64,000 bases of DNA, from positions 1 to 64,000 of the forward strand of contig NZ_BOMW01000064.1 in assembly GCF_016862395.1 (NCBI RefSeq), written 5' to 3'. The position numbers and the translations under genes are program-made. Shown piece after piece: positions 1-64,000 of this stretch. Position 1 is the first letter of the stretch; each line of letters begins with the position of its first letter. Source of the stretch: Actinoplanes siamensis. GTDB lineage: Bacteria; Actinomycetota; Actinomycetes; Mycobacteriales; Micromonosporaceae. The notes under the pieces were generated by a model that was not told the origin of the DNA, did not search any database, and saw only the letters and a list, made by a program, of their open reading frames with translations.

Positions 1-1
1 G

Positions 2-280
2 GCGGTCGGCCGGTGGGACGGCCGACCGCCGCCACTCGGCACGGAGTGGCTGGACGAGGAGCTGGCCCGCCTGCCGCCGCAGGACCGCGCGGCGGGCCGG
101 CTGGCCCTGCTGACCGCCAAGGCCGCGTATCGGGTGGACGGCAGCACCGTGGCCCGATGGCGCGAGCGGCAACCCGCGGACCGCGCGCTGCTCTCGCTGA
201 CGTCCTGGGCCGCGCTCACCGCGGCCGGGCGGCTCACCGGCCTGGCGGCGGGCACCGCCACCGCGCCGGACGTCCGCTGA
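2..280 (+). CDS. C-terminal part of an unidentified protein (cut by window edge)
   Basis: An open frame enters from the left edge and stops with TGA at 278-280, giving about 92 residues. The end is helical and Ala/Leu/Arg-rich (EWLDEELARLPPQDRAAGRL early, then LLSLTSWAALTAAGRLTGLA). The frame has strong high-GC codon periodicity and lies 63 nt upstream of the first DUF1702 gene on the same strand, so it is probably the preceding gene of the enediyne operon. The helical end is faintly like AhpD/carboxymuconolactone decarboxylase proteins, but this is not enough to name it. No start or domain is visible. Confidence 0.6.
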   Translation, partial: AVGRWDGRPPPLGTEWLDEELARLPPQDRAAGRLALLTAKAAYRVDGSTVARWRERQPADRALLSLTSWAALTAAGRLTGLAAGTATAPDVR

Positions 281-343
281 CGGACGCGCCGGCCGGGAGA
301 GCCTGCCGGGTCGTGGTGATCCGGCCGCAGAGACGGAGGATCG

Positions 344-1327
344 ATGGCACGGGTATGGGGGGCGCTGCGCCGGCTGGCGATGGCGCCCGCGCTGTTCGAC
401 GTCACTTTCGCCGCGCGCGGCTTCCCCGGCGCCGGGTCGCCGGCGGCGCCGTCGCTCGAGGCGGTGCCGCAGGCGGTGATCTGCGGCTTCGAGTGGGGCA
501 TCGAGGCCGGCGGACTGTGGGAGGTGCAGCGGCGGCTCGATCTGGTGGACCCCGTGCACCGCGGCTTCGCGTACGAGGGCGCCACGATGGCGTTCACCAT
601 CCGCGACGTCCTGGGACGGCCGGGGCGACGCACCCGGGAGCTGCTCGAAGGACCCGGGGAACGGCACATCTTCCTGGCGTACATAGGAATCGGGTTCGCG
701 ATGGCCCGGCTGCCGCGGCAGCTGTGGCGCAAGGTCGTGCCGGACCTGCCCGTCTCCGCCTATCACCCGACGATGAGCTGGCTCGCGGTGGACGGGTACG
801 GGTTCGACCGCGCCTACTTCGACACCACCCGGTGGGTCGACCGGGCGGTCGTCCCGGACCCCTATCCGTGGCAGGGCGACCCGGGCTACTTCTCCCGCGC
901 GGTGGACCAGGGCATCGGCCGGGCGCTGTGGTTCGTCCACGGCGCGACGGTGCCCGCCGTCGCGGCGGCCGTGGGGCGGTTCGCCGAGCACCGGCGCGCC
1001 GACCTGTGGAGCGGTGTCGGCCTGGCCGCGACGTTCGCCGGCGGCTGTGATCGCGGGGCCCTGCGCGCGTTGCGAACGGCGGCGGGGGAGTCGGCCCCGC
1101 ACCTCTGCCAGGGCGCCGTGTTCGCCGTCAAGGCGCGCCACCACGCCGGTCTGGTGCCGGAGCACACCGAGTGGGCCGCGAACGCGCTCACCGGCCTGTC
1201 CGTCGCCGACGCCGTGCGCCTGGCCGACGACACCGTGGCCGGTCCGCGGGACGGCGGGCCGGAACCGGCGTACGAGATCTGGCGCCGTCGTATCCGTGAT
1301 CATTTCGTGCCGGTACGACCGTCCTGA
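344..1327 (+). CDS. DUF1702 family enediyne biosynthesis protein (UnbL type), copy 1
   Basis: A 327-residue protein starting MARVWGALRRLAMAPALFDV, with a GGAGG ribosome site just upstream of the ATG. It has the DUF1702 hallmarks: RGFAYEGATMAFTIRD near residue 80, GIGFAMARLPRQLWR near 120, LAVDGYGFDRAYFDT near 150 and DQGIGRALWFVHG near 190. DUF1702 (UnbL) proteins occur in the conserved enediyne cassette beside the PKS, and their exact step is unknown. The next gene is a clear paralog with the same motifs in the same order. Cytoplasmic, with no signal peptide. The family call is firm; the biochemical role is not. Confidence 0.9.
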   Translation: MARVWGALRRLAMAPALFDVTFAARGFPGAGSPAAPSLEAVPQAVICGFEWGIEAGGLWEVQRRLDLVDPVHRGFAYEGATMAFTIRDVLGRPGRRTRELLEGPGERHIFLAYIGIGFAMARLPRQLWRKVVPDLPVSAYHPTMSWLAVDGYGFDRAYFDTTRWVDRAVVPDPYPWQGDPGYFSRAVDQGIGRALWFVHGATVPAVAAAVGRFAEHRRADLWSGVGLAATFAGGCDRGALRALRTAAGESAPHLCQGAVFAVKARHHAGLVPEHTEWAANALTGLSVADAVRLADDTVAGPRDGGPEPAYEIWRRRIRDHFVPVRPS

Positions 1328-1464
1328 CGTCAATGGTGGAAATTGCTTTACCGCGACCCGCCGGGGTTGCCCGGGTCACACAGCAGCACGCCGGAAGTAG
1401 ACCGTTCATCCGCCATTGAACGACGATCGTTGAAGTCAATAGGCATAGCCTTTTTGGGGAAATC

Positions 1465-2442
1465 ATGACCGGTATTCTCGGTGCTTTTCGCCGGCGCCTG
1501 TTCACGCCCGGCGCTGTGGAGACGAAACTGGAGACCCGAGGTTTCCATTTCAAGAACGCGGTGGCGCGGGACAACCTCGAAACGATCGGTGAGACTTTCC
1601 TCGAAGGGCTGGGAAATGCCTGCGAGGTGTCGTGTCCCGACGATGTCCTCGAACCCCTGCAGGCTGTTCCGGTCCGGTACCGGGGCTTCGCCTACGAGGG
1701 CGCGGCGATGGGTTTCGCGATCCGTGACGCCCTGCCGGTGGGCCGCCGGGATCACATCCGGCGCTTCCTGGACGGCTCGGGCGACCCGCACCTCTACATG
1801 GCGTTGATCGGTGTCGGCTGGGCGATGGCGCGCCTGCCGCGGCCGCTGTGGCGGCGCATCATGCCGGCCGACCCGCTGCTGAACTGGCTGGCGCTGGACG
1901 GCTACGGATTCCACCAGGCGTACTTCCGCACCGACCGGTACGTCCGGGAGCACTATCGGGAGACGGAGTTCGGCTGGCCGGCCGACACCACCGGAACATA
2001 CGCCGGGCGCGCCATCGACCAGGGCATCGGTCGCGCGCTGTGGTTCGTCGGCGGCTGCGATGCCACAGTCGTCGCGGGCCTCGTGGAGGGTTACCCGGCC
2101 GACCGCCGCGCCGAGCTGTACAGCGGGGCCGGGCTGGCCGCCACGTACGCCGGCGGAGCGGACGACGCCGAGCTGAAGTGGTTCCTGGACCGGGCCGGCG
2201 ACCATCGGGCGCAGGTGGCGCAGGGTTCGGCCTTCGCCGCCTCCGCCCGGGTCCGGGCCGGCCTGGTGGTACCGCACAACGAGGCCGCCAACCGGGTGCT
2301 CTGCGGCATGAGCACGGCCGAGGCCGCGCAGCTGTGCGATCGGGAACGTCCGCGGGACGGCGCCGCCCGGGGCGGTACGCCGGCTTACGAGGTGTGGCGG
2401 CAACGGGTCGCCGGCCAGTTCGTGTCACTGGGGAGGAATTGA
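1465..2442 (+). CDS. DUF1702 family enediyne biosynthesis protein (UnbL type), copy 2
   Basis: A 325-residue paralog of the preceding gene. It shares YRGFAYEGAAMGFAIRD, GVGWAMARLPRPLWRRI, LALDGYGFHQAYF and DQGIGRALWFVGG, and both end with a YE(I/V)WR(R/Q)R motif near the C-terminus. The ATG follows a GGGGAA site. The 137-nt gap from copy 1 is the largest in the cassette and could hold a secondary promoter, though none is obvious. The stop lies 2 nt before the UnbV start, so the two are coupled. Two tandem DUF1702 copies may form a heteromer or act on successive intermediates (inference). Confidence 0.9.
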   Translation: MTGILGAFRRRLFTPGAVETKLETRGFHFKNAVARDNLETIGETFLEGLGNACEVSCPDDVLEPLQAVPVRYRGFAYEGAAMGFAIRDALPVGRRDHIRRFLDGSGDPHLYMALIGVGWAMARLPRPLWRRIMPADPLLNWLALDGYGFHQAYFRTDRYVREHYRETEFGWPADTTGTYAGRAIDQGIGRALWFVGGCDATVVAGLVEGYPADRRAELYSGAGLAATYAGGADDAELKWFLDRAGDHRAQVAQGSAFAASARVRAGLVVPHNEAANRVLCGMSTAEAAQLCDRERPRDGAARGGTPAYEVWRQRVAGQFVSLGRN

Positions 2443-2444
2443 TC

Positions 2445-4391
2445 ATGCGGGTAGCCCGCTGGTTGCGCAGGAACCTGCCGGGAATCGTCGCGCTGGCGCT
2501 GATGGCGACTCTGTTCCAGGCAGCGCGGCTGCCGTACGCCTCGGCCGCCGAGACGGATCGCATCGCCGCCGGATACTCGTTCCGGCCGTTGTCGATCAGT
2601 CTTCCCGCAGGCCTGCCGCAACAGAACATTCGAGAGGTCAACCAGCAGTACCGGAACATCGCCGGATGGATCTCCTCGGTCGGTTCCGCGGTCGCGATGA
2701 ACGACCTCGACGGCGACGGGCTCGACAACGACCTCTGCATCACCGACCCGCGCACCGACACGGTCACGGTCACGCCGGTGCCCGGCGCCCGCGCCGACCG
2801 GTACGTGCCCTTCGCGCTCGACCCGGCGCCGCTGCCGACCAACGACGTGATGGCGCCGATGGGTTGCGTCCCGGGCGACCTCAACGAGGACGGCCGGATG
2901 GACCTGGTGGTCTACATGTGGGGCCGGACGCCGATCGTGTACCTGGCCCGGCCCGGTGCCTCCACGCTGGCCAACGCGGCCTACCAGCCGACCGAGCTGG
3001 TGCCCGGGGTCGGTACCGACCGCTACACCGGCCCGCAGTGGAACACCAACACCGTGGCCCTGGACGACTTCGACGGCGACGGCCACCTGGACGTGTTCGT
3101 CGGCAACTACTTCCCGCAGGGCCCGGTGCTGGATCCCACCAAGGACAGCGGCGTGTCGATGAACCACTCCATGTCGCAGGCGTTCAACGGTGGGGAGGAC
3201 TACTTCTTCCGGTGGACGGCGTCCACCCGAGGCGACACGCCGGGGTTCACCTTCGAGCAGCTCAACGATGTACTGCCGGGTGACGTGTCGAAGGGCTGGG
3301 CGCTTGCCTCCGGCGCCAACGACCTCGACGGCGACGCGCTGCCGGAGCTGTACGTGGCCAACGACTTCGGGCCCGACCGGCTGCTCTACAACCAGTCGGT
3401 GCCCGGGAAGCTGCGGTTCGCGACGGTCGAGACCGGCCGGACGCCGCTGGTGCCCAAGTCGAAGCGGGTCGGCGCCGACTCCTTCAAGGGCATGGGTGTC
3501 GACTTCGGTGACCTCAACGGCGACGGCAAGTACGACCTGTACGTCAGCAACATCGCTACCTCGTTCGGCCTGGAGGAGAGCCACTTCGCGTTCGTGAACG
3601 ACGCGTCCAGCCAGGAGGAGCTGCGCCGCAAGCTCAGCGACGGCGACGCGCCGTTCACCGATCGCAGCTCCGATCTCGGACTCGCCTGGTCGGGCTGGGG
3701 CTGGGACGTGAAGCTCGCCGATTTCAACAACAGCGGCAAAACGGTGGTCGCCCAGGCGACCGGGTTCGTCAAGGGCGACGTCAACCGCTGGCCGTTGCTG
3801 CAGGAGCTGGCGATGACCAACGACGCCCTGCTGCCGGACACGACGGTGTGGCCGCACGTGGCCGACGGCGACGACATCGGCGGCTCACAGCGCCTGCACT
3901 TCTTCGTCCCCGGCAGGGACGGCCGGTACGTGGACGTGGCCAAACAGCTCGGTCTCGCCGTGCCGGTGCCGACGCGGGGCATCGCCACCGGTGACGCCGA
4001 CGGCGACGGCCGGCTCGACTTCGCGGTGGCGCGCCAGTGGGACGCCCCGATCTTCTACCACAACACCGGCCGGGCCGAGGGCGCGTACCTCGGGCTGCGG
4101 CTGCTGCATCCGGCAGCCGGACCGGCCAGGACGGGTTCCCCGGTGGTCGGCGCGCAGGCCACGGTGATCACCCCGGACGGGCGCAGCCACATCGGGCGGG
4201 TCGACGGCGGCAGTGGTCACTCCGGCAAACGGAGCAACGAGATCCACCTCGGGCTCGGCGCCGATGTGACCGGTCCGGTGCAGGTGCAGCTCCGGTGGCG
4301 CGACCGCTCCGGCCAGACCCACGAGCAGAGCCTGCGGCTGAACCCGGGCCGGCATGTGCTCGAGCTCGGCAGCGACGTTCAGGAAAGGTGA
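2445..4391 (+). CDS. Secreted FG-GAP/ASPIC (UnbV-type) enediyne protein
   Basis: 648 residues from the ATG at 2445, which follows a GGGAGGAATT site that overlaps the end of the previous gene. The N-terminus MRVARWLRRNLPG plus a hydrophobic run ending ASA is a signal peptide. The body has repeated Asp-rich calcium loops of FG-GAP/VCBS blades: DLDGDGLDND, DLNEDGRMDL, DFDGDGHLDVFVGNY, DLDGDALPELYVANDFG, DLNGDGKYDLYVSN and DADGDGRLDF. The last ~110 residues are an ASPIC/UnbV domain (GSPVVGAQATV, GRVDGGSGHSGKRSNEIHLG). UnbV is a constant member of enediyne core cassettes. Its secretion makes a role in maturation, binding or export more likely than in chain building (inference). A longer upstream frame has no better start. 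Confidence 0.92.
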   Translation: MRVARWLRRNLPGIVALALMATLFQAARLPYASAAETDRIAAGYSFRPLSISLPAGLPQQNIREVNQQYRNIAGWISSVGSAVAMNDLDGDGLDNDLCITDPRTDTVTVTPVPGARADRYVPFALDPAPLPTNDVMAPMGCVPGDLNEDGRMDLVVYMWGRTPIVYLARPGASTLANAAYQPTELVPGVGTDRYTGPQWNTNTVALDDFDGDGHLDVFVGNYFPQGPVLDPTKDSGVSMNHSMSQAFNGGEDYFFRWTASTRGDTPGFTFEQLNDVLPGDVSKGWALASGANDLDGDALPELYVANDFGPDRLLYNQSVPGKLRFATVETGRTPLVPKSKRVGADSFKGMGVDFGDLNGDGKYDLYVSNIATSFGLEESHFAFVNDASSQEELRRKLSDGDAPFTDRSSDLGLAWSGWGWDVKLADFNNSGKTVVAQATGFVKGDVNRWPLLQELAMTNDALLPDTTVWPHVADGDDIGGSQRLHFFVPGRDGRYVDVAKQLGLAVPVPTRGIATGDADGDGRLDFAVARQWDAPIFYHNTGRAEGAYLGLRLLHPAAGPARTGSPVVGAQATVITPDGRSHIGRVDGGSGHSGKRSNEIHLGLGADVTGPVQVQLRWRDRSGQTHEQSLRLNPGRHVLELGSDVQER

Positions 4392-4396
4392 CAGAG

Positions 4397-5425
4397 ATGG
4401 CTCAGACGGCTGCTAATCCCCCCCGACACGATCCCAAGGTCATCAAGGCACTGCGCAACTTCGCCATCTCGATCACGGTCTTCAACATCCTCGGTTACAC
4501 GGTGCTGGGCTTCGAGCAGGCCTGGGCATGGCCGTTCATCGCACTCGCCACCGGCTACACGACCGAGATCGCGCTGGAGATGATCGGCGCGCGGATCGAG
4601 GGACGCGCCAGCCGCTTCCGCGGCAACGGCCTGCGCGGGCTCGTCGAGTTCCTGTACCCGGCGCACATCACCAGCATGGCCCTGAACATGCTGATCTACG
4701 TCAACGACCGGGTGCTGGCCATGATGTTCGGCGTGGTCGTCGCGATCGGCGCCAAGTGGGTGCTGCGGGCACCGGTACGCGGACGGATGCGCCACTTCAT
4801 GAACCCGTCCAACTTCGGCATCGCCGTCGTCCTGCTCGTCTTCCCCTGGGCGAGCGTCGCGCCGCCGTACCACTTCACCGAGCACATCACCGGCGCCTGG
4901 GACTGGGTCATCCCGGGGATCATCATCGTCGGCGGCACGATGATCAACGGCAAGCTGACCGGCCGGATGTGGCTGATCCTGGGCTGGGTCGGCGCCTTCG
5001 CCCTGCAGGCGGTGGTGCGCGGCCTCCTGCTGGACACGTCGATCCCGGCCGCCCTGGCCATGATGACCGGCGTCGCGTTCATCCTGTTCACCAATTACAT
5101 GATCACCGACCCCGGTACCTCGCCGTCGCACCCGGCCGCGCAGGTCGCCTTCGGCGGGGGAGTCGCGGCGGTTTACGGGCTGCTCACCGGCTTCAGCATC
5201 CCGTACGGGATCTTCTTCGCCACCGCTGCCGTCTGCCTGCTTCGCGGCGGCTACCACTGGGCGCTGCACCTGTCGAAGAACGTCGCGCCGGCCGGGCCCG
5301 CGCCGGCTCAGGCACCCGGCCCGGCCGGCCCGGCCGGGGCCACCCCGCAGTCAGCCGCTGTCGGGCAGAGCAACGGGCACCGGGCCGACGGGACCAAGGA
5401 CGCGGAGGAGGTCGTGCTCGCATGA
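4397..5425 (+). CDS. UnbU-type membrane protein of the enediyne cassette
   Basis: 342 residues beginning MAQTAANPPRHDPKVIKALRNF. It has about eight hydrophobic spans, including VFNILGYTVLGF, ITSMALNMLIYV, FGIAVVLLVF, WVIPGIIIVGGTMINGKL and VAFILFTNYMITDPGTSPSHP. The last motif and the overall pattern resemble the RnfD/NqrB-like fold to which UnbU belongs. The C-terminal ~55 residues are Pro/Ala-rich and probably cytoplasmic. The start lies 5 nt after the UnbV stop and the stop overlaps the PKS start (ATGA). It is universally paired with UnbV and PKSE in enediyne clusters. Whether it carries electrons, cofactor or product across the membrane is unknown. Confidence 0.9.
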   Translation: MAQTAANPPRHDPKVIKALRNFAISITVFNILGYTVLGFEQAWAWPFIALATGYTTEIALEMIGARIEGRASRFRGNGLRGLVEFLYPAHITSMALNMLIYVNDRVLAMMFGVVVAIGAKWVLRAPVRGRMRHFMNPSNFGIAVVLLVFPWASVAPPYHFTEHITGAWDWVIPGIIIVGGTMINGKLTGRMWLILGWVGAFALQAVVRGLLLDTSIPAALAMMTGVAFILFTNYMITDPGTSPSHPAAQVAFGGGVAAVYGLLTGFSIPYGIFFATAAVCLLRGGYHWALHLSKNVAPAGPAPAQAPGPAGPAGATPQSAAVGQSNGHRADGTKDAEEVVLA

Positions 5426-8400
5426 GCGAACGCATCGCGATCGTCGGGATGGCGTGCCGATATCCGGACGCCGCCTCGCCCGTCGAGTACTGGGAGAACA
5501 TCCTGGCCGGGCGGCGCGCGTTCCGGCGGCTGCCCGCCGAGCGGATGAGCCTCGACGACTACTACTCGCCCGACCCCTCCGCGCCCGACCGGTTCTACAC
5601 CAGGTACGCGGCGGTCATCGAGGGCTACGAGTTCGACCGGTTCGCCTACAAGATCGCCGGCAGCACCTTCCGCTCCACCGACCTGACCCACTGGCTCGCC
5701 CTGGACGTCGCCGCGACGGCCCTCGCCGACGCCGGCTTCCCGATGGCCGAGGGCCTGCCGCGCGAGCGTACCGGCGTGATCGTCGGCAACACGCTCACCG
5801 GGGAGTTCTCCCGGGCCAACCTGATGCGCCTGCGCTGGCCGTACGTGCGGCGGGTGATGGCGACCGCGCTGGCCGCCCAGGACTGGAGCGCGCAGCGCGT
5901 CGCCGAGTTCCTGGCCGGCGTGGAGGCGTCCTACAAGGAGCCCTTCCCGGCCATCGACGAGGACACGCTTGCCGGCGGGCTCGCCAACACCATCGCCGGG
6001 CGCATCTGCAACTACTTCGACCTCAAGGGCGGCGGGTACACCGTCGACGGCGCCTGCTCGTCCTCGCTGCTGTCGGTCGCCACCGCGTGCGGCCAGCTCG
6101 GCGCCGGTGACCTGGACGTGGTGGTGGCCGGCGGCGTCGATCTCTCCATCGACCCGTTCGAGATGATCGGCTTCGCGAAGACGGGCGCCCTGGCGCGTAC
6201 CGAGATGCGGGTGTACGACGCCGGGTCCAACGGTTTCTGGCCCGGCGAGGGCTGCGGGATGGTCGTGCTCATGCGGGAGCGGGACGCCCGCGCCGCCGGG
6301 CATCGCGTCTACGCCACCGTCGCAGGCTGGGGAGTGTCGTCCGACGGCAAGGGCGGCATCACCCGGCCCGAGGTGGACGGTTATCAGGTCGCGCTGCGCC
6401 GGGCGTACGAGCGGGCGGGTTTCGGCATCGAGACGGTCGGTCTCTTCGAGGGGCACGGCACCGGCACCAAGGTGGGCGACGCCACCGAACTCGCGGCGCT
6501 CTCCCGGGCCCGTCAGGCCGCCGACCCGTCCGCGCCGCCGGCGCCGATCAGCTCGGTCAAGGCCATGATCGGGCACACCAAGGCAGCGGCCGGGGTGGCC
6601 GGTCTGATCAAGGCCGCGCTGGCCGTGCACGCGCAGGTTCTACCGCCGGCGGTCGGCTGCCCCGACCCGCACCCCCTGCTCACCGGCGACGCCCCCGCCC
6701 TCCGTGTGCTGCGCCGCGCGGAGCCCTGGCCCGCGGACGTCGCGCTGCGCGCCGGGGTGACCGCGATGGGATTCGGCGGGATCAACACCCACGTCGTCCT
6801 GGAGGGCACGCAACCGGGCCGGCGCCGGGCCTTCACCGGCCGCACCCGCCGGCTCGCCGCCTCGGCACAGGACCACGAGTTGCTGCTGGTCGACGGCGCG
6901 TCGCCCGAGCAGCTCAGGGAGCGGGTCTCGGGCCTGGCCGGCTTCGTCGGCACCGTCGCGTACGCCCAGCTCGCCGACCTGGCCCGGACGCTGCAGACCG
7001 AGCTGCGTGACCTGCCCTACCGCGCCGCGGTGGTCGTGTCCTCGCCGGAGGACGGCGAGCAGCGGTTGCGCCGGCTGGCCGAGGCGCTCGACGGGGGCGA
7101 GACCACGATGATCGGCGCCGACCGGCGCAGCTTCCTCGGGCATGTCGCCGGAGCGGTCCGGATCGGATACCTCTTCCCCGGCCAGGGCTCCGGCCGGGGC
7201 ACCACGGGTGGCGCGCTGCGGCGCCGCTTCGTCGAGGTCGAGGAGAGGTACGAGCAGTCCGGCCTGCCCACCAGCGGGGACCTCGTCGCGACGGCCGTGG
7301 CGCAACCGCGCATCGTCACCGGCTCGATGGCCGGGCTCCGGGCCCTGGACCTGCTCGGCCTCACCGCTACCGTGGCCATCGGCCACAGTCTCGGCGAGTT
7401 GTCGGCCCTGCACTGGGCGGGCGCCATGGACGAGGACACACTTCTCGCCGTGGCGGCGCTGCGCGGGCGCGCGTTGGCCGACCACAGCGCGCCGGGCACG
7501 ATGGCCGGGATCAGCGCCGGCCCGGAGCTGGTGGACGAGCTGCTGTCGGACCTCGACGTCGTCATCGCCGGATACAACGGACCGGCGCAGACGGTGATCG
7601 CGGGCACCGCCGTCGACGTGGAGACGGCGTGCCGCCGTGCCACCGGCGCGGGGGTGAACTGGACGAGGCTCGCCGTGTCGCACGCCTTCCACTCACCGCT
7701 GGTGGCACCCGCCGCCGAGGTGCTCAGGGCCGGGCTCCGATCGCGGGACTTCGGCGTCATCGGCGCGCGGGTGATCTCCACGATCACCGGCGAGAGCCTA
7801 CCGGCAGACGCGGACATCCCCGGTCTGCTGCACCGGCAGATCACCGATCCGGTGCTGTTCTCCCAGGCCGTGTCCCTCGCGGCCAAGGACGTCGACCTCT
7901 TCATCGAGGTCGGTCCGGGGCAGGTGCTGGGCAACCTGGCGACCAGCATCACCGACGTGCCCTCCGTCTCCCTCGACACCGACGACGAGACCTCCGCGGG
8001 GTTGCTGCGGGTGGCTGCGGCGGCGTACGTCACCGGCGCCCCGGGCCGGTACTCGGCGCTCTTCGACGACCGGGTGAACCGCCGCCTCGAGGTCGGTGCG
8101 CGGTTCTCGTTCTTCGCGAGCCCGTGCGAGGCCGTCCCGGCGGTCGACCTGCCGGACGCCGTACCGGCCCGGCCGGCTCCGGACCGGTCCGCGGCCGAGC
8201 CGGTGACCGAGCCGGTCGCCGGGCCGCAGCCGAACACCGAGTCCGGGCTGGAGCTGCTGCGGCGCCTGACCGCGGAACGGGCCGAGCTGCCGGCCGAGAT
8301 GGTCCGTGACGACAGCCTGCTGCTGGACGACCTGCATCTGAGCTCCATCACCGTGGGCCAGGTGGTCAACCAGGTGACCCAGCAGCTGGGCCTGGCACCG

Positions 8401-11208
8401 GCTCTGGCCCCGACCAACTTCGCCACCGCCACCCTGCGGGAGCTGGCCGACTTCCTGGAGGAGCTCTCCGCGACCGCGGAGGACGGCGACCCGGCCGAGC
8501 GTTCCGTGGTCACCGGGGCGGCGCCCTGGTCGCGCCCGTTCGAGATCGATCTGGTCCCGTCGCCACGGCCGGTGGCCGGCCCCGCCGAGCCGGACGGCGA
8601 GTGGCAGTCGTACGGCGCTCCGGGTGCCCCGGTCGCCGAGGAGCTGCGCCAGGCGCTGTCCGTGGCCGGCGTCGGCCCCGGCGTGCTCGTCTGGCTGCCC
8701 GAGGACTGCGCCGAGCCGGACCTGGGCGCGGTGCTGGCGGGCGCCCGGGCCGCCCTCGCCGGTGGCGCCGGCACGCGTTTCCTGCTGGTGCAGGCGGGCC
8801 GGGGCGCCGCCGGGATGGCCAAGACCCTGCGGCTGGAGGCGCCAGGGATCCGCACGACCGTGGTGCGCCGGCCCGCCGGTCCACCCGCCGCGGGGTTGGT
8901 GGCGGAGATCGTTGCCGAGGTCGCCGCCACCAGCGGCTTCACCGAGACGGTGTACGGGCCGGACGGTCAGCGGCTGGTTCCGCTGCTGCGGCCGATGCCG
9001 ATCGAGCCGTCCCGCCGGGAGGCGCCGCTGTCGGCGACCGACGTGGTGCTGGTGACCGGCGGCGGCAAGGGCATCACCGCGGAGTGCGCGCTGGCGCTCG
9101 CCGCCGACAGCGGCGCCGCGCTCGGACTGCTGGGCCGCGCGGATCCGGCCTCGGACGCCGAGCTGGCGGCGAATCTGCACCGGATGAACGAGGCCGGCCT
9201 GCGGGTGCACTACGCCCGCGCCGACGTCGGCGACGCGGCGCAGGTACGCCGTGCCGTGTCCGAGGTCACCGCCGCGCTCGGCCCGGTCACCGCGGTCCTG
9301 CACGGCGCCGGATACAACGCCCCCACCGCGCTCACCGGCCTGGACGCGGAGTCGTTCCGCCGTGCCCTCGCGCCGAAGGTCGACGGCATCGCGGCCGTGA
9401 TCGAGGCGGTCGGCGCGGACGACCTGCGGCTGCTGGTCACGTTCGGCAGCATCATCGGCCGGGCCGGGCTCCGCGGTGAGGGACACTACGCCACCGCGAA
9501 CGAGTGGCTGGCCGACTACACCGCCGCGTTCGCCGCCGAGCACCCCGCTTGCCGGACGGTCTGTGTCGAGTGGTCGGTGTGGTCCGGCGTCGGTATGGGC
9601 GAGAAACTCTCCGTGGTGGAGGGGTTGCGCCGGGACGGTGTCACACCGATCGGTTCCGACGACGGCGTACGGGTCCTGCGGCGGCTGATCGCGGACCCGG
9701 ACGTGCCGCCGGTCGTCGTGGTCAGCAGCCGGGCCGACGGCTTGGACACCATCCGGCGCGCGGAGCGCGAGCTCCCGTTGCTGCGGTTCCTGGAACGGCC
9801 CCTGGTCCACTACCCCGACATCGAGCTGGTCACCGAGGTCCACCTGAGCGTGGGCAGCGACCGTTACCTGGAGGACCACCGGCTCGACGGCGACCTGCTG
9901 TTCCCGGCGGTGTTCGGGATGGAGGCCATGGCCCAGGCCGGCGCCTCGCTCACCGGCAGCCCGGGTGCGCCCACCTTCGAGCGGGCCGAGTTCCTGCGGC
10001 CGATCGTCGTGCCGCCGGACGGCAGCACCACGCTGCGCATCGCCGCCACGGTGACCGGGCCCGGCACCGTGACCGCGGTGATCCGCAGCTCCGAGACCGC
10101 GTACACCACCGACCACTTCCGGGCCCAGCTCACCTGGGCAGACGCGGGAGACCTGGACGGCCCGCCGCGGCCGGCGGCCGGGGACCTGCCGGAGGTTCCG
10201 CTCGACCCGGACACCGATCTGTACGGCGCTCTGCTGTTCCAGGGCGGCCGGTTCCACCGGCTGCGGCGCTACCACCGCGCCGCGGCCCGTGACATCGACG
10301 TGACGGTCGCGGTCACCGGGCAGACGCGGTGGTTCGCTCCGCACCTTCCCGACGGGCTGGTCCTGGGCGACCCGGGCATGCGCGACACGCTCATGCACGG
10401 CAACCAGGTCTGCGTGCCGGACGCAACCCTGCTGCCGGTCGGTGTCGACCGGATCGTCCCGGCCGGCCAGCGACCCGACGGGGAGGTACGCGTCTGCGCC
10501 ACCGAGCGCAGCCGGGACGGCGACACCTACGTCTACGACATCGCGGTACGCGACACGGACGGTACTGTCGTCGAACGCTGGGACGGCTTGCGCCTGCGCG
10601 CGGTGCGGCGCACGGACGGCCGGGGCCCGTGGGCGCCGGTGCTGCTCGGCACCTATCTGGAACGATCGCTTGCCGACCTCATCGGGACGCCCGTCACGGT
10701 GGTGGTCGAACCGGCGGGCGGGGACGCGCGCCGCGAGTCCACCGCCCTGGCGGTGAGCCGGGCGATCGGGGCGGGCACCGAGGTCCGGTACCGGCCGGAC
10801 GGCCGTCCCGAGATCGACGGCGGGCTCACCGTCTCGGCCTCGCACGGCGCCGGCGTCACCGTGGCGGTCGTCTCGGCGGCGATGGTGGCCTGTGACATCG
10901 AGCCGGTCGTCGAGCGCCCGGAGGCGGACGCGGACGCGCTCGCCGGTCCGCACGCGTCGCTCGCCGCCCAGATCGCGCGGCAGAACGGCGACGGCGCCGC
11001 CACCGCCTTCACCCGGGTGTGGACTGCCGTGGAGTGCCTGCAGAAGGCCGGTGCGCCGGTCGACGGCCCGCTGAGCCTGCAACCAGGCCGCAGCGGCGCC
11101 TGGACCCTGCTGGCCTGCGGAGACCTGCGGATCGCGTCGCTGGCCACCGCGCTCGGTCCGGACGGCACCCCCGTGGTGGTGTCGGTACTCGTTGACGGGA
11201 GCAACTGA
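5422..11208 (+). CDS. Iterative enediyne polyketide synthase (PKSE)
   Basis: 1928 residues. It builds the linear polyene from which the enediyne core is made. Domains in order: KS (about 1-450) with Cys212 in DGACSSSLL, His345 in EGHGTGT and His385 in GHTKAAAG; AT-like (about 550-900) with Ser656 in GHSLGE; ACP (about 930-1010) with the carrier Ser974 in DDLHLSS; KR (about 1200-1450) with VTGGGKGI at 1211, Ser1343 and Tyr1356; DH with His1486 in LEDHRLDGD; and a C-terminal self-phosphopantetheinylating PPTase (about 1700-1928) with ACDIEP and WTAVECLQKAG. This domain order is specific to PKSEs and all key residues are present. The start overlaps the UnbU stop and the thioesterase follows after 2 nt. 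Confidence 0.96.
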   Translation: MSERIAIVGMACRYPDAASPVEYWENILAGRRAFRRLPAERMSLDDYYSPDPSAPDRFYTRYAAVIEGYEFDRFAYKIAGSTFRSTDLTHWLALDVAATALADAGFPMAEGLPRERTGVIVGNTLTGEFSRANLMRLRWPYVRRVMATALAAQDWSAQRVAEFLAGVEASYKEPFPAIDEDTLAGGLANTIAGRICNYFDLKGGGYTVDGACSSSLLSVATACGQLGAGDLDVVVAGGVDLSIDPFEMIGFAKTGALARTEMRVYDAGSNGFWPGEGCGMVVLMRERDARAAGHRVYATVAGWGVSSDGKGGITRPEVDGYQVALRRAYERAGFGIETVGLFEGHGTGTKVGDATELAALSRARQAADPSAPPAPISSVKAMIGHTKAAAGVAGLIKAALAVHAQVLPPAVGCPDPHPLLTGDAPALRVLRRAEPWPADVALRAGVTAMGFGGINTHVVLEGTQPGRRRAFTGRTRRLAASAQDHELLLVDGASPEQLRERVSGLAGFVGTVAYAQLADLARTLQTELRDLPYRAAVVVSSPEDGEQRLRRLAEALDGGETTMIGADRRSFLGHVAGAVRIGYLFPGQGSGRGTTGGALRRRFVEVEERYEQSGLPTSGDLVATAVAQPRIVTGSMAGLRALDLLGLTATVAIGHSLGELSALHWAGAMDEDTLLAVAALRGRALADHSAPGTMAGISAGPELVDELLSDLDVVIAGYNGPAQTVIAGTAVDVETACRRATGAGVNWTRLAVSHAFHSPLVAPAAEVLRAGLRSRDFGVIGARVISTITGESLPADADIPGLLHRQITDPVLFSQAVSLAAKDVDLFIEVGPGQVLGNLATSITDVPSVSLDTDDETSAGLLRVAAAAYVTGAPGRYSALFDDRVNRRLEVGARFSFFASPCEAVPAVDLPDAVPARPAPDRSAAEPVTEPVAGPQPNTESGLELLRRLTAERAELPAEMVRDDSLLLDDLHLSSITVGQVVNQVTQQLGLAPALAPTNFATATLRELADFLEELSATAEDGDPAERSVVTGAAPWSRPFEIDLVPSPRPVAGPAEPDGEWQSYGAPGAPVAEELRQALSVAGVGPGVLVWLPEDCAEPDLGAVLAGARAALAGGAGTRFLLVQAGRGAAGMAKTLRLEAPGIRTTVVRRPAGPPAAGLVAEIVAEVAATSGFTETVYGPDGQRLVPLLRPMPIEPSRREAPLSATDVVLVTGGGKGITAECALALAADSGAALGLLGRADPASDAELAANLHRMNEAGLRVHYARADVGDAAQVRRAVSEVTAALGPVTAVLHGAGYNAPTALTGLDAESFRRALAPKVDGIAAVIEAVGADDLRLLVTFGSIIGRAGLRGEGHYATANEWLADYTAAFAAEHPACRTVCVEWSVWSGVGMGEKLSVVEGLRRDGVTPIGSDDGVRVLRRLIADPDVPPVVVVSSRADGLDTIRRAERELPLLRFLERPLVHYPDIELVTEVHLSVGSDRYLEDHRLDGDLLFPAVFGMEAMAQAGASLTGSPGAPTFERAEFLRPIVVPPDGSTTLRIAATVTGPGTVTAVIRSSETAYTTDHFRAQLTWADAGDLDGPPRPAAGDLPEVPLDPDTDLYGALLFQGGRFHRLRRYHRAAARDIDVTVAVTGQTRWFAPHLPDGLVLGDPGMRDTLMHGNQVCVPDATLLPVGVDRIVPAGQRPDGEVRVCATERSRDGDTYVYDIAVRDTDGTVVERWDGLRLRAVRRTDGRGPWAPVLLGTYLERSLADLIGTPVTVVVEPAGGDARRESTALAVSRAIGAGTEVRYRPDGRPEIDGGLTVSASHGAGVTVAVVSAAMVACDIEPVVERPEADADALAGPHASLAAQIARQNGDGAATAFTRVWTAVECLQKAGAPVDGPLSLQPGRSGAWTLLACGDLRIASLATALGPDGTPVVVSVLVDGSN

Positions 11209-11210
11209 CC

Positions 11211-11648
11211 ATGACCGCTTATTTCGAGTACCGGCACACGGTCGGCTTCGAGGAGACGAACCTCGTCGGCAACGTCTACTACGTGAACTACCTGCGCTGG
11301 CAGGGGCGGTGCCGGGAGATGTTCCTCAAGGAGCGTGCCCCGGAGGTCCTCGCCGACCTGGCGGACGGGCTCAAGCTGTTCACCCTCAAGGTGGACTGCG
11401 AGTTCTTCGCGGAGATCACCGCCTTCGACGAGCTGGCGATCCGGATGAGCCTGGTCGACCTGGCCCAGACCCAGGTCGAGTTCGCCTTCGACTATGTCCG
11501 GCTCGACCCCGACGGTGGTGAGGCTCTCGTCGCCCGCGGCCGCCAGCGAGTGGCCTGCATGCGCGGCCCGAACACCCGGACGGTGCCCACCCGCGTGCCG
11601 GAACCCTTGACCCGCGCGCTCGCGTCGTACGCGCCCGTGCGGGTCTGA
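11211..11648 (+). CDS. Enediyne thioesterase (E10/CalE7/DynE7 type hot-dog)
   Basis: 145 residues, the usual length of this family. The motif NLVGNVYYVNYLRWQGRCRE at residues 19-38 is the signature of enediyne hot-dog thioesterases, which release and hydrolyse or decarboxylate the PKSE-bound polyene. It acts directly on the ACP-bound chain of the neighbouring PKS, 2 nt downstream of whose stop it starts. The rest is a standard single hot-dog domain (FTLKVDCEFFAEITAFDEL). Cytosolic, probably a tetramer as in relatives. Confidence 0.95.
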   Translation: MTAYFEYRHTVGFEETNLVGNVYYVNYLRWQGRCREMFLKERAPEVLADLADGLKLFTLKVDCEFFAEITAFDELAIRMSLVDLAQTQVEFAFDYVRLDPDGGEALVARGRQRVACMRGPNTRTVPTRVPEPLTRALASYAPVRV

Positions 11649-11665
11649 ACCGGCGGAGGCGGGCG

Positions 11666-12196
11666 ATGAATGGAACGAGCTGGTCCTACGACGTCACGGA
11701 CGCGGCCGCGCTGCGGCGCGGATTCGCGGCCTTCGCCACCGGGGTCACGATCGTCGCGGTCGGCGGCGAGCACATGCACGGCATGACCGCGAACGCGTTC
11801 GCCTCGGTGTCGCTCGAGCCGCCGCTGGTGCTGGTCTGCGTGGACCGGGAAGCGCTGATGCACACCCGGCTGCCGGCGGCCACCGGGTTCGGCATCTCGG
11901 TGCTGGCAGCCGGCCAGGAGGAGATCGCCCGGCATTTCGCCAGCCGTCGCCGGCCCCTCGGCGCCGCCCAGTTCGAGTCGGTGGACTGGGTGCCGGGGCC
12001 GGTGACCGGCGCGCCGCTGATAGCCGGCGCCCTGGCCACGTTCGAATGCGAGCTGTGGCGTACCTGCGACGGCGGTGATCACACGATTTTCATCGGCGAG
12101 GTGGTGTTCATGGACCGGGACACGGATCGTGACGCGTTGCTCTTCCTCAACGGGAGGTTCACGGACACCTCCGGTCCGGTGGAGGCGAACCGATGA
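11666..12196 (+). CDS. Flavin reductase (enediyne E6-like)
   Basis: 176 residues of the short-chain flavin reductase (HpaC/SgcE6-like) family. The family pattern is LRRGFAAFATGVTIVAVGG near the N-terminus, MTANAFASVSLEPPLVLVC around residues 40-60 and GHIFIGEV-like DHTIFIGEVVFM near 140. It would reduce FAD/FMN with NAD(P)H for a partner monooxygenase. The start has a GGAGGCGGGCG site 17 nt after the thioesterase stop. The end overlaps the P450 start (ATGA). Flavin reductase and P450 neighbours are typical of the wider enediyne cassette (E6/E7) in 9-membered and anthraquinone-fused clusters; the core size cannot be told from this alone. Confidence 0.88.
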   Translation: MNGTSWSYDVTDAAALRRGFAAFATGVTIVAVGGEHMHGMTANAFASVSLEPPLVLVCVDREALMHTRLPAATGFGISVLAAGQEEIARHFASRRRPLGAAQFESVDWVPGPVTGAPLIAGALATFECELWRTCDGGDHTIFIGEVVFMDRDTDRDALLFLNGRFTDTSGPVEANR

Positions 12197-13551
12197 CGCA
12201 GGCGCCCGCCCGCCGGGTACCGCCGGGCCCACCGATGTCGGCGGCGCCGAGGCTGCTGTGGAAGCTGGCCCGGGATCGGCTCGGACTGATGACCGAGGCG
12301 GCCCGGACCTACGGCGACGTCGCCCGGATCACGCTCGGGCCGAAGACGCTGTTCTTCTTCAACCATCCCGACCACGCCAAACATGTCCTGGTCGACAACG
12401 CGCCGAACTTCCACAAGGGGCTGGGCCTGGCTCAGGCCCGCCGGGTGCTGGGCGACGGCCTGCTCACCAGCGAAGGGGAGTTGTGGCGCGCGCAGCGCAC
12501 CCGGATGCAGCCGGTGTTCCGCCCCAAGCGGCTGGCCGAGCAGGCCGGCGCGGTCGCGCAGGAGGCCGGCCGGCTGACCGGCCGCCTGCGCCGCGCCGTC
12601 GGGGGTGAGCCGGTGGACGTGGTGGCGGAGATGACGTCGATGACACTCGGCGTCCTCGGCCGCACGCTGCTCGACACGGATCTGCGCGCGTTCACGGGCC
12701 TGGGCCGGCTCTTCGAGGTGATGCAGAACCAGGCGATGTTCGAGGCCGTGTCCAACGGGATGGTGCCGCTCTGGGTGCCGCTGCCCCAGCAGATCCGGTT
12801 CCGGCGCGCACAGCGGGATCTGCAGCTGGTCGTCGACCGGCTGGTGAGTGAACGCGCCCGGCGTCCGCTCGGCGACGACGCGCTCTCGCGCCTGATGGTC
12901 GCGGTCCGCGAGGACCCGGATCCCCGGACCGCCCGGCAGCGGATGCGCGACGAGCTGACCACGCTGCTGCTGGCCGGGCACGAGACGACGGCGAGCACGC
13001 TCGGCTGGGCGTTCTACCTCGTCGACCGCCACCCGGAGGTACGCGAGCGCCTGCGAGCGGAGGCGGTCGAGGTTCTCGGCGACCGGGCGCCGGTCTACGA
13101 GGATCTGCACCGGCTCCGGTACACCGTGATGGTGCTCAACGAGGTGATGCGCCTCTACCCACCGGTCTGGATGCTGTCGCGGGTCCCGCAGCACGAGGAC
13201 GTGATAGGCGGCTACCACGTGCCGGCCGGGGTGGACGTGCTGATCTGTCCGTACACCCTGCACCGGCACCCCGCCTACTGGCCGGACCCGGACGCGTTCC
13301 GCCCGGAACGCTTCGATCCGGCGGCCACGCCGGACCGCCCGCGGCACGCCTACCTCCCGTTCGGGGCCGGGCCGCGGTTCTGCGTCGGCAACAATCTGGG
13401 GATGATGGAGGCCACCTTCGTGCTTGCCATGGTCTCCCGCGAGCTGGAGTTGTCCGTGCTGCCCGGCCGGGCGGTCGTCCCCGAGCCGATGCTCTCCCTG
13501 CGGGTCCGCGGCGGCCTTCCGATGACCGTCACGAAGGCGAGGCACCCGTGA
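12193..13551 (+). CDS. Cytochrome P450 of the enediyne cassette
   Basis: 452 residues. The heme-binding loop FGAGPRFCVGNN puts the thiolate at Cys397, ExxR is Glu317/Arg320 in NEVMRLYPP, and the I-helix oxygen-activation motif is LLAGHETTAS at 259-268. There is no membrane anchor, as usual for soluble bacterial P450s. The overall look (LGWAFYLVDRHPEVRERL) is of the CYP102/CYP4-like group that includes enediyne E7 enzymes. It probably oxidises the nascent core. Its stop overlaps the GTG of the next gene (GTGA). The last codons are part of a 69-bp tandem repeat described separately. Confidence 0.9.
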   Translation: MTQAPARRVPPGPPMSAAPRLLWKLARDRLGLMTEAARTYGDVARITLGPKTLFFFNHPDHAKHVLVDNAPNFHKGLGLAQARRVLGDGLLTSEGELWRAQRTRMQPVFRPKRLAEQAGAVAQEAGRLTGRLRRAVGGEPVDVVAEMTSMTLGVLGRTLLDTDLRAFTGLGRLFEVMQNQAMFEAVSNGMVPLWVPLPQQIRFRRAQRDLQLVVDRLVSERARRPLGDDALSRLMVAVREDPDPRTARQRMRDELTTLLLAGHETTASTLGWAFYLVDRHPEVRERLRAEAVEVLGDRAPVYEDLHRLRYTVMVLNEVMRLYPPVWMLSRVPQHEDVIGGYHVPAGVDVLICPYTLHRHPAYWPDPDAFRPERFDPAATPDRPRHAYLPFGAGPRFCVGNNLGMMEATFVLAMVSRELELSVLPGRAVVPEPMLSLRVRGGLPMTVTKARHP

Positions 13552-13649
13552 TCCACGGCGACGACGACAGCGGTCCGCGGCAGCCCCGTGTTGAGCGGCA
13601 CGAAGGTGAGGCGCCCGTGATCCACGGCGACGACAGCGGTCCGCGGCAG
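13531..13649 (+). repeat. 69-bp tandem duplication carrying a duplicated start site
   Basis: Copy 1 begins at 13531 and copy 2 at 13600, exactly 69 nt (23 codons) apart. Both contain GAGGC(A/G)CCCGTGATCCACGG followed by GACAGCGGTCCGCGGCAG. Copy 2 lacks one GAC triplet and has a few substitutions. The unit contains the P450 stop/SCP2 start overlap, so the SCP2-like gene has two in-frame GTG starts with the same surroundings (13548 and 13617). Confidence 0.85.
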
Positions 13650-14084
13650 TGGGGCCCGGCCGAGCTGGCCGGGCTGGTGCGCTCGACGTCGCCGGCCGGG
13701 CTGCGCGACGTCCTGAACGGCCCGCGGCGCCGCGCGGTGCTGCACGGCGCGGCGAGCGGGATGGCCGGCGTCTTCCGCTCCGCCCGGGCGCCCGATCTGC
13801 GGGCGGTGATCCACTGGAGAGTGGGCGGCCGCGACGACGGCACGGACACCTTCGAACTGGTGATCGCCGACGGCGTCTGCACGCTCTCGCCGGCGCCCAC
13901 CGGCGCCCCGAAGGTCGCTCTCTCGTTGAGCGCTGTCGACTTCGTGCTGATGGTGACCGGCCTGGCGAGTCCGCTCGCGCTGTTCATGCGGGGCCGGATG
14001 CGGGCCGTCGGCGACATCGGCCTGACCATGAGGCTGCCGTCGCTGTTCGACATCCCCCGGCCCGGACCCGCCTCCGGGACGTGA
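13548..14084 (+). CDS. SCP2-like (sterol carrier fold) protein
   Basis: 178 residues from the GTG at 13548, or 155 from the second in-frame GTG at 13617. The mature part looks like an SCP2 lipid-binding domain: LRAVIHWRVGGRDDGTDTFELVI, then a beta strand VCTLSPAPTGAPKVALSLS and FVLMVTGLASPLALFMRGRM, where the last segment is the typical SCP2 helix near a hydrophobic pocket. The N-terminal residues IHGDD-SGPRQ occur twice because of the tandem repeat. It is the last plus-strand gene of the enediyne run and is coupled to the P450. It may hold a hydrophobic polyene or core intermediate (inference). It ends 9 nt from the convergent MerR gene. Confidence 0.75.
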   Translation: MIHGDDDSGPRQPRVERHEGEAPVIHGDDSGPRQWGPAELAGLVRSTSPAGLRDVLNGPRRRAVLHGAASGMAGVFRSARAPDLRAVIHWRVGGRDDGTDTFELVIADGVCTLSPAPTGAPKVALSLSAVDFVLMVTGLASPLALFMRGRMRAVGDIGLTMRLPSLFDIPRPGPASGT

Positions 14085-14093
14085 CGCCACGGA

Positions 14094-14741
14094 TCAAGGG
14101 GTGTTCGCCGGGTTCGGCGTGAGCCGGCTCTGCAGGGCTATCTGCCGCAGCGTCGCGAAGGCCACCTCGAAGACCACGGCCCGGGCGAGGGCTGCGGCAC
14201 GGACGTGCACCGCGTCCATCTCGCCGCCCTCGCCCTGCTCGTGCAGCAACGCCAGCTCCTGCTCGGCGAGCCGGTCGGCGGCCTGAGCGAACGGCTCGAA
14301 GAAGCCGAGATCCTGTGCGCAGCCGAGCTGGCGCAGAGCGACCAGCACCTGCGCGAAGTGCCGGACCGCGGCGCAGTCGCCGCCCACGGTCCAGCCCTGT
14401 GTCCCGGCCAGCCCGAGGGTATCGGCCAGGGCTTCGCGGAACGCCTCGTCGTCCGCGTCCGGCTCCGGTGGCCCCACCCGCCGTGCCGCCGCGGTGTACA
14501 GCCCGATCAGCGGCACCTCGGGATCGCTCATCGCGGCCAGCAGCGACCGTACAGTCGCCAGGTCCATGTCACCGAAACCGGTCAGGATGCGGATCAGGAG
14601 CAGACGGCGGAGGTGCTCGACGCCGTAGCGGGCCTGATTGCGGCCGGTCGGGTGTCCCGGGAACAGCAAGCGCTCCCGAAGATAGAACTTGATGGTGGCG
14701 ACCGGGATACCGGTACGGCGACTGAGTTCGGATATGCGCAA
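14094..14741 (-). CDS. MerR-family transcriptional regulator
   Basis: 215 residues. The N-terminal winged helix is plain: MRISELSRRTGIPVATIKFYLRE, then RNQARYGVEHLRRLLLIRIL. The best start is a TTG at 14741 preceded by GGGGAG at good spacing. The C-terminal effector half (about 75-215) has no Cys cluster, so it is a drug- or metabolite-type MerR rather than a metal sensor. It converges on the SCP2 gene and lies just downstream of an AraC gene on the same strand. A role in controlling the enediyne cassette is likely from position only. Confidence 0.88.
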   Translation of the reverse strand: MRISELSRRTGIPVATIKFYLRERLLFPGHPTGRNQARYGVEHLRRLLLIRILTGFGDMDLATVRSLLAAMSDPEVPLIGLYTAAARRVGPPEPDADDEAFREALADTLGLAGTQGWTVGGDCAAVRHFAQVLVALRQLGCAQDLGFFEPFAQAADRLAEQELALLHEQGEGGEMDAVHVRAAALARAVVFEVAFATLRQIALQSRLTPNPANTP

Positions 14742-14808
14742 GCCAGGGCTCCCCGCTGACGGCGGGCTTCTGTCCGCCCGCCTCCTGCTTCTCCTCGTCG
14801 GTGTGGGC

Positions 14809-15642
14809 TCAGGCCGCTCGTCCGGGCTGGTACGCGCGGACCCGCTCCGGCGCCGCGTCGAGGCCCTCCACGCTCATCGCTCTGGCCAGCGCCGCCTTGC
14901 GGGCCTCCAGCAGCGCGAGCAGCACCGGCGGATCGAGGTCGCTCACCGGGGCCAGCATCAGGTCGACCTCGGTCGCCGTGTCGGGACGGATCGTCAGCGG
15001 GCCGTGTGTGGCGACCAGAACCTCCGGCTCGCGGTCGCAGTCCTCCTCCGTGCCGCCGGGATCCTCGGTGACCGCCTGTGCCAGCAGGTACCAGGTGCCG
15101 CTCGGCACCCGGTCGAGCTGGAAGCTGCCGGCCTCCAGCAGCACCGCGCACCGCGCCGGCCGGCCCTCCGGAATGCGCTCCCGGAACAGGCCGATGAACA
15201 CGAGCTCGGCGGCACCCACGGTCGGCAGCACCTTGCCGAAGACGCGGGAGTCGGCGCTGCTCCCGGTTCTGCCGTGCTCGACCGCGATGTGCGCCGCATA
15301 GCCGGCCCGGCGCCGATAGGTGGTCGGTGGCATCCCGACGCTGCGCGTGAAGCGGGAGCTGAACGTCCCGACGCTGTTGTAGCCCACCGTCAAACTGATG
15401 TCGGCGACGTTGAGGTCGGTGGAGAGCAGCAGCTCCTTGGCTCGTTGCAACCGGAGCGCGGACAGGAACCGGCCGGGGGACACGCCGGTCACGCGCTGGA
15501 AGAGCCGGGTGAAGTGGAACTTGCTGAACATGGCGGATCGGGCCATGTCGTCCACCGTGAGCTGTTCTCCCAGGTTCTCACGCATCGTCGTGACTGCTCG
15601 GAGAATGGCTTTCTCGATAGCTTCCGCCACCGTGGCCTCCAT
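14809..15642 (-). CDS. AraC-family transcriptional regulator with N-terminal HTH
   Basis: 277 residues from the ATG at 15642 (MEATVAEAIEKAIL). An in-frame extension to 15771 is possible but its sequence is not family-like. The two AraC helix-turn-helices lie at the N-terminus: LTVDDMARSAMFSKFHFTRL, and LNVADISLTVGYNSVGTFSS followed by RFTRSVGMPPTTYRR. The C-terminal ~165 residues (YAAHIAVEHG, VFIGLFRERIPEGRPA) form a probable ligand or partner domain. DNA-binding domain first and sensor last is the reverse of classic AraC but common in actinomycete specialised-metabolism regulators. Together with the MerR gene it separates module A from the next region. Confidence 0.85.
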   Translation of the reverse strand: MEATVAEAIEKAILRAVTTMRENLGEQLTVDDMARSAMFSKFHFTRLFQRVTGVSPGRFLSALRLQRAKELLLSTDLNVADISLTVGYNSVGTFSSRFTRSVGMPPTTYRRRAGYAAHIAVEHGRTGSSADSRVFGKVLPTVGAAELVFIGLFRERIPEGRPARCAVLLEAGSFQLDRVPSGTWYLLAQAVTEDPGGTEEDCDREPEVLVATHGPLTIRPDTATEVDLMLAPVSDLDPPVLLALLEARKAALARAMSVEGLDAAPERVRAYQPGRAA

Positions 15643-16791
15643 GTTCGCGTTTTGTTCAACAAGGTTGATGTTCGCATTCTTGGTGAACTTACCCGGATGT
15701 CGATCCCGGCGGTGTCCCACGATTGGGGTGAGATGAATTGGAATAATCCTTGGCCGAGAAATGGTGGGCACCGGAACCTTCCGTCAAGATTACCCTCGCC
15801 CAGCGAGCACCCTTATCCGCTACGCTTCCATCCGCTTTGATCTCCAGACCGAGGTTAGCGGACCGGCATCGATGATGCAATGCTGCCGTGACGAGTCGAT
15901 TGCATAGCGCAATGGTTACGGGCTGGGCGACCCTTGACCAACAGTCGGGATGACGTTAAAGTGCGTCATTCCGACTCTTCGATTTCGGTGGCGTCACTAA
16001 ATGGATAGCGTCAATGTCTGATGTTCGATTACGCGCTGTTGACGTGGTCACTAATTGGTTCGCCCGGCGCTGGCGGTGCGTAGTGACGAGCCCGCGGTCT
16101 CGGCGCGGGTTTCCGGGTCTGGTGTCGACGGTGGACCGATTCGCCCCACCTTCGGCGGTGAGCTTGTCACCGCCGGAGGCGGGGGCGACGTTCCGTAGAG
16201 TGGCGACGGCCGGTTCCCTCCGACGGCTGAGGCGACGGCGAGACCGATGGCGTAGCTGCGCAATTTCCGAGAGTTCTCCGGAAATGCGACCGGGGTGGCC
16301 GGCGGCCAGGTGCGGCCGGGCGGGGCGCCGACATATGCCGCATTCGCGCCGGTTCGGGCCGGTGGAAACCCACGAATGAGCTGCCGTCATTGTGGACGGC
16401 TGCGGGATGCCCTCGACCCGCAGCGCATCGGCAATCCGTTTTGCGAAGTGGAAATGCGCGCTCATCGCCTCGTCGCAGCGTCGGCTCACACCGTGCGATC
16501 CCATCCGGGGGAGGCGGCGGGGACTCACCGTGTCCACGCTCAGCGGCTGGTCCGGTGAGCCACGCGGCTCCGCCATTCCCGGCGCCACCGGGAACGCCTC
16601 GGCGCGCCGTCGGCGGGTCACACCGGATCGATCGCCGGTGAGCCGGCCGAAAGGCGACGTCGCTGACGCGTTGTGGCCGGTGGCCGCACGGGCCGCCGAT
16701 CCCGGCGGTCGCCGCGGGACGGCGGTCATCGTCCGGCCGTCCCGCCGAGGCTCACGAACCGCAGCGGAACGGCGGACGTAGCCCAGCCGTC
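15643..16791. other. 1.1-kb stretch without a convincing gene
   Basis: Open frames on both strands here lack codon logic and recognisable domains. One minus-strand frame (about 16250-16480) has a short CGICRRPA-like stretch but no start, and could be a decayed gene. A near-perfect inverted repeat, GGGATGACG and CGTCATTCC separated by 8 nt, lies around 15947-15972 and may be an operator. The segment 15650-15970 is less GC-rich than its surroundings and is the likely promoter region of the AraC gene. Confidence 0.5.
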
Positions 16792-17358
16792 CTACCGCGG
16801 CTCCTCGAGCCGCAGGGAGACCGGGCTCCCGTGCCGGGGCCGCAGCATGAGCAGGCCGCCGACGGCCACCAGCACCGCCCCGTCGATCACCAGTAACACC
16901 GCGCTGAACGGGTCGATGTCGTGCCGGTGCCGGGACACCGCGCTGGTCGCGGCCCGCTCGGCGGTGCTGTCGAGCGGTGCGGGAACCGCGCCGGTTCCGG
17001 CGCTGAAGCGGTACGCGCCTGTCGTGCTCGCACCGTCGCTGAAGATCACGTGATAGGCCACCGTCAGGTCACCCGGCGCGCCTGCTCGAACCGGCTGTCG
17101 CAGCACGGTCCTGCCCGGCTGCTCGGCTTCACCGTCCGCGAGGCCGGCGCCGTCCGGTCCGGAGACGGCTATGTGGGACGTCTCGAGGTCCACATCCGCC
17201 GAGAACCGCAGCGTCACCGCGGCCGGCATCGTCGTCAGGATCGCGCCGGGCGCCGGGTCGGCGGTCAGGTCCGGCTCGGCCCCGGCCGGAACCGGTGTGA
17301 TCAGCGCGAGGATGGTGCCGAGCACCAGGCAGGCCACCGTGGCCGCCGAACGGCGCAT
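16792..17358 (-). CDS. CopC-domain protein with signal peptide and C-terminal membrane anchor, copper ligands not conserved
   Basis: 188 residues from the ATG at 17358, which lies 1 nt after the stop of the upstream gene. A signal peptide (ATVACLVLGTILALITPVPAGA) is followed by a CopC/YobA-like beta-sandwich (DLTADPAPGAILTTMPAAVTLRFS, then HVIFSDGASTTGAYRFSAG). A C-terminal transmembrane span (FSAVLLVIDGAVLVAVGGLLML) ends in a basic tail. In copper-binding CopC the mature chain begins with His and a second ligand sits in a DGHxxxG loop. Here the mature end is Glu-Pro and the loop reads DGASTTG, so both expected ligands are missing. The fold is clear; copper binding is doubtful. Confidence 0.82.
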   Translation of the reverse strand: MRRSAATVACLVLGTILALITPVPAGAEPDLTADPAPGAILTTMPAAVTLRFSADVDLETSHIAVSGPDGAGLADGEAEQPGRTVLRQPVRAGAPGDLTVAYHVIFSDGASTTGAYRFSAGTGAVPAPLDSTAERAATSAVSRHRHDIDPFSAVLLVIDGAVLVAVGGLLMLRPRHGSPVSLRLEEPR

Positions 17359-17359
17359 C

Positions 17360-17947
17360 TCAGCCCGCCTGCGGAGCGAGATCCGGGACCCCGGCGTGCC
17401 CACCGCAGGAGCACGTCATCCGCGCCTGCTCGGCCGGCGCCGGCCGGACGTGCAGGTACATGGCGATCACCATCGGGACGAAGACGATGGAGTTGTAGAA
17501 CAGGTGCAGCTCGACCCGGGGCAGGACGAGCTGCAGAATGCTCGTCGGGACGGCGCTGCCGAACAGGTAGGAGTGCGACTGCGACTGGATCAGCAGCAGC
17601 AGGTGCTCGATGTGGTGCCAGAACTGAATGGCCAGCGCCACCGTCCACCAGGTCAGTGCCCGTCCGGTGAAACCACGTCGCAGCACCGCCAGGAAGACGA
17701 GCATGACGATGGCGTACCCGTAGTGCAGCCATTCAGAGGTGACCAGCCACGGGTAGAACTGTCCGAGGATGCCGCGCGCCTGCGGCCGCGGCCAGCCGAG
17801 CACCCAGATCTGGTACGCCTGTACCAGGTGTTCCGCCCAGTGTGCGATCGTGACGAACAGAAAGATCCGCAGCGCGTTCCGATGCCATGATCCGTTGAGT
17901 TTCGCGAGGACACGCCGCGAAGAGGGCACGCCGGCAACCTGCGTCAT
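17360..17947 (-). CDS. Polytopic membrane protein with paired His motifs, upstream of CopC-like gene
   Basis: 195 residues from the ATG at 17947, chosen because GGAAGG lies 7 nt before it. About five hydrophobic spans are seen. Two carry repeated His/Glu motifs, TIAHWAEHLVQ (near 35) and FWHHIEHLLLL (near 110), followed by RVELHLFYN. The cytoplasmic or outer tail has CSCGGH. Such intramembrane His clusters suggest metal or heme binding. I do not recognise a named family. It is tightly coupled to the CopC-like protein, so the two probably form one complex. Confidence 0.75.
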   Translation of the reverse strand: MTQVAGVPSSRRVLAKLNGSWHRNALRIFLFVTIAHWAEHLVQAYQIWVLGWPRPQARGILGQFYPWLVTSEWLHYGYAIVMLVFLAVLRRGFTGRALTWWTVALAIQFWHHIEHLLLLIQSQSHSYLFGSAVPTSILQLVLPRVELHLFYNSIVFVPMVIAMYLHVRPAPAEQARMTCSCGGHAGVPDLAPQAG

Positions 17948-18429
17948 GAGACGACCTTCCATCTGTTGGCCGATGTCTTCCGCCAACCTAGGCAGGTACG
18001 TTGTCCCGCGGTTCTTCCATGGTGCGCAGTTCGCGCCCGTCCGGAGCTGCCGGCGGCGCGGCTTTCTGGGTGCCGCCCACCACGAACCAGCCTCGGCGCC
18101 GGGGCACGCCGGGCGATCGCGGGCATGCGGAAGCGTCCGCGTTTCCCCGGTGGCAGAAAGAGAAAACCTGAGAATCAGGCGAACCTCTGATTACCGAGTA
18201 CGTCGGGCTCGACACGACATCGCATTGCGGGTCGAGGTCACCGACCAGCGGATGCCGGACGAGTTCGGACGCCGACGTGAGCGCCGCGACCCGCTTTTGC
18301 GACCACAGGTGCTGCCGCCCAAGATCTGCTGCCGACGGCGGCGTGCTCTTGGCGGCGCTGAGCGGCCTGCTCGGGTCTTCGTCGTGGAAGGTCGCGTCAT
18401 GGCGCCGTACCCCGGCACGGTCTTGATCT
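17948..18429. other. Intergenic region, no gene seen
   Basis: Lies between the start of the His-rich membrane protein gene and the stop of the LLM monooxygenase, both on the minus strand. Frames here are short with no recognisable domain. It should contain the promoter of the membrane protein/CopC pair and the LLM terminator, but no clear hairpin or -10/-35 was identified. Confidence 0.4.
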
Positions 18430-19707
18430 TCATGGGGTCGGTGTCAGGTCGAGATTGTCGCGCAGGGTCGCGCCGCGGTAGTCGCCCTTGACGATGCCGC
18501 GGCGGCGCAGTTCGTGCAGCAGCCCGTTGACGACGAAGTCGTGCTGTACGTCGTCGGCCAGCCCACCGAGCGAGAGCACGTCGAGCACGCGCGCGTCGAA
18601 GCGCTCCTGCACCGCGTCGGCCAGCTGTTCCGGTGTGCCGGCCACCGACCAGTGGCCGGTGTCCTGGGCGGCCTGGATCAGCTCGCGCAGCGTGCGTCCC
18701 TCGCGGATCAGCCGGCTGAAGATCTCGGCCCGCCCACGCCGCCGGTTGATCGCGCCGATGTCCGGCAGCAGACTCTCCGGCAGCCGTTCGTCCAGCTTGG
18801 CCTCGGTGAGGTCGATGTCGCCGCCCAGCATGCCGGCGACCAGCTCCCGGCCCTTCTCGTAGTCGATGGCCTCAAGGCGCTCGCGGACCAGCCGCCGGGC
18901 CTCGGCCTCGGTGGCCCCGAAGGTCGCGTGGAACGAGCTGAAGATCAACGGCAATCCGGGGGTACGGCCATGGGCCGCGGCCTGGGCCCGGATGCGTCCG
19001 GTGAACGCGCGGGCGTCGGCCAGCGTCGGCAGCGCCGTGAAGACGATCTCGGCGTGGCGGGCACCGAGCGCGATCCCGGCCGCTGACTGTCCGGCCTGGA
19101 TCAGCACGGGCCGCCGCTGGGGCAGGGGCGGGATGTTGATCGGTCCCTCGACCGAGAAGAACTCGCCCTGGTGCCGGATCGGCTCGATCAGCGACGGGTC
19201 CAGCACCGCCCGCCCGTCCGGCCCCTCGCGGAGCGCGCCCGGTCGCCAGCTGTCCCACAGCGCGTTCACGACCTCGACCGTCTCGGCGGCGCGGGCGTAT
19301 CGCTGCTCGGGCGACGGTAGCGCGCCCGCCCCGAAGTTCTGTTCCCCGAGCGAGGAGGTGACCAGGTTCCAGGCGGCCCGGCCGTTGCTGACGTGGTCCA
19401 GCGTGGCGAACATCCGCGCCAGGTTGAACGGGTGGTGGAAGGTCGTGGACACGGTGGCGATCAGTCCCGCCTTCGAGGTGACCTGGCTGAGCGCGGCCAC
19501 GAAGATCAGCGGCTCCTGGGCGCCGATCGTGCCCTGCGCGCCGAACTCCAGCAGGTCCGGCACGAACAGCGCGTCGATCCGGGCCGCCTCGGATCGCTGG
19601 GCGACCAGTGTCGCGGTGGCCAGGGTGGACCGGTGCGGGTCGAGGGCCAGCTCGTAGGGGCCGGGGTGGCCGCCGGCGCTGGCGACGGTGGCGAGAGTGC
19701 GTCTCAT
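18430..19707 (-). CDS. LLM-class flavin-dependent monooxygenase (NtaA/SnaA/DszA type)
   Basis: 425 residues. Family motifs are clear: FVPDLLEFGAQGTIGAQEPL, HPFNLARMFATLDHVSNGRAAWN, LVTSSLGEQNFGA, GEFFSVEGPINIPPLPQRRP and VLIQAGQSAAGIALGARHAEIVFTA in order. This group uses FMNH2 from a separate reductase to oxidise sulfonates, dibenzothiophene sulfone, NTA or lipid-like substrates. The ATG at 19707 has GGGAG upstream and overlaps the TGA of a 64-codon ORF. No sulfonate ABC transporter is present, so the substrate is open. Confidence 0.9.
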   Translation of the reverse strand: MRRTLATVASAGGHPGPYELALDPHRSTLATATLVAQRSEAARIDALFVPDLLEFGAQGTIGAQEPLIFVAALSQVTSKAGLIATVSTTFHHPFNLARMFATLDHVSNGRAAWNLVTSSLGEQNFGAGALPSPEQRYARAAETVEVVNALWDSWRPGALREGPDGRAVLDPSLIEPIRHQGEFFSVEGPINIPPLPQRRPVLIQAGQSAAGIALGARHAEIVFTALPTLADARAFTGRIRAQAAAHGRTPGLPLIFSSFHATFGATEAEARRLVRERLEAIDYEKGRELVAGMLGGDIDLTEAKLDERLPESLLPDIGAINRRRGRAEIFSRLIREGRTLRELIQAAQDTGHWSVAGTPEQLADAVQERFDARVLDVLSLGGLADDVQHDFVVNGLLHELRRRGIVKGDYRGATLRDNLDLTPTP

Positions 19708-19898
19708 CGAAACTCCCTGTCGGTACGGTCGGTACACGCGCCGATCTCCTTCTCCCGGCCGCGCAGCAGCGCCCAGCCGCCGAGTCCGCCGGCGGCCAGC
19801 GCTCCGGCGCCGGCGGCGGCCGAGGTGATCAGGCGTCGCCGCGAGATGCCCGGTGGTGCGTCGACGAGCACGCGATCCAGGGGCTGGTTGTCCGCCAT
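19704..19898 (-). CDS. 64-residue Tat-signal-like small protein coupled to the LLM monooxygenase
   Basis: 64 codons. ISRRRLITSAAAGAGALAAG is a good twin-arginine signal with no mature domain behind it. The ATG has a strong GGAAGGTGAG site, and the stop overlaps the downstream ATG (ATGA). The size suggests either the remains of a Tat-exported solute-binding lipoprotein, of the kind often next to such monooxygenases, or a true small membrane peptide that serves as the translational leader. The reading frame is intact and well placed. Confidence 0.65.
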   Translation of the reverse strand: MADNQPLDRVLVDAPPGISRRRLITSAAAGAGALAAGGLGGWALLRGREKEIGACTDRTDREFR

Positions 19899-19960
19899 CG
19901 TGGCTCACCTTCCGTACCGTGCCGTAGCCGCTCGGTGTTCGGACGGTAACGCCGCCCCGC

Positions 19961-19971
19961 TGTAGTCTACA
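19961..19971. promoter_or_regulatory. Candidate operator/promoter region of the Tat-peptide/LLM operon
   Basis: TGTAGTCTACA is a perfect 11-nt palindrome 63 nt upstream of the ATG at 19898. It is followed on the far side by an unusually AT-rich run (GGTTATATATGTATT, about 19981-19995) in otherwise very GC-rich DNA. Placement and composition fit a repressor operator next to a promoter reading leftwards. Confidence 0.45.
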
Positions 19972-20232
19972 ACTCCCATTGGTTATATATGTATTTCGGG
20001 CGGCGGCGATCGCTGCCGCGTCCCGTCGGTCGTGCCGAGCCTGCTCGCGGCGACAGCTCACGAGGCCGATCGAGCTCGGTCAGGGTCTCCTGCGGATCGC
20101 GCACCCGAAGGATCTCGGCACGTGCGTCGGCGTCCGGCCGGTAGCCGCCCATCCCGACGACCGCGGCGGCGGCTGGCAACTCCCCGCGAACCCGACACCG
20201 ATCTACGCCGCCTGAGCGACGAAAGGCTCAGT

Positions 20233-20360
20233 GCGGCCGCGTTCGGCGGCCAGGCCGTCACCGCCCCGCACGAGCCGCGCGCTCCGTGGCGTGGGCATCG
20301 CCCTGGACGACTTCGGCACCGCAGGGCCACCACTTCGGCAAGCCCGCCGCCGACCCGTGA
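20233..20360 (+). pseudogene. EAL-domain (c-di-GMP phosphodiesterase) remnant with internal deletion
   Basis: The DNA at 20291-20321 matches the GVGIALDDFGTG coding segment of the downstream GGDEF-EAL gene (23901-23931) at almost every base. It is joined directly at 20322 to sequence matching that gene's GYHFGKPAAEP end (24147-24180), with a TGA at 20358. About 215 nt are missing and the frame changes at the junction. Upstream, 20233-20290 aligns more weakly with the TAVFSGGVAVRAIEDLHAL segment. This is the deleted tail of a paralogous EAL gene, not an active enzyme. Confidence 0.8.
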
Positions 20361-20509
20361 TTCGCGTCCGAACGAACACCCGTCGCGATGTGGATACGGT
20401 GCCCACCACGTGGGCGCCGTCAGGTGCCGAATGGCTCAGGTCTGCCTCTGCCGCGCCGACTGACACGGGGAAGCAGCGTCGGACATTCGTACGGGAGGAA
20501 GCGGCACAG

Positions 20510-21976
20510 ATGCTGAAGCGTCCTCCTGCGTGGGTGGGTTTCCTGATCTGCGGCATGCTCTTCGTCGCGCTGTATCTGCGGATGCCGGACAACCTGTACG
20601 GGGTGCTGGGGTGGGACGGCGTGGCGGTGGCCGGTGCCGTGGCCATCGTGGTCGGCATCCGGCGCAACCGTCCCGAGGGGGTGGCCGCCTGGTGGCTGCT
20701 CATGGCCGGGCAACTGGCCAACGTCGTGGGCGACATCATCTACTTCGTCGCCCCGGACGACGCCGAGGTCTTTCACCCGTACGACGTCCCGTACCTGCTC
20801 GGCTACGGGCTCCAGGTGGCCGGGCTGCTGAGCCTGCTGCGCCGGCGAGGCGCCGGGCGGGACTGGGCCACGCTCGTCGACTCGATGATCATCACGAGTG
20901 CGTTCGCGCTGCTGAGCTGGGTGTTCCTGATGAAGCCGGTGGCCGCGGAGGCGTCGCTCGGCTTGGGTGGCCAGGTGATGGCGATCTCGTACCCGGCTTT
21001 CGATCTCCTGTTGGTCGCCATGGTCGCCTGGCTGCTGACCGCCGGCGGGTCCCGCAACGTCGCGTTCTTCCTGGTCGCCGGGTACATGGTGGTTTTCCTC
21101 GTCGGCGACTACTTCTGGTCGTTCGCCAACCAGACCTCCTACGATCCGGGCACGCTCGGCGGTCGGCTGATCGACTGCGCGTACCTGACCGGCTACATCG
21201 CCTTCGGCGCCGGCGCGTTGCACCCGGGCATGGTGGAGATCGGCCGGACGGCCGGCCCGCAGCGGGTCCGGCCGATGACCCTGCACCGCCTGGTGCTGCT
21301 CACCACCGCCACGCTGATCGCGCCGGCGTTGCTGGCCTGGCAGGCGTACAGCGGTGGCGGACGGGTTCCCGACGCGTACGCGATCGTGGTCGGTTCGGTG
21401 GTCATGTTCCTGCTGGTCATCGCCCGGATGACGATGCTCGTCCGGCAGGTCCAGGCGCAGGCCGTCGTACTGGCGGAACACGCCGACCTGCTGCGCGAGG
21501 CGGCCCAGCTGGACCCGCTCACCAACCTGCCCAACCGCCGCGCCTGGAACGCCGCGCTGCCCTCGGCGCTGCAACACGCCGCCCGCCACCGCGCCCCACT
21601 CACCCTGGCCGTGCTCGACCTCGACCACTTCAAGGTCTTCAACGACACGCACGGCCACCAGACGGGGGACCGGCTGCTCATCGAGGCGACGGCGGTGTGG
21701 TCGGCGAACCTGCGCTCGGCAGACGTGCTGGCCCGCTACGGCGGCGAGGAATTCGTGGCACTGCTGCCCGGCACCACCGCGGCCGAGGCCCTCGACCTGC
21801 TCGACCGACTGCGCCCGCTCACGCCGATGGGCTGCACCTTCTCGGCCGGCGTCGCGACCTGGGACGGCGTGGAGAGCGGCGAGGAACTGCTCGGCCGTGC
21901 CGACCAGGCGCTGTACCGGGCCAAGGACGCCGGCCGCGACCGGGTGGTGAGCGACGATGTCATCGCCGCCGCCTGA
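20510..21976 (+). CDS. Membrane diguanylate cyclase (GGDEF domain)
   Basis: 488 residues from the ATG at 20510, preceded by GGGAGGAAG. The N-terminal ~300 residues form about eight hydrophobic spans (LICGMLFVALYL, VAVAGAVAIVVG, ALLSWVFLM, FLVAGYMVVFLVGDYFW). A short coiled linker (QVQAQAVVLAEHADLLREAA) leads to a GGDEF domain with LDPLTNLPNRRAW and the active-site RYGGEEF at 410-415. An RxxD product-inhibition site (RSAD) sits exactly five residues before GGEEF, so feedback by c-di-GMP is expected. The membrane domain is paralogous to that of the next gene, with which it overlaps by 20 nt. Confidence 0.92.
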   Translation: MLKRPPAWVGFLICGMLFVALYLRMPDNLYGVLGWDGVAVAGAVAIVVGIRRNRPEGVAAWWLLMAGQLANVVGDIIYFVAPDDAEVFHPYDVPYLLGYGLQVAGLLSLLRRRGAGRDWATLVDSMIITSAFALLSWVFLMKPVAAEASLGLGGQVMAISYPAFDLLLVAMVAWLLTAGGSRNVAFFLVAGYMVVFLVGDYFWSFANQTSYDPGTLGGRLIDCAYLTGYIAFGAGALHPGMVEIGRTAGPQRVRPMTLHRLVLLTTATLIAPALLAWQAYSGGGRVPDAYAIVVGSVVMFLLVIARMTMLVRQVQAQAVVLAEHADLLREAAQLDPLTNLPNRRAWNAALPSALQHAARHRAPLTLAVLDLDHFKVFNDTHGHQTGDRLLIEATAVWSANLRSADVLARYGGEEFVALLPGTTAAEALDLLDRLRPLTPMGCTFSAGVATWDGVESGEELLGRADQALYRAKDAGRDRVVSDDVIAAA

Positions 21977-24212
21977 CCTGCGGACGATCACCGACCGCCG
22001 GACCCGCCTGGCCTGGACGTGGATGACGGCGGGGACGCTGATCTGCCTCGGCTACCCGCTGCTTCCGGTCGGGGGCGTGCTCGCGCCCGCGCTGTACAAC
22101 GTGATCGGTCTGGCCGCGTTCGTGGCCATCCTCGCCGCGGTGCGCCGGTACCGGCCGGCCCGGCCGTACGCCTGGTACGTGTTCGCCGCCGGCGTCATCG
22201 CGTTCGTGGCCGGTGACGTGGCCTTCGAGGTCGGTGGCCTGCTACACGGCGAGCACCCGTACCCGTACTGGAACGACGCGCTCTACCTCGTCGCGTACCC
22301 CTTGCTCTGGTCCGGCCTGCTCCTCGCCGCCGGCGTACCGGCCCGGCGGGACGTGCCCGGCATGATCGACGCCGCGGTGATGGCCACCGGTGTCGCGCTG
22401 GTCTACTGGGTGTTCCTGATCGATCCGGCGCTGGGCGGACAAGGCACGCCGATGTCCGAGCGGATCCTCACCGTCGTCTACCCCGGCTGTGACGTGATCA
22501 TGTGCGCGGTGGCGACCCGGCTGCTGACCCGCACCGGAGCCCGCACCACCAGCGTGGTCCTGCTCGCCGCCGGCTCGGCGCTGAACTTCGCCGGTGACCT
22601 CGCCTGGAGTCTCGCGCCGTCGCTGAGCGGATATCCGGCCTCGGTCATCACCGCCGCGTTCCTGGGCAGCTACGTCTGCTGGGCCGGCGCCGCGCTGCAC
22701 CCCTCCATGGGCGATGCCGGCACCTCGGCGCGCCCGGCCACCACCGTCCGGTTCGGGTGGGGCCGTTCCACGCTGCTGGTCGGCTGCGCCCTGCTCGTGC
22801 CCGCCGTGCTGATGATCCAGGGCCTGCGCCACCATGAGATCAAGTGGGCGGCCATCGGGCTCGGCGCCGTCCTGGTCCTCCTCCTCGTGACCGCCCGCAT
22901 GGCCGGCTTCGTCCGGCAGATCCAGACCCAGTCGGCGCAGCTCGAGCGGCTGGCCATGCGCGACGACCTCACCGGACTGGCCAACCGCCGCCGATTCGGC
23001 CGCCGCCTCGGCGAGGCCCTCGCGGCCGGCTCCCCGCAGGTCTGCCTTCTGGACCTCAACCGCTTCAAGGAGATCAACGACCGGCTCGGGCACGCGGTCG
23101 GTGACGCGCTGCTGGCTGCCGTCGCCGACCGCCTGCGCCACGGGCTGGGCGACGTCGACCTGGTGGCGCGGATGGGCGGCGACGAGTTCGCTGTCCTGCT
23201 CGCCGACGCGACGGCCGCGGAGGCCGACGCCGACGCCGCCCGGATCTCCGCCGCGCTGCGCGAGCCGTTCGAGGTGGCCGGCCAGAAGCTGCTGGTGGAC
23301 GCGAGCGTCGGGGTCGCCGACGGCGCCGGTGCCGGCGACGCGATGGAGGTTCTGCGCCGGGCCGACGTCGCGATGTACGCGGCGAAGTGCAGCGGCGGCC
23401 GGTGGCGGCGGTACGCGGCCGGACTGGACGAACACACCGACGAGAAGGCCCGCCTCGGCGCCGAACTGCGCGCCGCCCTGGACACCGGCGAGTTCCGCCT
23501 GGTGTACCAGCCCATCGTGTCGCTGCCCTCCGGCGACCCGCGCTACGTGGAGGCGCTGGTCCGCTGGCAGCACCCGCAACGCGGCTTCGTCAGTCCCGCC
23601 GAGTTCGTCCCGGTCACCGAGGAGAACGGCCTGATCGTCGAGCTCGGTGAATGGATCATGCGGACCGCGTGCTCCGACTTCGCCCGATGGCACGCCGAGC
23701 ACCCGGCCACGGCCCCGGAGCGCATCAGCGTGAACGTCTCCGCCCGGCAGCTCGCCGAGCCAGGGCTCGCCGCGATGGTCGCCGCCGTGCTGGCCGAAAC
23801 GGGGATGCCAGCCGGGCGCCTGATCGTCGAGGTCACCGAGACCGCCGTGTTCAGCGGCGGCGTCGCGGTCCGGGCCATCGAGGATCTGCACGCGCTGGGC
23901 GTCGGGATCGCCCTGGACGACTTCGGCACCGGGCACTCGTCGCTCGGCCTGCTGCAGACCGTCCCGGTGGACGTCCTCAAGGTCGACAAATCGTTCGTCG
24001 ACAACGTGACCATGGCGGGCCGGCACGCGGTGATCGCCGAGGCGCTCATCCGGGTCAGCGACGGCCTCGGGCTCAGCGCCGTGGCCGAAGGCGTCGAGAC
24101 CGCCGAACAGGCCGCGGAACTGCACCGCCTGGGCTACCGGCTGGCGCAGGGCTACCACTTCGGCAAGCCGGCCGCGGAGCCCACCGCCCGCCGGACAGCG
24201 GCGGTGGCCTGA
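21957..24212 (+). CDS. Membrane GGDEF-EAL c-di-GMP enzyme
   Basis: 751 residues. Six to eight N-terminal spans (to about residue 320) are followed by a GGDEF domain (DDLTGLANRRRFGR, GGDEF at 407-411). The EAL domain has EAL at 532-534, then NVSARQL, EVTETAV, DDFGTGHSS, VDVLKVDKSFV and AEGVET. Both active sites look complete, so it may make and break c-di-GMP. The Arg of the RxxD inhibitory site is replaced (GDVD), unlike the upstream cyclase. It starts inside the preceding gene, so the two are co-translated. A remnant of another EAL copy lies upstream. Confidence 0.92.
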   Translation: MSSPPPDLRTITDRRTRLAWTWMTAGTLICLGYPLLPVGGVLAPALYNVIGLAAFVAILAAVRRYRPARPYAWYVFAAGVIAFVAGDVAFEVGGLLHGEHPYPYWNDALYLVAYPLLWSGLLLAAGVPARRDVPGMIDAAVMATGVALVYWVFLIDPALGGQGTPMSERILTVVYPGCDVIMCAVATRLLTRTGARTTSVVLLAAGSALNFAGDLAWSLAPSLSGYPASVITAAFLGSYVCWAGAALHPSMGDAGTSARPATTVRFGWGRSTLLVGCALLVPAVLMIQGLRHHEIKWAAIGLGAVLVLLLVTARMAGFVRQIQTQSAQLERLAMRDDLTGLANRRRFGRRLGEALAAGSPQVCLLDLNRFKEINDRLGHAVGDALLAAVADRLRHGLGDVDLVARMGGDEFAVLLADATAAEADADAARISAALREPFEVAGQKLLVDASVGVADGAGAGDAMEVLRRADVAMYAAKCSGGRWRRYAAGLDEHTDEKARLGAELRAALDTGEFRLVYQPIVSLPSGDPRYVEALVRWQHPQRGFVSPAEFVPVTEENGLIVELGEWIMRTACSDFARWHAEHPATAPERISVNVSARQLAEPGLAAMVAAVLAETGMPAGRLIVEVTETAVFSGGVAVRAIEDLHALGVGIALDDFGTGHSSLGLLQTVPVDVLKVDKSFVDNVTMAGRHAVIAEALIRVSDGLGLSAVAEGVETAEQAAELHRLGYRLAQGYHFGKPAAEPTARRTAAVA

Positions 24213-24390
24213 CCCGGTCTCACCTCGCGGTCCCACCGGCCACGGACCCGCCGGCCCGGCTCACCCCGGCCGACGCGACGACCTGCACCACGCGCCAGTA
24301 CTGCCGGACCTTCGGGAAGGCCGACGGCTGGGCGCTGACCGGCGACCCCCGGGCGGCGAGTGTCCCGACGTTGGTGCGCAGCGGATGCCG

Positions 24391-25572
24391 TCACAGCATC
24401 CACCGCGCGATCACGGCGGTGAGCCAGCCGGCCATCGCGCACACCAGCAGTGAACGGTCGAGCGTTCCGACCATCGCGGTGATCCCGGCGACCGCCACCG
24501 GTGAGAAGAACTGGCTGAGCGAGTAGACGGAGATCCAGGCGGCGGTGCCGCGGCCCCGCAGTTCGAATGCCAGTTGCGAGGTGGTGCCGATGAGCAGGGC
24601 GGGCATGAGCAGTCCACCGCCCACCCCGCAGACGACGGCGCCGGCGGTGATCGTCAGCCAATGGTCGCCGAGGCTCATCGCCAGCAGTCCGAGCCCGCTG
24701 ATCGCGAAGCCGGCTATCAGTGGGTGGTTGGCGCCGTGTCGGGCTGCTCGGGCGAAGCTCATCGCCGCCACGGTGACGCCGAGGTTGGCGAGGGCGGCGG
24801 CGGCGCCGATTCCGGCGCTGCCGATGCCGAGGTCGTCGAGGAGGAAGCTGAGCTGGACCTGCAACACGAAGAACAGGAGTACGCCGCCGATGAAGGTGAG
24901 CGTCAGCAGCGGGGCGAGCCGGCGGGGCAGTCCGGATACGCCGACGACCGGCGTATCGGCGCCTCGGAGGTCCTTTCGCGGCTCCCGGAGCACCACCGTC
25001 ATGGCTGCCAGTAGTGGCAGTGCGATGGCGTAACCCCAGAAGGGGGTACGCCACCCGAACGCGCCGAGGATGCCGCCGACCGCCATGAACACGATCGCCG
25101 AGCTGGACGCGACCATGGAGTGCCATGCCAGGTACCGGTCACGCCGCGCGCCGATGAAGTAGTCGCCTATCAGCGTCAGGCAGCAGGTGATGATGGCCGC
25201 CTCGATCACGCCGAGCAGCACTCGGCTGACGAGGATGGCGGCCAGGGAGTGCAGCCAGAGCGGCGCGGTGCCGACCACGGCGTAGGCGAGCATCGACCAG
25301 CGCAGCAGACGGGTACGCCCGAGGCGGTCCACCACCATCCCGGCCATCGGGCTGAGCAGGGCGATGCTGAGGGCGGGCACGGTCATGACCAGGGGGGCGA
25401 GGACTTCCACGCCGGGGGTGCCGGCGAACGACCTCTGCAGCTCGGGCAATACCGGTGCGATGAGCAGGGCGCCCATGACCGGTGTGCAGGATCCGAGCAG
25501 GAGTACGAACGCTTGCGGCTTGCCGGCCCGGGTTGACACCGATGTGGCCGGGGCGCGCCGTGATCGGTACAT
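24391..25572 (-). CDS. MFS transporter (12-span drug efflux type)
   Basis: 393 residues from the ATG at 25572 (MYRSRRAPATS). A longer in-frame start at 25641 is possible. The motif-A-like GMVVDRLGRTRLLRW follows the second span, with repeated hydrophobic segments up to AMAGWLTAVIARWML. An expected role is export of a small organic molecule. It is divergent from the glycosyltransferase gene with about 160 nt between them, so the two may share a control region and a product. Confidence 0.88.
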   Translation of the reverse strand: MYRSRRAPATSVSTRAGKPQAFVLLLGSCTPVMGALLIAPVLPELQRSFAGTPGVEVLAPLVMTVPALSIALLSPMAGMVVDRLGRTRLLRWSMLAYAVVGTAPLWLHSLAAILVSRVLLGVIEAAIITCCLTLIGDYFIGARRDRYLAWHSMVASSSAIVFMAVGGILGAFGWRTPFWGYAIALPLLAAMTVVLREPRKDLRGADTPVVGVSGLPRRLAPLLTLTFIGGVLLFFVLQVQLSFLLDDLGIGSAGIGAAAALANLGVTVAAMSFARAARHGANHPLIAGFAISGLGLLAMSLGDHWLTITAGAVVCGVGGGLLMPALLIGTTSQLAFELRGRGTAAWISVYSLSQFFSPVAVAGITAMVGTLDRSLLVCAMAGWLTAVIARWML

Positions 25573-25734
25573 CGCTACCCCCGGCCCCCGATGAGTCCGA
25601 CATATTTGCCGATAGGTATGTAGACGGATGATATGACTCATTCTCGGCTACAATGGCGGCACGGAGGGGTTTTCCGCAGAGCCCCGGATGAACGTCAGCT
25701 CGCGAACCCCCGGGGGAGCACGAGGAAGTCATCG

Positions 25735-26844
25735 ATGCGGGTGCTATTTCTGTCCACTGCCGGAATCGGACAGGTCTTTCCGCTGGTTCCGCTGACCTGG
25801 GCCTTCCGCGCCGCTGGTCACGATGTCCTCGTCGGCACCTGCGGCGAGAGTCTCGTCACCGCGCAAGCCGGACTGCTGGTCGCCGACATCGCGCCGGGTT
25901 TCCGGATGGCCGAGTTCGTCAGATCGACGCCGATCGAGGTCGGGAGGGAAGCCGCCCGCCGTCGTGACATGAGCTTCGACATCGGCTTGTTCGCGGGCGT
26001 GAACCGGCGGCTGGCCGAAGGCGCGCTGAAATTAGGGCGGGCATGGCGGCCCGATCTCGTCGTGCACGAGGAGATGGCCGCGATCGGTCCCTTGGTGGCC
26101 GCCGCGGTGGACGTCCCGGCAGTCCAGGTCAGCGTCACGTTCGTACCCGCCGGCCCGCTTCGGCGGGACTTCACGCGACAACTGGCGGACCTCTACGCGG
26201 AACTGGACGTGCCACCGGCACGGACACCACCTCTGACCTTGACCCTGACGCCTCCCAGCATGGTGGAGCAGATCGAGGGCTGGCCGATGCGCTTCGTACC
26301 GTACGGCGGCGGTGCGGTGCAGTTGCCATGGCTGCGGGAGCCGCCGTCCCGTCCCCGGGTCGCCGTGACGATCGGCACCGTCACGCCGATCGTCGAGGGG
26401 CTCGGCATCATCCGGCAGATCCTCACCGCCGTGGCCGACCTGGACGCGGAGTTCGTCGTCGCGCTCGGGGGCGCGGCGGTCGAGGATGTGCAACCGTTGC
26501 CGGACAACGCGCGAGCGGCCAGCTGGATACCGCTCGACGAACTACTGCCCAGCTGCGCCGCCATCATCCATCACGGGGGTGGCGGCACCACGATGACGGC
26601 TCTCGCGGCCGGCGTGCCCCAGCTGGTGCTTCCAAACTTCGCGGACCGGTTCATCAACGCCGACGCTGTCAGCAGGAGGGGCGTCGGCATCGCGGCCGAT
26701 CGCCGCGACCTGACGGCCGATACGATCCCCCAGCTCCTCGGCGACAGCGGACTGCGGTCCAGCGCGGCGTCGGTCGCCGCCGAGATCGGTGCCCTTCCCG
26801 GCCCCGCCGACATGGCCCTCCGGCTCGCCCGGCACGAGTGGTGA
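25735..26844 (+). CDS. GT1-family (macrolide/MGT-like) glycosyltransferase
   Basis: 369 residues from the ATG at 25735, preceded by GAGGAAG. The N-terminal acceptor domain begins RVLFLSTAGIGQVFPLVPL with the usual GHV-like AAGHDVLVGT. The C-terminal donor domain has the nucleotide-sugar motif IIHHGGGGTTMTALAAGVPQ and LPNFADRFINADAV. It would transfer a (deoxy)sugar to a natural product. No sugar biosynthesis genes are in the window. It could serve the enediyne to the left or, like RebG/StaG, the bisindole product to the right; position does not decide. Confidence 0.88.
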   Translation: MRVLFLSTAGIGQVFPLVPLTWAFRAAGHDVLVGTCGESLVTAQAGLLVADIAPGFRMAEFVRSTPIEVGREAARRRDMSFDIGLFAGVNRRLAEGALKLGRAWRPDLVVHEEMAAIGPLVAAAVDVPAVQVSVTFVPAGPLRRDFTRQLADLYAELDVPPARTPPLTLTLTPPSMVEQIEGWPMRFVPYGGGAVQLPWLREPPSRPRVAVTIGTVTPIVEGLGIIRQILTAVADLDAEFVVALGGAAVEDVQPLPDNARAASWIPLDELLPSCAAIIHHGGGGTTMTALAAGVPQLVLPNFADRFINADAVSRRGVGIAADRRDLTADTIPQLLGDSGLRSSAASVAAEIGALPGPADMALRLARHEW

Positions 26845-27724
26845 GCCGGCCGGTGCGCCGATGACGGCGGCCCAGGTGCGGCAGCAGGTCGGCGACGACC
26901 TGGCGTACAAGACCTTCTTCAGCGCCTGAATATGGGCGGCATCGGTATGACTTCTGGAGTCCGGGCCCGCATGGGCAACGCGGCGATCGAGACCTGCCGG
27001 CAGGCTTTAAGTCGCATTAACTCCGGCCAATCCGCTCTGGATGGCGACTGCTCTCCGATGTCACGGATCTTCGGTGCGCCAGGGATTTCCTCCTCGAGTA
27101 CATGCGGCAATTTCGCGAGCACATCATCCGTGTCCTCACCGTGCTGCCTCGATATTTGGCGGTGCGTGACGCTTTCCCTTCCTCGGGGTGGTCGTGGACG
27201 GGCCGATTCGCTGCGGGGCACGAGACGCGTCGGAGGAGGAGGACGAGTAGGACGGGGAGGATGAGGAGGATGAGAAGGACGAGGCCAGGCTTATTGGTCG
27301 CTCGCTGTTCACCGGCCGCGTCGGGGATCGCGGAGCGGGGTACTTTATCAAAACTTTTTGCCCTTGTCGGGCACGAACACGACGCGCTTCACGGTCCGAT
27401 CCGTCCAGGCCGTGTCACCTCGTCCTTGCCGGCAGGAGCGGGTAACCCCAATGGGTCGCTCCCTTCCCATTGGGGCTGTGTGTTCGAACTGCACCGCAGT
27501 AGGATCAGGGACTGAACGAGGCGTGAGGCAATAGACGGAACGAGGCTTGAGGAAATATTCGTACAGTCGGCGTGACTGACCAATCGTAAGCAACCGAACC
27601 GATACGGCGCAGTCTTATCCGCTCCGTTGAGTCGGCGAGCGCCGTCCTGATCCGGACATCGCCTGCGAACAGCAGTCCACCCCCTGCCATGGGCTCGTCG
27701 ACCTAAGGCGCGGGAGGCAATCGC
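26845..27724. other. 880-bp gene-free region upstream of the bisindole operon
   Basis: No frame has a recognisable product. It holds a ~55-nt almost pure purine tract (about 27232-27285, GGA/GAG repeats) and a perfect 10-bp hairpin (27446-27475). AT-richer stretches around 27340-27360 and 27540-27600 are candidate promoters for the amine oxidase gene. Confidence 0.5.
27446..27475. promoter_or_regulatory. Perfect 10-bp inverted repeat upstream of the bisindole operon
   Basis: CCCCAATGGG and CCCATTGGGG are exact reverse complements with a 10-nt loop. It lies 250 nt before the oxidase start and is not followed by a T-run on either strand, so an operator or processing hairpin is as likely as a terminator. 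Confidence 0.5.
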
Positions 27725-29329
27725 ATGGGTAACGAACCGTCACCGGCGACCATGCCGGTACCGTTGGGCACCACCCCTGACCAGGCTGCCGCCAATGGCC
27801 GGGCGAGCAGCAAGCGTCCGGATCCGACCGTGGTGATCCTGGGCGCCGGCATCGCCGGTCTGGCCGCCGCGTACGAGCTGGAGCAACTGGGGATTCCCGT
27901 CGAGGTGCTGGAGGGCAGCCGGCGACTTGGTGGCCGGATCTGTACCTTCCGCTTCGGTGACTCGGCGGACGCCCCCTTCGCCGAACTGGGCGCCATGCGC
28001 ATCCCTGCTGCCCACAGCAACACCCTTCGTTACGTCGCCCGATTGGGCCTTACCGAGGAACTGCGCTCCTTCGACAGTCTGCTGGCCGACAAGAACGCCT
28101 TCCTCCGTACCGCCGAGAAGTACATCCGCCTCGGCGACGCCGCCTGTCAGCTCATCACCGAAATCCGTGAGGGCCTGTCCCGCGACAGCTATCGTCCCGA
28201 GTCGTTGATGTTCGGCGCCTGGCTGACGCTGGTCGTCGACGCCATCGCACCACCCGATCAACGTCAGGATCTGCGTCAAGATCTGCGCACGCGTCTGCTC
28301 GACCACGTCGACAGCCTCAACCTGACGCCGTTCGTGCGGGAAAACGGCAACGCCTTCGACCTGCACGGTGTGTTCGCGGCCCACCCGTCCCTGCGTGAGG
28401 CGTGCCGCGACCCGCTGCGAGGTTTCCTGGACGACATTCTCATGGAGACCAGCACCGAGCTGTTCCGGCTGCGCGGGGGTATGGATCAGCTGATACGGCG
28501 GCTCGCGCGGCGCGTTCACGGGCCGATCCGTCGTCAACACCAGGTGGTCGGCGTGGATGTGGGCTCCGACGAGGTGGTGGTGCATTTGCGCGCCGAGGGT
28601 CGCCCCGTGGTGCGTCGCTGTGGCCAGGTGCTGTGCACGTTGCCCTTCTCGGTGCTGCGAGGGCTGCGGCTCAGTGGTTTCAGCGACGAGAAGCTCCAGA
28701 TCATCAATGGTGTGCAGTACGTCCCCGCCACCAAGGTGGCACTGCACTGCCGCGAAGCGTTCTGGCAGCGTGAGGGAATCAAAAGCGGTGCTTCACTGAG
28801 CGGCGGACGGGTGCGCCAGACCTACTATCCGCCGATCGACGGCGATCCCGCGTACGGTGCGGTGCTGCTGGCCAGTTACAGCATCGGCGAGGACGCCGAG
28901 CTGCTCGGGCGGATGTCAGCGGCGGCCCGGTACGCGGCTGTGCTCGCCGACCTCGCCCCCATGCATCCACAGCTGCTGCGGCCCGGCATGGTGCTCAACG
29001 CCAAGAGCTTGGCGTGGGGACAGCACCCGTGGAGCCACGGTGCATGTTCGGTTCGCTGGGGCATGGACGCGGCCGCGGCCGAGGAGCAACGCGTCCGGGC
29101 ACAGCGGCCGGAGGGGCGCCTCTACTTCGCCGGGGAGCACTGTTCGTCCCGGCCCGCCTGGCTCGAGGGCGCGCTCGAATCCGCCCTCGACGCGGTGAGT
29201 CAGATGGTCATGCGGATGGCGGCTGCTTTCCCGGCCCCCAGTTTGATGCGGGCGGCCCCACTGGTGCCAAGGCCTGTCGACCGGGCCGGGCGTACCGGGC
29301 TGCCGGTCGGTACGGAGCTGGCCGGATGA
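27725..29329 (+). CDS. FAD-dependent L-amino-acid (tryptophan) oxidase, VioA/StaO/RebO-like
   Basis: 534 residues. The Rossmann FAD site is VVILGAGIAGLAAAYELEQL (about 36-55), followed by the GG motif LGGRICTFRFG. AELGAMRIP is the substrate-side motif shared by L-amino-acid oxidases, and the C-terminal flavin motif is GRLYFAGEHCSSRPAWLEGA. The expected reaction is L-Trp (or a halogenated Trp) to indole-3-pyruvate imine, which feeds the dimer synthase encoded by the next gene. The overlap with that gene (ATGA) is the arrangement that supports this over a generic monoamine oxidase. The start has GGGAGG upstream. Substrate not proven. Confidence 0.87.
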   Translation: MGNEPSPATMPVPLGTTPDQAAANGRASSKRPDPTVVILGAGIAGLAAAYELEQLGIPVEVLEGSRRLGGRICTFRFGDSADAPFAELGAMRIPAAHSNTLRYVARLGLTEELRSFDSLLADKNAFLRTAEKYIRLGDAACQLITEIREGLSRDSYRPESLMFGAWLTLVVDAIAPPDQRQDLRQDLRTRLLDHVDSLNLTPFVRENGNAFDLHGVFAAHPSLREACRDPLRGFLDDILMETSTELFRLRGGMDQLIRRLARRVHGPIRRQHQVVGVDVGSDEVVVHLRAEGRPVVRRCGQVLCTLPFSVLRGLRLSGFSDEKLQIINGVQYVPATKVALHCREAFWQREGIKSGASLSGGRVRQTYYPPIDGDPAYGAVLLASYSIGEDAELLGRMSAAARYAAVLADLAPMHPQLLRPGMVLNAKSLAWGQHPWSHGACSVRWGMDAAAAEEQRVRAQRPEGRLYFAGEHCSSRPAWLEGALESALDAVSQMVMRMAAAFPAPSLMRAAPLVPRPVDRAGRTGLPVGTELAG

Positions 29330-32300
29330 GCGTCCTCGACGTGCCTCGTCTGCATTTCCGCGGCACGGCCACCACCAAGCTGCCCACCGGGCCGCGCAGC
29401 GGCCTGCTGGATCTGGCGACCAACCGGGCGCTCACCGACGACGGGCCGGTGCCTGTGACCATGCCACCGCCGGATTATCATGCCTGGCTGGAACGCCGGG
29501 GCAGCGGCGAGCCCTGCACCAGCGCGGCCGGCTACAACTTCGCCGGCAACAGCCACTTCTGGATCGACGCCAAGGTCGTCGCCGTCGAGTCGTCGACGGG
29601 TCTGGACCGCGCCGACCCGGTCGTCGGCCGGCAGGTGGACATGTGGGGCCACTACAACGAGTATCTGGGCACCACAGCCAACCGTGCGCGAGTGTTCGAC
29701 CTGGATCCGACCTCCCGCTGGACGACGACGGTCATGGTGGGGCAGTTCGGGCTCGGACGCGGTGACCGGTCGTACGAGGACGGCTATCTGCTCGCCGGCG
29801 ACGTGTCCGGATATCAGCCGCCTCGGTGGCACCACTTCGACTACTGTCGTGGCCTCCGGGAGCACCCGCTGGCTGCCGAGCTGGCCCGGTCCACGGTGCA
29901 CCAGTTCGTCCTGCCGGATGGTGGTGGCCTGCACTGGCTCCCGCAAGCATCGATGTCGCCATCGGTCGAACGGCTGCGCGCCGTCGTCGAGCAGCCGGAT
30001 GTGGACGGCGTCGTCGTCCAGTTCGCGCTGGCCACCATGCAGATGCCGGCGGCGCCGAACATGCCGAACCAGTGGGCTGTGTGGGGCACCGTGGCCCCGT
30101 GGCGCCGTTCCGAGCTGCAAACCTACCCCGCCGGACGGCTGCTGACACCGCGGGCTGCCGGATGGACCGAACGGCCGGTGCCTCTCCACAACGTCACGGT
30201 CGCGGTCGAGTCCGACCGGGTCACCCTGAACCTGATCACAGCGGTGCCTCTGGCCGGCCCCGGAGCGGACTCGCAGCTCTCCGCCCACCGGGTCCAGCTC
30301 GGCGACCTGGAGCTGCGGACGGGGCGGACCGGCCGCCTGATCGCGCGCATTCCACGGTCCGCCTACGCGGGCCCGGCGTGTGATCTGACCAGCGGAATCG
30401 TCAGCGTGCCGAACCTGCGGCCCGCCGACGGCCCCTCACCCGGTGAGGCACTGTGCCTGCTCGGGGAGGTGGACGGGCAGCGGCGCACGCTGGTAGCCGA
30501 GGAGGAGGTGACGGTCCAGACCGATGACGCCTGCCTGATGCTGGAGCACCCTGACCGATCGAGGAACGACGACCATGCGGTGACCGTGGGCATCAGGTCC
30601 TTCGTGCGAGGCCGGCCAGCGCCGGTCACCGGTATCCGGGTGCGGCAGTTCCTCAATCCCCGGTCCCGCCCGCTGGACCCGGCCGCGGCCAGCGCGTCGG
30701 CGCGGTGCGGTGACGTCGACCTCGTACAGGTACGGCCGGGACCGGTCGAGGCCGGCGGCGACTTCGCGGAGACCTGTGTGATCGACACCGACGCCCAGGG
30801 CGACGGCCGGTTCACCGTCCGCGGGGCCTGCGCCGGCGCGGGCCGGATCCTGCTCGCCCCGGGTCATGACGCAGGGCCTTGTCCGGTCGAGCCGCCCGGG
30901 TCCAGCACACTGGCCTACGACGACGCGGACGCCCTCGGATACTGGGCCGGTGCCGGGCACATGGCGGTACGGGTACTGCCCGACGACTGGCACCTCGCCG
31001 ATGTGCCGACCGAGGAGGTCACGTTCGACCTGCTGTACCGGGAGGTGCTCGCCGACTACGAGTTCCTCTACTCCTTCATGGGGGCCGAGGTGTTCAGCCT
31101 CGCGGACCGGTGCAAGGTCGCGACGTACGCCCGGCTGCTGTGGCAGATGTCTGACCCGGCGAACCGGTCGCGCACCTGGTTCATGCCACCGACGCGGGAT
31201 CTGTCCGCCGCGAAGGCCGGCCTGTTCCTGCGATTCCTGCGGCGCGAACAGTCCATGGCCCGGGTTCCACCACCGGTTCCGGAGCGAGCCCGCACCGGGG
31301 TGCCGATCACCACGCGCGGGCAGTTGCTCACGGCACTGCAGCATGCAGTGACGCTCGAGCTGGCGGTGATGTTGCAGTACCTGTACGCCGCCTACTCCGT
31401 CCCGACACATGGCGCGGCCCGCGAGTTCGTACGCCGCGGCCTGTGGACGCCGGACCAGGCCCGGCTTGCCTGTGGCGACGGTGGCCGCAGCCGTGACGGT
31501 GGCGTGCGCGGAAGGCTGCTCGAGGTCGCCCGGGAAGAAATGATCCACTTCCTGGCCATCAACAACATCATCATGGCGATGGGGGAGGGCTTCCACGTCC
31601 CGGTCTTCTCCTTCGGCACCTTGAACAGCACGCTGCCGGTGGCTCTGGACTTCGCCCTGGAACCGCTCAACGTGGGCAGTCTGCAGCGGTTCATCGCCAT
31701 CGAGCGTCCTGCCGGTGCGACGTCACCCCTCACCGGTCCGCTGGGAACGGATGTTCCTGCCGGGCGCGACGAGCACCGCTACCACTCCATCCCGGAGCTG
31801 TACGACGACATCCGCGCGGGCCTGCACCATGTTCCCGACCTGTTCATGATCCAGCGCGGCCGGGGCGGCGGGGAACACCATCTGTTCCTGCGAGAGTCGA
31901 TCAACGCGGTGCACCCCGACTACCAACTGTATGTCGACGACCTGGCCAGCGCGCTCTTCGCCATCGACGTGGTGACCGAGCAGGGTGAGGGTGGACGGAT
32001 CGAATCGTACGTCCGGGGCGGTGAGTCGCACTACGAGATCTTCCTCGGCCTCTCCGACCGGCTGCTCGCCGAACACGCCGCGGCCCGCGGTCCCGGACGG
32101 GAACTGTGGTCGCCGGCCTATCCGGTGGCCCGTAACCCGTCGTTGTACCCCGGCAACCCGAACACCGAACGGGTCACCGAGCCGGAGACGATCGCCGTGC
32201 TGGAGCTGTTCAACCGCGCGTATTTCATGATGGTGCAGCTCATGGTGCAGCACTTCGGTCAACAACCGGACGCCAGCCTGCGCCGTTCCCGATTGATGAA

Positions 32301-32574
32301 CGCAGCCATCGACGTGATGACCGGGATGATGAGCCCGCTGGCGGAGGTTCTGGTGACGATGCCGTCCGGGCGGCCCGGCACGAGCGCTGGCCCCTCCTTC
32401 GAGTGGGATACCGAACCCCGGTTCATTCCTCGCCCCGACGTCGCGAGCCGCTCGATGGCGCTGCGATTCGAGCATCTCGCCGCGGCATCCGACAAGGTGG
32501 CGGTCGCGCCGGAACGGGTCACCGAGATGTTCGCCTTCTACGCCGATTTCTTCGGCGCGGGGGTGCGGGCATGA
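29326..32574 (+). CDS. Chromopyrrolate/imine-dimer synthase, VioB/StaD/RebD-like
   Basis: 1082 residues, somewhat longer than the roughly 1000 usual in this family. The opening MSVLDVPRLHFRGTATTKLP is typical. The N-terminal half is a VioB-type heme domain (FAGNSHFWIDAKV, VDMWGHYNEYLG). The C-terminal part is a ferritin-like domain with Glu678 in TLELAVMLQYLYAAYS and Glu737/Glu738/His741 in REEMIHFLAINNIIMA. Such enzymes couple two indole-3-pyruvate imine molecules. With no VioE in the window, chromopyrrolic acid is the expected product (inference). It is coupled to the oxidase upstream and overlaps a small ORF downstream. Confidence 0.9.
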   Translation: MSVLDVPRLHFRGTATTKLPTGPRSGLLDLATNRALTDDGPVPVTMPPPDYHAWLERRGSGEPCTSAAGYNFAGNSHFWIDAKVVAVESSTGLDRADPVVGRQVDMWGHYNEYLGTTANRARVFDLDPTSRWTTTVMVGQFGLGRGDRSYEDGYLLAGDVSGYQPPRWHHFDYCRGLREHPLAAELARSTVHQFVLPDGGGLHWLPQASMSPSVERLRAVVEQPDVDGVVVQFALATMQMPAAPNMPNQWAVWGTVAPWRRSELQTYPAGRLLTPRAAGWTERPVPLHNVTVAVESDRVTLNLITAVPLAGPGADSQLSAHRVQLGDLELRTGRTGRLIARIPRSAYAGPACDLTSGIVSVPNLRPADGPSPGEALCLLGEVDGQRRTLVAEEEVTVQTDDACLMLEHPDRSRNDDHAVTVGIRSFVRGRPAPVTGIRVRQFLNPRSRPLDPAAASASARCGDVDLVQVRPGPVEAGGDFAETCVIDTDAQGDGRFTVRGACAGAGRILLAPGHDAGPCPVEPPGSSTLAYDDADALGYWAGAGHMAVRVLPDDWHLADVPTEEVTFDLLYREVLADYEFLYSFMGAEVFSLADRCKVATYARLLWQMSDPANRSRTWFMPPTRDLSAAKAGLFLRFLRREQSMARVPPPVPERARTGVPITTRGQLLTALQHAVTLELAVMLQYLYAAYSVPTHGAAREFVRRGLWTPDQARLACGDGGRSRDGGVRGRLLEVAREEMIHFLAINNIIMAMGEGFHVPVFSFGTLNSTLPVALDFALEPLNVGSLQRFIAIERPAGATSPLTGPLGTDVPAGRDEHRYHSIPELYDDIRAGLHHVPDLFMIQRGRGGGEHHLFLRESINAVHPDYQLYVDDLASALFAIDVVTEQGEGGRIESYVRGGESHYEIFLGLSDRLLAEHAAARGPGRELWSPAYPVARNPSLYPGNPNTERVTEPETIAVLELFNRAYFMMVQLMVQHFGQQPDASLRRSRLMNAAIDVMTGMMSPLAEVLVTMPSGRPGTSAGPSFEWDTEPRFIPRPDVASRSMALRFEHLAAASDKVAVAPERVTEMFAFYADFFGAGVRA

Positions 32575-32867
32575 CTTCCGTCGCCGACGCCGGCCGCTCG
32601 ACCGGACAGGTGCCGCACGCCGACGATCTGGTCTTCCACGGCCCGTCACGGCTGCTCGTACACCCCGGGAAACTGCTGATCGCGGCGCCATCCGAAACAC
32701 CTACCGCTTTCTGGAGAGACCATGACGACCAGACAACTCCCCACCGACCAGGACGAGACGATGCGCTTGCTTCGGATGGCGGAGGGGCTCGGCGCGGCCC
32801 GCCTTCTGCAACTCGCCGTCGAGTTGGACGTGGCAGGCCTGCTGGCGGACGGTCCGCGCAGTGCTGA
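32571..32867 (+). CDS. Small ORF coupled to the dimer synthase, function unknown
   Basis: 98 codons. The ATG overlaps the synthase TGA (ATGA). The first ~50 residues (ADDLVFHGPSRLLVHPGKLL) look like real coding sequence. The rest runs out of frame inside the methyltransferase gene and becomes Arg/Gly-rich. It may be a true short gene, the start of a gene truncated by fusion to the methyltransferase region, or a coupling leader. I recognise no family, and it is not VioE-like. Confidence 0.4.
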   Translation: MTSVADAGRSTGQVPHADDLVFHGPSRLLVHPGKLLIAAPSETPTAFWRDHDDQTTPHRPGRDDALASDGGGARRGPPSATRRRVGRGRPAGGRSAQC

Positions 32868-33744
32868 GGAACTCGCCGAGACGACGGCGACGCATCCGCG
32901 GGGACTGCACCGGTTGCTCAGGGCCCTGGCGGGAATCGGCGTCTGCACCGAGGCAGCCGCCGGCCGGTTCGCGCTCACCGAGATGGGCAAGCGATTGAAT
33001 GCCGATCATCCGCAGTCGCTGCACTGGTGGGTGCGCTTCCAGAGCATGCTGAACCCGGTCTACGACGACGCCGCGAGCAGCGTCCGCGCTCAGGTTCCGG
33101 CCTTCTCCGCGGTATACGGAGAGCCGATCTTCGAGCACCTCGCCCACCATCCCGAGCACGGCGAGATATTCCATTCCGCCATGGCGGAGCACAGCCGGGT
33201 CATGGGCATGGTCCTGGCCAACGGGTACGACTTCGGCGGGGTCCGGCGCATCGTCGACGTCGGTGGCGGCAACGGCAGTCTGCTGACCGTGTTGCTGCAG
33301 CGGTACCCGCGGGCCGAAGGGGTCGTGTTCGAGCTGCCGGAGGTCGCTGAGGTGGCACAGAAGCGGATATCGGCCGCCGGGCTCTCCGAACGGTGTTCCG
33401 TGGTCGGCGGCGACTTCCTGCGCGAAGTACCGGCCGGCGCGGACCTCTATCTCCTCAAAGGAGTGCTGCACAACTGGTCCGACGCGGACGCGGTCACCCT
33501 GCTGCGCAACTGCCGGACCGCGATGACCCCGGAGAGTCGATTGCTGCTGATCGAGGCCGTCGTTCCGCCGGGCGACGATTTCCATCCCAGCAAGGTGCTC
33601 GACGTCGCCATGATGATCGTGTACGGCGGCCGGGAGCGAACCCTGACCGAGCACATCGAACTGCTGGACGAGGCCGGGCTGCGATTCGGCCACATGGTGG
33701 AGGCGGCCGCCCCGCTCAGCGTCATCGAGGCAGTCCCGGCCTGA
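32722..33744 (+). CDS. SAM-dependent O-methyltransferase (acetylserotonin/hydroxyneurosporene type)
   Basis: 340 residues. An N-terminal winged-helix dimerisation domain (AARLLQLAVELDVAGLLADG, TATHPRGLHRLLRALAGIG) is followed by the SAM site IVDVGGGNGSLLTVLL near residue 175. The catalytic-base region LKGVLHNWSDADAV lies near 250, with LLIEAVVPPGD after it. Length and layout match small-molecule O-methyltransferases. In this operon it could methylate a carboxylate or hydroxyl of the bisindole, as in the methyl esters of chromopyrrolic acid known as lycogarubin/lynamicin-type compounds (inference). The start follows GGAGAG. Confidence 0.88.
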   Translation: MTTRQLPTDQDETMRLLRMAEGLGAARLLQLAVELDVAGLLADGPRSAEELAETTATHPRGLHRLLRALAGIGVCTEAAAGRFALTEMGKRLNADHPQSLHWWVRFQSMLNPVYDDAASSVRAQVPAFSAVYGEPIFEHLAHHPEHGEIFHSAMAEHSRVMGMVLANGYDFGGVRRIVDVGGGNGSLLTVLLQRYPRAEGVVFELPEVAEVAQKRISAAGLSERCSVVGGDFLREVPAGADLYLLKGVLHNWSDADAVTLLRNCRTAMTPESRLLLIEAVVPPGDDFHPSKVLDVAMMIVYGGRERTLTEHIELLDEAGLRFGHMVEAAAPLSVIEAVPA

Positions 33745-33802
33745 CCGCGGCACACGGAGCCTGGACACCCGCGCCACCTCCCGCCCGAGTTGGAGGACTT
33801 CC

Positions 33803-35074
33803 GTGTTACAGCCGTACCGCCAGCTGTTCACCGCGCCCGGTGCCGGCGCGTTCACCCTCAGCGCCCTGCCCGCGCGACTGGCCATCTCAATGCTCGGCGT
33901 CAGTGTGGTGATCATGGTGGCGACGCTGCGGGACTCGTACGCCCTGGCCGGCGCCGTCTCGGCGACGGGTCTCGCCGCCGTCGCCGTCGCCGGGCCGTGG
34001 ATCGGTCGTCTCGTGGACCGGTACGGTCAGGCCCGCATCGCCGTGCCGGCCGCGCTGGTCTCCGCCGTCTCGGCGACCCTTCTGGTGATCTGCATCGATG
34101 CCGGCGTGCCGTCGTGGACGCTGTTCGTGGTCTGGGTCGGCACATCCGGCACCCCGAACGTCGGCGCCCTCACCCGGGCGCGATGGGCGGCTCTCTTCGC
34201 GGACCAGCCGGAGATGCGGCACAGCGCGAACGCGGTCGAGCAGTCCCTGGACGAGTTGTGCTTCATGACCGGGCCGGTACTCGCGGCACTGCTCTGCACC
34301 ATGGTCGCCCCGCAGGCGGGGCTGGTCGTGGCGACCGCGCTGATGCTGGTGGGCGCGTTGTCGCTGGCGGCCCAGCGCCGCACCGAGCCGCCGGTCCACC
34401 AGGTCCGCGAGCGCGGGGATTCCCCGATCCGGGTCCGCGGCGTGCTCGAGATCGCGGTGACGTTCCTGTTCACCGGCATGGTCTTCGGCGGCATCGAAGT
34501 GGCCACCGTGGCCTACACGGAATCGCTCGGCCATCCCGCCGCGGCCGGCGTCATCCTGGGCCTGCTGGCAGGCGGCTCAGCCGTCGCCGGCCTGGCGTTC
34601 GGCGCCGCCAAGGTACGCGGCAGGACCCCGGTACGTTTCCTGATCTGTGTGGCCGGCATGGCGGTACTGATGCAGCCGGTCCTGCTGGCGGGCGACGTGT
34701 GGACGCTGGGTGTGCTGCTCTTCTTCGCCGGTCTCGCCACCGCCCCCACCATGATCACCAGCATGACGCTGGTGCACGAGCTGGTTCCGCCGTCCCGGAT
34801 CACCGAGGGCATGACGCTGACCACCACCGGCCTGCTGATCGGCATCGCCGCCGGAAACTCGGTGGGTGGCTGGGTGGTCGAGGAGGCCGGCGCTCGTACC
34901 GGTTACGCCACCCCGGCGGTCGCCGCCGTTCTCGCCCTGCTGACCGCGCTGATCGGTTTCGGCCGGGCGCTTGGCGGCTCCCGCCGCGTCGCGGAAAGCA
35001 CCCCGGGAACCCGTGACAATTCGAGGCCGCCCGGCTCCCGTGACCTCCCGGAAAAGAGTCCCGAAGCCTCTTGA
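33803..35074 (+). CDS. MFS exporter of the bisindole operon
   Basis: 423 residues from a GTG at 33803 with GGAGGA upstream. Twelve hydrophobic spans are seen, with a motif-A-like GRLVDRYGQARI near residue 70 and RARWAALFADQPEMRHSANA in the middle. The tail is hydrophilic (TPGTRDNSRPPGSRD). It is 58 nt after the methyltransferase in the same direction and is the likely export or self-protection function of module B. The gene ends at the edge of a transposase fragment. Confidence 0.87.
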   Translation: MLQPYRQLFTAPGAGAFTLSALPARLAISMLGVSVVIMVATLRDSYALAGAVSATGLAAVAVAGPWIGRLVDRYGQARIAVPAALVSAVSATLLVICIDAGVPSWTLFVVWVGTSGTPNVGALTRARWAALFADQPEMRHSANAVEQSLDELCFMTGPVLAALLCTMVAPQAGLVVATALMLVGALSLAAQRRTEPPVHQVRERGDSPIRVRGVLEIAVTFLFTGMVFGGIEVATVAYTESLGHPAAAGVILGLLAGGSAVAGLAFGAAKVRGRTPVRFLICVAGMAVLMQPVLLAGDVWTLGVLLFFAGLATAPTMITSMTLVHELVPPSRITEGMTLTTTGLLIGIAAGNSVGGWVVEEAGARTGYATPAVAAVLALLTALIGFGRALGGSRRVAESTPGTRDNSRPPGSRDLPEKSPEAS

Positions 35075-35250
35075 CGTGCGCGGTCGTACAGCCAGTCGGT
35101 GATCGCCGCGAACGACGACGCGCCGGCCATGACCGCGCGGACCGCGACGGCAAGGACCGCGGACCGTGGGTAACGGGTTCCCCGCGGGTCACGCGGGTCG
35201 GTCGCCCGCACCTTGCGGTGACCACGGGCCGGATCGTGTTGGTCGCGGGC
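35075..35250 (-). mobile_element. ISAs1-family transposase N-terminal fragment
   Basis: Read on the minus strand, this encodes RKVRATDPRDPRGTRYP, AVLAVAVRAVMAGASSFAAI and TDWLYD, the N-terminal signature of ISAs1-type transposases. No catalytic part follows, as the frame runs into the MFS tail. It is a dead scrap marking an old insertion between module B and the LysR/MFS pair. Confidence 0.7.
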
Positions 35251-35260
35251 TGAGCCGCCG

Positions 35261-36172
35261 CTACGCTGCGTGGCCGGCTGGAGCCTCGATCACTGACCGC
35301 GCCGTGCGCAGAAACGCGGTCAGCGTCGGATTCGACTCCCCACGGCGCAGCCAGGTCATCGTCACCTTGGTCTGCGCGTCGGCGTCGACCAAGGGGATCG
35401 CTGCCACGTGACTACGGTCGAGGTGCCTGCGGATGGCGATCTCGGGCAGCAGGGCGGCGCCCATGCCCGACGCCACGCAGCTGCACAGCGCGGCCAGGCT
35501 GGTCATCTCAGCAACCACCTTGGGCCGGTCAGCGCCGAGCGGCGCGACCGACCGGTCGAACATCTCACGGAACCCGCAGCCCTGCTCGGTGGCCAGGAAC
35601 TCCTCGCCCGCGAGATCCATCATGCGCAGTGTCGGTGACCCGGCCAGCCGGTGACCAACCGGGGTGACGATCATCAACCGGTCCCGTTCCAAAGTCTCGG
35701 ATCCGAGTGTCTCGTCAGCGGGCGGATCGCCGAAGGTAAGGCTGATGTCGATCTCACCCCGGCTGACCGCGCCGTACAGCTCGCCACGGTTGCCCTCGCG
35801 AACCGCGACCCGCACCTTGGGCCGGCGTGAGCGATAGGTACTGAGCATCGTGGGCAGCCGATGGGCGCACAGCGTCTCCAGGGCGCCGACCGTCAGTACC
35901 CCGCTGGGCTCGTCGAGTTGGTCGGGCACCACGGTGCGAGCCTCCTCCACCAGCAGCAACACCTTCTCGGCGTACCCGACCAGGCGCTCACCGGCCGGCG
36001 TCAGCCGCAGCCGCCGGCCGGAGCGGTCGAACAACTGCGCGCCCAGCTCGGACTCCAGAGCTTGGACCTGCTCGGTGATGCTGGACTGGGCGTAGTGAAG
36101 GTCCGCCGCCGCCCGGGTGAAGTTCAACGTACGGGCGACAGCCCGGAACGCGCGGAGATGACGAAGTTCCAT
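35261..36172 (-). CDS. LysR-family transcriptional regulator
   Basis: 303 residues, the standard length. The N-terminal HTH is MELRHLRAFRAVARTLNFTR, AAADLHYAQSSITEQVQALE and LGAQLFDRSGRRLRLT. The periplasmic-binding-like effector domain follows (LTVGALETLCAHRLPTML, EIDISLTFGDPP). It is divergent from an MFS gene across an 83-nt gap that carries two LysR boxes, so it very likely controls that transporter and itself. Confidence 0.93.
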   Translation of the reverse strand: MELRHLRAFRAVARTLNFTRAAADLHYAQSSITEQVQALESELGAQLFDRSGRRLRLTPAGERLVGYAEKVLLLVEEARTVVPDQLDEPSGVLTVGALETLCAHRLPTMLSTYRSRRPKVRVAVREGNRGELYGAVSRGEIDISLTFGDPPADETLGSETLERDRLMIVTPVGHRLAGSPTLRMMDLAGEEFLATEQGCGFREMFDRSVAPLGADRPKVVAEMTSLAALCSCVASGMGAALLPEIAIRRHLDRSHVAAIPLVDADAQTKVTMTWLRRGESNPTLTAFLRTARSVIEAPAGHAA

Positions 36173-36186
36173 CGGGCGAGGCTCCT

Positions 36187-36244
36187 ATCGGTCAGGCCGA
36201 TGGAAATCATCGTAACTGCCGACTTTGGAATCGGCCTGACCGAT
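36187..36244. promoter_or_regulatory. Paired LysR boxes between lysR and the MFS gene
   Basis: ATCGGTCAGGCCGAT (36187-36201) and ATCGGCCTGACCGAT (36230-36244) are perfect 15-bp inverted copies 28 bp apart. Each is itself an interrupted palindrome, ATCGG-N5-CCGAT, fitting the T-N11-A LysR consensus. The centre-to-centre distance of 43 bp is about four helical turns. One probably acts as recognition site and the other as activation site. Confidence 0.82.
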
Positions 36245-36255
36245 GTCAGGGTGAA

Positions 36256-37719
36256 GTGACTGATAGGCCCCAACTCGGAAAAGTGGTATCACCTATGGCC
36301 AAGCCTGTCACGGCGTCTGCCGCGGGCAAGCCGGTCGGCGCTTCCGTACCGGGCCGGCCCCGGGATGCCGGTCTCTTGCTGCCAGGTCTTTCGCTCGGCT
36401 ATTTCGTGGTCATGCTGGACACGACCATCGTCACTGTCGCGCTTCCGGCGATCGGCAAGGACCTCGCCGGCGGACTCAGCTCGCTGCAGTGGGTGTCCAA
36501 CGCCTACACGGTCACGTTCGCGGCTCTGCTGTTGACCGCCGGCGTGCTGACCGACCGGTTCGGCGGCCGCCGGGTGTTTCTCGTCGGACTGTGGGCGTTC
36601 GCCGCTCTCTCTGCCGTGTGCGCGGTGGCCGGCTCGATGCCGATCCTGATCGGACTCCGGGCGCTGCTCGGCGTAGCCGGTGCGCTGCTGGTACCGAGCT
36701 CGCTGGCGCTGATCGCCAGCAGCTGCGCCGATCCTCAGGCACGGGCCAAGGCGCTCGGCGTGTGGGCCGCGCTCAGCGGATCCGGTCTGGTGGCCGGCCC
36801 GGTGGTGGGTGGTCTGCTCGCCGATGCGTTCGGCTGGCAGTCGATCTTCCTGGTGGCGGTGCCGATCTCACTGATCAGCGTCGTGACCGTGACACGCTCG
36901 TCGGTGCACACGCCGGTCAAGGCCGGCCGCCGGGTAGACCTCACCGGACAAATCGCGGCAGTGCTCGGTCTCGCCGCCCTGACCTATGGCCTGATCGGGA
37001 GCGGACCGGCCGGCTGGATGTCGCCGCAGGTTCTCGCTGCGCTGGCAGTATCGCTCGTGGCCGCGGTCGTGTTCGTGATGGCCGAGCGGCGACCCGAGAA
37101 GGACCGCCACGCCGCGATGCTACCGGCGCGAATGTTCAGCAGCCGTACGTTCTCAGCGGGTCTGCTGGCCGGAGCCCTGGTGAACTTCGGCCTCTCCGGG
37201 GTGCTGTTCGTGCTCTCCCTCTACTTTCAGGAGGCGCACGGCTACTCCGCCTCGGTCGCCGGGGCTGCATTCCTGCCCCTGACCATCCCGACCGCGTTCA
37301 ACCCGATCTTCACGGGCCGTATCGTGGCCCGGGTGGGCGCCCGTGTCCCGGCGACGGTCGGCTTCCTGATGATGGCCTTCGGCACCGCCGTTCAGGCGGT
37401 GTTCGGCGGCACCTCGGCGTTGGACGTGACTCTCTGCATGATCGGTCTGCTGCTGCTCGGCTTCGGCGTTTCATTCGCGATCCCGTCGCTGGTCACCGCG
37501 GTGGTCGGGGCCGCGCCGAAGGATCTGGTGGGCATCGCGTCCGGTGCCCTGAACTCGGTCCGGCAGACCGGCGCCGTTCTTGGTGTGGCTGTCCTCGGGG
37601 CGGTCATGGCGGCGGGTACGTCGACGGCATCCGGCGCTCGGGTGGCGCTGGTGGTGGCAGCGGTGGTGCTGGCGATCGGTGCGGCCGTGGTGGCCGTGTT
37701 CGTCGGACGCCGGAACTGA
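36256..37719 (+). CDS. 14-span MFS drug transporter (EmrB/QacA type)
   Basis: 487 residues from a GTG at 36256, which has AGGGTGA closely upstream. An ATG at 36295 is a weaker alternative. The DHA2 motifs are clear: GYFVVMLDTTIVTVALPAIG in the first span, LQWVSNAYTVTFAALLLTAG, LTDRFGGRRVFLVG (motif A) and the antiporter motif GSGLVAGPVVGGLL. It exports drugs or metabolites by proton antiport. It is controlled by the divergent LysR regulator and may serve modules B or C or a general resistance role. Confidence 0.92.
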   Translation: MTDRPQLGKVVSPMAKPVTASAAGKPVGASVPGRPRDAGLLLPGLSLGYFVVMLDTTIVTVALPAIGKDLAGGLSSLQWVSNAYTVTFAALLLTAGVLTDRFGGRRVFLVGLWAFAALSAVCAVAGSMPILIGLRALLGVAGALLVPSSLALIASSCADPQARAKALGVWAALSGSGLVAGPVVGGLLADAFGWQSIFLVAVPISLISVVTVTRSSVHTPVKAGRRVDLTGQIAAVLGLAALTYGLIGSGPAGWMSPQVLAALAVSLVAAVVFVMAERRPEKDRHAAMLPARMFSSRTFSAGLLAGALVNFGLSGVLFVLSLYFQEAHGYSASVAGAAFLPLTIPTAFNPIFTGRIVARVGARVPATVGFLMMAFGTAVQAVFGGTSALDVTLCMIGLLLLGFGVSFAIPSLVTAVVGAAPKDLVGIASGALNSVRQTGAVLGVAVLGAVMAAGTSTASGARVALVVAAVVLAIGAAVVAVFVGRRN

Positions 37720-37776
37720 CGCCTCCTCAGCCGGCCGCCGTCCCCCCTTGCCCGTGAGGTGGACAGCACGCCGAGA

Positions 37777-37995
37777 CCGTGGCCACGGAGATCCGGGTGC
37801 CGGCCGATCGGGACTTGGATGTGGCGGTGGGAGAGGTGGGCGAGCTGCATACCCGGGGCCCGTACACCATCCGCGGCTACTTCCGCGCCGACGACCACAA
37901 CGCCCGTGCCTTCACCGCCGACGGGTGGTACCGCACCGGTGTCCTGGTCCGATCCGGTGGCGGCGGCAATCTGATCGTCACGGGAGCGGGAGTTC
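37777..37995 (+). pseudogene. Fragment of a DhbE/EntE-type aryl-AMP ligase
   Basis: About 70 codons read [40 protein letters not shown] and RTGVLVR, the central part (core motifs A6-A7) of 2,3-dihydroxybenzoate/salicylate-AMP ligases. The invariant Asp of GDLVR is changed to Val. Nothing of the N-terminal ATP loop or the C-terminal lid domain is present. It is a remnant left directly upstream of the module C ACP. Confidence 0.75.
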
Positions 37996-38028
37996 GCGGG
38001 TGCCCACTCCGGGGTCGCCTGGGCCGTA

Positions 38029-38062
38029 CCCCTGATGCTGGTGTTGCCACCACCATCAGGGG
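38029..38062. promoter_or_regulatory. Long hairpin/palindrome upstream of the ACP gene
   Basis: CCCCTGATGCTGGTG and CACCACCATCAGGGG pair at 14 of 15 positions around a TTGC loop. It lies 110 nt before the ACP start. The inner CTGGTG-TTGC-CACCAC resembles palindromes upstream of the thioesterase and KAS III genes. It may be an operator for module C or a terminator of the decayed ligase gene. Confidence 0.5.
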
Positions 38063-38171
38063 AAGACACTTCCTCCTCCCGCGTCCAGCTCGCAGGATTG
38101 CATCCATGAAGCGCGATGGGATTCATCCGCCTTGAATTCGCATTCGGCGTTTCAGTGTCTTGGGGGAAGAT

Positions 38172-38414
38172 ATGGATACTTCGATCACCCGTCACATCGT
38201 CACGGTTCTGACGGAACTGGACGTCCCGACGGCAGACGTCACGCCGGAAACGACTTTCGAGGCCATGGAGATCGACTCGCTGCTGCTGGAGGAGTTGGCC
38301 CTGCGTCTCCAGAGGTCCTTCGGAATCGAGATCGAGATAGGTGAGCTCGTCCCCGAGCAGACCGTCGCCGAGGCGGCTGCGGTAATCGCGGCCAAGAGTG
38401 TCGCTGTGGCCTGA
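38172..38414 (+). CDS. Free-standing acyl carrier protein
   Basis: 80 residues from the ATG at 38172 after GGGGGAAG. The phosphopantetheine site is Ser36 in EAMEIDSLLLEELA. The short acidic four-helix shape, with VTPETTFEAMEIDS before and EIEIGELVPEQTVAEAA after, is a normal ACP. It opens module C and would carry the acyl chain for the KAS III, AfsA-like and thioesterase proteins further on. The aryl-AMP ligase fragment just upstream hints that an aryl-loading partner was once present. Confidence 0.92.
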   Translation: MDTSITRHIVTVLTELDVPTADVTPETTFEAMEIDSLLLEELALRLQRSFGIEIEIGELVPEQTVAEAAAVIAAKSVAVA

Positions 38415-38525
38415 CGGGTTCCGGGCGTCCCGTCCGAGCACCGTCCCAACCCCGCATTTCGCCATTCCTGGCGGCGGTCCGCGCGGGTAGATCACTTATT
38501 CACACTCCGTCGGAAGGGAACAGGA

Positions 38526-39146
38526 ATGTCCGCCACTCTGCTCATCCTCACCGAAGTTGGCGTCGCTCCCGGCAGGGTGGACGAGGTGCTGGACCGCTGG
38601 GGCGAACTGAACGAGAAGGAACCGCTGGCCGGCCGCACCCTGCTCCGCAGCACGAACGGTGACACCGTTCTCGAGATCACGCCGGTCCAGGACTACGCCG
38701 AGCTGGATGCCATGTCGGCGGGCTGGCGGAGGCTGTGGGACACCGTCTCGATGGACTTGGTCACCGACTTCCGGCGCCAGCTCCTGGAGTTCGTCGAGGC
38801 GCCCAAGGACACCGTCGATCCGCTGCCCCGGACACGGCACATCCAGCTGCGGTACATCGAGGTCAAGCCGACGGAGTACGCGGCCTACCGCGAGTGGCGC
38901 GAGAAGACCATCTTCGACGTGGTTCGCCGTGCCGAGCAGGTCACCACGTTCCTGGCGTACCACACGCTGCTGAGCACTCAGCCCGGCGTGATGTTCGTGA
39001 CGGGTTTCGACTGCGACCCGGTGGAGTACCAGAAGGTCTTCGCCTCCCCCGAGTACCAGGACATCGTCCAGCAGGCCGGCGATCGTTTCATCGTCGGAGG
39101 CGAGAGCGGTCTGTACACCCGCGTCTACCAGCGTGCCGATGCCTGA
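38526..39146 (+). CDS. 206-residue protein with probable tandem ferredoxin-like (dimeric alpha/beta barrel) halves
   Basis: Two similar halves are visible: LLILTEVGVAPGRVDEVLDRW (residues ~5-25) and HIQLRYIEVKPTEYAAYREW (~109-128). Each begins with a beta strand and then an amphipathic helix, as in ABM/ferredoxin-fold monooxygenases or polyketide cyclases. I do not recognise a named family. The ATG has AGGAA upstream and the stop overlaps the next ATG. The place between an ACP and a tautomerase suggests a ring-forming or oxygenating step on a small acyl intermediate (inference). Confidence 0.8.
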   Translation: MSATLLILTEVGVAPGRVDEVLDRWGELNEKEPLAGRTLLRSTNGDTVLEITPVQDYAELDAMSAGWRRLWDTVSMDLVTDFRRQLLEFVEAPKDTVDPLPRTRHIQLRYIEVKPTEYAAYREWREKTIFDVVRRAEQVTTFLAYHTLLSTQPGVMFVTGFDCDPVEYQKVFASPEYQDIVQQAGDRFIVGGESGLYTRVYQRADA

Positions 39147-40032
39147 GACCGCCACCGCCCCCTGGACCGCCACCCCGGGTGTCACCGAGAAGCTGGAGCT
39201 CAGCCTCACCACTCAGGGCCCGCTCTACCCGCCGAGCGAAGTCATGGACGCCGACGGCAACTTCGTCGTGGTCGGGATGGTCAACCGGGCCACCCCGGAC
39301 GGTGCGATCCGGCCGGAGTGGGGCGCGGCGATCGTCTCGCCGGACAGTCCGCTGCCGGACTTCGGCGACCTCGCTCCGTACACCGTGGTGCGGGAATTGG
39401 ACTGTGAGCCCGACGGGCCCGACAAAGACATCGTCCTTTACACGCTTCCGCTGCCCCTGCCGTGCAACAACTACCCGATGGTGTTCGCGCCGGAGCAGCT
39501 GCCGGAGGCCGGCCGGGTCAAGCGACCCAGCCACGCCTTTCACGAGGTGCCCATCCCGGACCTGCGTCCCGAGGACGGGCCGAAGCTCACCACCCCGGTG
39601 ACCTTCGGCGCCTGGATGAGGGCGAGCGGCACCCTGGAGGTCGGGGTCACCTCCGACGGCTGTCACGGGACGTTCGGCTTCACGTTCTCCCGGCTCGTCC
39701 CGAACAGCGTCTACACCGTGATGTCGCTGCGTGCCCGCGACCTTGACCCCACCGGGCCCACCCGGCCCGGCCCGCTCGGAGTGCCGAACGTCTTCGTCAC
39801 CGACGCCGACGGGAACGGCCGCTATGACGCGACGCTGCCCAATCCATTCCCGGACCCAGGACTGCCCGAGGCCAACCGGATCATCAACGTGGTCGTGCTG
39901 TGGATGAGCTACCAGCGCAGCTACGGCGGCGCTATCGGCGAGTTCGGTCTCGGCGGCGACATCCACGCGCACCTCAAGCTACGCGGCGCGTCCTTCCAGA
40001 ACCTGCGGACCACCGCCGCCCCGCGGTCCTGA
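39139..40032 (+). CDS. 297-residue protein of unknown function
   Basis: Starts at the ATG at 39139, overlapping the previous stop. A GTG at 39133 is also possible. No signal peptide or membrane span is seen. The sequence is rich in beta-prone and Pro/Asp segments (SEVMDADGNFVVVGMVNR, YTLPLPLPCNNYPMVF, FGAWMRASGTLEVGV, MSLRARDLDPTGPTRPGP, VFVTDADGNGRYDATLP). The last includes an EF-like DxDGNGxxD loop that may bind calcium. I cannot place it in a family. Tight coupling to the 206-aa protein makes a shared step likely. Confidence 0.75.
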   Translation: MPETATAPWTATPGVTEKLELSLTTQGPLYPPSEVMDADGNFVVVGMVNRATPDGAIRPEWGAAIVSPDSPLPDFGDLAPYTVVRELDCEPDGPDKDIVLYTLPLPLPCNNYPMVFAPEQLPEAGRVKRPSHAFHEVPIPDLRPEDGPKLTTPVTFGAWMRASGTLEVGVTSDGCHGTFGFTFSRLVPNSVYTVMSLRARDLDPTGPTRPGPLGVPNVFVTDADGNGRYDATLPNPFPDPGLPEANRIINVVVLWMSYQRSYGGAIGEFGLGGDIHAHLKLRGASFQNLRTTAAPRS

Positions 40033-40072
40033 CCCGCCGCACCGTAGCCGCCATTCAGCACAGGAGAAGCCC

Positions 40073-40291
40073 ATGCCTATCATCGCCGTCACCACCTGGG
40101 ACGGTCAGAGCGACGCCCAGGCGCAGGAACTCATGCAGGAGCTGACCCGAACCGTCGGACGTGTGACGGGAGCCCCCCTGGACAAGATCACCGTCTACAT
40201 CCAGGAGGTGCCGCGCAGCCGCTGGGCGGAGGGCGGCGCTCTGGGCAGCGACCCGAAGTTCCCGGAACTGAGCCGCCGGCTCTCCGAGTGA
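40073..40291 (+). CDS. 4-oxalocrotonate tautomerase-like protein
   Basis: 72 residues. Pro follows the initiator Met (MPIIAVTTWDGQSDAQAQEL), giving the catalytic N-terminal proline after Met removal. The helix QELMQELTRTVGRVTG and strand KITVYIQEVPRSRWAEGG match the 4-OT/MIF fold. It would catalyse keto-enol tautomerisation or a related proton transfer. The ribosome site is AGGAGA, and the stop overlaps the AfsA-like start (GTGA). Confidence 0.85.
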   Translation: MPIIAVTTWDGQSDAQAQELMQELTRTVGRVTGAPLDKITVYIQEVPRSRWAEGGALGSDPKFPELSRRLSE

Positions 40292-41127
40292 GGGTGTCCG
40301 CCGAGATGCCCGAGACGACCAGCCGCACCGCAGCCGAAGTCGAAGCCGGCGCCTTCCTCCTCGTGGGCGACGTCTTCGCCGCATTCGCCGAGCACGAAGG
40401 CGTCCATACGGTGTCCCAACTCGCCCGGCAGATCAGGACGGGCGCGTTCCCCCACGGCACGGACCAGGTCCGGGTAACGCTCGGGCAGGGGGTGTCCCAG
40501 TTCGACGTCCAGTTCATCCACGACACGCTTGCCCGGCACGGCCTCACGGACGTGGTCGTGATCGACGACCAGGCGCTGCGTGACCGTGCCGGGCGGCGGA
40601 TCGCGCACAAGCACCGCGCAGAGAACGTGCTGATCTCCGTGCCCCGGCGGACCGGCCCCGACTCCTTCGAGTCGGACCTGCTGGTGGACTCGGGCAACGA
40701 GGTGATGTCCGACCACCTTACCGGCCAGCACATGCAGGGCATGCTGGCCATGGAGGCCGGGCGGCAGATGTTCATCGCGGTGGCCGAGCAGCACTACCTG
40801 CCGCCGGAGGCGGTCGGCGACAGCTATTTCGTGATCGACACCTTCGCCACCCACTACCGGAACTTCCTCTTCCCGCTGCCCGCGACCATCCGGTGCAAGG
40901 TTCTCTCGCACCGTTCGCCGCACCGCACCCGTACGACGTTCGCCTGCGAAGTCGTCGTGCTCCAGGGCGGCGGCGAGGCCGCGGTGATGGAGGTCAGATT
41001 CACCGCCTTCGACACCCAGGTCGCGCATGTCAAGGAAGCCCGCGCGGCCGAGCGATCCCTCCGGGACACCGTGGCGGTACTGGCGGGGGCGCTCGAACCG
41101 AACTCGACAGAGATGCAGGTCGTGTGA
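40288..41127 (+). CDS. Divergent single-domain AfsA-type hot-dog protein
   Basis: 279 residues. The AfsA hot-dog signature appears once, at about 140-210: SDHLTGQHMQGMLAMEAGRQ and FVIDTFATHYRNFLFPLP. The N-terminal ~110 residues (FAAFAEHEGVHTVSQLARQI, QFDVQFIHDTLARHGLTDVV) do not look like a second hot-dog. Classical AfsA has two and condenses a beta-ketoacyl chain with dihydroxyacetone phosphate to start gamma-butyrolactones. The gene is coupled to the tautomerase and followed by a HAD phosphatase. A similar acyl transfer is plausible but not shown. Confidence 0.82.
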   Translation: MRVSAEMPETTSRTAAEVEAGAFLLVGDVFAAFAEHEGVHTVSQLARQIRTGAFPHGTDQVRVTLGQGVSQFDVQFIHDTLARHGLTDVVVIDDQALRDRAGRRIAHKHRAENVLISVPRRTGPDSFESDLLVDSGNEVMSDHLTGQHMQGMLAMEAGRQMFIAVAEQHYLPPEAVGDSYFVIDTFATHYRNFLFPLPATIRCKVLSHRSPHRTRTTFACEVVVLQGGGEAAVMEVRFTAFDTQVAHVKEARAAERSLRDTVAVLAGALEPNSTEMQVV

Positions 41128-41181
41128 CCGAGCCTGGTCTCCAGTGACAGACGGCGGCCGGCATCGAGAAGGGCCCTGCAC

Positions 41182-41856
41182 ATGTCAGATGTACGCCCCT
41201 ACCTGGTCTTCAGTGACGTCGACGAAACGCTGATCACCGTCAAGAGCATGTTCGACTTCCTCCGTTACCAGCTGGTGCGCCAGCACGGCGATGCCGGGGA
41301 GGTGAGGTACGAGCGGATCATGGCGATGGTCCACAACATGGCCGGTGACGGCGCCCCCCGTGCGGACATCAACCGCTTCTACTACCGCCACTACGCCGAC
41401 CAGTCGGTGGAGACGATCGGCCGGCTCGCGGAGGACTGGTTCGCCGAACGCACCGCGTCCCGCCGGGGCTTCTACATCGAGGCGACCCGGGAGGCCCTGA
41501 GCGCTCATCGCGCCGCCGGTGCGACCGTCGTCCTCGTCTCCGGCTCCTTCCCGCCGCTGCTGGAGCCTCTCGCCCGCGAGGTGGGCGCCGACGCCGTCCT
41601 GTGTACCCGCCCGATCGTCGCCGACGGCCGTTACACCGGGGAGGTCGCCACTCCGGTCATCGGTACGGGCAAGAGCACCGCCGTGCTGGGGGTGTTGGAG
41701 TCCCGTCCCGACGTCGACCCGCGCGACTGCTGGGCCTACGGCGACCACGTCTCCGACCTGCCGATGCTGGAACTCGTGGGGCACCCCGTCGCCGTGGGGG
41801 AAAACCAGGAGTTGCGACAGCGGCTGGCCGATCGCGTCCGGGGAGTCACGGCCTGA
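41182..41856 (+). CDS. HAD-IB family phosphatase (SerB-like)
   Basis: 224 residues. Motif I is FSDVDETLI (nucleophile Asp and acid/base Asp), motif II is VVLVSGSFPPLLEPLA, and motif III/IV is WAYGDHVSDLPMLELVG. The helical cap between motifs I and II is of the phosphoserine-phosphatase type. In module C it could remove the phosphate from a butenolide-phosphate-like intermediate, the step that follows AfsA in A-factor-type pathways (inference). It could equally act on an unrelated phosphoester. Confidence 0.87.
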   Translation: MSDVRPYLVFSDVDETLITVKSMFDFLRYQLVRQHGDAGEVRYERIMAMVHNMAGDGAPRADINRFYYRHYADQSVETIGRLAEDWFAERTASRRGFYIEATREALSAHRAAGATVVLVSGSFPPLLEPLAREVGADAVLCTRPIVADGRYTGEVATPVIGTGKSTAVLGVLESRPDVDPRDCWAYGDHVSDLPMLELVGHPVAVGENQELRQRLADRVRGVTA

Positions 41857-42019
41857 CGGCCGGGCACCGGTGGTGCTCGCATCATCATGATGGAAACACC
41901 TCCCCCTCGGTGCCGTGCTTCCCGAGTGATCGTACGGAACGCGGCTGAATTGAACGCCGGCAATACCCCTGTAATGCCGAAACAAGTCGTCACGGAATCA
42001 CCGAACAAAAGGAACGAAG

Positions 42020-42829
42020 ATGGCTGAATTCGACTCTCGTGGCACGTTCCAGAAGGCCGCGAACGAGTACGCGAAAATCCAGGACGCCTTCCCCGACGTG
42101 ATCTGCGAGCCGCTGCTGGCCGACATGGCGGTCAAGGAGGGCGATCGGATCCTCGATCTGCCCTGCGGGACGGGCGATTCGATCGTCAAGGCGATGCAGA
42201 TCGCGGGGCCGTCCGGGCACGCCCTGGCCATCGACATCTCGGCCTCCATGATCGAGGAGGCCAAGGAGAAGGCGGAGGCCGCCGGCGTCAAGAACGTCGA
42301 CTTCGTCGTCGAGGACATGGACAAGGCGCAGTTCGACACCGCCGCGTACGATATCGTCGTGTCGGCCAACGGGCCCTTTTTCGCCGCCGACCTCAAGACT
42401 TTCCTGGCGAAGATGTGGGACGCGGTCAAGCCCGGCGGCAAACTGGTCACGATGACCCTGGGCCGCAATTTCCTGACGCCCATCTCCGGCATCTTCCTGG
42501 ACCGGGCGCAGATCAGGACCGAGGATTTGCGCATCTCCACACCCTGGAACATCACCGAGGACATCGCCTACTTCCGGGAAGTTCTCGAAGAGGTGACCCG
42601 GGGGCAGCGCATCAACATCATCCACCGGGACGCCGTCATGGATTACCAGACGGCCGACGGAGGGTGGAATCTCCTGATGGGTACCGCGTTCAGGAACTAC
42701 ACCCTGGCGATGTCACCGGAGCACCAGGCCGAGATCGAGGCGGAGATGAAGGAGTGGATGCAGGCCAACCGCCAGTTCTCCGCGACCTGCAGCTTCAACA
42801 ACATCACCGTCGTCAAGGACAACGTCTGA
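42020..42829 (+). CDS. Class I SAM-dependent methyltransferase
   Basis: 269 residues. SAM motif I is [17 protein letters not shown] near residue 50, followed by the acidic [14 protein letters not shown] and motif [14 protein letters not shown]. The rest ([29 protein letters not shown]) is typical of UbiE/COQ5-like small-molecule methyltransferases. It lies directly upstream of the MetK/kinase/MTHFR set, which would keep it supplied with SAM. The 160 nt before it include a GCACC-GGT-GGTGC palindrome near 41866. Confidence 0.88.
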
Positions 42830-42920
42830 GGTGAAGGCATCCGGCGGCCGAGTCGCCGTGCCCGGCCGCCGCCTCCTCCGGCGTCGAGTCACCTCACCGC
42901 CTCCCCTCCTGGAGAACGCC

Positions 42921-44135
42921 ATGTCCCGTCGTCTGTTCACCTCGGAGTCCGTGACCGAGGGTCACCCCGACAAGATCGCCGACCAGATCAGCGATGCCAT
43001 TCTCGATGCGCTCCTGCGCGAGGACCCCGGGTCCCGGGTCGCCGTGGAGACGCTCATCACGACCGGCCAGGTGCACGTGGCCGGCGAGGTCAAGACCACG
43101 GCCTACGCGCCGATCGCCCAGCTGGTGCGCGACACCGTCCTGGCCATCGGCTACGACTCGTCGGCGAAGGGCTTCGACGGCGCCTCCTGCGGCGTGTCGG
43201 TGTCGATCGGCACACAGTCCCCCGACATCGCCCAGGGCGTCGACACCGCGTACGAGACCCGGGTCGCAGGGAACGGCGAGCGTGACGAACTTTCCCGCCA
43301 GGGGGCGGGCGACCAGGGTCTGATGTTCGGGTACGCGTCGGACGAGACACCGACGCTGATGCCGCTCCCGATCTTCCTGGCCCACCGTCTCTCGAAGCGC
43401 CTGTCCGAGGTCCGCAAGAACGGCCTGGTCCCCTACCTCCGTCCGGACGGCAAGACCCAGGTCACCATCGAGTACGACGGTGACAAGGCGGTCCGTCTGG
43501 ACACCGTCGTCGTCTCCTCGCAGCACGCCGCCGAGATCGACCTGGACTCCCTCCTCGTCCCCGCCATCCGCGAGTTCGTCGTGGAGCCGGAGCTGACGGC
43601 CCTCCTGGACGACGGCATCAAACTGGACACCGGCGGCTACCACCTGCTGGTCAACCCGACCGGCCGATTCGAGATCGGCGGTCCGATGGGCGACGCCGGC
43701 CTCACCGGCCGTAAGATCATCATCGACACGTACGGCGGTATGGCGCGCCACGGCGGCGGCGCCTTCTCCGGCAAGGACCCGTCCAAGGTCGACCGCTCCG
43801 CCGCGTACGCGATGCGCTGGGTCGCCAAGAACGTCGTCGCGGCCGGCCTCGCGTCCCGCTGCGAGGTGCAGGTGGCGTACGCCATCGGCAAGGCCGAGCC
43901 CGTCGGTCTCTTCGTCGAGACCTTCGGCACCGCCATGGTCGACACCGACCGGATCGAGAAGGCCATCGACGAGGTGTTCGATCTCCGCCCGGCCGCCATC
44001 ATCCGCGACCTCGACCTGCTGCGCCCGATCTACGGCCTGACCGCCGCGTACGGTCACTTCGGCCGCGAGCTCCCGGAGTTCACCTGGGAACGCACGGATC
44101 GGGTCGAGGCGCTGCGCAAGGCCGCAGGAGTCTGA
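42921..44135 (+). CDS. metK: S-adenosylmethionine synthetase
   Basis: 404 residues with all MetK signatures: [31 protein letters not shown] near 120 and [20 protein letters not shown] near 270. It makes SAM from methionine and ATP in the cytosol. The sequence is nearly that of housekeeping Streptomyces MetK, so this is probably a second, cluster-borne copy. That is inference; the chromosomal gene is not in view. The start has GGAG upstream, and the stop is 1 nt before the PfkB gene. It is part of a SAM-supply set. Confidence 0.96.
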
Positions 44136-44136
44136 G

Positions 44137-45117
44137 ATGCGGGTCGCCGTCACCGGGTCCATCGCCACCGACCATCTGATGACCTTCCCGGGCCGCTTCA
44201 ACGACCACCTGCTGCCCGACCAGCTGGCCACCGTCTCGCTGTCCTTCCTGGTGGACGATCTCCAGGTGCGCCGGGGTGGCGTCGCCGCGAACATCGCCTT
44301 CGGCCTCGGCCTGCTCGGCGTCACTCCCTTGCTGGTCGGTGCGGTGGGCACCGACTTCGCCGAGTACGGCGCCTGGTTGAGCGCGCACGGCGTGGACGTC
44401 AGCCAGGTGCGGGTGAGCGAGCAGGCTCATACGGCCAGATTCATCTGCATCACCGACCGGGACCAGAACCAGATCGCCGCCTTCTACGCGGGTGCCATGG
44501 CGGAAGCGCGGCACATCGTTCTGGCCGACATCACGGCCCGGTGGGGCAGGCCCGACCTCGTCCTGATCGCGCCGGACGACCCACTCGCCATGCAGCTCCA
44601 CGCTTCCGCGAGCCGGCGGCTGGGCATTCCATTCGCCGCGGATCCCTCACAGCAGCTCGCCCGCCTGGAGAGCGACGAGGTCCGTCAACTCGTCGACGGA
44701 GCGCAGGTGCTCTTCAGCAACGAGTACGAGGCCGCGCTCCTGTGTGAACGCACCGGATGGACCAGGGACCAGGTCCTGAATCGCGTGGGCACCTGGGTCA
44801 CCACCCACGGTGCGAACGGGGTGACGGTCGCCACCCGGGGAGAGGCAGCCGTCACCGTTCCGGCCGTACCGTCCGACAAGGCTGTCGATCCCACCGGTGT
44901 GGGTGACGGCTTCCGCGCGGGATATCTCGTAGGCAAGGCACGCGGCCTGTCGAAGGAGCGGGCGGCCCAATGGGGGTGTGCCGTGGCCACCACGGTGCTG
45001 GAGACGGTGGGGCCCCAGGAGTACCGGTTGAGCGACGATCTGCTGGCACGGGTCGCCGACACCTATGGCGCGGACGCCGCGGTGGACATCGAGCGCTGTG
45101 CGGAGGTGCCGGTGTGA
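44137..45117 (+). CDS. PfkB-family kinase, probable adenosine kinase
   Basis: 326 residues. The PfkB signatures are [17 protein letters not shown] near 47 and the C-terminal [20 protein letters not shown] near 255 with catalytic Asp in GVGDGF. The N-terminus [15 protein letters not shown] matches the bacterial adenosine-kinase branch. It would remove adenosine released from S-adenosylhomocysteine and so relieve inhibition of methyltransferases. It lies between metK and an MTHFR gene and overlaps the latter (GTGA). No SAH hydrolase or methionine synthase is present in the window. Confidence 0.87.
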
Positions 45118-46013
45118 CGGCGCTCCGGGAACTGCTCGCCCAGGGAGAGCGGTCCTTCTCCTTCGAGTTCTTTCCGCCGAAGACGGAGGCGGGTATGCGG
45201 GTCCTGTGGGACACCATCCGTCGCGTCGAACCGCTCGCGCCCTCCTTCGTGTCGGTCACCTACGGCGCGGGTGGCTCGTCGCGGGACCGCACGATGGAGG
45301 TCACCGAGCGGATCGTGACCCAGACGACGCTCCGGCCCGTGGCACACCTCACGGCGGTCGGGCAATCGGCTGACGAACTGCGCCGTGTCATCGGTGAGTA
45401 CGCGGCGGCGGGAGTGCGGGACGTGCTGGCACTGCGCGGCGACCCGCCGGGGGATCCCAACGCGCCCTGGTCACCGCATCCGCAAGGCTTCCGGTACGCG
45501 CACGAGCTGGTGACGATGGTGCGGGAGTGCGGTGACTTCAGCGTCGGTGTCGCGGCCTTTCCCGAACGGCACCCGCGTTCCCCGGACTGGGAGAGCGACA
45601 TCCGGCACTTCGTAGCCAAGTGCGAGGCCGGCGCCGATTACGCGATCACTCAGATGTTCTTCCACGTGGAGGACTATCTGCGGCTGCGTGACCGGGTCGC
45701 CGCGGCCGGCTGTGACACCCCGATCATCCCGGAGATCATGCCCGCCACCGACATCCGGCAGATCGCCCGGTTCGCCGAGCTGAGCCACGCCACCTTTCCC
45801 CGCGAACTGGCCAGGCGTCTGGAGCAGGCCCAGGACGATCCGGCGGAGGGGCGGCGCATCGGGGTCGAATACGCCACCACCATGGCCGACCGGCTCCTCG
45901 ACGAAGGCGCTCCGGGCCTGCACTTCATCACGCTCAACCGTTGCACGGCGACGCTCGAGATCCACCGCAACGTCCTGGGCTCGAGGAGTGCGCACGCCGT
46001 CGTGCCTGGCTGA
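45114..46013 (+). CDS. metF: 5,10-methylenetetrahydrofolate reductase
   Basis: 299 residues from a GTG at 45114 that overlaps the kinase stop. MTHFR motifs: [14 protein letters not shown] near 15, [16 protein letters not shown] near 45, [14 protein letters not shown] near 105 and [20 protein letters not shown] near 170. It makes 5-methyl-THF for methionine regeneration, completing a partial SAM-recycling cassette with metK and the kinase. A strong hairpin follows its stop. Confidence 0.93.
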
Positions 46014-46022
46014 CCGCACGCT

Positions 46023-46058
46023 GATATACCCCACCTCCGTATGGAGGTGGGGTATATC
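46023..46058. terminator. Bidirectional hairpin terminator
   Basis: GATATACCCCACCTCC and GGAGGTGGGGTATATC form a perfect 16-bp stem around a GTAT loop. It lies between the convergent MTHFR (ends 46013) and regulator (stop at 46057) genes and would end transcription from both sides. Confidence 0.88.
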
Positions 46059-47007
46059 AATTCAACGACCGTTGCTGGCTGGTGAGGTTCACCGGCTGAC
46101 CGGTACGCATCGGGTCGCGGTCGCCGAGCGCTTGCAGCGGGAGGGCGGGAGTCGGGCTGAGGGCGCCCGTGGCGTCCAGCCGGAGCATGGCCTTTTCGTC
46201 CGCGGTGTCGGGGGCGGCCTGATAGACCACCATCCGCTGGCCGCCCGCCCGTGCCAGACGCATGACCTCGTAGGTCAGGGTCATCGGTCCGACCTTCGGA
46301 TGCTGGAAGGACTTCTGCCCACCACCGCGCTCGCTGACGTCGTACCGCTCCCAGATCCGCGCGAACTCCGGTGACTTCACCATCAGTTCGCCGACGAGCG
46401 CCGTCAGCTCGGGGTGGTCGGGGTCGGCTCCGGCGACCGCGCGCAAATGCGCCACCGAGAGCGCGGCCGTCTCCTCCCACTGCGCGTAGAGCGCCCGGCC
46501 GACCGGATGGAGGAACATGTAGCGGGTCACGTTGCGCTGGTCCTCGGGCCAGTCCCAGACTCCGGGCATCAGCCGCCGGCCGGGCCGGTTCGCCGCCAGC
46601 AGGCGGTTGCAACGGTTCACCACATAGGCGGGCAACGGGCGTATCGACTCCAGCATCCGCAGCACCGAGTCACGGACGGTGTCCTCCAGGCCGGCCGGCA
46701 GGTCGGAGGGCCGGCCGCAGGCCAGCTCGGCGAGTTCGTGCAGGCGTTCGTAACCGTCGTCGCGCAGCCGTAGTGCCCGGCCGAGGGCGTCCAGCACGGC
46801 GGGGGACGGATTGGTCTCGCGCCCCCGCTCCAGGCGGATGTAGTAGTCGACGCTCACGCCGGCGAGCACGGCCAGTTCCTCCCGGCGCAACCCGGGAGTG
46901 CGGCGCAGGCTCCCACCAGCCGAAAGGCCGACGTCCTCCGGGCGTACCTGCGCCCTCCGGGCCTTCAGATACCGGCCGAGTTCGGTGCCTCTCGCCTCTG
47001 CTGCCAT
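46057..47007 (-). CDS. MmyB-type XRE transcriptional regulator 1
   Basis: 316 residues from the ATG at 47007; a TTG at 47031 is an alternative. The N-terminal HTH is LGRYLKARRAQVRPEDVGL, then RTPGLRREELAVLAGVSVDY and YIRLERGRETNPSPAVLDAL. The C-terminal PAS-like MmyB ligand domain includes VVNRCNRLLAANRPGRRLMP, NVTRYMFLHP and WERYDVSERGGGQKSFQHP. MmyB relatives bind small hydrophobic ligands and control antibiotic clusters. It converges on the SAM-supply set. Confidence 0.9.
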   Translation of the reverse strand: MAAEARGTELGRYLKARRAQVRPEDVGLSAGGSLRRTPGLRREELAVLAGVSVDYYIRLERGRETNPSPAVLDALGRALRLRDDGYERLHELAELACGRPSDLPAGLEDTVRDSVLRMLESIRPLPAYVVNRCNRLLAANRPGRRLMPGVWDWPEDQRNVTRYMFLHPVGRALYAQWEETAALSVAHLRAVAGADPDHPELTALVGELMVKSPEFARIWERYDVSERGGGQKSFQHPKVGPMTLTYEVMRLARAGGQRMVVYQAAPDTADEKAMLRLDATGALSPTPALPLQALGDRDPMRTGQPVNLTSQQRSLN

Positions 47008-47250
47008 CAGACCATTGTCGTAGGGGGTCAAGGCTTTTAGGAGGCCGTGTCAGGGCCTGGAACGCGGCACCTCGGGGACAGCGCGGTCTGCCGGAGGGCC
47101 GCGCGGACGTGAAGAGTCGATGCCGGAGCGGGCGGCCCGGCCGTCGTGGCTCAGGGGGTGCGAGACACCGGACCGCGGCCCCGACGCGCGGTGGCCGCCC
47201 GCCCAGCCATCTTCCGATGATCCGTCACCTGTGCGAGCCCAGGAGTCAGC

Positions 47251-48666
47251 ATGTCAACCATTCCGCGATCGCAGCGGGCGCCCGCGCTGCAACGACAGCC
47301 GGACCCGGACCCGACCGCCGCGCCGCCGCGGTCGAGGGGCATCGCCCTGGCCGCCGCGTTACTCGGGTTCGTCGTGATCACCATCGACGTCTCGGCCGTC
47401 AACATCGCGTTGCCCGCGATTCAGGGCTCTCTCAGCGGTGGGATGGCCGGGCTGCAGTGGGTGGTCGACGCCTACACCCTGATGTTCGCGGCCCTGATGC
47501 TCTCCGCAGGCTCCCTCGCCGACCGTGCCGGCGCCCGCCGCGCCTACGTCTGGGGCGTCGCCCTCTTCAGCCTGGCGTCCCTCGGCTGCGCGCTGGCGCC
47601 CGGCATCGGCGTGCTGGTCGCCGCGCGCGTGGCGCAGGGCGCCGCCGCCGCGGTAGTGATGCCGGCCTCGCTGGCGCTGATCCGGCAGGCCTACGACGAC
47701 CCGCAGGCACGCGCCCGTGCCATCGCGATCTGGACGGCCGGCGGCGCGGTGGCGATGGCCGCGGGTCCGGTGCTGGGCGGGCTGCTCACCGAGGCGGCCG
47801 GTTGGCGGGCCGTGTTCCTGCTCAACCTTCCGGTGGGCGCGGTGATCCTGGGCCTGCTGATCCGGGTGCAGCACTCCCCGCGCCGGCCCGCCGTGCTGGA
47901 CGGCGGTGGCCAGCTCACCGCGATTCTGGCCCTGGCCGGACTGGCCTTCGCGGTGATCGAGGGTGGTCACCTGGGCTGGACCAGCGTGCCCGTGCTGGTC
48001 GCGGCGGCGATCGCCATCGCTTCCGGGTACGCCTTCGGCGTGATCGAGGCACGGCACCGCCAACCCATGGTCCCGCCGAGCATCCTGAAGGACCGCCGGG
48101 TGACCGTCGCGCTCGCGGTCGGGTTCGCCGTCAACGCCGCCTTCTACGGCGGGATCTTCCTGCTGGGGCTGTACTACCAGCAGCTGCGAGGGATGTCGGG
48201 GATCACGGCCGGGCTGTTGTTCGTCCCGCTGTCGGCGTTGGTGACGACGTCCAATCTGGTGTCGCCGCGGCTGGCGGAGCGGATCGGGCGGCGTTCGGTG
48301 ATCGTCGCCGGGCAGTTGATTTTCATCGTGGCGATGCTGGCCCTGATGCTGTTGGCCGCGGACACTCCCGTGTGGCTTGTGCTGATCCTCCTGCTCCCGC
48401 TGAGCACCGGTGGGGCGCTCGCGGTGCCCGCGTTGACCGCCCTGCTGATGGACTCGGTTCCGCCGGAGCGCGCGGGGACCGCGTCCGGGCTGCTCAACTC
48501 TCTTCGCCAGACCGGCGGTGCGCTGGCCGTCGCCCTGTTCGGCAGCCTGCTCGCCAGTTCCGGCGGGGGTTTCTCCCTCCCGGGCATGCGCGTCGGCCTT
48601 CTCGTCGTCGCCCTGGTCCTCGGCGGCACCGCCGTTCTCTCGCGCTTTGTCCTGTCCCGCGACTGA
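47251..48666 (+). CDS. 14-span MFS exporter (DHA2 type)
   Basis: 471 residues. GFVVITIDVSAVNIALPAIQ marks the first span, followed by LQWVVDAYTLMFAALMLSAG, LADRAGARRAYVWG (motif A) and the antiporter motif AVAMAAGPVLGGLLTEAAG. The start has GGAG upstream. It is divergent from MmyB-type regulator 1, the usual regulator/exporter arrangement, so the regulator probably controls it. Likely the export route for the module C product. Confidence 0.92.
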   Translation: MSTIPRSQRAPALQRQPDPDPTAAPPRSRGIALAAALLGFVVITIDVSAVNIALPAIQGSLSGGMAGLQWVVDAYTLMFAALMLSAGSLADRAGARRAYVWGVALFSLASLGCALAPGIGVLVAARVAQGAAAAVVMPASLALIRQAYDDPQARARAIAIWTAGGAVAMAAGPVLGGLLTEAAGWRAVFLLNLPVGAVILGLLIRVQHSPRRPAVLDGGGQLTAILALAGLAFAVIEGGHLGWTSVPVLVAAAIAIASGYAFGVIEARHRQPMVPPSILKDRRVTVALAVGFAVNAAFYGGIFLLGLYYQQLRGMSGITAGLLFVPLSALVTTSNLVSPRLAERIGRRSVIVAGQLIFIVAMLALMLLAADTPVWLVLILLLPLSTGGALAVPALTALLMDSVPPERAGTASGLLNSLRQTGGALAVALFGSLLASSGGGFSLPGMRVGLLVVALVLGGTAVLSRFVLSRD

Positions 48667-48768
48667 GCGCGGCAATGGATTCCACGCGAGGGTCGACGCG
48701 GTGGAGCCGGGGCCACCCCCGGGCCCGGCTCCACCGCGCGGGGCGCCGACCGGTCGCCGGCGGCAGCT

Positions 48769-48783
48769 GGTGGTGGCACCACC
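48769..48783. promoter_or_regulatory. GGTGGTG/CACCACC palindrome upstream of the thioesterase
   Basis: GGTGGTG-G-CACCACC is a perfect 7-bp palindrome 51 nt before the thioesterase ATG. Related sequences lie upstream of the ACP (38029-38062) and KAS III (50534-50551) genes. Confidence 0.45.
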
Positions 48784-48834
48784 CTGTTCGACAGACACTC
48801 TGCAACCTGCGGCTTCATCGGCACACTGGTGGGC

Positions 48835-49587
48835 ATGGCCCACACGACGCGATATGTCACGGTGGAAACGAGCGGCGCGACCGTGGGCACTGCCCCGCTG
48901 CGCCTGTTCTGCTTTCCCCATGCGGGCGGCAGCGCCTGGTCCTTCGCGGGTTGGGGACAACGGCTCGGGCGCGAGATCGCCGTGGTGCCGGTGTCCCCGC
49001 CCCCGCGGTCGGTGTCCGTCAGCACGATGGACGACCTCGTCCGCGCAGTGGACGAGCGGTTTGCTCCGGCGCTCGACGAGCCGTACGCCTTCTACGGCCA
49101 CAGCATGGGCTCGCTGGTAGCCTACGGGGTGGCCCAGCGCCGCCTCGCCGCCGGCCGCCCACCGCCCGTCTGCTTCGTGGTCGGGGCCCACCGCGCACCA
49201 CATCTGCCCGCTCCGGATCTGATCGGCGACCTGTCGGACGCCGTTGCGCTCGAGCTGCTGCTGGGCCTGGGCGGAGCCGGCCGGCTGCTGCGGGAGAACC
49301 CCCGGCGGATGCGGGCCGTGGTGGACCGGCTCCGTCAGGATTTGTCGATCAGCGCCACCTACCGGCATCCGACGGAGGGGCACCGGCCGCTCCCGTGTCC
49401 GATCCATGTGCTCCACGGCAGCGACGACCAGCTGGTTTCCGCCGCTCACGCGGCGGCCTGGGACCGGCACACGGCGGGGTCCTTCTCGCTGCGGATCCTG
49501 CCCGGGGGTCATTTCTTCCACAAGGAGCACCAGGAGCTGTTCCTGACGGAGTTGCGGAAGGCCCTGCTGCTGGCGGTGAACCACTGA
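48835..49587 (+). CDS. Type II thioesterase (alpha/beta hydrolase)
   Basis: 250 residues from the ATG at 48835 (a GTG at 48829 is also in frame). FCFPHAGGSAWSFAGW near residue 25, the nucleophile elbow YGHSMGSLVAYG near 88, and the C-terminal Asp/His region HGSDDQLVS and LPGGHFFHKEH match editing thioesterases (TEII/RifR type). It clears stalled or wrong acyl groups from carrier proteins, fitting the ACP of module C and possibly the PKSE. No strong ribosome site is seen. Confidence 0.9.
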   Translation: MAHTTRYVTVETSGATVGTAPLRLFCFPHAGGSAWSFAGWGQRLGREIAVVPVSPPPRSVSVSTMDDLVRAVDERFAPALDEPYAFYGHSMGSLVAYGVAQRRLAAGRPPPVCFVVGAHRAPHLPAPDLIGDLSDAVALELLLGLGGAGRLLRENPRRMRAVVDRLRQDLSISATYRHPTEGHRPLPCPIHVLHGSDDQLVSAAHAAAWDRHTAGSFSLRILPGGHFFHKEHQELFLTELRKALLLAVNH

Positions 49588-49667
49588 GCTCGGACCGTTG
49601 CGTGGCTCGTCCGGCATGTGACCAGCCGCACTGACAATTCGTGTTCGTCGGGCTACCTTCCGCTAGC

Positions 49668-50495
49668 ATGGACCCCAGGCCCTCCATCTCCGGTAGCCAG
49701 AAGAAGCGGCGCACCGAGCTGACGCACTTCTTGCGCAGCCGTCGCGCCGCGCTCTCTCCTGCCGACGTCGGCATGCGCTCGGCGGGCGGTCGGACCCGGG
49801 CGGGCCTGCGCCGGGAAGAGGTCGCTGTGCTGGCCGGGGTCAGCGCGTCCTGGTACGCGTGGCTGGAGCAGGGCCGCCCCATCAGAGTCTCCGGCGGGAT
49901 CCTGGACGCCATCAGCCGCGCGCTGCGCCTGACCGAGCGCGAGCGCGTCCATCTGTACCGGCTCGCCGAAGCCAACCCTCCATTCCCGTCACCAGGCATG
50001 AATTCCTCAGACAACGAGTTCTTCCAACGAGTGGTCGACACCCAGCTGCTGGGACCGGCGTGCGTCATCGACAGGTACTGGGATGTCCTCGCCGCCAACG
50101 AGCAAGCCGCCCGGATGCTCCACCTGGGGCGGGAGGGCAACGAGAACTTCCTGGTCGGTCTGTTTACCGGATCGCACGGTCGCCGGTACGTCGATCTGCC
50201 CCGGGTGGCCCGTCAGATGACCGCCCGCTTCCGCCTCCAGACGTCCTACTTCGCCGACGATCAGCGGTACGAGCGGATGGTGGACGGCCTCGCCGCGGAC
50301 AGCACGCGGTTCGCCGAGTTGTGGTGCCGTCACGAGGTCGAGGAGTTCGTGCCCACGACGGTCGAACTGAACCACCCCGACCGGGGCCCGGCCCCCTTCA
50401 CGCTGTTCACGATGGATCTCGACGACGCCTCCAACGTGCGGCTGCTGGTGTATCTGCCCCAAACAGACACCGGTCCGGAGTCGGCCCGGGGGTGA
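49668..50495 (+). CDS. MmyB-type XRE transcriptional regulator 2
   Basis: 275 residues from the ATG at 49668. HTH: KKRRTELTHFLRSRRAALSP, AGLRREEVAVLAGVSASWYA and WLEQGRPIRVSGGILDAISR. The MmyB domain follows: VIDRYWDVLAANEQAARMLH, NFLVGLFTGS and RMVDGLAADSTRFAELWCRH. It is closely similar in layout to regulators 1 and 3. It lies between the thioesterase and KAS III genes on the same strand and is followed by a hairpin. Confidence 0.9.
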   Translation: MDPRPSISGSQKKRRTELTHFLRSRRAALSPADVGMRSAGGRTRAGLRREEVAVLAGVSASWYAWLEQGRPIRVSGGILDAISRALRLTERERVHLYRLAEANPPFPSPGMNSSDNEFFQRVVDTQLLGPACVIDRYWDVLAANEQAARMLHLGREGNENFLVGLFTGSHGRRYVDLPRVARQMTARFRLQTSYFADDQRYERMVDGLAADSTRFAELWCRHEVEEFVPTTVELNHPDRGPAPFTLFTMDLDDASNVRLLVYLPQTDTGPESARG

Positions 50496-50504
50496 CGTCT
50501 CCCA

Positions 50505-50531
50505 GTTCCCGGGTTCGCCGTACCCGGGAAC
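50505..50531. terminator. Hairpin after MmyB-type regulator 2
   Basis: GTTCCCGGGT and ACCCGGGAAC form a perfect 10-bp stem with a 7-nt loop, starting 10 nt after the regulator stop. There is no T-run, which is common for actinomycete terminators. Confidence 0.7.
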
Positions 50532-50533
50532 AT

Positions 50534-50551
50534 GGTGGTGCTGCCACCACC
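50534..50551. promoter_or_regulatory. GGTGGTG-CTGC-CACCACC palindrome upstream of KAS III
   Basis: A perfect 7-bp inverted repeat with a CTGC spacer, directly after the terminator-like hairpin and 262 nt before the KAS III start. It resembles the palindromes before the ACP and thioesterase genes. The rest of the 317-nt gap to the KAS III start shows no gene. Confidence 0.45.
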
Positions 50552-50812
50552 GGAGCCAGACACAGCGCCAACACGATCTGGTAGGACGGTGCCCGGCCGC
50601 CCGATAATTCTTGTACGCCTTGGTGCGCCCGCACGACAGGGCCGTATCAGGCCGTTCCCACGTACCCTGCCACGTTCGCCGTGCCTACCCGTCCGGACCG
50701 GAGGGGTGGCGTGTTCCGACGGACCAGGGCTACGACGCCCGGCACCGGCAATGAGGGAGGCCCCCTTGGTATCCACGCTGCGCGAAGAACCTCTGGCGAA
50801 GGAGGCGGCGGC

Positions 50813-51823
50813 ATGATCAGGGCTGCGGTCCTCGCCGGACTCGGGACGTACGTGCCGTCCCGCGTCATCACCAACGACGATCTCTCCCGGATCCTGGACA
50901 CCTCCGACGAATGGATCCGCTCACGCACCGGTATCGCCCAGCGTCACTGGGCCCCACCCGGCACCGCCACCGGTGACCTGGCCGTCGAGGCCGGCGGGCG
51001 GGCGCTGAAGTCCTCCGGCTCCGGCGACGTCGATCTGGTCGTCGTCGCCACGACCACGCCGGATCACCCTTGCCCGGCCACCGCTCCCGGTGTCGCCCAC
51101 CGGCTGGGCCTGAACGCGGTCGCCGCGTACGACATCGCCGCCGTGTGCAGCGGATTCGTTTACGCGATGGCGTCCGCGGCGGGCGCCATCGCCGCCGGCA
51201 TCGCCGACCGCGTGCTGGTCATCGGGGCGGAGACCTACTCCACGATCCTCAATCCCGAGGACCGCACCACCTCGGTCATCTTCGGCGACGGTGCCGGGGC
51301 CGTGGTGCTGCGGGCCGGCGACCCGTCCGAGCCGGGCGCCCTGCTCGGGCACGACCTGGGAAGCGACGGCTCGCTCAAGGACCTGATCATCGTCCCGGCC
51401 GGCGGCTCCCGCCAGCCTGTCGCCGCGGTGGCCGCGTCCGGCGACCGCCCGGCCGAGACGTACTTCCAGATGGAGGGCAAGCCGGTCTTCCGGCACGCCG
51501 TGACCCGCATGGTGGCCTCGTCCGAAGCCATCCTCCATCGCGCCGGCTGGGCCCCCGAGTCGGTGGACTGGTTCGTCGGCCACCAGGCGAACGTCCGGAT
51601 CCTGCACGCCGTCGCCGACCAACTCGGCATCGACCGCGACCGGACGGTCGTCAATCTGGACCGCGTCGGCAACACGTCGGCCGCCTCCATTCCGCTGGCA
51701 CTGGACGACGCCGCCTCCAGAGGCCTGCTGACGCCCGGCGACCGGGTGCTGATGAGCGCTTTCGGCGGCGGGCTGACCTGGGGCTCCACCGCCCTGGTCT
51801 GGCCGGAGATCGTCACGGGCTAG
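50813..51823 (+). CDS. 3-oxoacyl-ACP synthase III (KAS III/FabH-like)
   Basis: 336 residues from the ATG at 50813 after GGAGG. The catalytic triad is complete: Cys112 in AAVCSGFVY, His257 in VGHQANVRIL and Asn287 in RVGNTSAAS. The N-terminus LAGLGTYVPSRVITNDDLS and SDEWIRSRTGIAQRHW are FabH-like. It would condense an acyl-CoA starter with malonyl-ACP, here probably on the free ACP of module C, to give a beta-ketoacyl chain that an AfsA-like enzyme could use (inference). A simple extra fabH for fatty acid starters is the alternative. Confidence 0.93.
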   Translation: MIRAAVLAGLGTYVPSRVITNDDLSRILDTSDEWIRSRTGIAQRHWAPPGTATGDLAVEAGGRALKSSGSGDVDLVVVATTTPDHPCPATAPGVAHRLGLNAVAAYDIAAVCSGFVYAMASAAGAIAAGIADRVLVIGAETYSTILNPEDRTTSVIFGDGAGAVVLRAGDPSEPGALLGHDLGSDGSLKDLIIVPAGGSRQPVAAVAASGDRPAETYFQMEGKPVFRHAVTRMVASSEAILHRAGWAPESVDWFVGHQANVRILHAVADQLGIDRDRTVVNLDRVGNTSAASIPLALDDAASRGLLTPGDRVLMSAFGGGLTWGSTALVWPEIVTG

Positions 51824-51928
51824 GCAATTCCACCGGGCGGCCGTCAGCACAGGAGACCGGCGGCCGCCGTCCTCCGTACCGAGCGGCAGTCCCGCCGTGA
51901 CCGATCACCGAGAACGAGGAGCTGGACA

Positions 51929-52591
51929 ATGCCCGAATCCACGCCCGATTCCCCGCCGCTGCGCATCGCCGTCCTCGGCGCGGGCAACATCGGACGCCCC
52001 CTGGCCCGCCACTGGCTGGCCGCCGGTCACACCGTGACCTTGGGCTCCCGGACTCCGGACCGGCTCGCCCCCCTTGTCGAGGAGTGGGGTGGGCGGGCGC
52101 GGGCGACCACGTACCCGGACGCGGTGGCCGCCAGTGACGTGGCGCTGCTCTCGGTGCCGCGTCCGAGTCTCGAGGAGGTGCTGGAGCAGGTGGCCGACCG
52201 CCTGACCGGGAAGACCGTCATCGACGCCACCGCCTCGATCGGGCTCTCGGCGGACGGCCTGTTCGTGTCCGGGTTGGGCGCGGGCATGACCCAGGGCAGC
52301 TGGTCGGCGAAGCGGCTGCCCGGGAGTGCGGTCGCGCGAGCATTCAGCCACCTCCCGGGCGAGCTGCTGTGGCCGCGAGGTACACAGCAGCGGCATTTCT
52401 GGGGGATGGCGGTCGCCGCAGACGACGCGGACGCGCTCCGCATCACGGAACGTCTTGTCCGCGACGCCGGCTTCGTCCCGGTGCCACTCGGCGTTCTGGA
52501 CGAGTCCGCGGCGATGGAGCCTGGTGGCGTGCTCTTCGGATACCTCTCGACGCCGGCCGGCCTGCGCAGGGCCGCGGGCATCAGCGGCTGA
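51929..52591 (+). CDS. NADP-binding oxidoreductase (F420-dependent NADP reductase-like)
   Basis: 220 residues. The Rossmann motif is IAVLGAGNIGRPLARHWLAA near residue 13, followed by TLGSRTPDRLAPLV and AVAASDVALLSVPRPSLEEV. The C-terminal domain (GMAVAADDADALRITERLVR, DAGFVPVPLG) matches the small pyrroline-5-carboxylate-like NADP-binding family. It could supply the reduction step expected for a butenolide-like intermediate. The ATG has GAGGAGC upstream. A strong terminator follows. Confidence 0.88.
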   Translation: MPESTPDSPPLRIAVLGAGNIGRPLARHWLAAGHTVTLGSRTPDRLAPLVEEWGGRARATTYPDAVAASDVALLSVPRPSLEEVLEQVADRLTGKTVIDATASIGLSADGLFVSGLGAGMTQGSWSAKRLPGSAVARAFSHLPGELLWPRGTQQRHFWGMAVAADDADALRITERLVRDAGFVPVPLGVLDESAAMEPGGVLFGYLSTPAGLRRAAGISG

Positions 52592-52607
52592 GGTCTCTTC
52601 CGGGCAT

Positions 52608-52649
52608 ACGAAGCGACCGCCTGTCCGATGGGCCGGGCGGTCGCTTCGT
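52608..52649. terminator. Bidirectional terminator
   Basis: ACGAAGCGACCGCC and GGCGGTCGCTTCGT form a perfect 14-bp stem with a 14-nt loop. It lies between the convergent oxidoreductase and acyltransferase genes, with a short GTTT after the stem. Confidence 0.9.
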
Positions 52650-52657
52650 GTTTCCGG

Positions 52658-53863
52658 TCAGCGCTCCTCGATGGCCAATCCGGCGACGAGTGGCTGGGAC
52701 TCCGCGGGGACCGCCTCCCGCTGCGCGGCCACCGGCCTCTTCCTCGGGTTGGACCAGCGCCGGGTGATGGGGCGCTCGATCAAGGAGTACAGCGCCCAGG
52801 ACGCGAGGATCGAGACGCCGAGGCCGAGCACCAGCATGGCCGCGGCCTGTGGCCCGGTGTAGAGCTTGCTGCCGAGCAACTTCCACAGGCCTTCCAGCAC
52901 GGTGAAGTGCACGAGATAGAAGGCGAACGAGATGTCGCCGAGCCAGACCGTCACCTTGTTGCGGAAGACGGTGAAGCGGCGGTCCCGGTCCGCGATGGCG
53001 CCGGCCGCGATGAGAATGGCGGCCGGGATGACGCAGACGGCACGCGACGAGTAGATGTACGGCGTGAAATAGCCGAGCACGTAGCTGGCGACCAGCAGGG
53101 CGCCGGCCCAGACCATACCGATGTTGCGCCAGCGTCCCGTCATCACCGAGCGGGCCACCAGGATGCCGAGGGCGAAGTCCAGGATCCGCGGGAACGGCAG
53201 GATGTACGAATAGAAGTACTGGTTCACCGAGGTCTCGGGCTCCATGGGCATGAACACGGATTTGGCCGGGGCGAGATGGGTGGACAGGAACGGCGTGGCG
53301 ATGATGCCCAGGCCGACGATCGCGACCCAGAGATTGATGCGGTTGACCGGGATCTTCTTGATCAGGCGGAGCAGCAGCGGGAAGGACAGATAGAAGACCG
53401 CCTCGACCGCCAGGGACCAGCCGGCCGGGTTCACGCCGAAGTTGATGGAGAAGTCCGGGTAGTAGACCTGGAGCATGAAGAAGTTGAGCAGCCCGATCTT
53501 CATGTCGGTGCGAGGTGCCGCGAAGACCACCATGGCCAGCACCCAGACCACCAGATAGTTCGGGACGATCTTGAGGAACCGGCGGCGCCAGAAGCGTGGC
53601 GCGGTGTCCGTGTCCCGAGCCGACCAGGTCAGCACGAAGCCGCTGAGCACGAAGAAGAAGCTGACACCGAGCGCGCCCGCGTGGTGCACGGAGCGGTAGT
53701 AGTCGTGCACGTTCTCGGGGCTGAGCCAGTTCAGGCCCAGGTAGCCGAGCAACGCCGCGTGGTAGAGAAACACCACGAACGCGGCGGGAAAACGCAGCCC
53801 GGTCAGCGTGTTGAGGCGAATGACCCGGGAGCGCACTGTCGCACTCATTCGGTCTGTGGACAC
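52658..53863 (-). CDS. Acyltransferase 3 family membrane protein
   Basis: 401 residues from a GTG at 53863 with GGAG upstream. About ten spans are seen. The acyltransferase-3 pattern is LNTLTGLRFPAAFVVFLYHA at the start with the conserved Arg-x10-His, then GVSFFFVLSGFVLTWS and FWRRRFLKIVPNYLVVWVL. These enzymes acylate sugars, macrolides or envelope glycans from the membrane. It converges on module C and may decorate its product or belong to the host. Confidence 0.9.
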   Translation of the reverse strand: MSTDRMSATVRSRVIRLNTLTGLRFPAAFVVFLYHAALLGYLGLNWLSPENVHDYYRSVHHAGALGVSFFFVLSGFVLTWSARDTDTAPRFWRRRFLKIVPNYLVVWVLAMVVFAAPRTDMKIGLLNFFMLQVYYPDFSINFGVNPAGWSLAVEAVFYLSFPLLLRLIKKIPVNRINLWVAIVGLGIIATPFLSTHLAPAKSVFMPMEPETSVNQYFYSYILPFPRILDFALGILVARSVMTGRWRNIGMVWAGALLVASYVLGYFTPYIYSSRAVCVIPAAILIAAGAIADRDRRFTVFRNKVTVWLGDISFAFYLVHFTVLEGLWKLLGSKLYTGPQAAAMLVLGLGVSILASWALYSLIERPITRRWSNPRKRPVAAQREAVPAESQPLVAGLAIEER

Positions 53864-53899
53864 GTATCTACTCCTCAGGAAATGTGGGTCCGGATAAGC

Positions 53900-54390
53900 G
53901 TAAGTTACCCGACCCTTCCCGCTGTTGCGGGGGTGGATTTATCCGGTTACTGCCAGCACCATCGGAGCGACCAACAGGTTGCGACGGGCGGAGGTGGCGT
54001 CCAGCGATTCCCGATTCGTTGTGGATTCCTCGAAGAATTCATCGCAACACCGCATACCGCTACCGCGACGGAGGCGTCGCGGGCTCGCCGTCCAGGGGCA
54101 GAATCTGTGCGCCGGCTTGAGACGGGTCGCCCGCGACGGCTGGTCGTACGTGATCCTCGACGGCAAGCTCTAGCGTCACCGCCGTGCTGAAACTGGTCAG
54201 CCGCCGAGCTCGAGCTGTCCTCCCTGGCCGACTCACGCTACGAAAGTGCAGGCCACGGTATGGAGAACTGGATCAAGCAGCCCGCGGATGGCAAACCGCT
54301 TGCTCTCGACAATCGGGCCTATAGCCCACTCCTGCGCGGCCCGCGGTGGCAGGACAAACCCGGCTTCGCGATCTGATGGACCGCTGGAAA
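53900..54390 (+). mobile_element. Decayed IS5-family transposase
   Basis: Pieces of a DDE transposase appear in changing plus-strand frames: an LSYP-like start (VSYPTLPAVAGVDLSGY, about 53900), a TAYRYRDGGVA helix-turn-helix piece (about 54052) and LRRVARDGWSYVILDGKL with a stop at 54172 (about 54115-54174). ADGKPLALDNRAY follows further on (about 54285-54325). Frameshifts and stops make it inactive. Ends and inverted repeats could not be defined. Confidence 0.6.
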
Positions 54391-54501
54391 CCCTGCGTCA
54401 CACCACCGTCAGCCCGCGCCGGACCGGCGATGTCGTCGCCGCTGCACCGCACCTGACGCACTACGAATACAACTACAGATCCGGGCGGTGTCGAGCTCAG
54501 T

Positions 54502-55305
54502 TCAATTGCGGGCTATATACACGGTCAGCATCGACTCGGAGTACTCCGGCATGCGCATCTGCACGCGGTCGAAGACAATCACCCCGGTGTTCGGAAGGGC
54601 GAATTTTCGCACATTCTGATAAGGGTCGTCGACCTCGTGCCGGTCCCACAGCTCGGCGAATTTCGGACTCGCCCGGCGCAGCCGTTCCGCGATCCTACCG
54701 AATTCCGGGTCGTCCGGGAACTGAATCGACTGTGTCCGGAAGTTGGCGACCAGACCGCGAGCCACTCTTTCGGTGTCGGGATACTTCGCCCGGGTTTCCG
54801 CGTCGGTGAAGAACTTCTCCAGACAGTTGTCTCCGCTCGGGTTGAGACGGAACAGGGAGCGTGCGGACCTGTTGGCCAGCTCGATCCGTCCATACCGATC
54901 GGTAAGATAGGCGGGGCTGGAGGCCCAGCCCTCGACGAGCGCATGCATGTGCGGTAAATCGCCGTCGCGGCGCTCGCCATCCGCACGCCGAGGCGAATTA
55001 AGCCCGGCCAGCCGGAAGAAACACCGCCGCTCGGAGGCGTCCAGCCGCAGGGCATTGCTGATGGCCTGCACGATTTCTTCGGAGACATTGATGTCCCGGC
55101 CCTGCTCCAGCCAGGTGTACCAGGACACCCCGACGCCGGCGAGCGCCGCGACCTCCTCCCGGCGCAGTCCGGGCGTGCGTCGTCGCTCGACATTCACCAG
55201 ACCGACCTCTCCGGGGGAGGTCCGCTCCCGGCGCGTCCGCAGGAAATGCCGCAGCTTCGCTCGTCGGAGAACTCCGGACTCCTGAGGGAGAGCAGTAGCT
55301 TGCAC
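54502..55305 (-). CDS. MmyB-type XRE transcriptional regulator 3
   Basis: 267 residues from a GTG at 55305 with AGAGAGG upstream. HTH: KLRHFLRTRRERTSPGEVGL, RTPGLRREEVAALAGVGVSW and YTWLEQGRDINVSEEIVQAI. The MmyB domain follows: LTDRYGRIELANRSARSLFR, NCLEKFFTDAETRAKYPDTE and FAELWDRHEVDDPYQNVRKF. It is the third such regulator within 9 kb. It sits between IS5 relics and a small secreted protein gene. Confidence 0.9.
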   Translation of the reverse strand: MQATALPQESGVLRRAKLRHFLRTRRERTSPGEVGLVNVERRRTPGLRREEVAALAGVGVSWYTWLEQGRDINVSEEIVQAISNALRLDASERRCFFRLAGLNSPRRADGERRDGDLPHMHALVEGWASSPAYLTDRYGRIELANRSARSLFRLNPSGDNCLEKFFTDAETRAKYPDTERVARGLVANFRTQSIQFPDDPEFGRIAERLRRASPKFAELWDRHEVDDPYQNVRKFALPNTGVIVFDRVQMRMPEYSESMLTVYIARN

Positions 55306-55424
55306 GTTTCGGCCTCTCTTCTTATTTCGAGCAGCCCAGGACAGATCTCACTGGCACTGCCGATCGAACGGAAGCGCTCACTCCACACCGACGGACCTGC
55401 CCGCCGTCGCCGTCCGGCGTGCAG

Positions 55425-55793
55425 TCACCCTCGGCATCGATGCGTGCTGGGGGGACCACGGACGGTCCCGTAGCCCTTCCCGGAACTGTCCGTCGAAATG
55501 ATCACCGGAGCGTCGACGCGGCGAGTGCCCGGCAACCGCCCGGCCGGGGCATCGGCTGCCGGCAGACCGATCTGCTCGTCGTCACTGGGCGCCCGCACCA
55601 GGAGAAACCCATCGGTCGGATCACATGCCGGGCTGTTGACGGCGGCCTGCTCCGCGCCGCCGACACTCACATCTGCGACCGCTGCACCACGCTGTGCCGG
55701 AGAGATGACTGAGAAAAGACTCATCAGGGTCAGCGCCATGGCCATGGCCACGGCGATCGCGCCGAGGCGCCGCCGATGTTCTTTTCCGGGCAT
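55425..55793 (-). CDS. Small secreted protein, function unknown
   Basis: 122 residues from the ATG at 55793, chosen because GGAG sits 5 nt upstream. RRRLGAIAVAMAMALTLMSL is a signal peptide. The mature part is short, with a single Cys (NSPACDPTDGFLLVRAPSDD) and no known domain. Codon use is acceptable, but the gene could be spurious. Confidence 0.45.
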   Translation of the reverse strand: MPGKEHRRRLGAIAVAMAMALTLMSLFSVISPAQRGAAVADVSVGGAEQAAVNSPACDPTDGFLLVRAPSDDEQIGLPAADAPAGRLPGTRRVDAPVIISTDSSGKGYGTVRGPPSTHRCRG

Positions 55794-55799
55794 CGTCAC

Positions 55800-56776
55800 T
55801 CCGGTCGAGAAGTAGTGCCTCGCGATCAGGTCAACGACGTGCAGAATTTCGCACCGTCGTTCTGCAGACTCTCGAAGTCCGGATCCGTCGCCGTTGCGGC
55901 CGTGCTACAGCCCGGGTAACAACTTGATCGTTTTCCGCGGGTCGCCGGACGCCGTATCGCCTACCTTGAAGATCTAATCAGCACCGGCTCGTCAGCCCGA
56001 GCAGCGCCGTCGACATGCGACGCTCGGGTGCCTCCACGCCGACCTCCTCCGACAGTTGCACAACCAGACAAGTCGCACTCGGCGATACGACAGTGACCAT
56101 AGTGGAGCGTCGCGTAACCCTCAATATCGTCTAGATCTCTACCCACTGACCAGGCGCGGAACATCTGGATGCACCATGATCACCGGACACGCCGCCATCC
56201 GGAACCCCCGCCGAGGCCACTACGAGGTCGCCACCGAGACGCCAATCCGGCCACGGCTCGCCGCCGCGTTCACCGCACGCGCGCAGGCATCCACAGCCCC
56301 GGCTCCGGGAGCCACGGCCGGAACACCCGCCGCTGACCGGCCCGCCAGGACTTCTTCACCGCGGCGACGGCTCGGCGGGTGGCGCGTTCCCCGCCGGCGA
56401 AGCCCATCGCGGTGATCCGCCGGTGCACCACATCGGCGCGGATCCGGCCGCCCGAGCGGGCCACCAGCCCTCGATCTTGTCCACGGGGTGTTGACCAGGG
56501 ACTCTGCTGCCTCGTTGTCCATGGTGACGATGTCGAACTCATCGGTCAGCGACATGATCATGATCCTGTCTGCACCACCAGGCCATCACCTGGCGAAAAC
56601 GAATAATCCACTCATTCGTTACACAGACCTACCGACACGCTCACACCGCAGGAAGTGGAACAGCAGCATCAAACTACCCGTAGCGGTCCCCGGGCGGGTG
56701 TCGTCGTTCAGATCGACCGGAGATATGCCGATCGGGTGAGCGAAGTGCTTGGACAGCGGTTCGGTTGGGGGAGTCG
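55800..56776. other. Gene-poor kilobase containing an IS21 relic
   Basis: Apart from the transposase fragment at 56270-56530, no gene is seen. The stretch 56560-56700 is somewhat AT-richer and probably contains the promoter of the chemoreceptor gene. Confidence 0.45.
56270..56530 (-). mobile_element. IS21-family IstA transposase fragment
   Basis: The minus strand encodes RSGGRIRADVVHRRITAMGF, AGGERATRRAVAAVKKSWRA and GQRRVFRPWLPEPGLWM, a well-conserved N-terminal piece of IstA. The frame then breaks. No catalytic core or IstB gene is present, so this is a dead fragment. Confidence 0.75.
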
Positions 56777-58741
56777 GTGCGCTGGTTCCAGTTCACGATC
56801 AGAGCACGTGTCGTGGCCGGCATGGTGGTGATGCTGGTTGTCGCGATGCTGGTAGTGGTCTCATACATCACCAGCCGTAACGCCGCCGACGCGCGACGGA
56901 CCGGGTTCACGTACGCCGAGGAGGTGGCGCAACGCAACGCCGCCGAAGTCCGGCAGGTGATCCAGACGGGGTTGAGCACCTCCCGCGATCTGGCTCAGAT
57001 CTTGCAAGCGGCCGCGTCGACCGGCGGTGGCCGGCGTGTCGTAAACGCGCAACTGCGCTCGATCCTCACGGTGCACCCGGAGTTCTTGGGGGTGTGGACC
57101 GGTTGGGAACCGAACGCGTTCGACGGCCGCGACCGTCAGTTCCGCAACGCAGACGCCGGACACGACGCGACAGGACGGCTGGTGCCGTACTGGTTCCGCG
57201 ACAACGGCAAAATCAGCGAGACAGCGCTGGTCGACTACGACAAACCCGGCGCCGGCGACTACTACGGGATCGCCAAGAAAACCGGTCACGAGAAGGTCGT
57301 CGAGCCGTACCTCTACAACATCGGCGGTAAAGACACGCTGATCACGTCGATTGCAGTGCCGATCGTCCGCGACGGACGCGTCGTGGGAGTGGCCGGAGTC
57401 GACATGTCACTGGCAAGTCTGCAGACACTGGTCGCCGCCATCCGACCATTCGGCACCGGGCACGCCACGCTGATCAGCACGGACGCCGCGGTGGTCGGCG
57501 GGGGACAGACACAGCAGGCGGGCAAACCCGCCGACCCGGGCGTCAGCGCGCTGGCGACCACGGCGGTCCGGGCAGGCCACAGCGCCGAGCAGGTGGTCGA
57601 ACACGATGGTGACGAAACGTTGGAGATCGCCGCACCGGTACAGCTCGGCGCCAGCGACACCTGGTCCCTGGTCGTATCCGTGCCGACCAGCACCATCCTC
57701 GCCCAATCCAACACCACCCGCCAGATCAGCATCCTGATCGCCGTCGGAGCCGTGCTCCTGGTCGCGCTGGCGGCCTTCCTACTCGCAGGCACCATCGTGC
57801 GACCCATCCTGCGGCTGCGCGACCGGATGGCAGAAATCGCCGACGGCGACGGCGACCTGACCCAACGCGCCCCGGTCAGCAATGACGAGGCAGGACAACT
57901 GGCCGCGGCGTTCAACCGATTCGTCGACAAAGTCGCCACCACCATCCGGGGCATCGGTGAGTCCAGCACCATGCTCACCGGCGCCGCGCAACAACTCGAC
58001 ACGGTCAGCAGACAGCTGCAGTCCGGAGCGGCCGACACCTCGCAGCAGGTCAGCACAGCCAGCTCGGCGAGTGAGCAAGTCAACGCCGGCGTGCAGTCCA
58101 TCGCCGCCGGCGCGGAACAGATGAGCGCCTCCATCACCGAGATCGCCTCCAACGCCATGCAGGCGGCTCAGGTCGCCGCCCACGCCATGGCAGTGGCCCG
58201 AAGCACCAACGGGCAAGTCGCCCAACTCGGAGCTGCCAGCGCCGAGATCGGCGACGTGGTCAAGCTGATCACCAGCATCGCCGAACAGACAAACCTTCTC
58301 GCCCTCAACGCCACCATCGAGGCAGCCCGCGCCGGAGAACTCGGCAAAGGCTTCGCCGTCGTCGCCGGCGAGGTCAAAGAACTGGCCCAACAAACCGCGC
58401 AAGCAACCCAAGAGATCACCGCGAGGATCGGCGCCATCCAAGCCTCCAGCGCCTCAGCATCAGCCGCGGTCACCGAGATCGCCGAGGTCATCGCCCAGAT
58501 CAGTGACTACACCACCACCATCGCCTCCGCCGTCGAGCAACAGAGCGCCACCACCAACGAAATGAGCCGCACCGTCACCCAGGCTGCGGCCAACAGCGCA
58601 GGAGTCGCCCACACCATCAACGGCGTGGCCCACGTCGCCTCCTCAACCGCAGACAACGCCGGAACAACACAACAAGCCGCCGCCGATCTCTCCAACCTGG
58701 CCGCCGCCCTCACCCGCCTCGTCGGAACCTTCCGCTACTGA
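56777..58741 (+). CDS. Methyl-accepting chemotaxis-type receptor with dCache sensor
   Basis: 654 residues from the GTG at 56777 with GGGGGAG upstream; a TTG at 56765 is in frame. One N-terminal span ([20 protein letters not shown]) is followed by an extracytoplasmic dCache domain of ~270 residues ([40 protein letters not shown]) and a second span near residue 330. A HAMP domain ([20 protein letters not shown]) and a signalling domain follow with the hairpin tip [20 protein letters not shown] and [19 protein letters not shown]. It senses a small extracellular ligand. No che genes are nearby. Confidence 0.94.
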
Positions 58742-58870
58742 AAGCGCTGGCGCCGATCCTCACCGCGGATGACGCTCCGTCAACGCCGGCCAGACCGGAG
58801 GCGGGCCTACGAATGCTGGCCCGGTACCCGCGGCTGGCCCGGTACCGACCGAGCCCGCTGGTCCAGCGGA

Positions 58871-59269
58871 TCAGCGACGGGTGTCGGTGTAGTGCCGCAT
58901 GGCCGCGCCGAGGAACTCGACCATCCGGGGGTGGTAGGAGGTGTGCCAGGTGCGCATGCCCTCGTCCTCGGCGTAGAGCAGGGCCATCCCGAGGTAGGCG
59001 TCCATGCTCGGGGTGTAGAACCGGCTGACGACGGCGTGGTGCCGGGCGATCAGTTCCTGGACCGCCTCGTCGCGCGGCTGGGCGCCGGCGGTGATGGCGG
59101 CGGCGATCTCGCCGTACAGCTCGTGCCAGTCGCGGTGGACCTGGTCCTTGTCGACGTGCGCCCAGTCGGCGGTCGCGGCGAGGCTCGCGGCCTGCTCGTC
59201 GGCGAGCGCGCGGCGGCAGCGGTCGGCATCCTCGGCGGCGATCGTGGAAATACTCATCTGTGGTGTCAT
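58871..59269 (-). CDS. Stand-alone TipAS-type antibiotic-recognition domain
   Basis: 132 residues from the ATG at 59269; MSIST at 59257 is an alternative. WAHVDKDQVHRDWHELYGEI, AVQELIARHHAVVSRFYTPS and the Tyr-containing end RMVEFLGAAMRHYTDTRR match the all-helical TipAS domain that covalently traps thiopeptides. The N-terminal MerR DNA-binding half of full TipAL is absent, so it resembles the separately translated TipAS form and could act as a drug-sequestering protein. The key Cys of TipA is not visible here. Confidence 0.82.
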   Translation of the reverse strand: MTPQMSISTIAAEDADRCRRALADEQAASLAATADWAHVDKDQVHRDWHELYGEIAAAITAGAQPRDEAVQELIARHHAVVSRFYTPSMDAYLGMALLYAEDEGMRTWHTSYHPRMVEFLGAAMRHYTDTRR

Positions 59270-59409
59270 GCCCTGTCGTGAGGGGTACGGATCCGCCGCC
59301 CGGCCGGTGGGCGCGAACGGCAGCGAACCCTCGCACGCCCGCCCGGCCCCGGTAAAACGATTTTCGCTGCTGCGAGGCCGGACGGCGCGCGAACTGACCA
59401 CCCGCTCCC

Positions 59410-60105
59410 TCAGCCCGGACGGCGCTGGCTGACCGCCGGTGCGATCGGGTAGCCGGTCGCGGCCACCCCCGTGCGAACCGCGGCGAGGCTCGACTCCGGA
59501 TTCAGTGCCCGGACCACGTCGTCGGTGAGCGGCCGCAGCGCCGCGACGTGCGCCACCGCGTCCCGGTCGATCTCGGCCTCGTGGTAGCCACTGGCGAAGT
59601 CAACGTACTCGTCGACGATGTCGTCACACAGGATGCTGAGCCGGTCGGTGCCGTCCGGGCTGATGTCGTAGGGGCCGCGGGACGGCGGGAACGTGATGCC
59701 GACGCCGGCGTGCCAGCGTTCGTCGGTGGTCCGCCGCCACAGCACCGCTGTCGCGATCAGGTCGTCGCCGTCGCAGAACGCCGGCTCGGTGACATGTCCG
59801 GCGAACTCCGGCGGCAGCCCGTCGAGCAGTCCCGGCCAGAGCGCCGTTTCGTCGCTGGCGGCATAGGGCGACATCGCGGACTCGTGGTCGAACAGCCGGA
59901 TGAACACGCCCGCCTCGCCGAAGACGATGGTGTACTCGCCGCCGCCGCCGTTGCTCATCAGCGCTGCTTCGTCGTCACCCCAGGCGGTGTAGCTGTAGTA
60001 CTCGTACCCGGTGCCCTGGATCAACTCCAGGACGGCCAGGGCCCGGCACCGGTCGCGCAGCACCGGAATCGAGGGCAGCCGGCCGGCGATGTCGTAGACG
60101 TTCAC
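59410..60105 (-). CDS. Hypothetical protein (231 aa)
   Basis: 231 residues, soluble, acidic, beginning MNVYDIAGRLPSIPVLRDRC. Stretches such as ELIQGTGYEYYSYTAWGDDE, AALMSNGGGGEYTIVFGEAG and VFIRLFDHESAMSPYAASDE look like conserved actinomycete proteins of unknown function, perhaps immunity- or contact-related. Coding quality is good throughout. No nearby partner explains it. Confidence 0.75.
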   Translation of the reverse strand: MNVYDIAGRLPSIPVLRDRCRALAVLELIQGTGYEYYSYTAWGDDEAALMSNGGGGEYTIVFGEAGVFIRLFDHESAMSPYAASDETALWPGLLDGLPPEFAGHVTEPAFCDGDDLIATAVLWRRTTDERWHAGVGITFPPSRGPYDISPDGTDRLSILCDDIVDEYVDFASGYHEAEIDRDAVAHVAALRPLTDDVVRALNPESSLAAVRTGVAATGYPIAPAVSQRRPG

Positions 60106-60246
60106 CGGATGACCTTACGAGCGCGCTCAACAAGTCACGATCGCGGTACCCGGCCCAGAGCTCCCGCAACGCGGGACGCAGTTGGCCGGCCGGGCGCGCC
60201 CGAGCGAGGCGAGCGGAATGCGTGCAGGCGGGGCTGCGCCGACAAG

Positions 60247-60726
60247 TCAGGCGACTACCCGCACGAGGATCGCGTCGCCGGCGGCCGCCGCGGCGGCGAA
60301 GAGGTCCGCGACCGCACGTGCGTCCTGCACGACGATCTCCACGATCTCGTCAGACAGTTCCGGCAGGTAGAACTCTGCCGCGAGCGCGACCCGACAACGT
60401 TGAGCCCACTCCTCGATCGGAGAGTTAGCCAGAAGATCCGATATTTCCCGTACGTCGTCAGCCCCGACCATTGACGTCATGAGGTCGGCATTCCACCTGG
60501 ACGGCCATAGGAGCCTCGATGCCGGGTGCTCCGGCGCCGCGAGCTTCACCAGCGCCGGGACCATTTCGCCGAAGGCTTCCGCCCCTGCGAGCAGCCCGGC
60601 CTCGACCGCTTCCGGATAGCCCTCTTCGGCAAAGTGCGGCGCAAGCGCCCGGACTTCTGCCATCGAGCCGGGCGTCACGAAACCTTCCTCACTGACGCGC
60701 CGCCAGAAAACGTCCACACCTCCCAT
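60247..60726 (-). CDS. Hypothetical protein (159 aa)
   Basis: 159 residues from the ATG at 60726; a longer start at 60780 is possible. The sequence GGVDVFWRRVSEEGFVTPGS, EISDLLANSPIEEWAQRCRV and IVEIVVQDARAVADLFAAAA is helical and soluble with no recognised domain. It has the feel of a small conserved actinomycete protein. Confidence 0.6.
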   Translation of the reverse strand: MGGVDVFWRRVSEEGFVTPGSMAEVRALAPHFAEEGYPEAVEAGLLAGAEAFGEMVPALVKLAAPEHPASRLLWPSRWNADLMTSMVGADDVREISDLLANSPIEEWAQRCRVALAAEFYLPELSDEIVEIVVQDARAVADLFAAAAAAGDAILVRVVA

Positions 60727-61567
60727 GACCACAGAATCTATCTGTTGTCCGCCGGTGAGGCGCCCGGGTCGCGGGTCCACCGGCTTGCTCTAATACCGCA
60801 ATCCGCGTGCCCGGCTGGAGAAGGGCGGCGGACCAACCATCAAGATCGTCAAGAGCCGCGGGATCCGGAGTCCACAGAGGACGCGACGATCGGATCGGGG
60901 CTCGGCCGCCACCCCTGTCGACGCGACTTCATCAATCTTCTGCCGAGCTCACTTCGCGCCTCCGCGGCGGTGCTGGAAGCATTTCGATCAGGATGGCGCT
61001 GCCGGCCGGGGTGCGGCGTCACGGCGCCCGGGCCCGGAGCAGGGGCAACGCCGCTTCCTCAGGTCCGTTGTGGTCCACGGTCTTCCGTCCGGCACGGCCT
61101 GCGGATCGCTGCGCCGGCGGCACGGTGCGCCGGGCGGTGAGGAGCCTGCCGGGCATGCGCCGCCTAATGCTTCATCGACAGCAAGCCTTGACTTTGTTGG
61201 CCTCGTCACGTACGCATGAAATCACGTACCTTTCATAGAAAGCCATCTTCGCGGTTTCAACTCTTCAGTGCTCTGACAGCCAAGGGCAGCCCAGGTGCTG
61301 TGATTCCACACAAGCGGTCGACGGCATTGAGCCGGGGGCACATCTCAGCCGCAGCCTGCTGGTGTCGGCGCTTTCTGAAAGGACCCTCTTTGGGTTCGAA
61401 TCCAAGGATCCCTACGGGTCAGCCTGTGCAGGAGCAACGGGTATCCCGGCGATCTGTCTTGCGGGGCGCACACGCATCGGCCGCGACAACCGGAGACAAC
61501 TTCCGGCGCCGATCACGAACCGGCAAGGTCATTCGCGGGCTGACCCGGCACCGAGGAGAGGAACGGC
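60727..61567. other. 840-bp stretch without a convincing gene
   Basis: Frames are short and lack domains. An AT-richer segment around 61180-61260 probably carries promoter elements for the glycosidase. GGGTTCGAATCC near 61394 resembles a tRNA T-arm, but no tRNA folds around it. Confidence 0.45.
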
Positions 61568-63907
61568 ATGCCCTCACACCACCGACGTCACGGCCGGCTA
61601 TCGCGCCGCCGTATCGCCGCTGTGACCACCGGTCTCATCGGCGCCACAATGCTGCCCGGTCAGGTGGCCTCCGCCGCCGACACGCAGACAGCCACGGTCA
61701 CCGCGACCCAGGCCTTCGTCCAGGCCGACGAGGGCGAGCTGGCGACCGTCACCCTCGTTCTGGGTACCAGCGACAACAAGCCTCTGGCTCGTCCGGCCGC
61801 ACTGACGTACCGGACGGGAACCGGCACGGCCACCGCCGGCAGCGACTACACGACCACGGCCGGCACGGTCACCTTCGCCGCTGACAGCACTCCCGGGGCT
61901 CACCGGACGATCCGTATCCCGGTCCGCCGCGACCGCGGCGCCGAGACCGCCGAGACGATCCCCGTCGCCCTCGGCGCCGGCACGACCGGCGTCACCGCCG
62001 GTGCCGCCCCGACGGTGATCATCAACGCCAACGGCCTGCCCTACCTCGACCGGCGGCTCAGCACCGAGCGGCGGGTCGCGGACCTGCTGAACCGGATGAG
62101 CCCGGAGGACAAGATCGGCCAGATGACCCAGGCCGAACGCGCCGCGGTCACCGACGACACCGCCAAGGTCGCCGCGTGGCGGCTCGGCTCGGTGCTCTCC
62201 GGCGGCGGCTCCGTGCCGTCCCCGAACACCCCGGCCGCCTGGGTGAACATGGTCAACACGTTCCAGCGGGCGGCGCTGTCCACTCCACTGCAGATTCCGA
62301 TCATCTACGGCGTCGACGCCGTCCACGGCCACGGCAACGTCTACGGCGCCACCGTCTTCCCGCAGAACATCGGCCTGGGCGCCAGCCGCGACCCGAAACT
62401 CGTCGAGCAGGTCTATCACGCCACCGCCGCCGAGGTCCGTGCCACCGGTGTCCCGTGGGACTTCGCCCCCTGCGTCTGCGTCACTCGCGACGAACGCTGG
62501 GGCCGGTCCTACGAATCCTTCGGCGAAGACCCGAAGCTGGTCACCCGGATGACCACCGCGGTCACCGGGCTGCAGGGCCGCCGCGGCGCGCAGCTGGCCG
62601 ACCCGGACCGCGTCCTCGCGACGATCAAGCACTACGCCGGCGACGGCAACACCAGCTACGGCACCGGCGACAGCGGCTATCCCATCGACCAAGGTGTCAC
62701 CACCATCAGCCGTACCGATTTCGCCCGCTCCATCCTCCCGCCGTACGTCGCCGGCGTGCACGCCGGCGCGGGCAGCGTGATGCCGTCGTTCTCCAGCATC
62801 GACTGGACCGAGGACGGGGTCGGCAACCCGATCAAGATGCACGCCAACAAGGAATTGGTCACCGGCACCTTGAAGGGCAAGCTCGGCTTCGGGGGGTTCG
62901 TGATCACCGATTGGGAAGGCATCCACCAGATCCCCGACCCGGCCGCGACCGGCGACACGCCTCTGCCGACCGCTGGGCAGGTGCGTACCGCCGTCAACGC
63001 CGGCATCGACATGTTCATGGAACCGAACACCGCCGAGCGCTTCGAAACCCTGCTCAAGGCCGAGGTAACGGCCGGGCGGGTCAGCCTGACCCGGATCAAC
63101 GACGCCGTGTCCAGGATCCTGACCAGCAAGTTCCAGCTCGGCCTGTTCGACAAGCCGTTCGCGACGACCGACCACATCGACCGGGTCGGCAGCACCGCGC
63201 ACCGGGCGCTGGCCCGCGAGGCCGTCGCCAAGTCACAGGTGCTGCTGAAGAACACCGGCAACCTGCTACCGCTGCGCTCGAACGCGAAGATCTACGTGAC
63301 CGGCCGCAACGCCGACAACATCGGCAACCAAGCCGGCGGCTGGACCCTCGACTGGCAGGGCCGCTCCGGCGACACCATCCCCGGCACCACCATCCTCGAC
63401 GGCATCCGCCAGGACGCCCCGCACGCCCAGATCACCTACAGCGCCGACGCCTCCGCACCCATCGGCAAGAACGACATCGGCATCGTCGTGGTGGGGGAGA
63501 CCCCGTACGCCGAAGGCTACGGCGACGTCGGCGGCCCCGCCTGGCCGTGGGGCACCGACGCGCAGAAGGAGAGCAAGTCGCTCACCCTGCAGCCGGCCGA
63601 CAAAGCCGCGATCGACAAAGTCTGCGACGCCGTCACCAAATGTGTGGTCCTGGTCGTCTCCGGCCGCCCGCAGATCATCACCGACCAGCTCGGCAAGATC
63701 GACGCCCTGGTCGCCTCCTGGCTGCCCGGCAGCGAAGGCGCCGGCGTCGCCGACACCCTGTTCGGCAGGCGCCCGTTCACCGGCAAGCTGCCGGTGACCT
63801 GGCCGGCCACCACGCAGCAGGTACCCATCGACATCGGTGACCGCCACTACCAGCCGCTCTACCCGTACGACTGGGGACTGCGCACCGGCACCAACCGCGA
63901 TCACTGA
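61568..63907 (+). CDS. Secreted GH3 beta-glucosidase with N-terminal Calx-beta domain
   Basis: 779 residues. The N-terminus (MPSHHRRHGRLSRRRIAAVT, ending VASAAD) is a Tat/Sec-type signal. Residues ~40-150 form a Calx-beta domain (DEGELATVTLVLG, GTATAGSDYTTTAGTVTFAA). The GH3 barrel follows: IIYGVDAVHGHGNVYGATVF, RDERWGRSYESFGED, IKHYAGDGNTSYG and the nucleophile Asp448 in GFVITDWEG. The C-terminal GH3 sandwich has AVAKSQVLLKNTGNLLPLRS and GVADTLFGRRPFTGKLPVTW. It hydrolyses beta-glucosidic bonds outside the cell. The start has GAGAGGA upstream. A single gene, unrelated to the biosynthetic modules. Confidence 0.94.
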   Translation: MPSHHRRHGRLSRRRIAAVTTGLIGATMLPGQVASAADTQTATVTATQAFVQADEGELATVTLVLGTSDNKPLARPAALTYRTGTGTATAGSDYTTTAGTVTFAADSTPGAHRTIRIPVRRDRGAETAETIPVALGAGTTGVTAGAAPTVIINANGLPYLDRRLSTERRVADLLNRMSPEDKIGQMTQAERAAVTDDTAKVAAWRLGSVLSGGGSVPSPNTPAAWVNMVNTFQRAALSTPLQIPIIYGVDAVHGHGNVYGATVFPQNIGLGASRDPKLVEQVYHATAAEVRATGVPWDFAPCVCVTRDERWGRSYESFGEDPKLVTRMTTAVTGLQGRRGAQLADPDRVLATIKHYAGDGNTSYGTGDSGYPIDQGVTTISRTDFARSILPPYVAGVHAGAGSVMPSFSSIDWTEDGVGNPIKMHANKELVTGTLKGKLGFGGFVITDWEGIHQIPDPAATGDTPLPTAGQVRTAVNAGIDMFMEPNTAERFETLLKAEVTAGRVSLTRINDAVSRILTSKFQLGLFDKPFATTDHIDRVGSTAHRALAREAVAKSQVLLKNTGNLLPLRSNAKIYVTGRNADNIGNQAGGWTLDWQGRSGDTIPGTTILDGIRQDAPHAQITYSADASAPIGKNDIGIVVVGETPYAEGYGDVGGPAWPWGTDAQKESKSLTLQPADKAAIDKVCDAVTKCVVLVVSGRPQIITDQLGKIDALVASWLPGSEGAGVADTLFGRRPFTGKLPVTWPATTQQVPIDIGDRHYQPLYPYDWGLRTGTNRDH

Positions 63908-64000
63908 TCACCGGCCCCTCGGCACCACCACGCGACCGAACGTCCGACACCGCAGCGCGACCACCACAGCATCCGCATCCAGGCAACGGCACCGCACGAC

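Follow-up and report, generated by a model that had tools for sequence, protein, structure and literature searches.

What does a group of genes make that sets a KAS III, a free acyl carrier protein (ACP) and an AfsA-like protein beside a supply of S-adenosylmethionine (SAM), and is its product a signal or a weapon? The genes lie in a stretch of 64,000 nucleotides from the soil actinobacterium Actinoplanes siamensis (contig NZ_BOMW01000064.1; the window), which was compared with 24 relatives (25 loci in all, identities being those of best local segments at E<=1e-6). The cluster is confirmed as a real, coherent AfsA-type small-molecule cluster, with strong synteny from 38172 to 55305. A preliminary description had drawn it from 38172 to 53863; the start agrees and every gene type named is located (ACP, two unplaced proteins, 4-oxalocrotonate tautomerase (4-OT), AfsA-like, HAD, methyltransferase, MetK/PfkB/MTHFR, MFS, type II thioesterase (TEII), KAS III, reductase and acyltransferase), as are three MmyB regulators (PF17765 in 3/3), but the end moves to 55305, the third regulator having been left out of that interval. 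Upstream, the MFS gene at 36256-37719 and the LysR gene at 35261-36172 are taken as outside the cluster, because each has few and weak matches (28-38% identity, in 3 and 2 of 23 loci, respectively).

At the centre stand five plus-strand genes: p206, encoding a predicted two-domain ABM-fold (dimeric alpha/beta barrel) protein (38526..39146); p297, encoding the 297 aa hallmark protein (39139..40032), its start overlapping the p206 stop; a 4-OT family gene (40073..40291; PF01361, with PDB relatives); the AfsA-like gene (40306..41127), with one PF03756 hotdog domain (Pfam, E 1.1e-17); and a HAD-IB phosphatase gene (41182..41856; PF12710, E 8e-37; TIGR01490). Relatives were collected using p297 as query, which makes its 25/25 true by construction; the AfsA-like gene recurs in 25/25 loci, HAD in 24/25, p206 in 23/25 and 4-OT in 19/25, in actinomycetes, Alpha-, Beta- and Gammaproteobacteria and Myxococcus. 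Since AfsA and HAD keep p297 company at these frequencies in three phyla, their association with it is far above chance expectation. Catalytic residues are intact: the AfsA-like H137, E150 and R153 in 25/25 loci and D136 in 24/25, the N-terminal proline of 4-OT in all 19 loci with the gene, and the HAD DxD motif (D12, D14 and D188 in 24/24). One locus (L021) has its AfsA gene broken into two frames.

In 12 actinobacterial loci the core comes with further genes, for KAS III, ACP, TEII, a reductase, an acyltransferase and MmyB regulators. In the window these are, on the plus strand, the free 80 aa ACP (38172..38414; PF00550, E 5e-10), TEII (48829..49587, start uncertain, alternative 48982; PF00975, E 5e-33), the second MmyB-type regulator (49641..50495; PF17765, E 5e-29), a FabH-type KAS III (50813..51823; NF006829, E 9e-121, with FabH PDB relatives) and an NAD(P)-dependent reductase of the F420_oxidored family (51929..52591; PF03807, E 1e-20); on the minus strand lie the first MmyB-type regulator (46057..47031, start uncertain, alternative 46869; PF17765, E 1e-54, with HTH_31), a membrane O-acyltransferase (52658..53863; Acyl_transf_3, PF01757, E 3e-31) and the third regulator (54502..55305; PF17765, E 2e-32), whose counterparts in the 11 other loci with this full cluster show 66-92% identity. 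TEII, reductase and acyltransferase are each found in 12/25 loci. A predicted DHA2-type MFS exporter (47251..48666, plus strand; TIGR00711, E 2e-62, under the curated cut-off) completes the set. The motif residues of KAS III (C112/H257/N287; the Cys-His-Asn triad in 16/16 loci with a match) and of ACP (S36 in 12/12, an annotated ACP in L026 having gone unmatched in the 25-locus comparison) are intact, in keeping with a role in supplying a beta-ketoacyl carrier substrate, predicted here to be a short thioester.

Between core and regulators lie four further plus-strand genes, for a class I SAM methyltransferase (42020..42829; PF13649, E 2e-20), the SAM synthetase MetK (42921..44135; TIGR01034, E 1.5e-162), a PfkB-family kinase (44137..45117; PF00294) and methylenetetrahydrofolate reductase (MTHFR, 45114..46013; TIGR00676, E 1.7e-101, above cut-off). 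The kinase, at first labelled only as PfkB, does belong to that family and can be specified as adenosine kinase by its best PDB match (4o1g, E 5e-104), and the block is therefore a SAM-cycle set. Dedicated SAM supply is thus present as described, but as a separable, optional block found in 4/25 loci. The methyltransferase is 82-88% identical in three other loci and 28% in one more, the genome has no second full-length match to MetK, only two partial ones to its N-terminal part elsewhere, and the SAM-supply genes are found again, in more distant form, next to another AfsA/HAD pair.

The five-gene core has a genetically characterised counterpart. On a megaplasmid of the model marine bacterium Ruegeria pomeroyi DSS-3, p206, AfsA-like, p297, 4-OT and HAD genes lie side by side as they do at 38526-41856 of the window, and the cluster that includes SPOA0339-0343 is required for diffusible killing (PMC7426152). 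By gene order p206 corresponds to SPOA0343, p297 to SPOA0341 and HAD to SPOA0339, the AfsA-like protein being SPOA0342; best-segment identities are 57% (p297), 52% (p206), 45% (4-OT), 39% (HAD) and 35% (AfsA). Six non-killer transposon mutants map to the killing cluster, with insertions in SPOA0341 and SPOA0342 among them, and in an afsA mutant 21 genes change, 10 of them in the cluster and all 10 lowered 4-60-fold, hence a possible induction of the cluster by what it makes (PMC7426152). The available text of that 2020 study leaves the agent without a product and the choice between signal and weapon undecided, and among the matches listed no product name for it was found in later open-licence literature; nor was AfsA found paired with 4-OT in that literature. 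The preliminary view that no described cluster has this exact set needs qualifying: the core is that of the Ruegeria killing cluster (PMC7426152), and the wider logic resembles sphydrofuran (PMC11195616, from the part available). The two loci also differ: AfsA precedes p297 in Ruegeria and follows 4-OT in the window, the adjacent Ruegeria regulators are LysR-type rather than MmyB, an aldo/keto reductase and a carboxymuconolactone decarboxylase lie close to the Ruegeria core, and the 18.8 kb around it have no annotated KAS III, ACP, SAM block, TEII or acyltransferase. Because it combines this core with genes for export, tailoring and probably substrate supply (KAS III, ACP), the window cluster offers a richer handle on the molecule.

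To our knowledge no product has been assigned to any member of the core-bearing clusters. We think it probable that the cluster encodes a self-contained AfsA-type pathway to a small antimicrobial, likely also self-inducing, with which the A. siamensis host may kill as Ruegeria does. KAS III and ACP would form a short beta-ketoacyl-ACP, which the single-hotdog AfsA-like enzyme would join to dihydroxyacetone phosphate (DHAP) or another ketose phosphate (C3 or C5), to give a butenolide from which the HAD enzyme would strip the phosphate. Oxidation and isomerisation by p206, 4-OT and p297 could then convert this butenolide to the active scaffold, to be decorated by reductase, methyltransferase (supplied by MetK, adenosine kinase and MTHFR) and acyltransferase, with TEII editing, the MFS protein exporting and the MmyB regulators controlling. 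The product is probably a small antibiotic, methylated and resembling a butenolide or furan: the coherent AfsA-type cluster with SAM supply, KAS III and ACP agrees with the methylated acyl-derived molecule first suggested, its class (butenolide, furan or similar) staying a prediction. A comparable step has been proposed for gladiofungin, in which an AfsA domain offloads the polyketide chain onto DHAP and a phosphatase takes part, but there AfsA is a domain of a modular PKS, whereas here it is a free enzyme accompanied by KAS III and ACP (PMC7756420, in part). In Pantoea and Serratia loci a thiolase directly follows the core and KAS III has no match, in keeping with a short beta-ketoacyl thioester, for example acetoacetyl; the main text of a Pantoea antibiotic survey, as far as available, does not mention EamA, phosphatase or thiolase (PMC11350110).

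Might the cluster instead be a classical gamma-butyrolactone (GBL) hormone cluster, its product a signal and the antibiotic made elsewhere? It has an AfsA domain and MmyB-type regulators, and the AfsA-like protein shares the PF03756 hotdog and the DH...E..RQ motif with the A-factor/GBL synthases AfsA, ScbA and BarX; but those have two hotdog domains, and this one has a single domain and scores 20.6 bits against the ScbA/BarX model, with its cut-off of 200 bits. Two AfsA-domain matches are found in 13/16 AfsA proteins compared, the three single ones including a p297-linked copy (G017). In a tree of 48 rows (without L021, L024 and four short reference domains, and with the G017 copy entered twice, also as L003) the p297-linked copies separate from those with two domains (support 95/72); they require 2 changes, as a copy without p297 (ref_L055) nests among them. 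Identity as a canonical GBL synthase is accordingly rejected. The single domain and the low score do not favour a product of the classical A-factor kind either. Export, tailoring and SAM-supply genes are moreover an unusual outfit for a trace hormone, and the cluster has all three. The Ruegeria authors did weigh a GBL-like molecule, as antimicrobial or as signal, but the few genes that change outside the cluster in their afsA mutant leave little room for a separate AfsA-controlled antibiotic cluster (PMC7426152, in part), and we regard the hormone as unlikely. Within the host genome this protein is the only AfsA-domain match.

The gene content also invites comparison with chemistry of the AvrD/MmyD type, in which a beta-ketoacyl-ACP and a C5 sugar phosphate yield a cyclopentanone or glycerol-furan, as in methylenomycin and sphydrofuran. 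The methylenomycin mmy cluster has, like the window, an MmyB-type regulator. Its KAS III-like MmyC, ACP MmyA, butenolide synthase and type II thioesterase-like MmyT parallel window genes by description, and acetoacetyl-ACP, formed with MmyC and MmyA, plus a pentulose are its proposed substrates (PMC12593393, in part). The sphydrofuran island of Streptomyces ambofaciens shares KAS III, ACP, ABM protein, phosphatase, hotdog protein, reductases and MFS with the window, again by gene descriptions (PMC11195616 Table 2, in part). That island also has an aldo/keto reductase and a carboxymuconolactone decarboxylase; enzymes of either kind each occur in 9/23 loci (L004-L026), and none is found in the window at E<=1e-12. 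The condensing enzymes differ, however, MmyD being AvrD-like (PMC12593393) and the sphydrofuran enzyme of the AvrD family, beside a phosphatase of the histidine family (PMC11195616), whereas the window enzyme is of AfsA type and none of ten proteins scanned has an AvrD-family domain (Pfam, E<=0.1); we hold this chemistry to be rather doubtful here. It is very improbable that the genes are a tailoring module of an enediyne-type or other cluster in the window. An enediyne-like cassette does lie on the same contig, at 0.3-14 kb, but strong synteny begins only at 38172, and a DUF1702 match occurs in only 2 of 13 other p297-bearing genome entries (two of which, G005 and G061, are one strain), in G017 at about 0.2 Mb away. 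Dependence on that cassette is rejected on this count, and the cluster looks independent of it.

Returning to the AfsA-type pathway, two of its proteins had been unplaced. The p206 structure model (pLDDT 90) has the dimeric alpha/beta-barrel fold, with 105 PDB matches at E<=0.001 in Foldseek (the 50 of them listed reach a TMq of 0.74), which points to an ABM-fold protein with putative monooxygenase activity; against Pfam ABM the window protein scores 12.8 bits, below the cut-off of 23.1, and weak matches at E<=10 occur in 10/21 members (best 0.0077). Kinship with oligopeptide-binding proteins or annexins was rejected (profile-search E 0.039 or worse). The p206 and 4-OT steps are not universal, since p206 is absent from L020 and L022 and 4-OT from 6/25 loci, though some loci are short (8.8 kb for L020, about 15 kb for L007 and L009), which may account for such absences.

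Judged by profile search p297 belongs to no known family: the window protein has no Pfam family, no PDB sequence relative was found at E<=10, and Foldseek of the model against the PDB gave no convincing fold match. Many Cu,Zn superoxide dismutase (SOD) chains appear among the 50 best, but with query-length TM of at most 0.27 (target-length up to 0.55), so that p297 is not taken for a SOD, although part of it may be a SOD-like beta-sandwich; the best E-value in that set is that of POLDIP2 (8.8e-4, TM 0.22). An alignment of 21 rows has 82 invariant columns, and the cluster gives this strongly conserved protein a defined genetic context. SPOA0341 mutants partly lose immunity and are sensitised, and p297 could be a protection protein instead of a biosynthetic enzyme; this is less likely, as afsA mutants stay immune even with 10 cluster genes so strongly lowered in one (PMC7426152, in part). 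Our guess at its role goes further, and is tentative: p297 may found a new enzyme family that turns an AfsA-made butenolide into an unseen antibiotic scaffold, the AfsA-p297 pathway being one antibiotic system from actinomycetes to Proteobacteria of all three classes above and Myxococcus, and AfsA-type chemistry a weapon, not a hormone alone. In a phylum sample p297 is found in 1/396 genomes, that of the window alone, a weak census with only 6 candidates scored per listed genome; within the genus it is found in 3 of 67 genomes.

All of the gene types from which the preliminary description assembled a cluster for a methylated, acyl-derived small molecule (38172..53863) are present in the window according to gene calls and family searches, and the cluster type is real, well bounded and patchily widespread. 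When window genes from 24 kb onward were compared with L004-L026, 23 relative loci found with the family-less protein p297 (39139..40032, +), strong conservation extended from 38172 to 55305. Beyond this stretch a LysR gene (28-30%, in L014 and L015) and an MFS gene (30-38%, in L005, L006 and L020) had only weak matches, as did a small ORF at 55425-55799 (44%, in L005). The full set, comprising ACP, p206 (a two-domain protein, 38526..39146, +), p297, 4-OT tautomerase, AfsA-like protein, HAD phosphatase, TEII, regulator 2, KAS III, reductase, acyltransferase and regulator 3, is present in 12 of 25 tabulated loci (the window, the p297 locus of genome G017 and L004-L013 in a table of window, G017 and L004-L026). 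A 1082-aa protein (29326-32574), encoded directly after a gene whose translation looks like an FAD enzyme (27830-29329), had no match at the p297 loci in the L004-L026 comparison. The PKS cassette at 344-14084, which we take to be enediyne-type, encodes two DUF1702 proteins, an UnbV/FG-GAP protein, a 1928-aa PKS, a 4HBT thioesterase, a flavin reductase, a P450 and an SCP2 protein. This cassette (0.3-14 kb) looks separate from the conserved cluster; a DUF1702 match occurs in 2 of 13 other p297-carrying genome handles, among which G005 and G061 are the same strain.

Across the 25 loci p297 is accompanied by the AfsA-like protein in every case, by HAD in 24, p206 in 23 (absent from L020 and L022) and 4-OT in 19 (absent from L020-L024 and L026). 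Outside actinomycetes this core is found in a Burkholderiaceae MAG, Leptothrix, Paraburkholderia, Pantoea, Serratia, a gammaproteobacterial MAG, Shimia, Ruegeria and Myxococcus. Matches to KAS III were seen in 16 loci, each with an actinobacterial record title, and in Pantoea and Serratia a thiolase directly follows the core in its place. Catalytic residues are retained wherever there is a match in the ACP (serine, 12/12), 4-OT (proline, 19/19), HAD (aspartates, 24/24) and KAS III (triad, 16/16), and the AfsA-like protein keeps H, E and R in 25/25 and D in 24/25. The Shimia marina copy (L024, 4665-6434) looks degraded or poorly assembled, as the reading frames of both p206 and p297 are disrupted and neither HAD nor 4-OT was matched. 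In Pantoea latae (L021, 9244-9989) the AfsA-like gene is divided between two overlapping frames (149 and 99 aa), either because it is truly broken or because of an error in sequencing.

The cluster type has genetic precedent, and is a variant rather than a wholly new kind, with no product found for any such cluster in the sources consulted. On the Ruegeria pomeroyi megaplasmid the order is p206, AfsA, p297, 4-OT, HAD, and there AfsA is SPOA0342, flanked by the hypothetical proteins SPOA0341 and SPOA0343 (PMC7426152). Gene order would make SPOA0341 p297, SPOA0343 p206, SPOA0340 4-OT and SPOA0339 HAD. Sharpe, Gifford and Septer (2020) reported this cluster hit in six non-killer mutants, five of its proteins making up 1-6% of the proteome, transcription of most of it requiring afsA, and immunity also partly lost in SPOA0341 mutants; a SPOA0342 homologue occurred in 35 organisms, with both flanking genes in 29, and the authors labelled the cluster a putative GBL cluster without identifying a product (PMC7426152).

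The AfsA-like protein (40306..41127, +) is the sole AfsA-domain match in the window's genome, and differs from a classical GBL synthase in its single PF03756 domain and a family-search score far under the ScbA/BarX cut-off; two matches are seen in 13 of 16 comparison AfsA proteins. Judged from these sequence features, it is probably not a classical GBL synthase. The p297-linked copies form one group in the AfsA-domain tree (support 95/72), within which a single-domain copy lacking p297 (ref_L055) also falls. The nearest characterised gene set found in the sources available to us is that of sphydrofuran (PMC11195616), followed by methylenomycin (PMC12593393), both of which are described with AvrD-type enzymes, in contrast to the AfsA-like protein here; for gladiofungin an AfsA route with DHAP to a butenolide has been proposed (PMC7756420).

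In the pathway we envisage, KAS III and ACP would supply a short beta-ketoacyl-ACP, which the AfsA-like protein would join to a sugar phosphate, yielding a butenolide. HAD would remove the phosphate, p206, 4-OT and p297 may carry out rearrangement and oxidation, and the reductase, methyltransferase and acyltransferase would finish the molecule. Fold comparison identifies p206 as a double ABM-type barrel, scoring under the Pfam ABM cut-off. Searches with p297 gave no Pfam family, no PDB sequence relative and no convincing fold relative; its sequence is strongly conserved in alignment and its predicted structure is of fair to good quality (mean pLDDT 84, some weak stretches).

The SAM block (methyltransferase, MetK, PfkB-family adenosine kinase and MTHFR, 42020..46013, +) occurs in 4 of 25 loci (window, G017, L005 and L006), and in G017 it is inverted at the far end. 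Its place in the other eight full-set loci (L004, L007-L013) is occupied by a GH3-type gene, which suggests an acid-amide coupling step; ATPase-like, GH3, LCM methyltransferase, FAD enzyme and DUF6182 genes lie at 12855-20489 of L008 and in the corresponding region of the others as far as each stretch extends, the LCM gene in seven of the eight, as the available L007 stretch stops before it. G017 also holds a second single-hotdog AfsA-like cluster (L070, 3378-14369), which has no p297 match, with HAD, a methyltransferase, its own MetK, PfkB and MTHFR relatives (79, 62 and 57%) and genes that from their translations look ACP-, SDR- and AMP-ligase-like. Limited distribution, GH3 substitution, inversion and second copies therefore indicate that the SAM block is modular. 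Elsewhere in the window's genome there are two partial N-terminal metK matches (contigs C12 and C44; L035 and L036), one of them at the very start of its contig.
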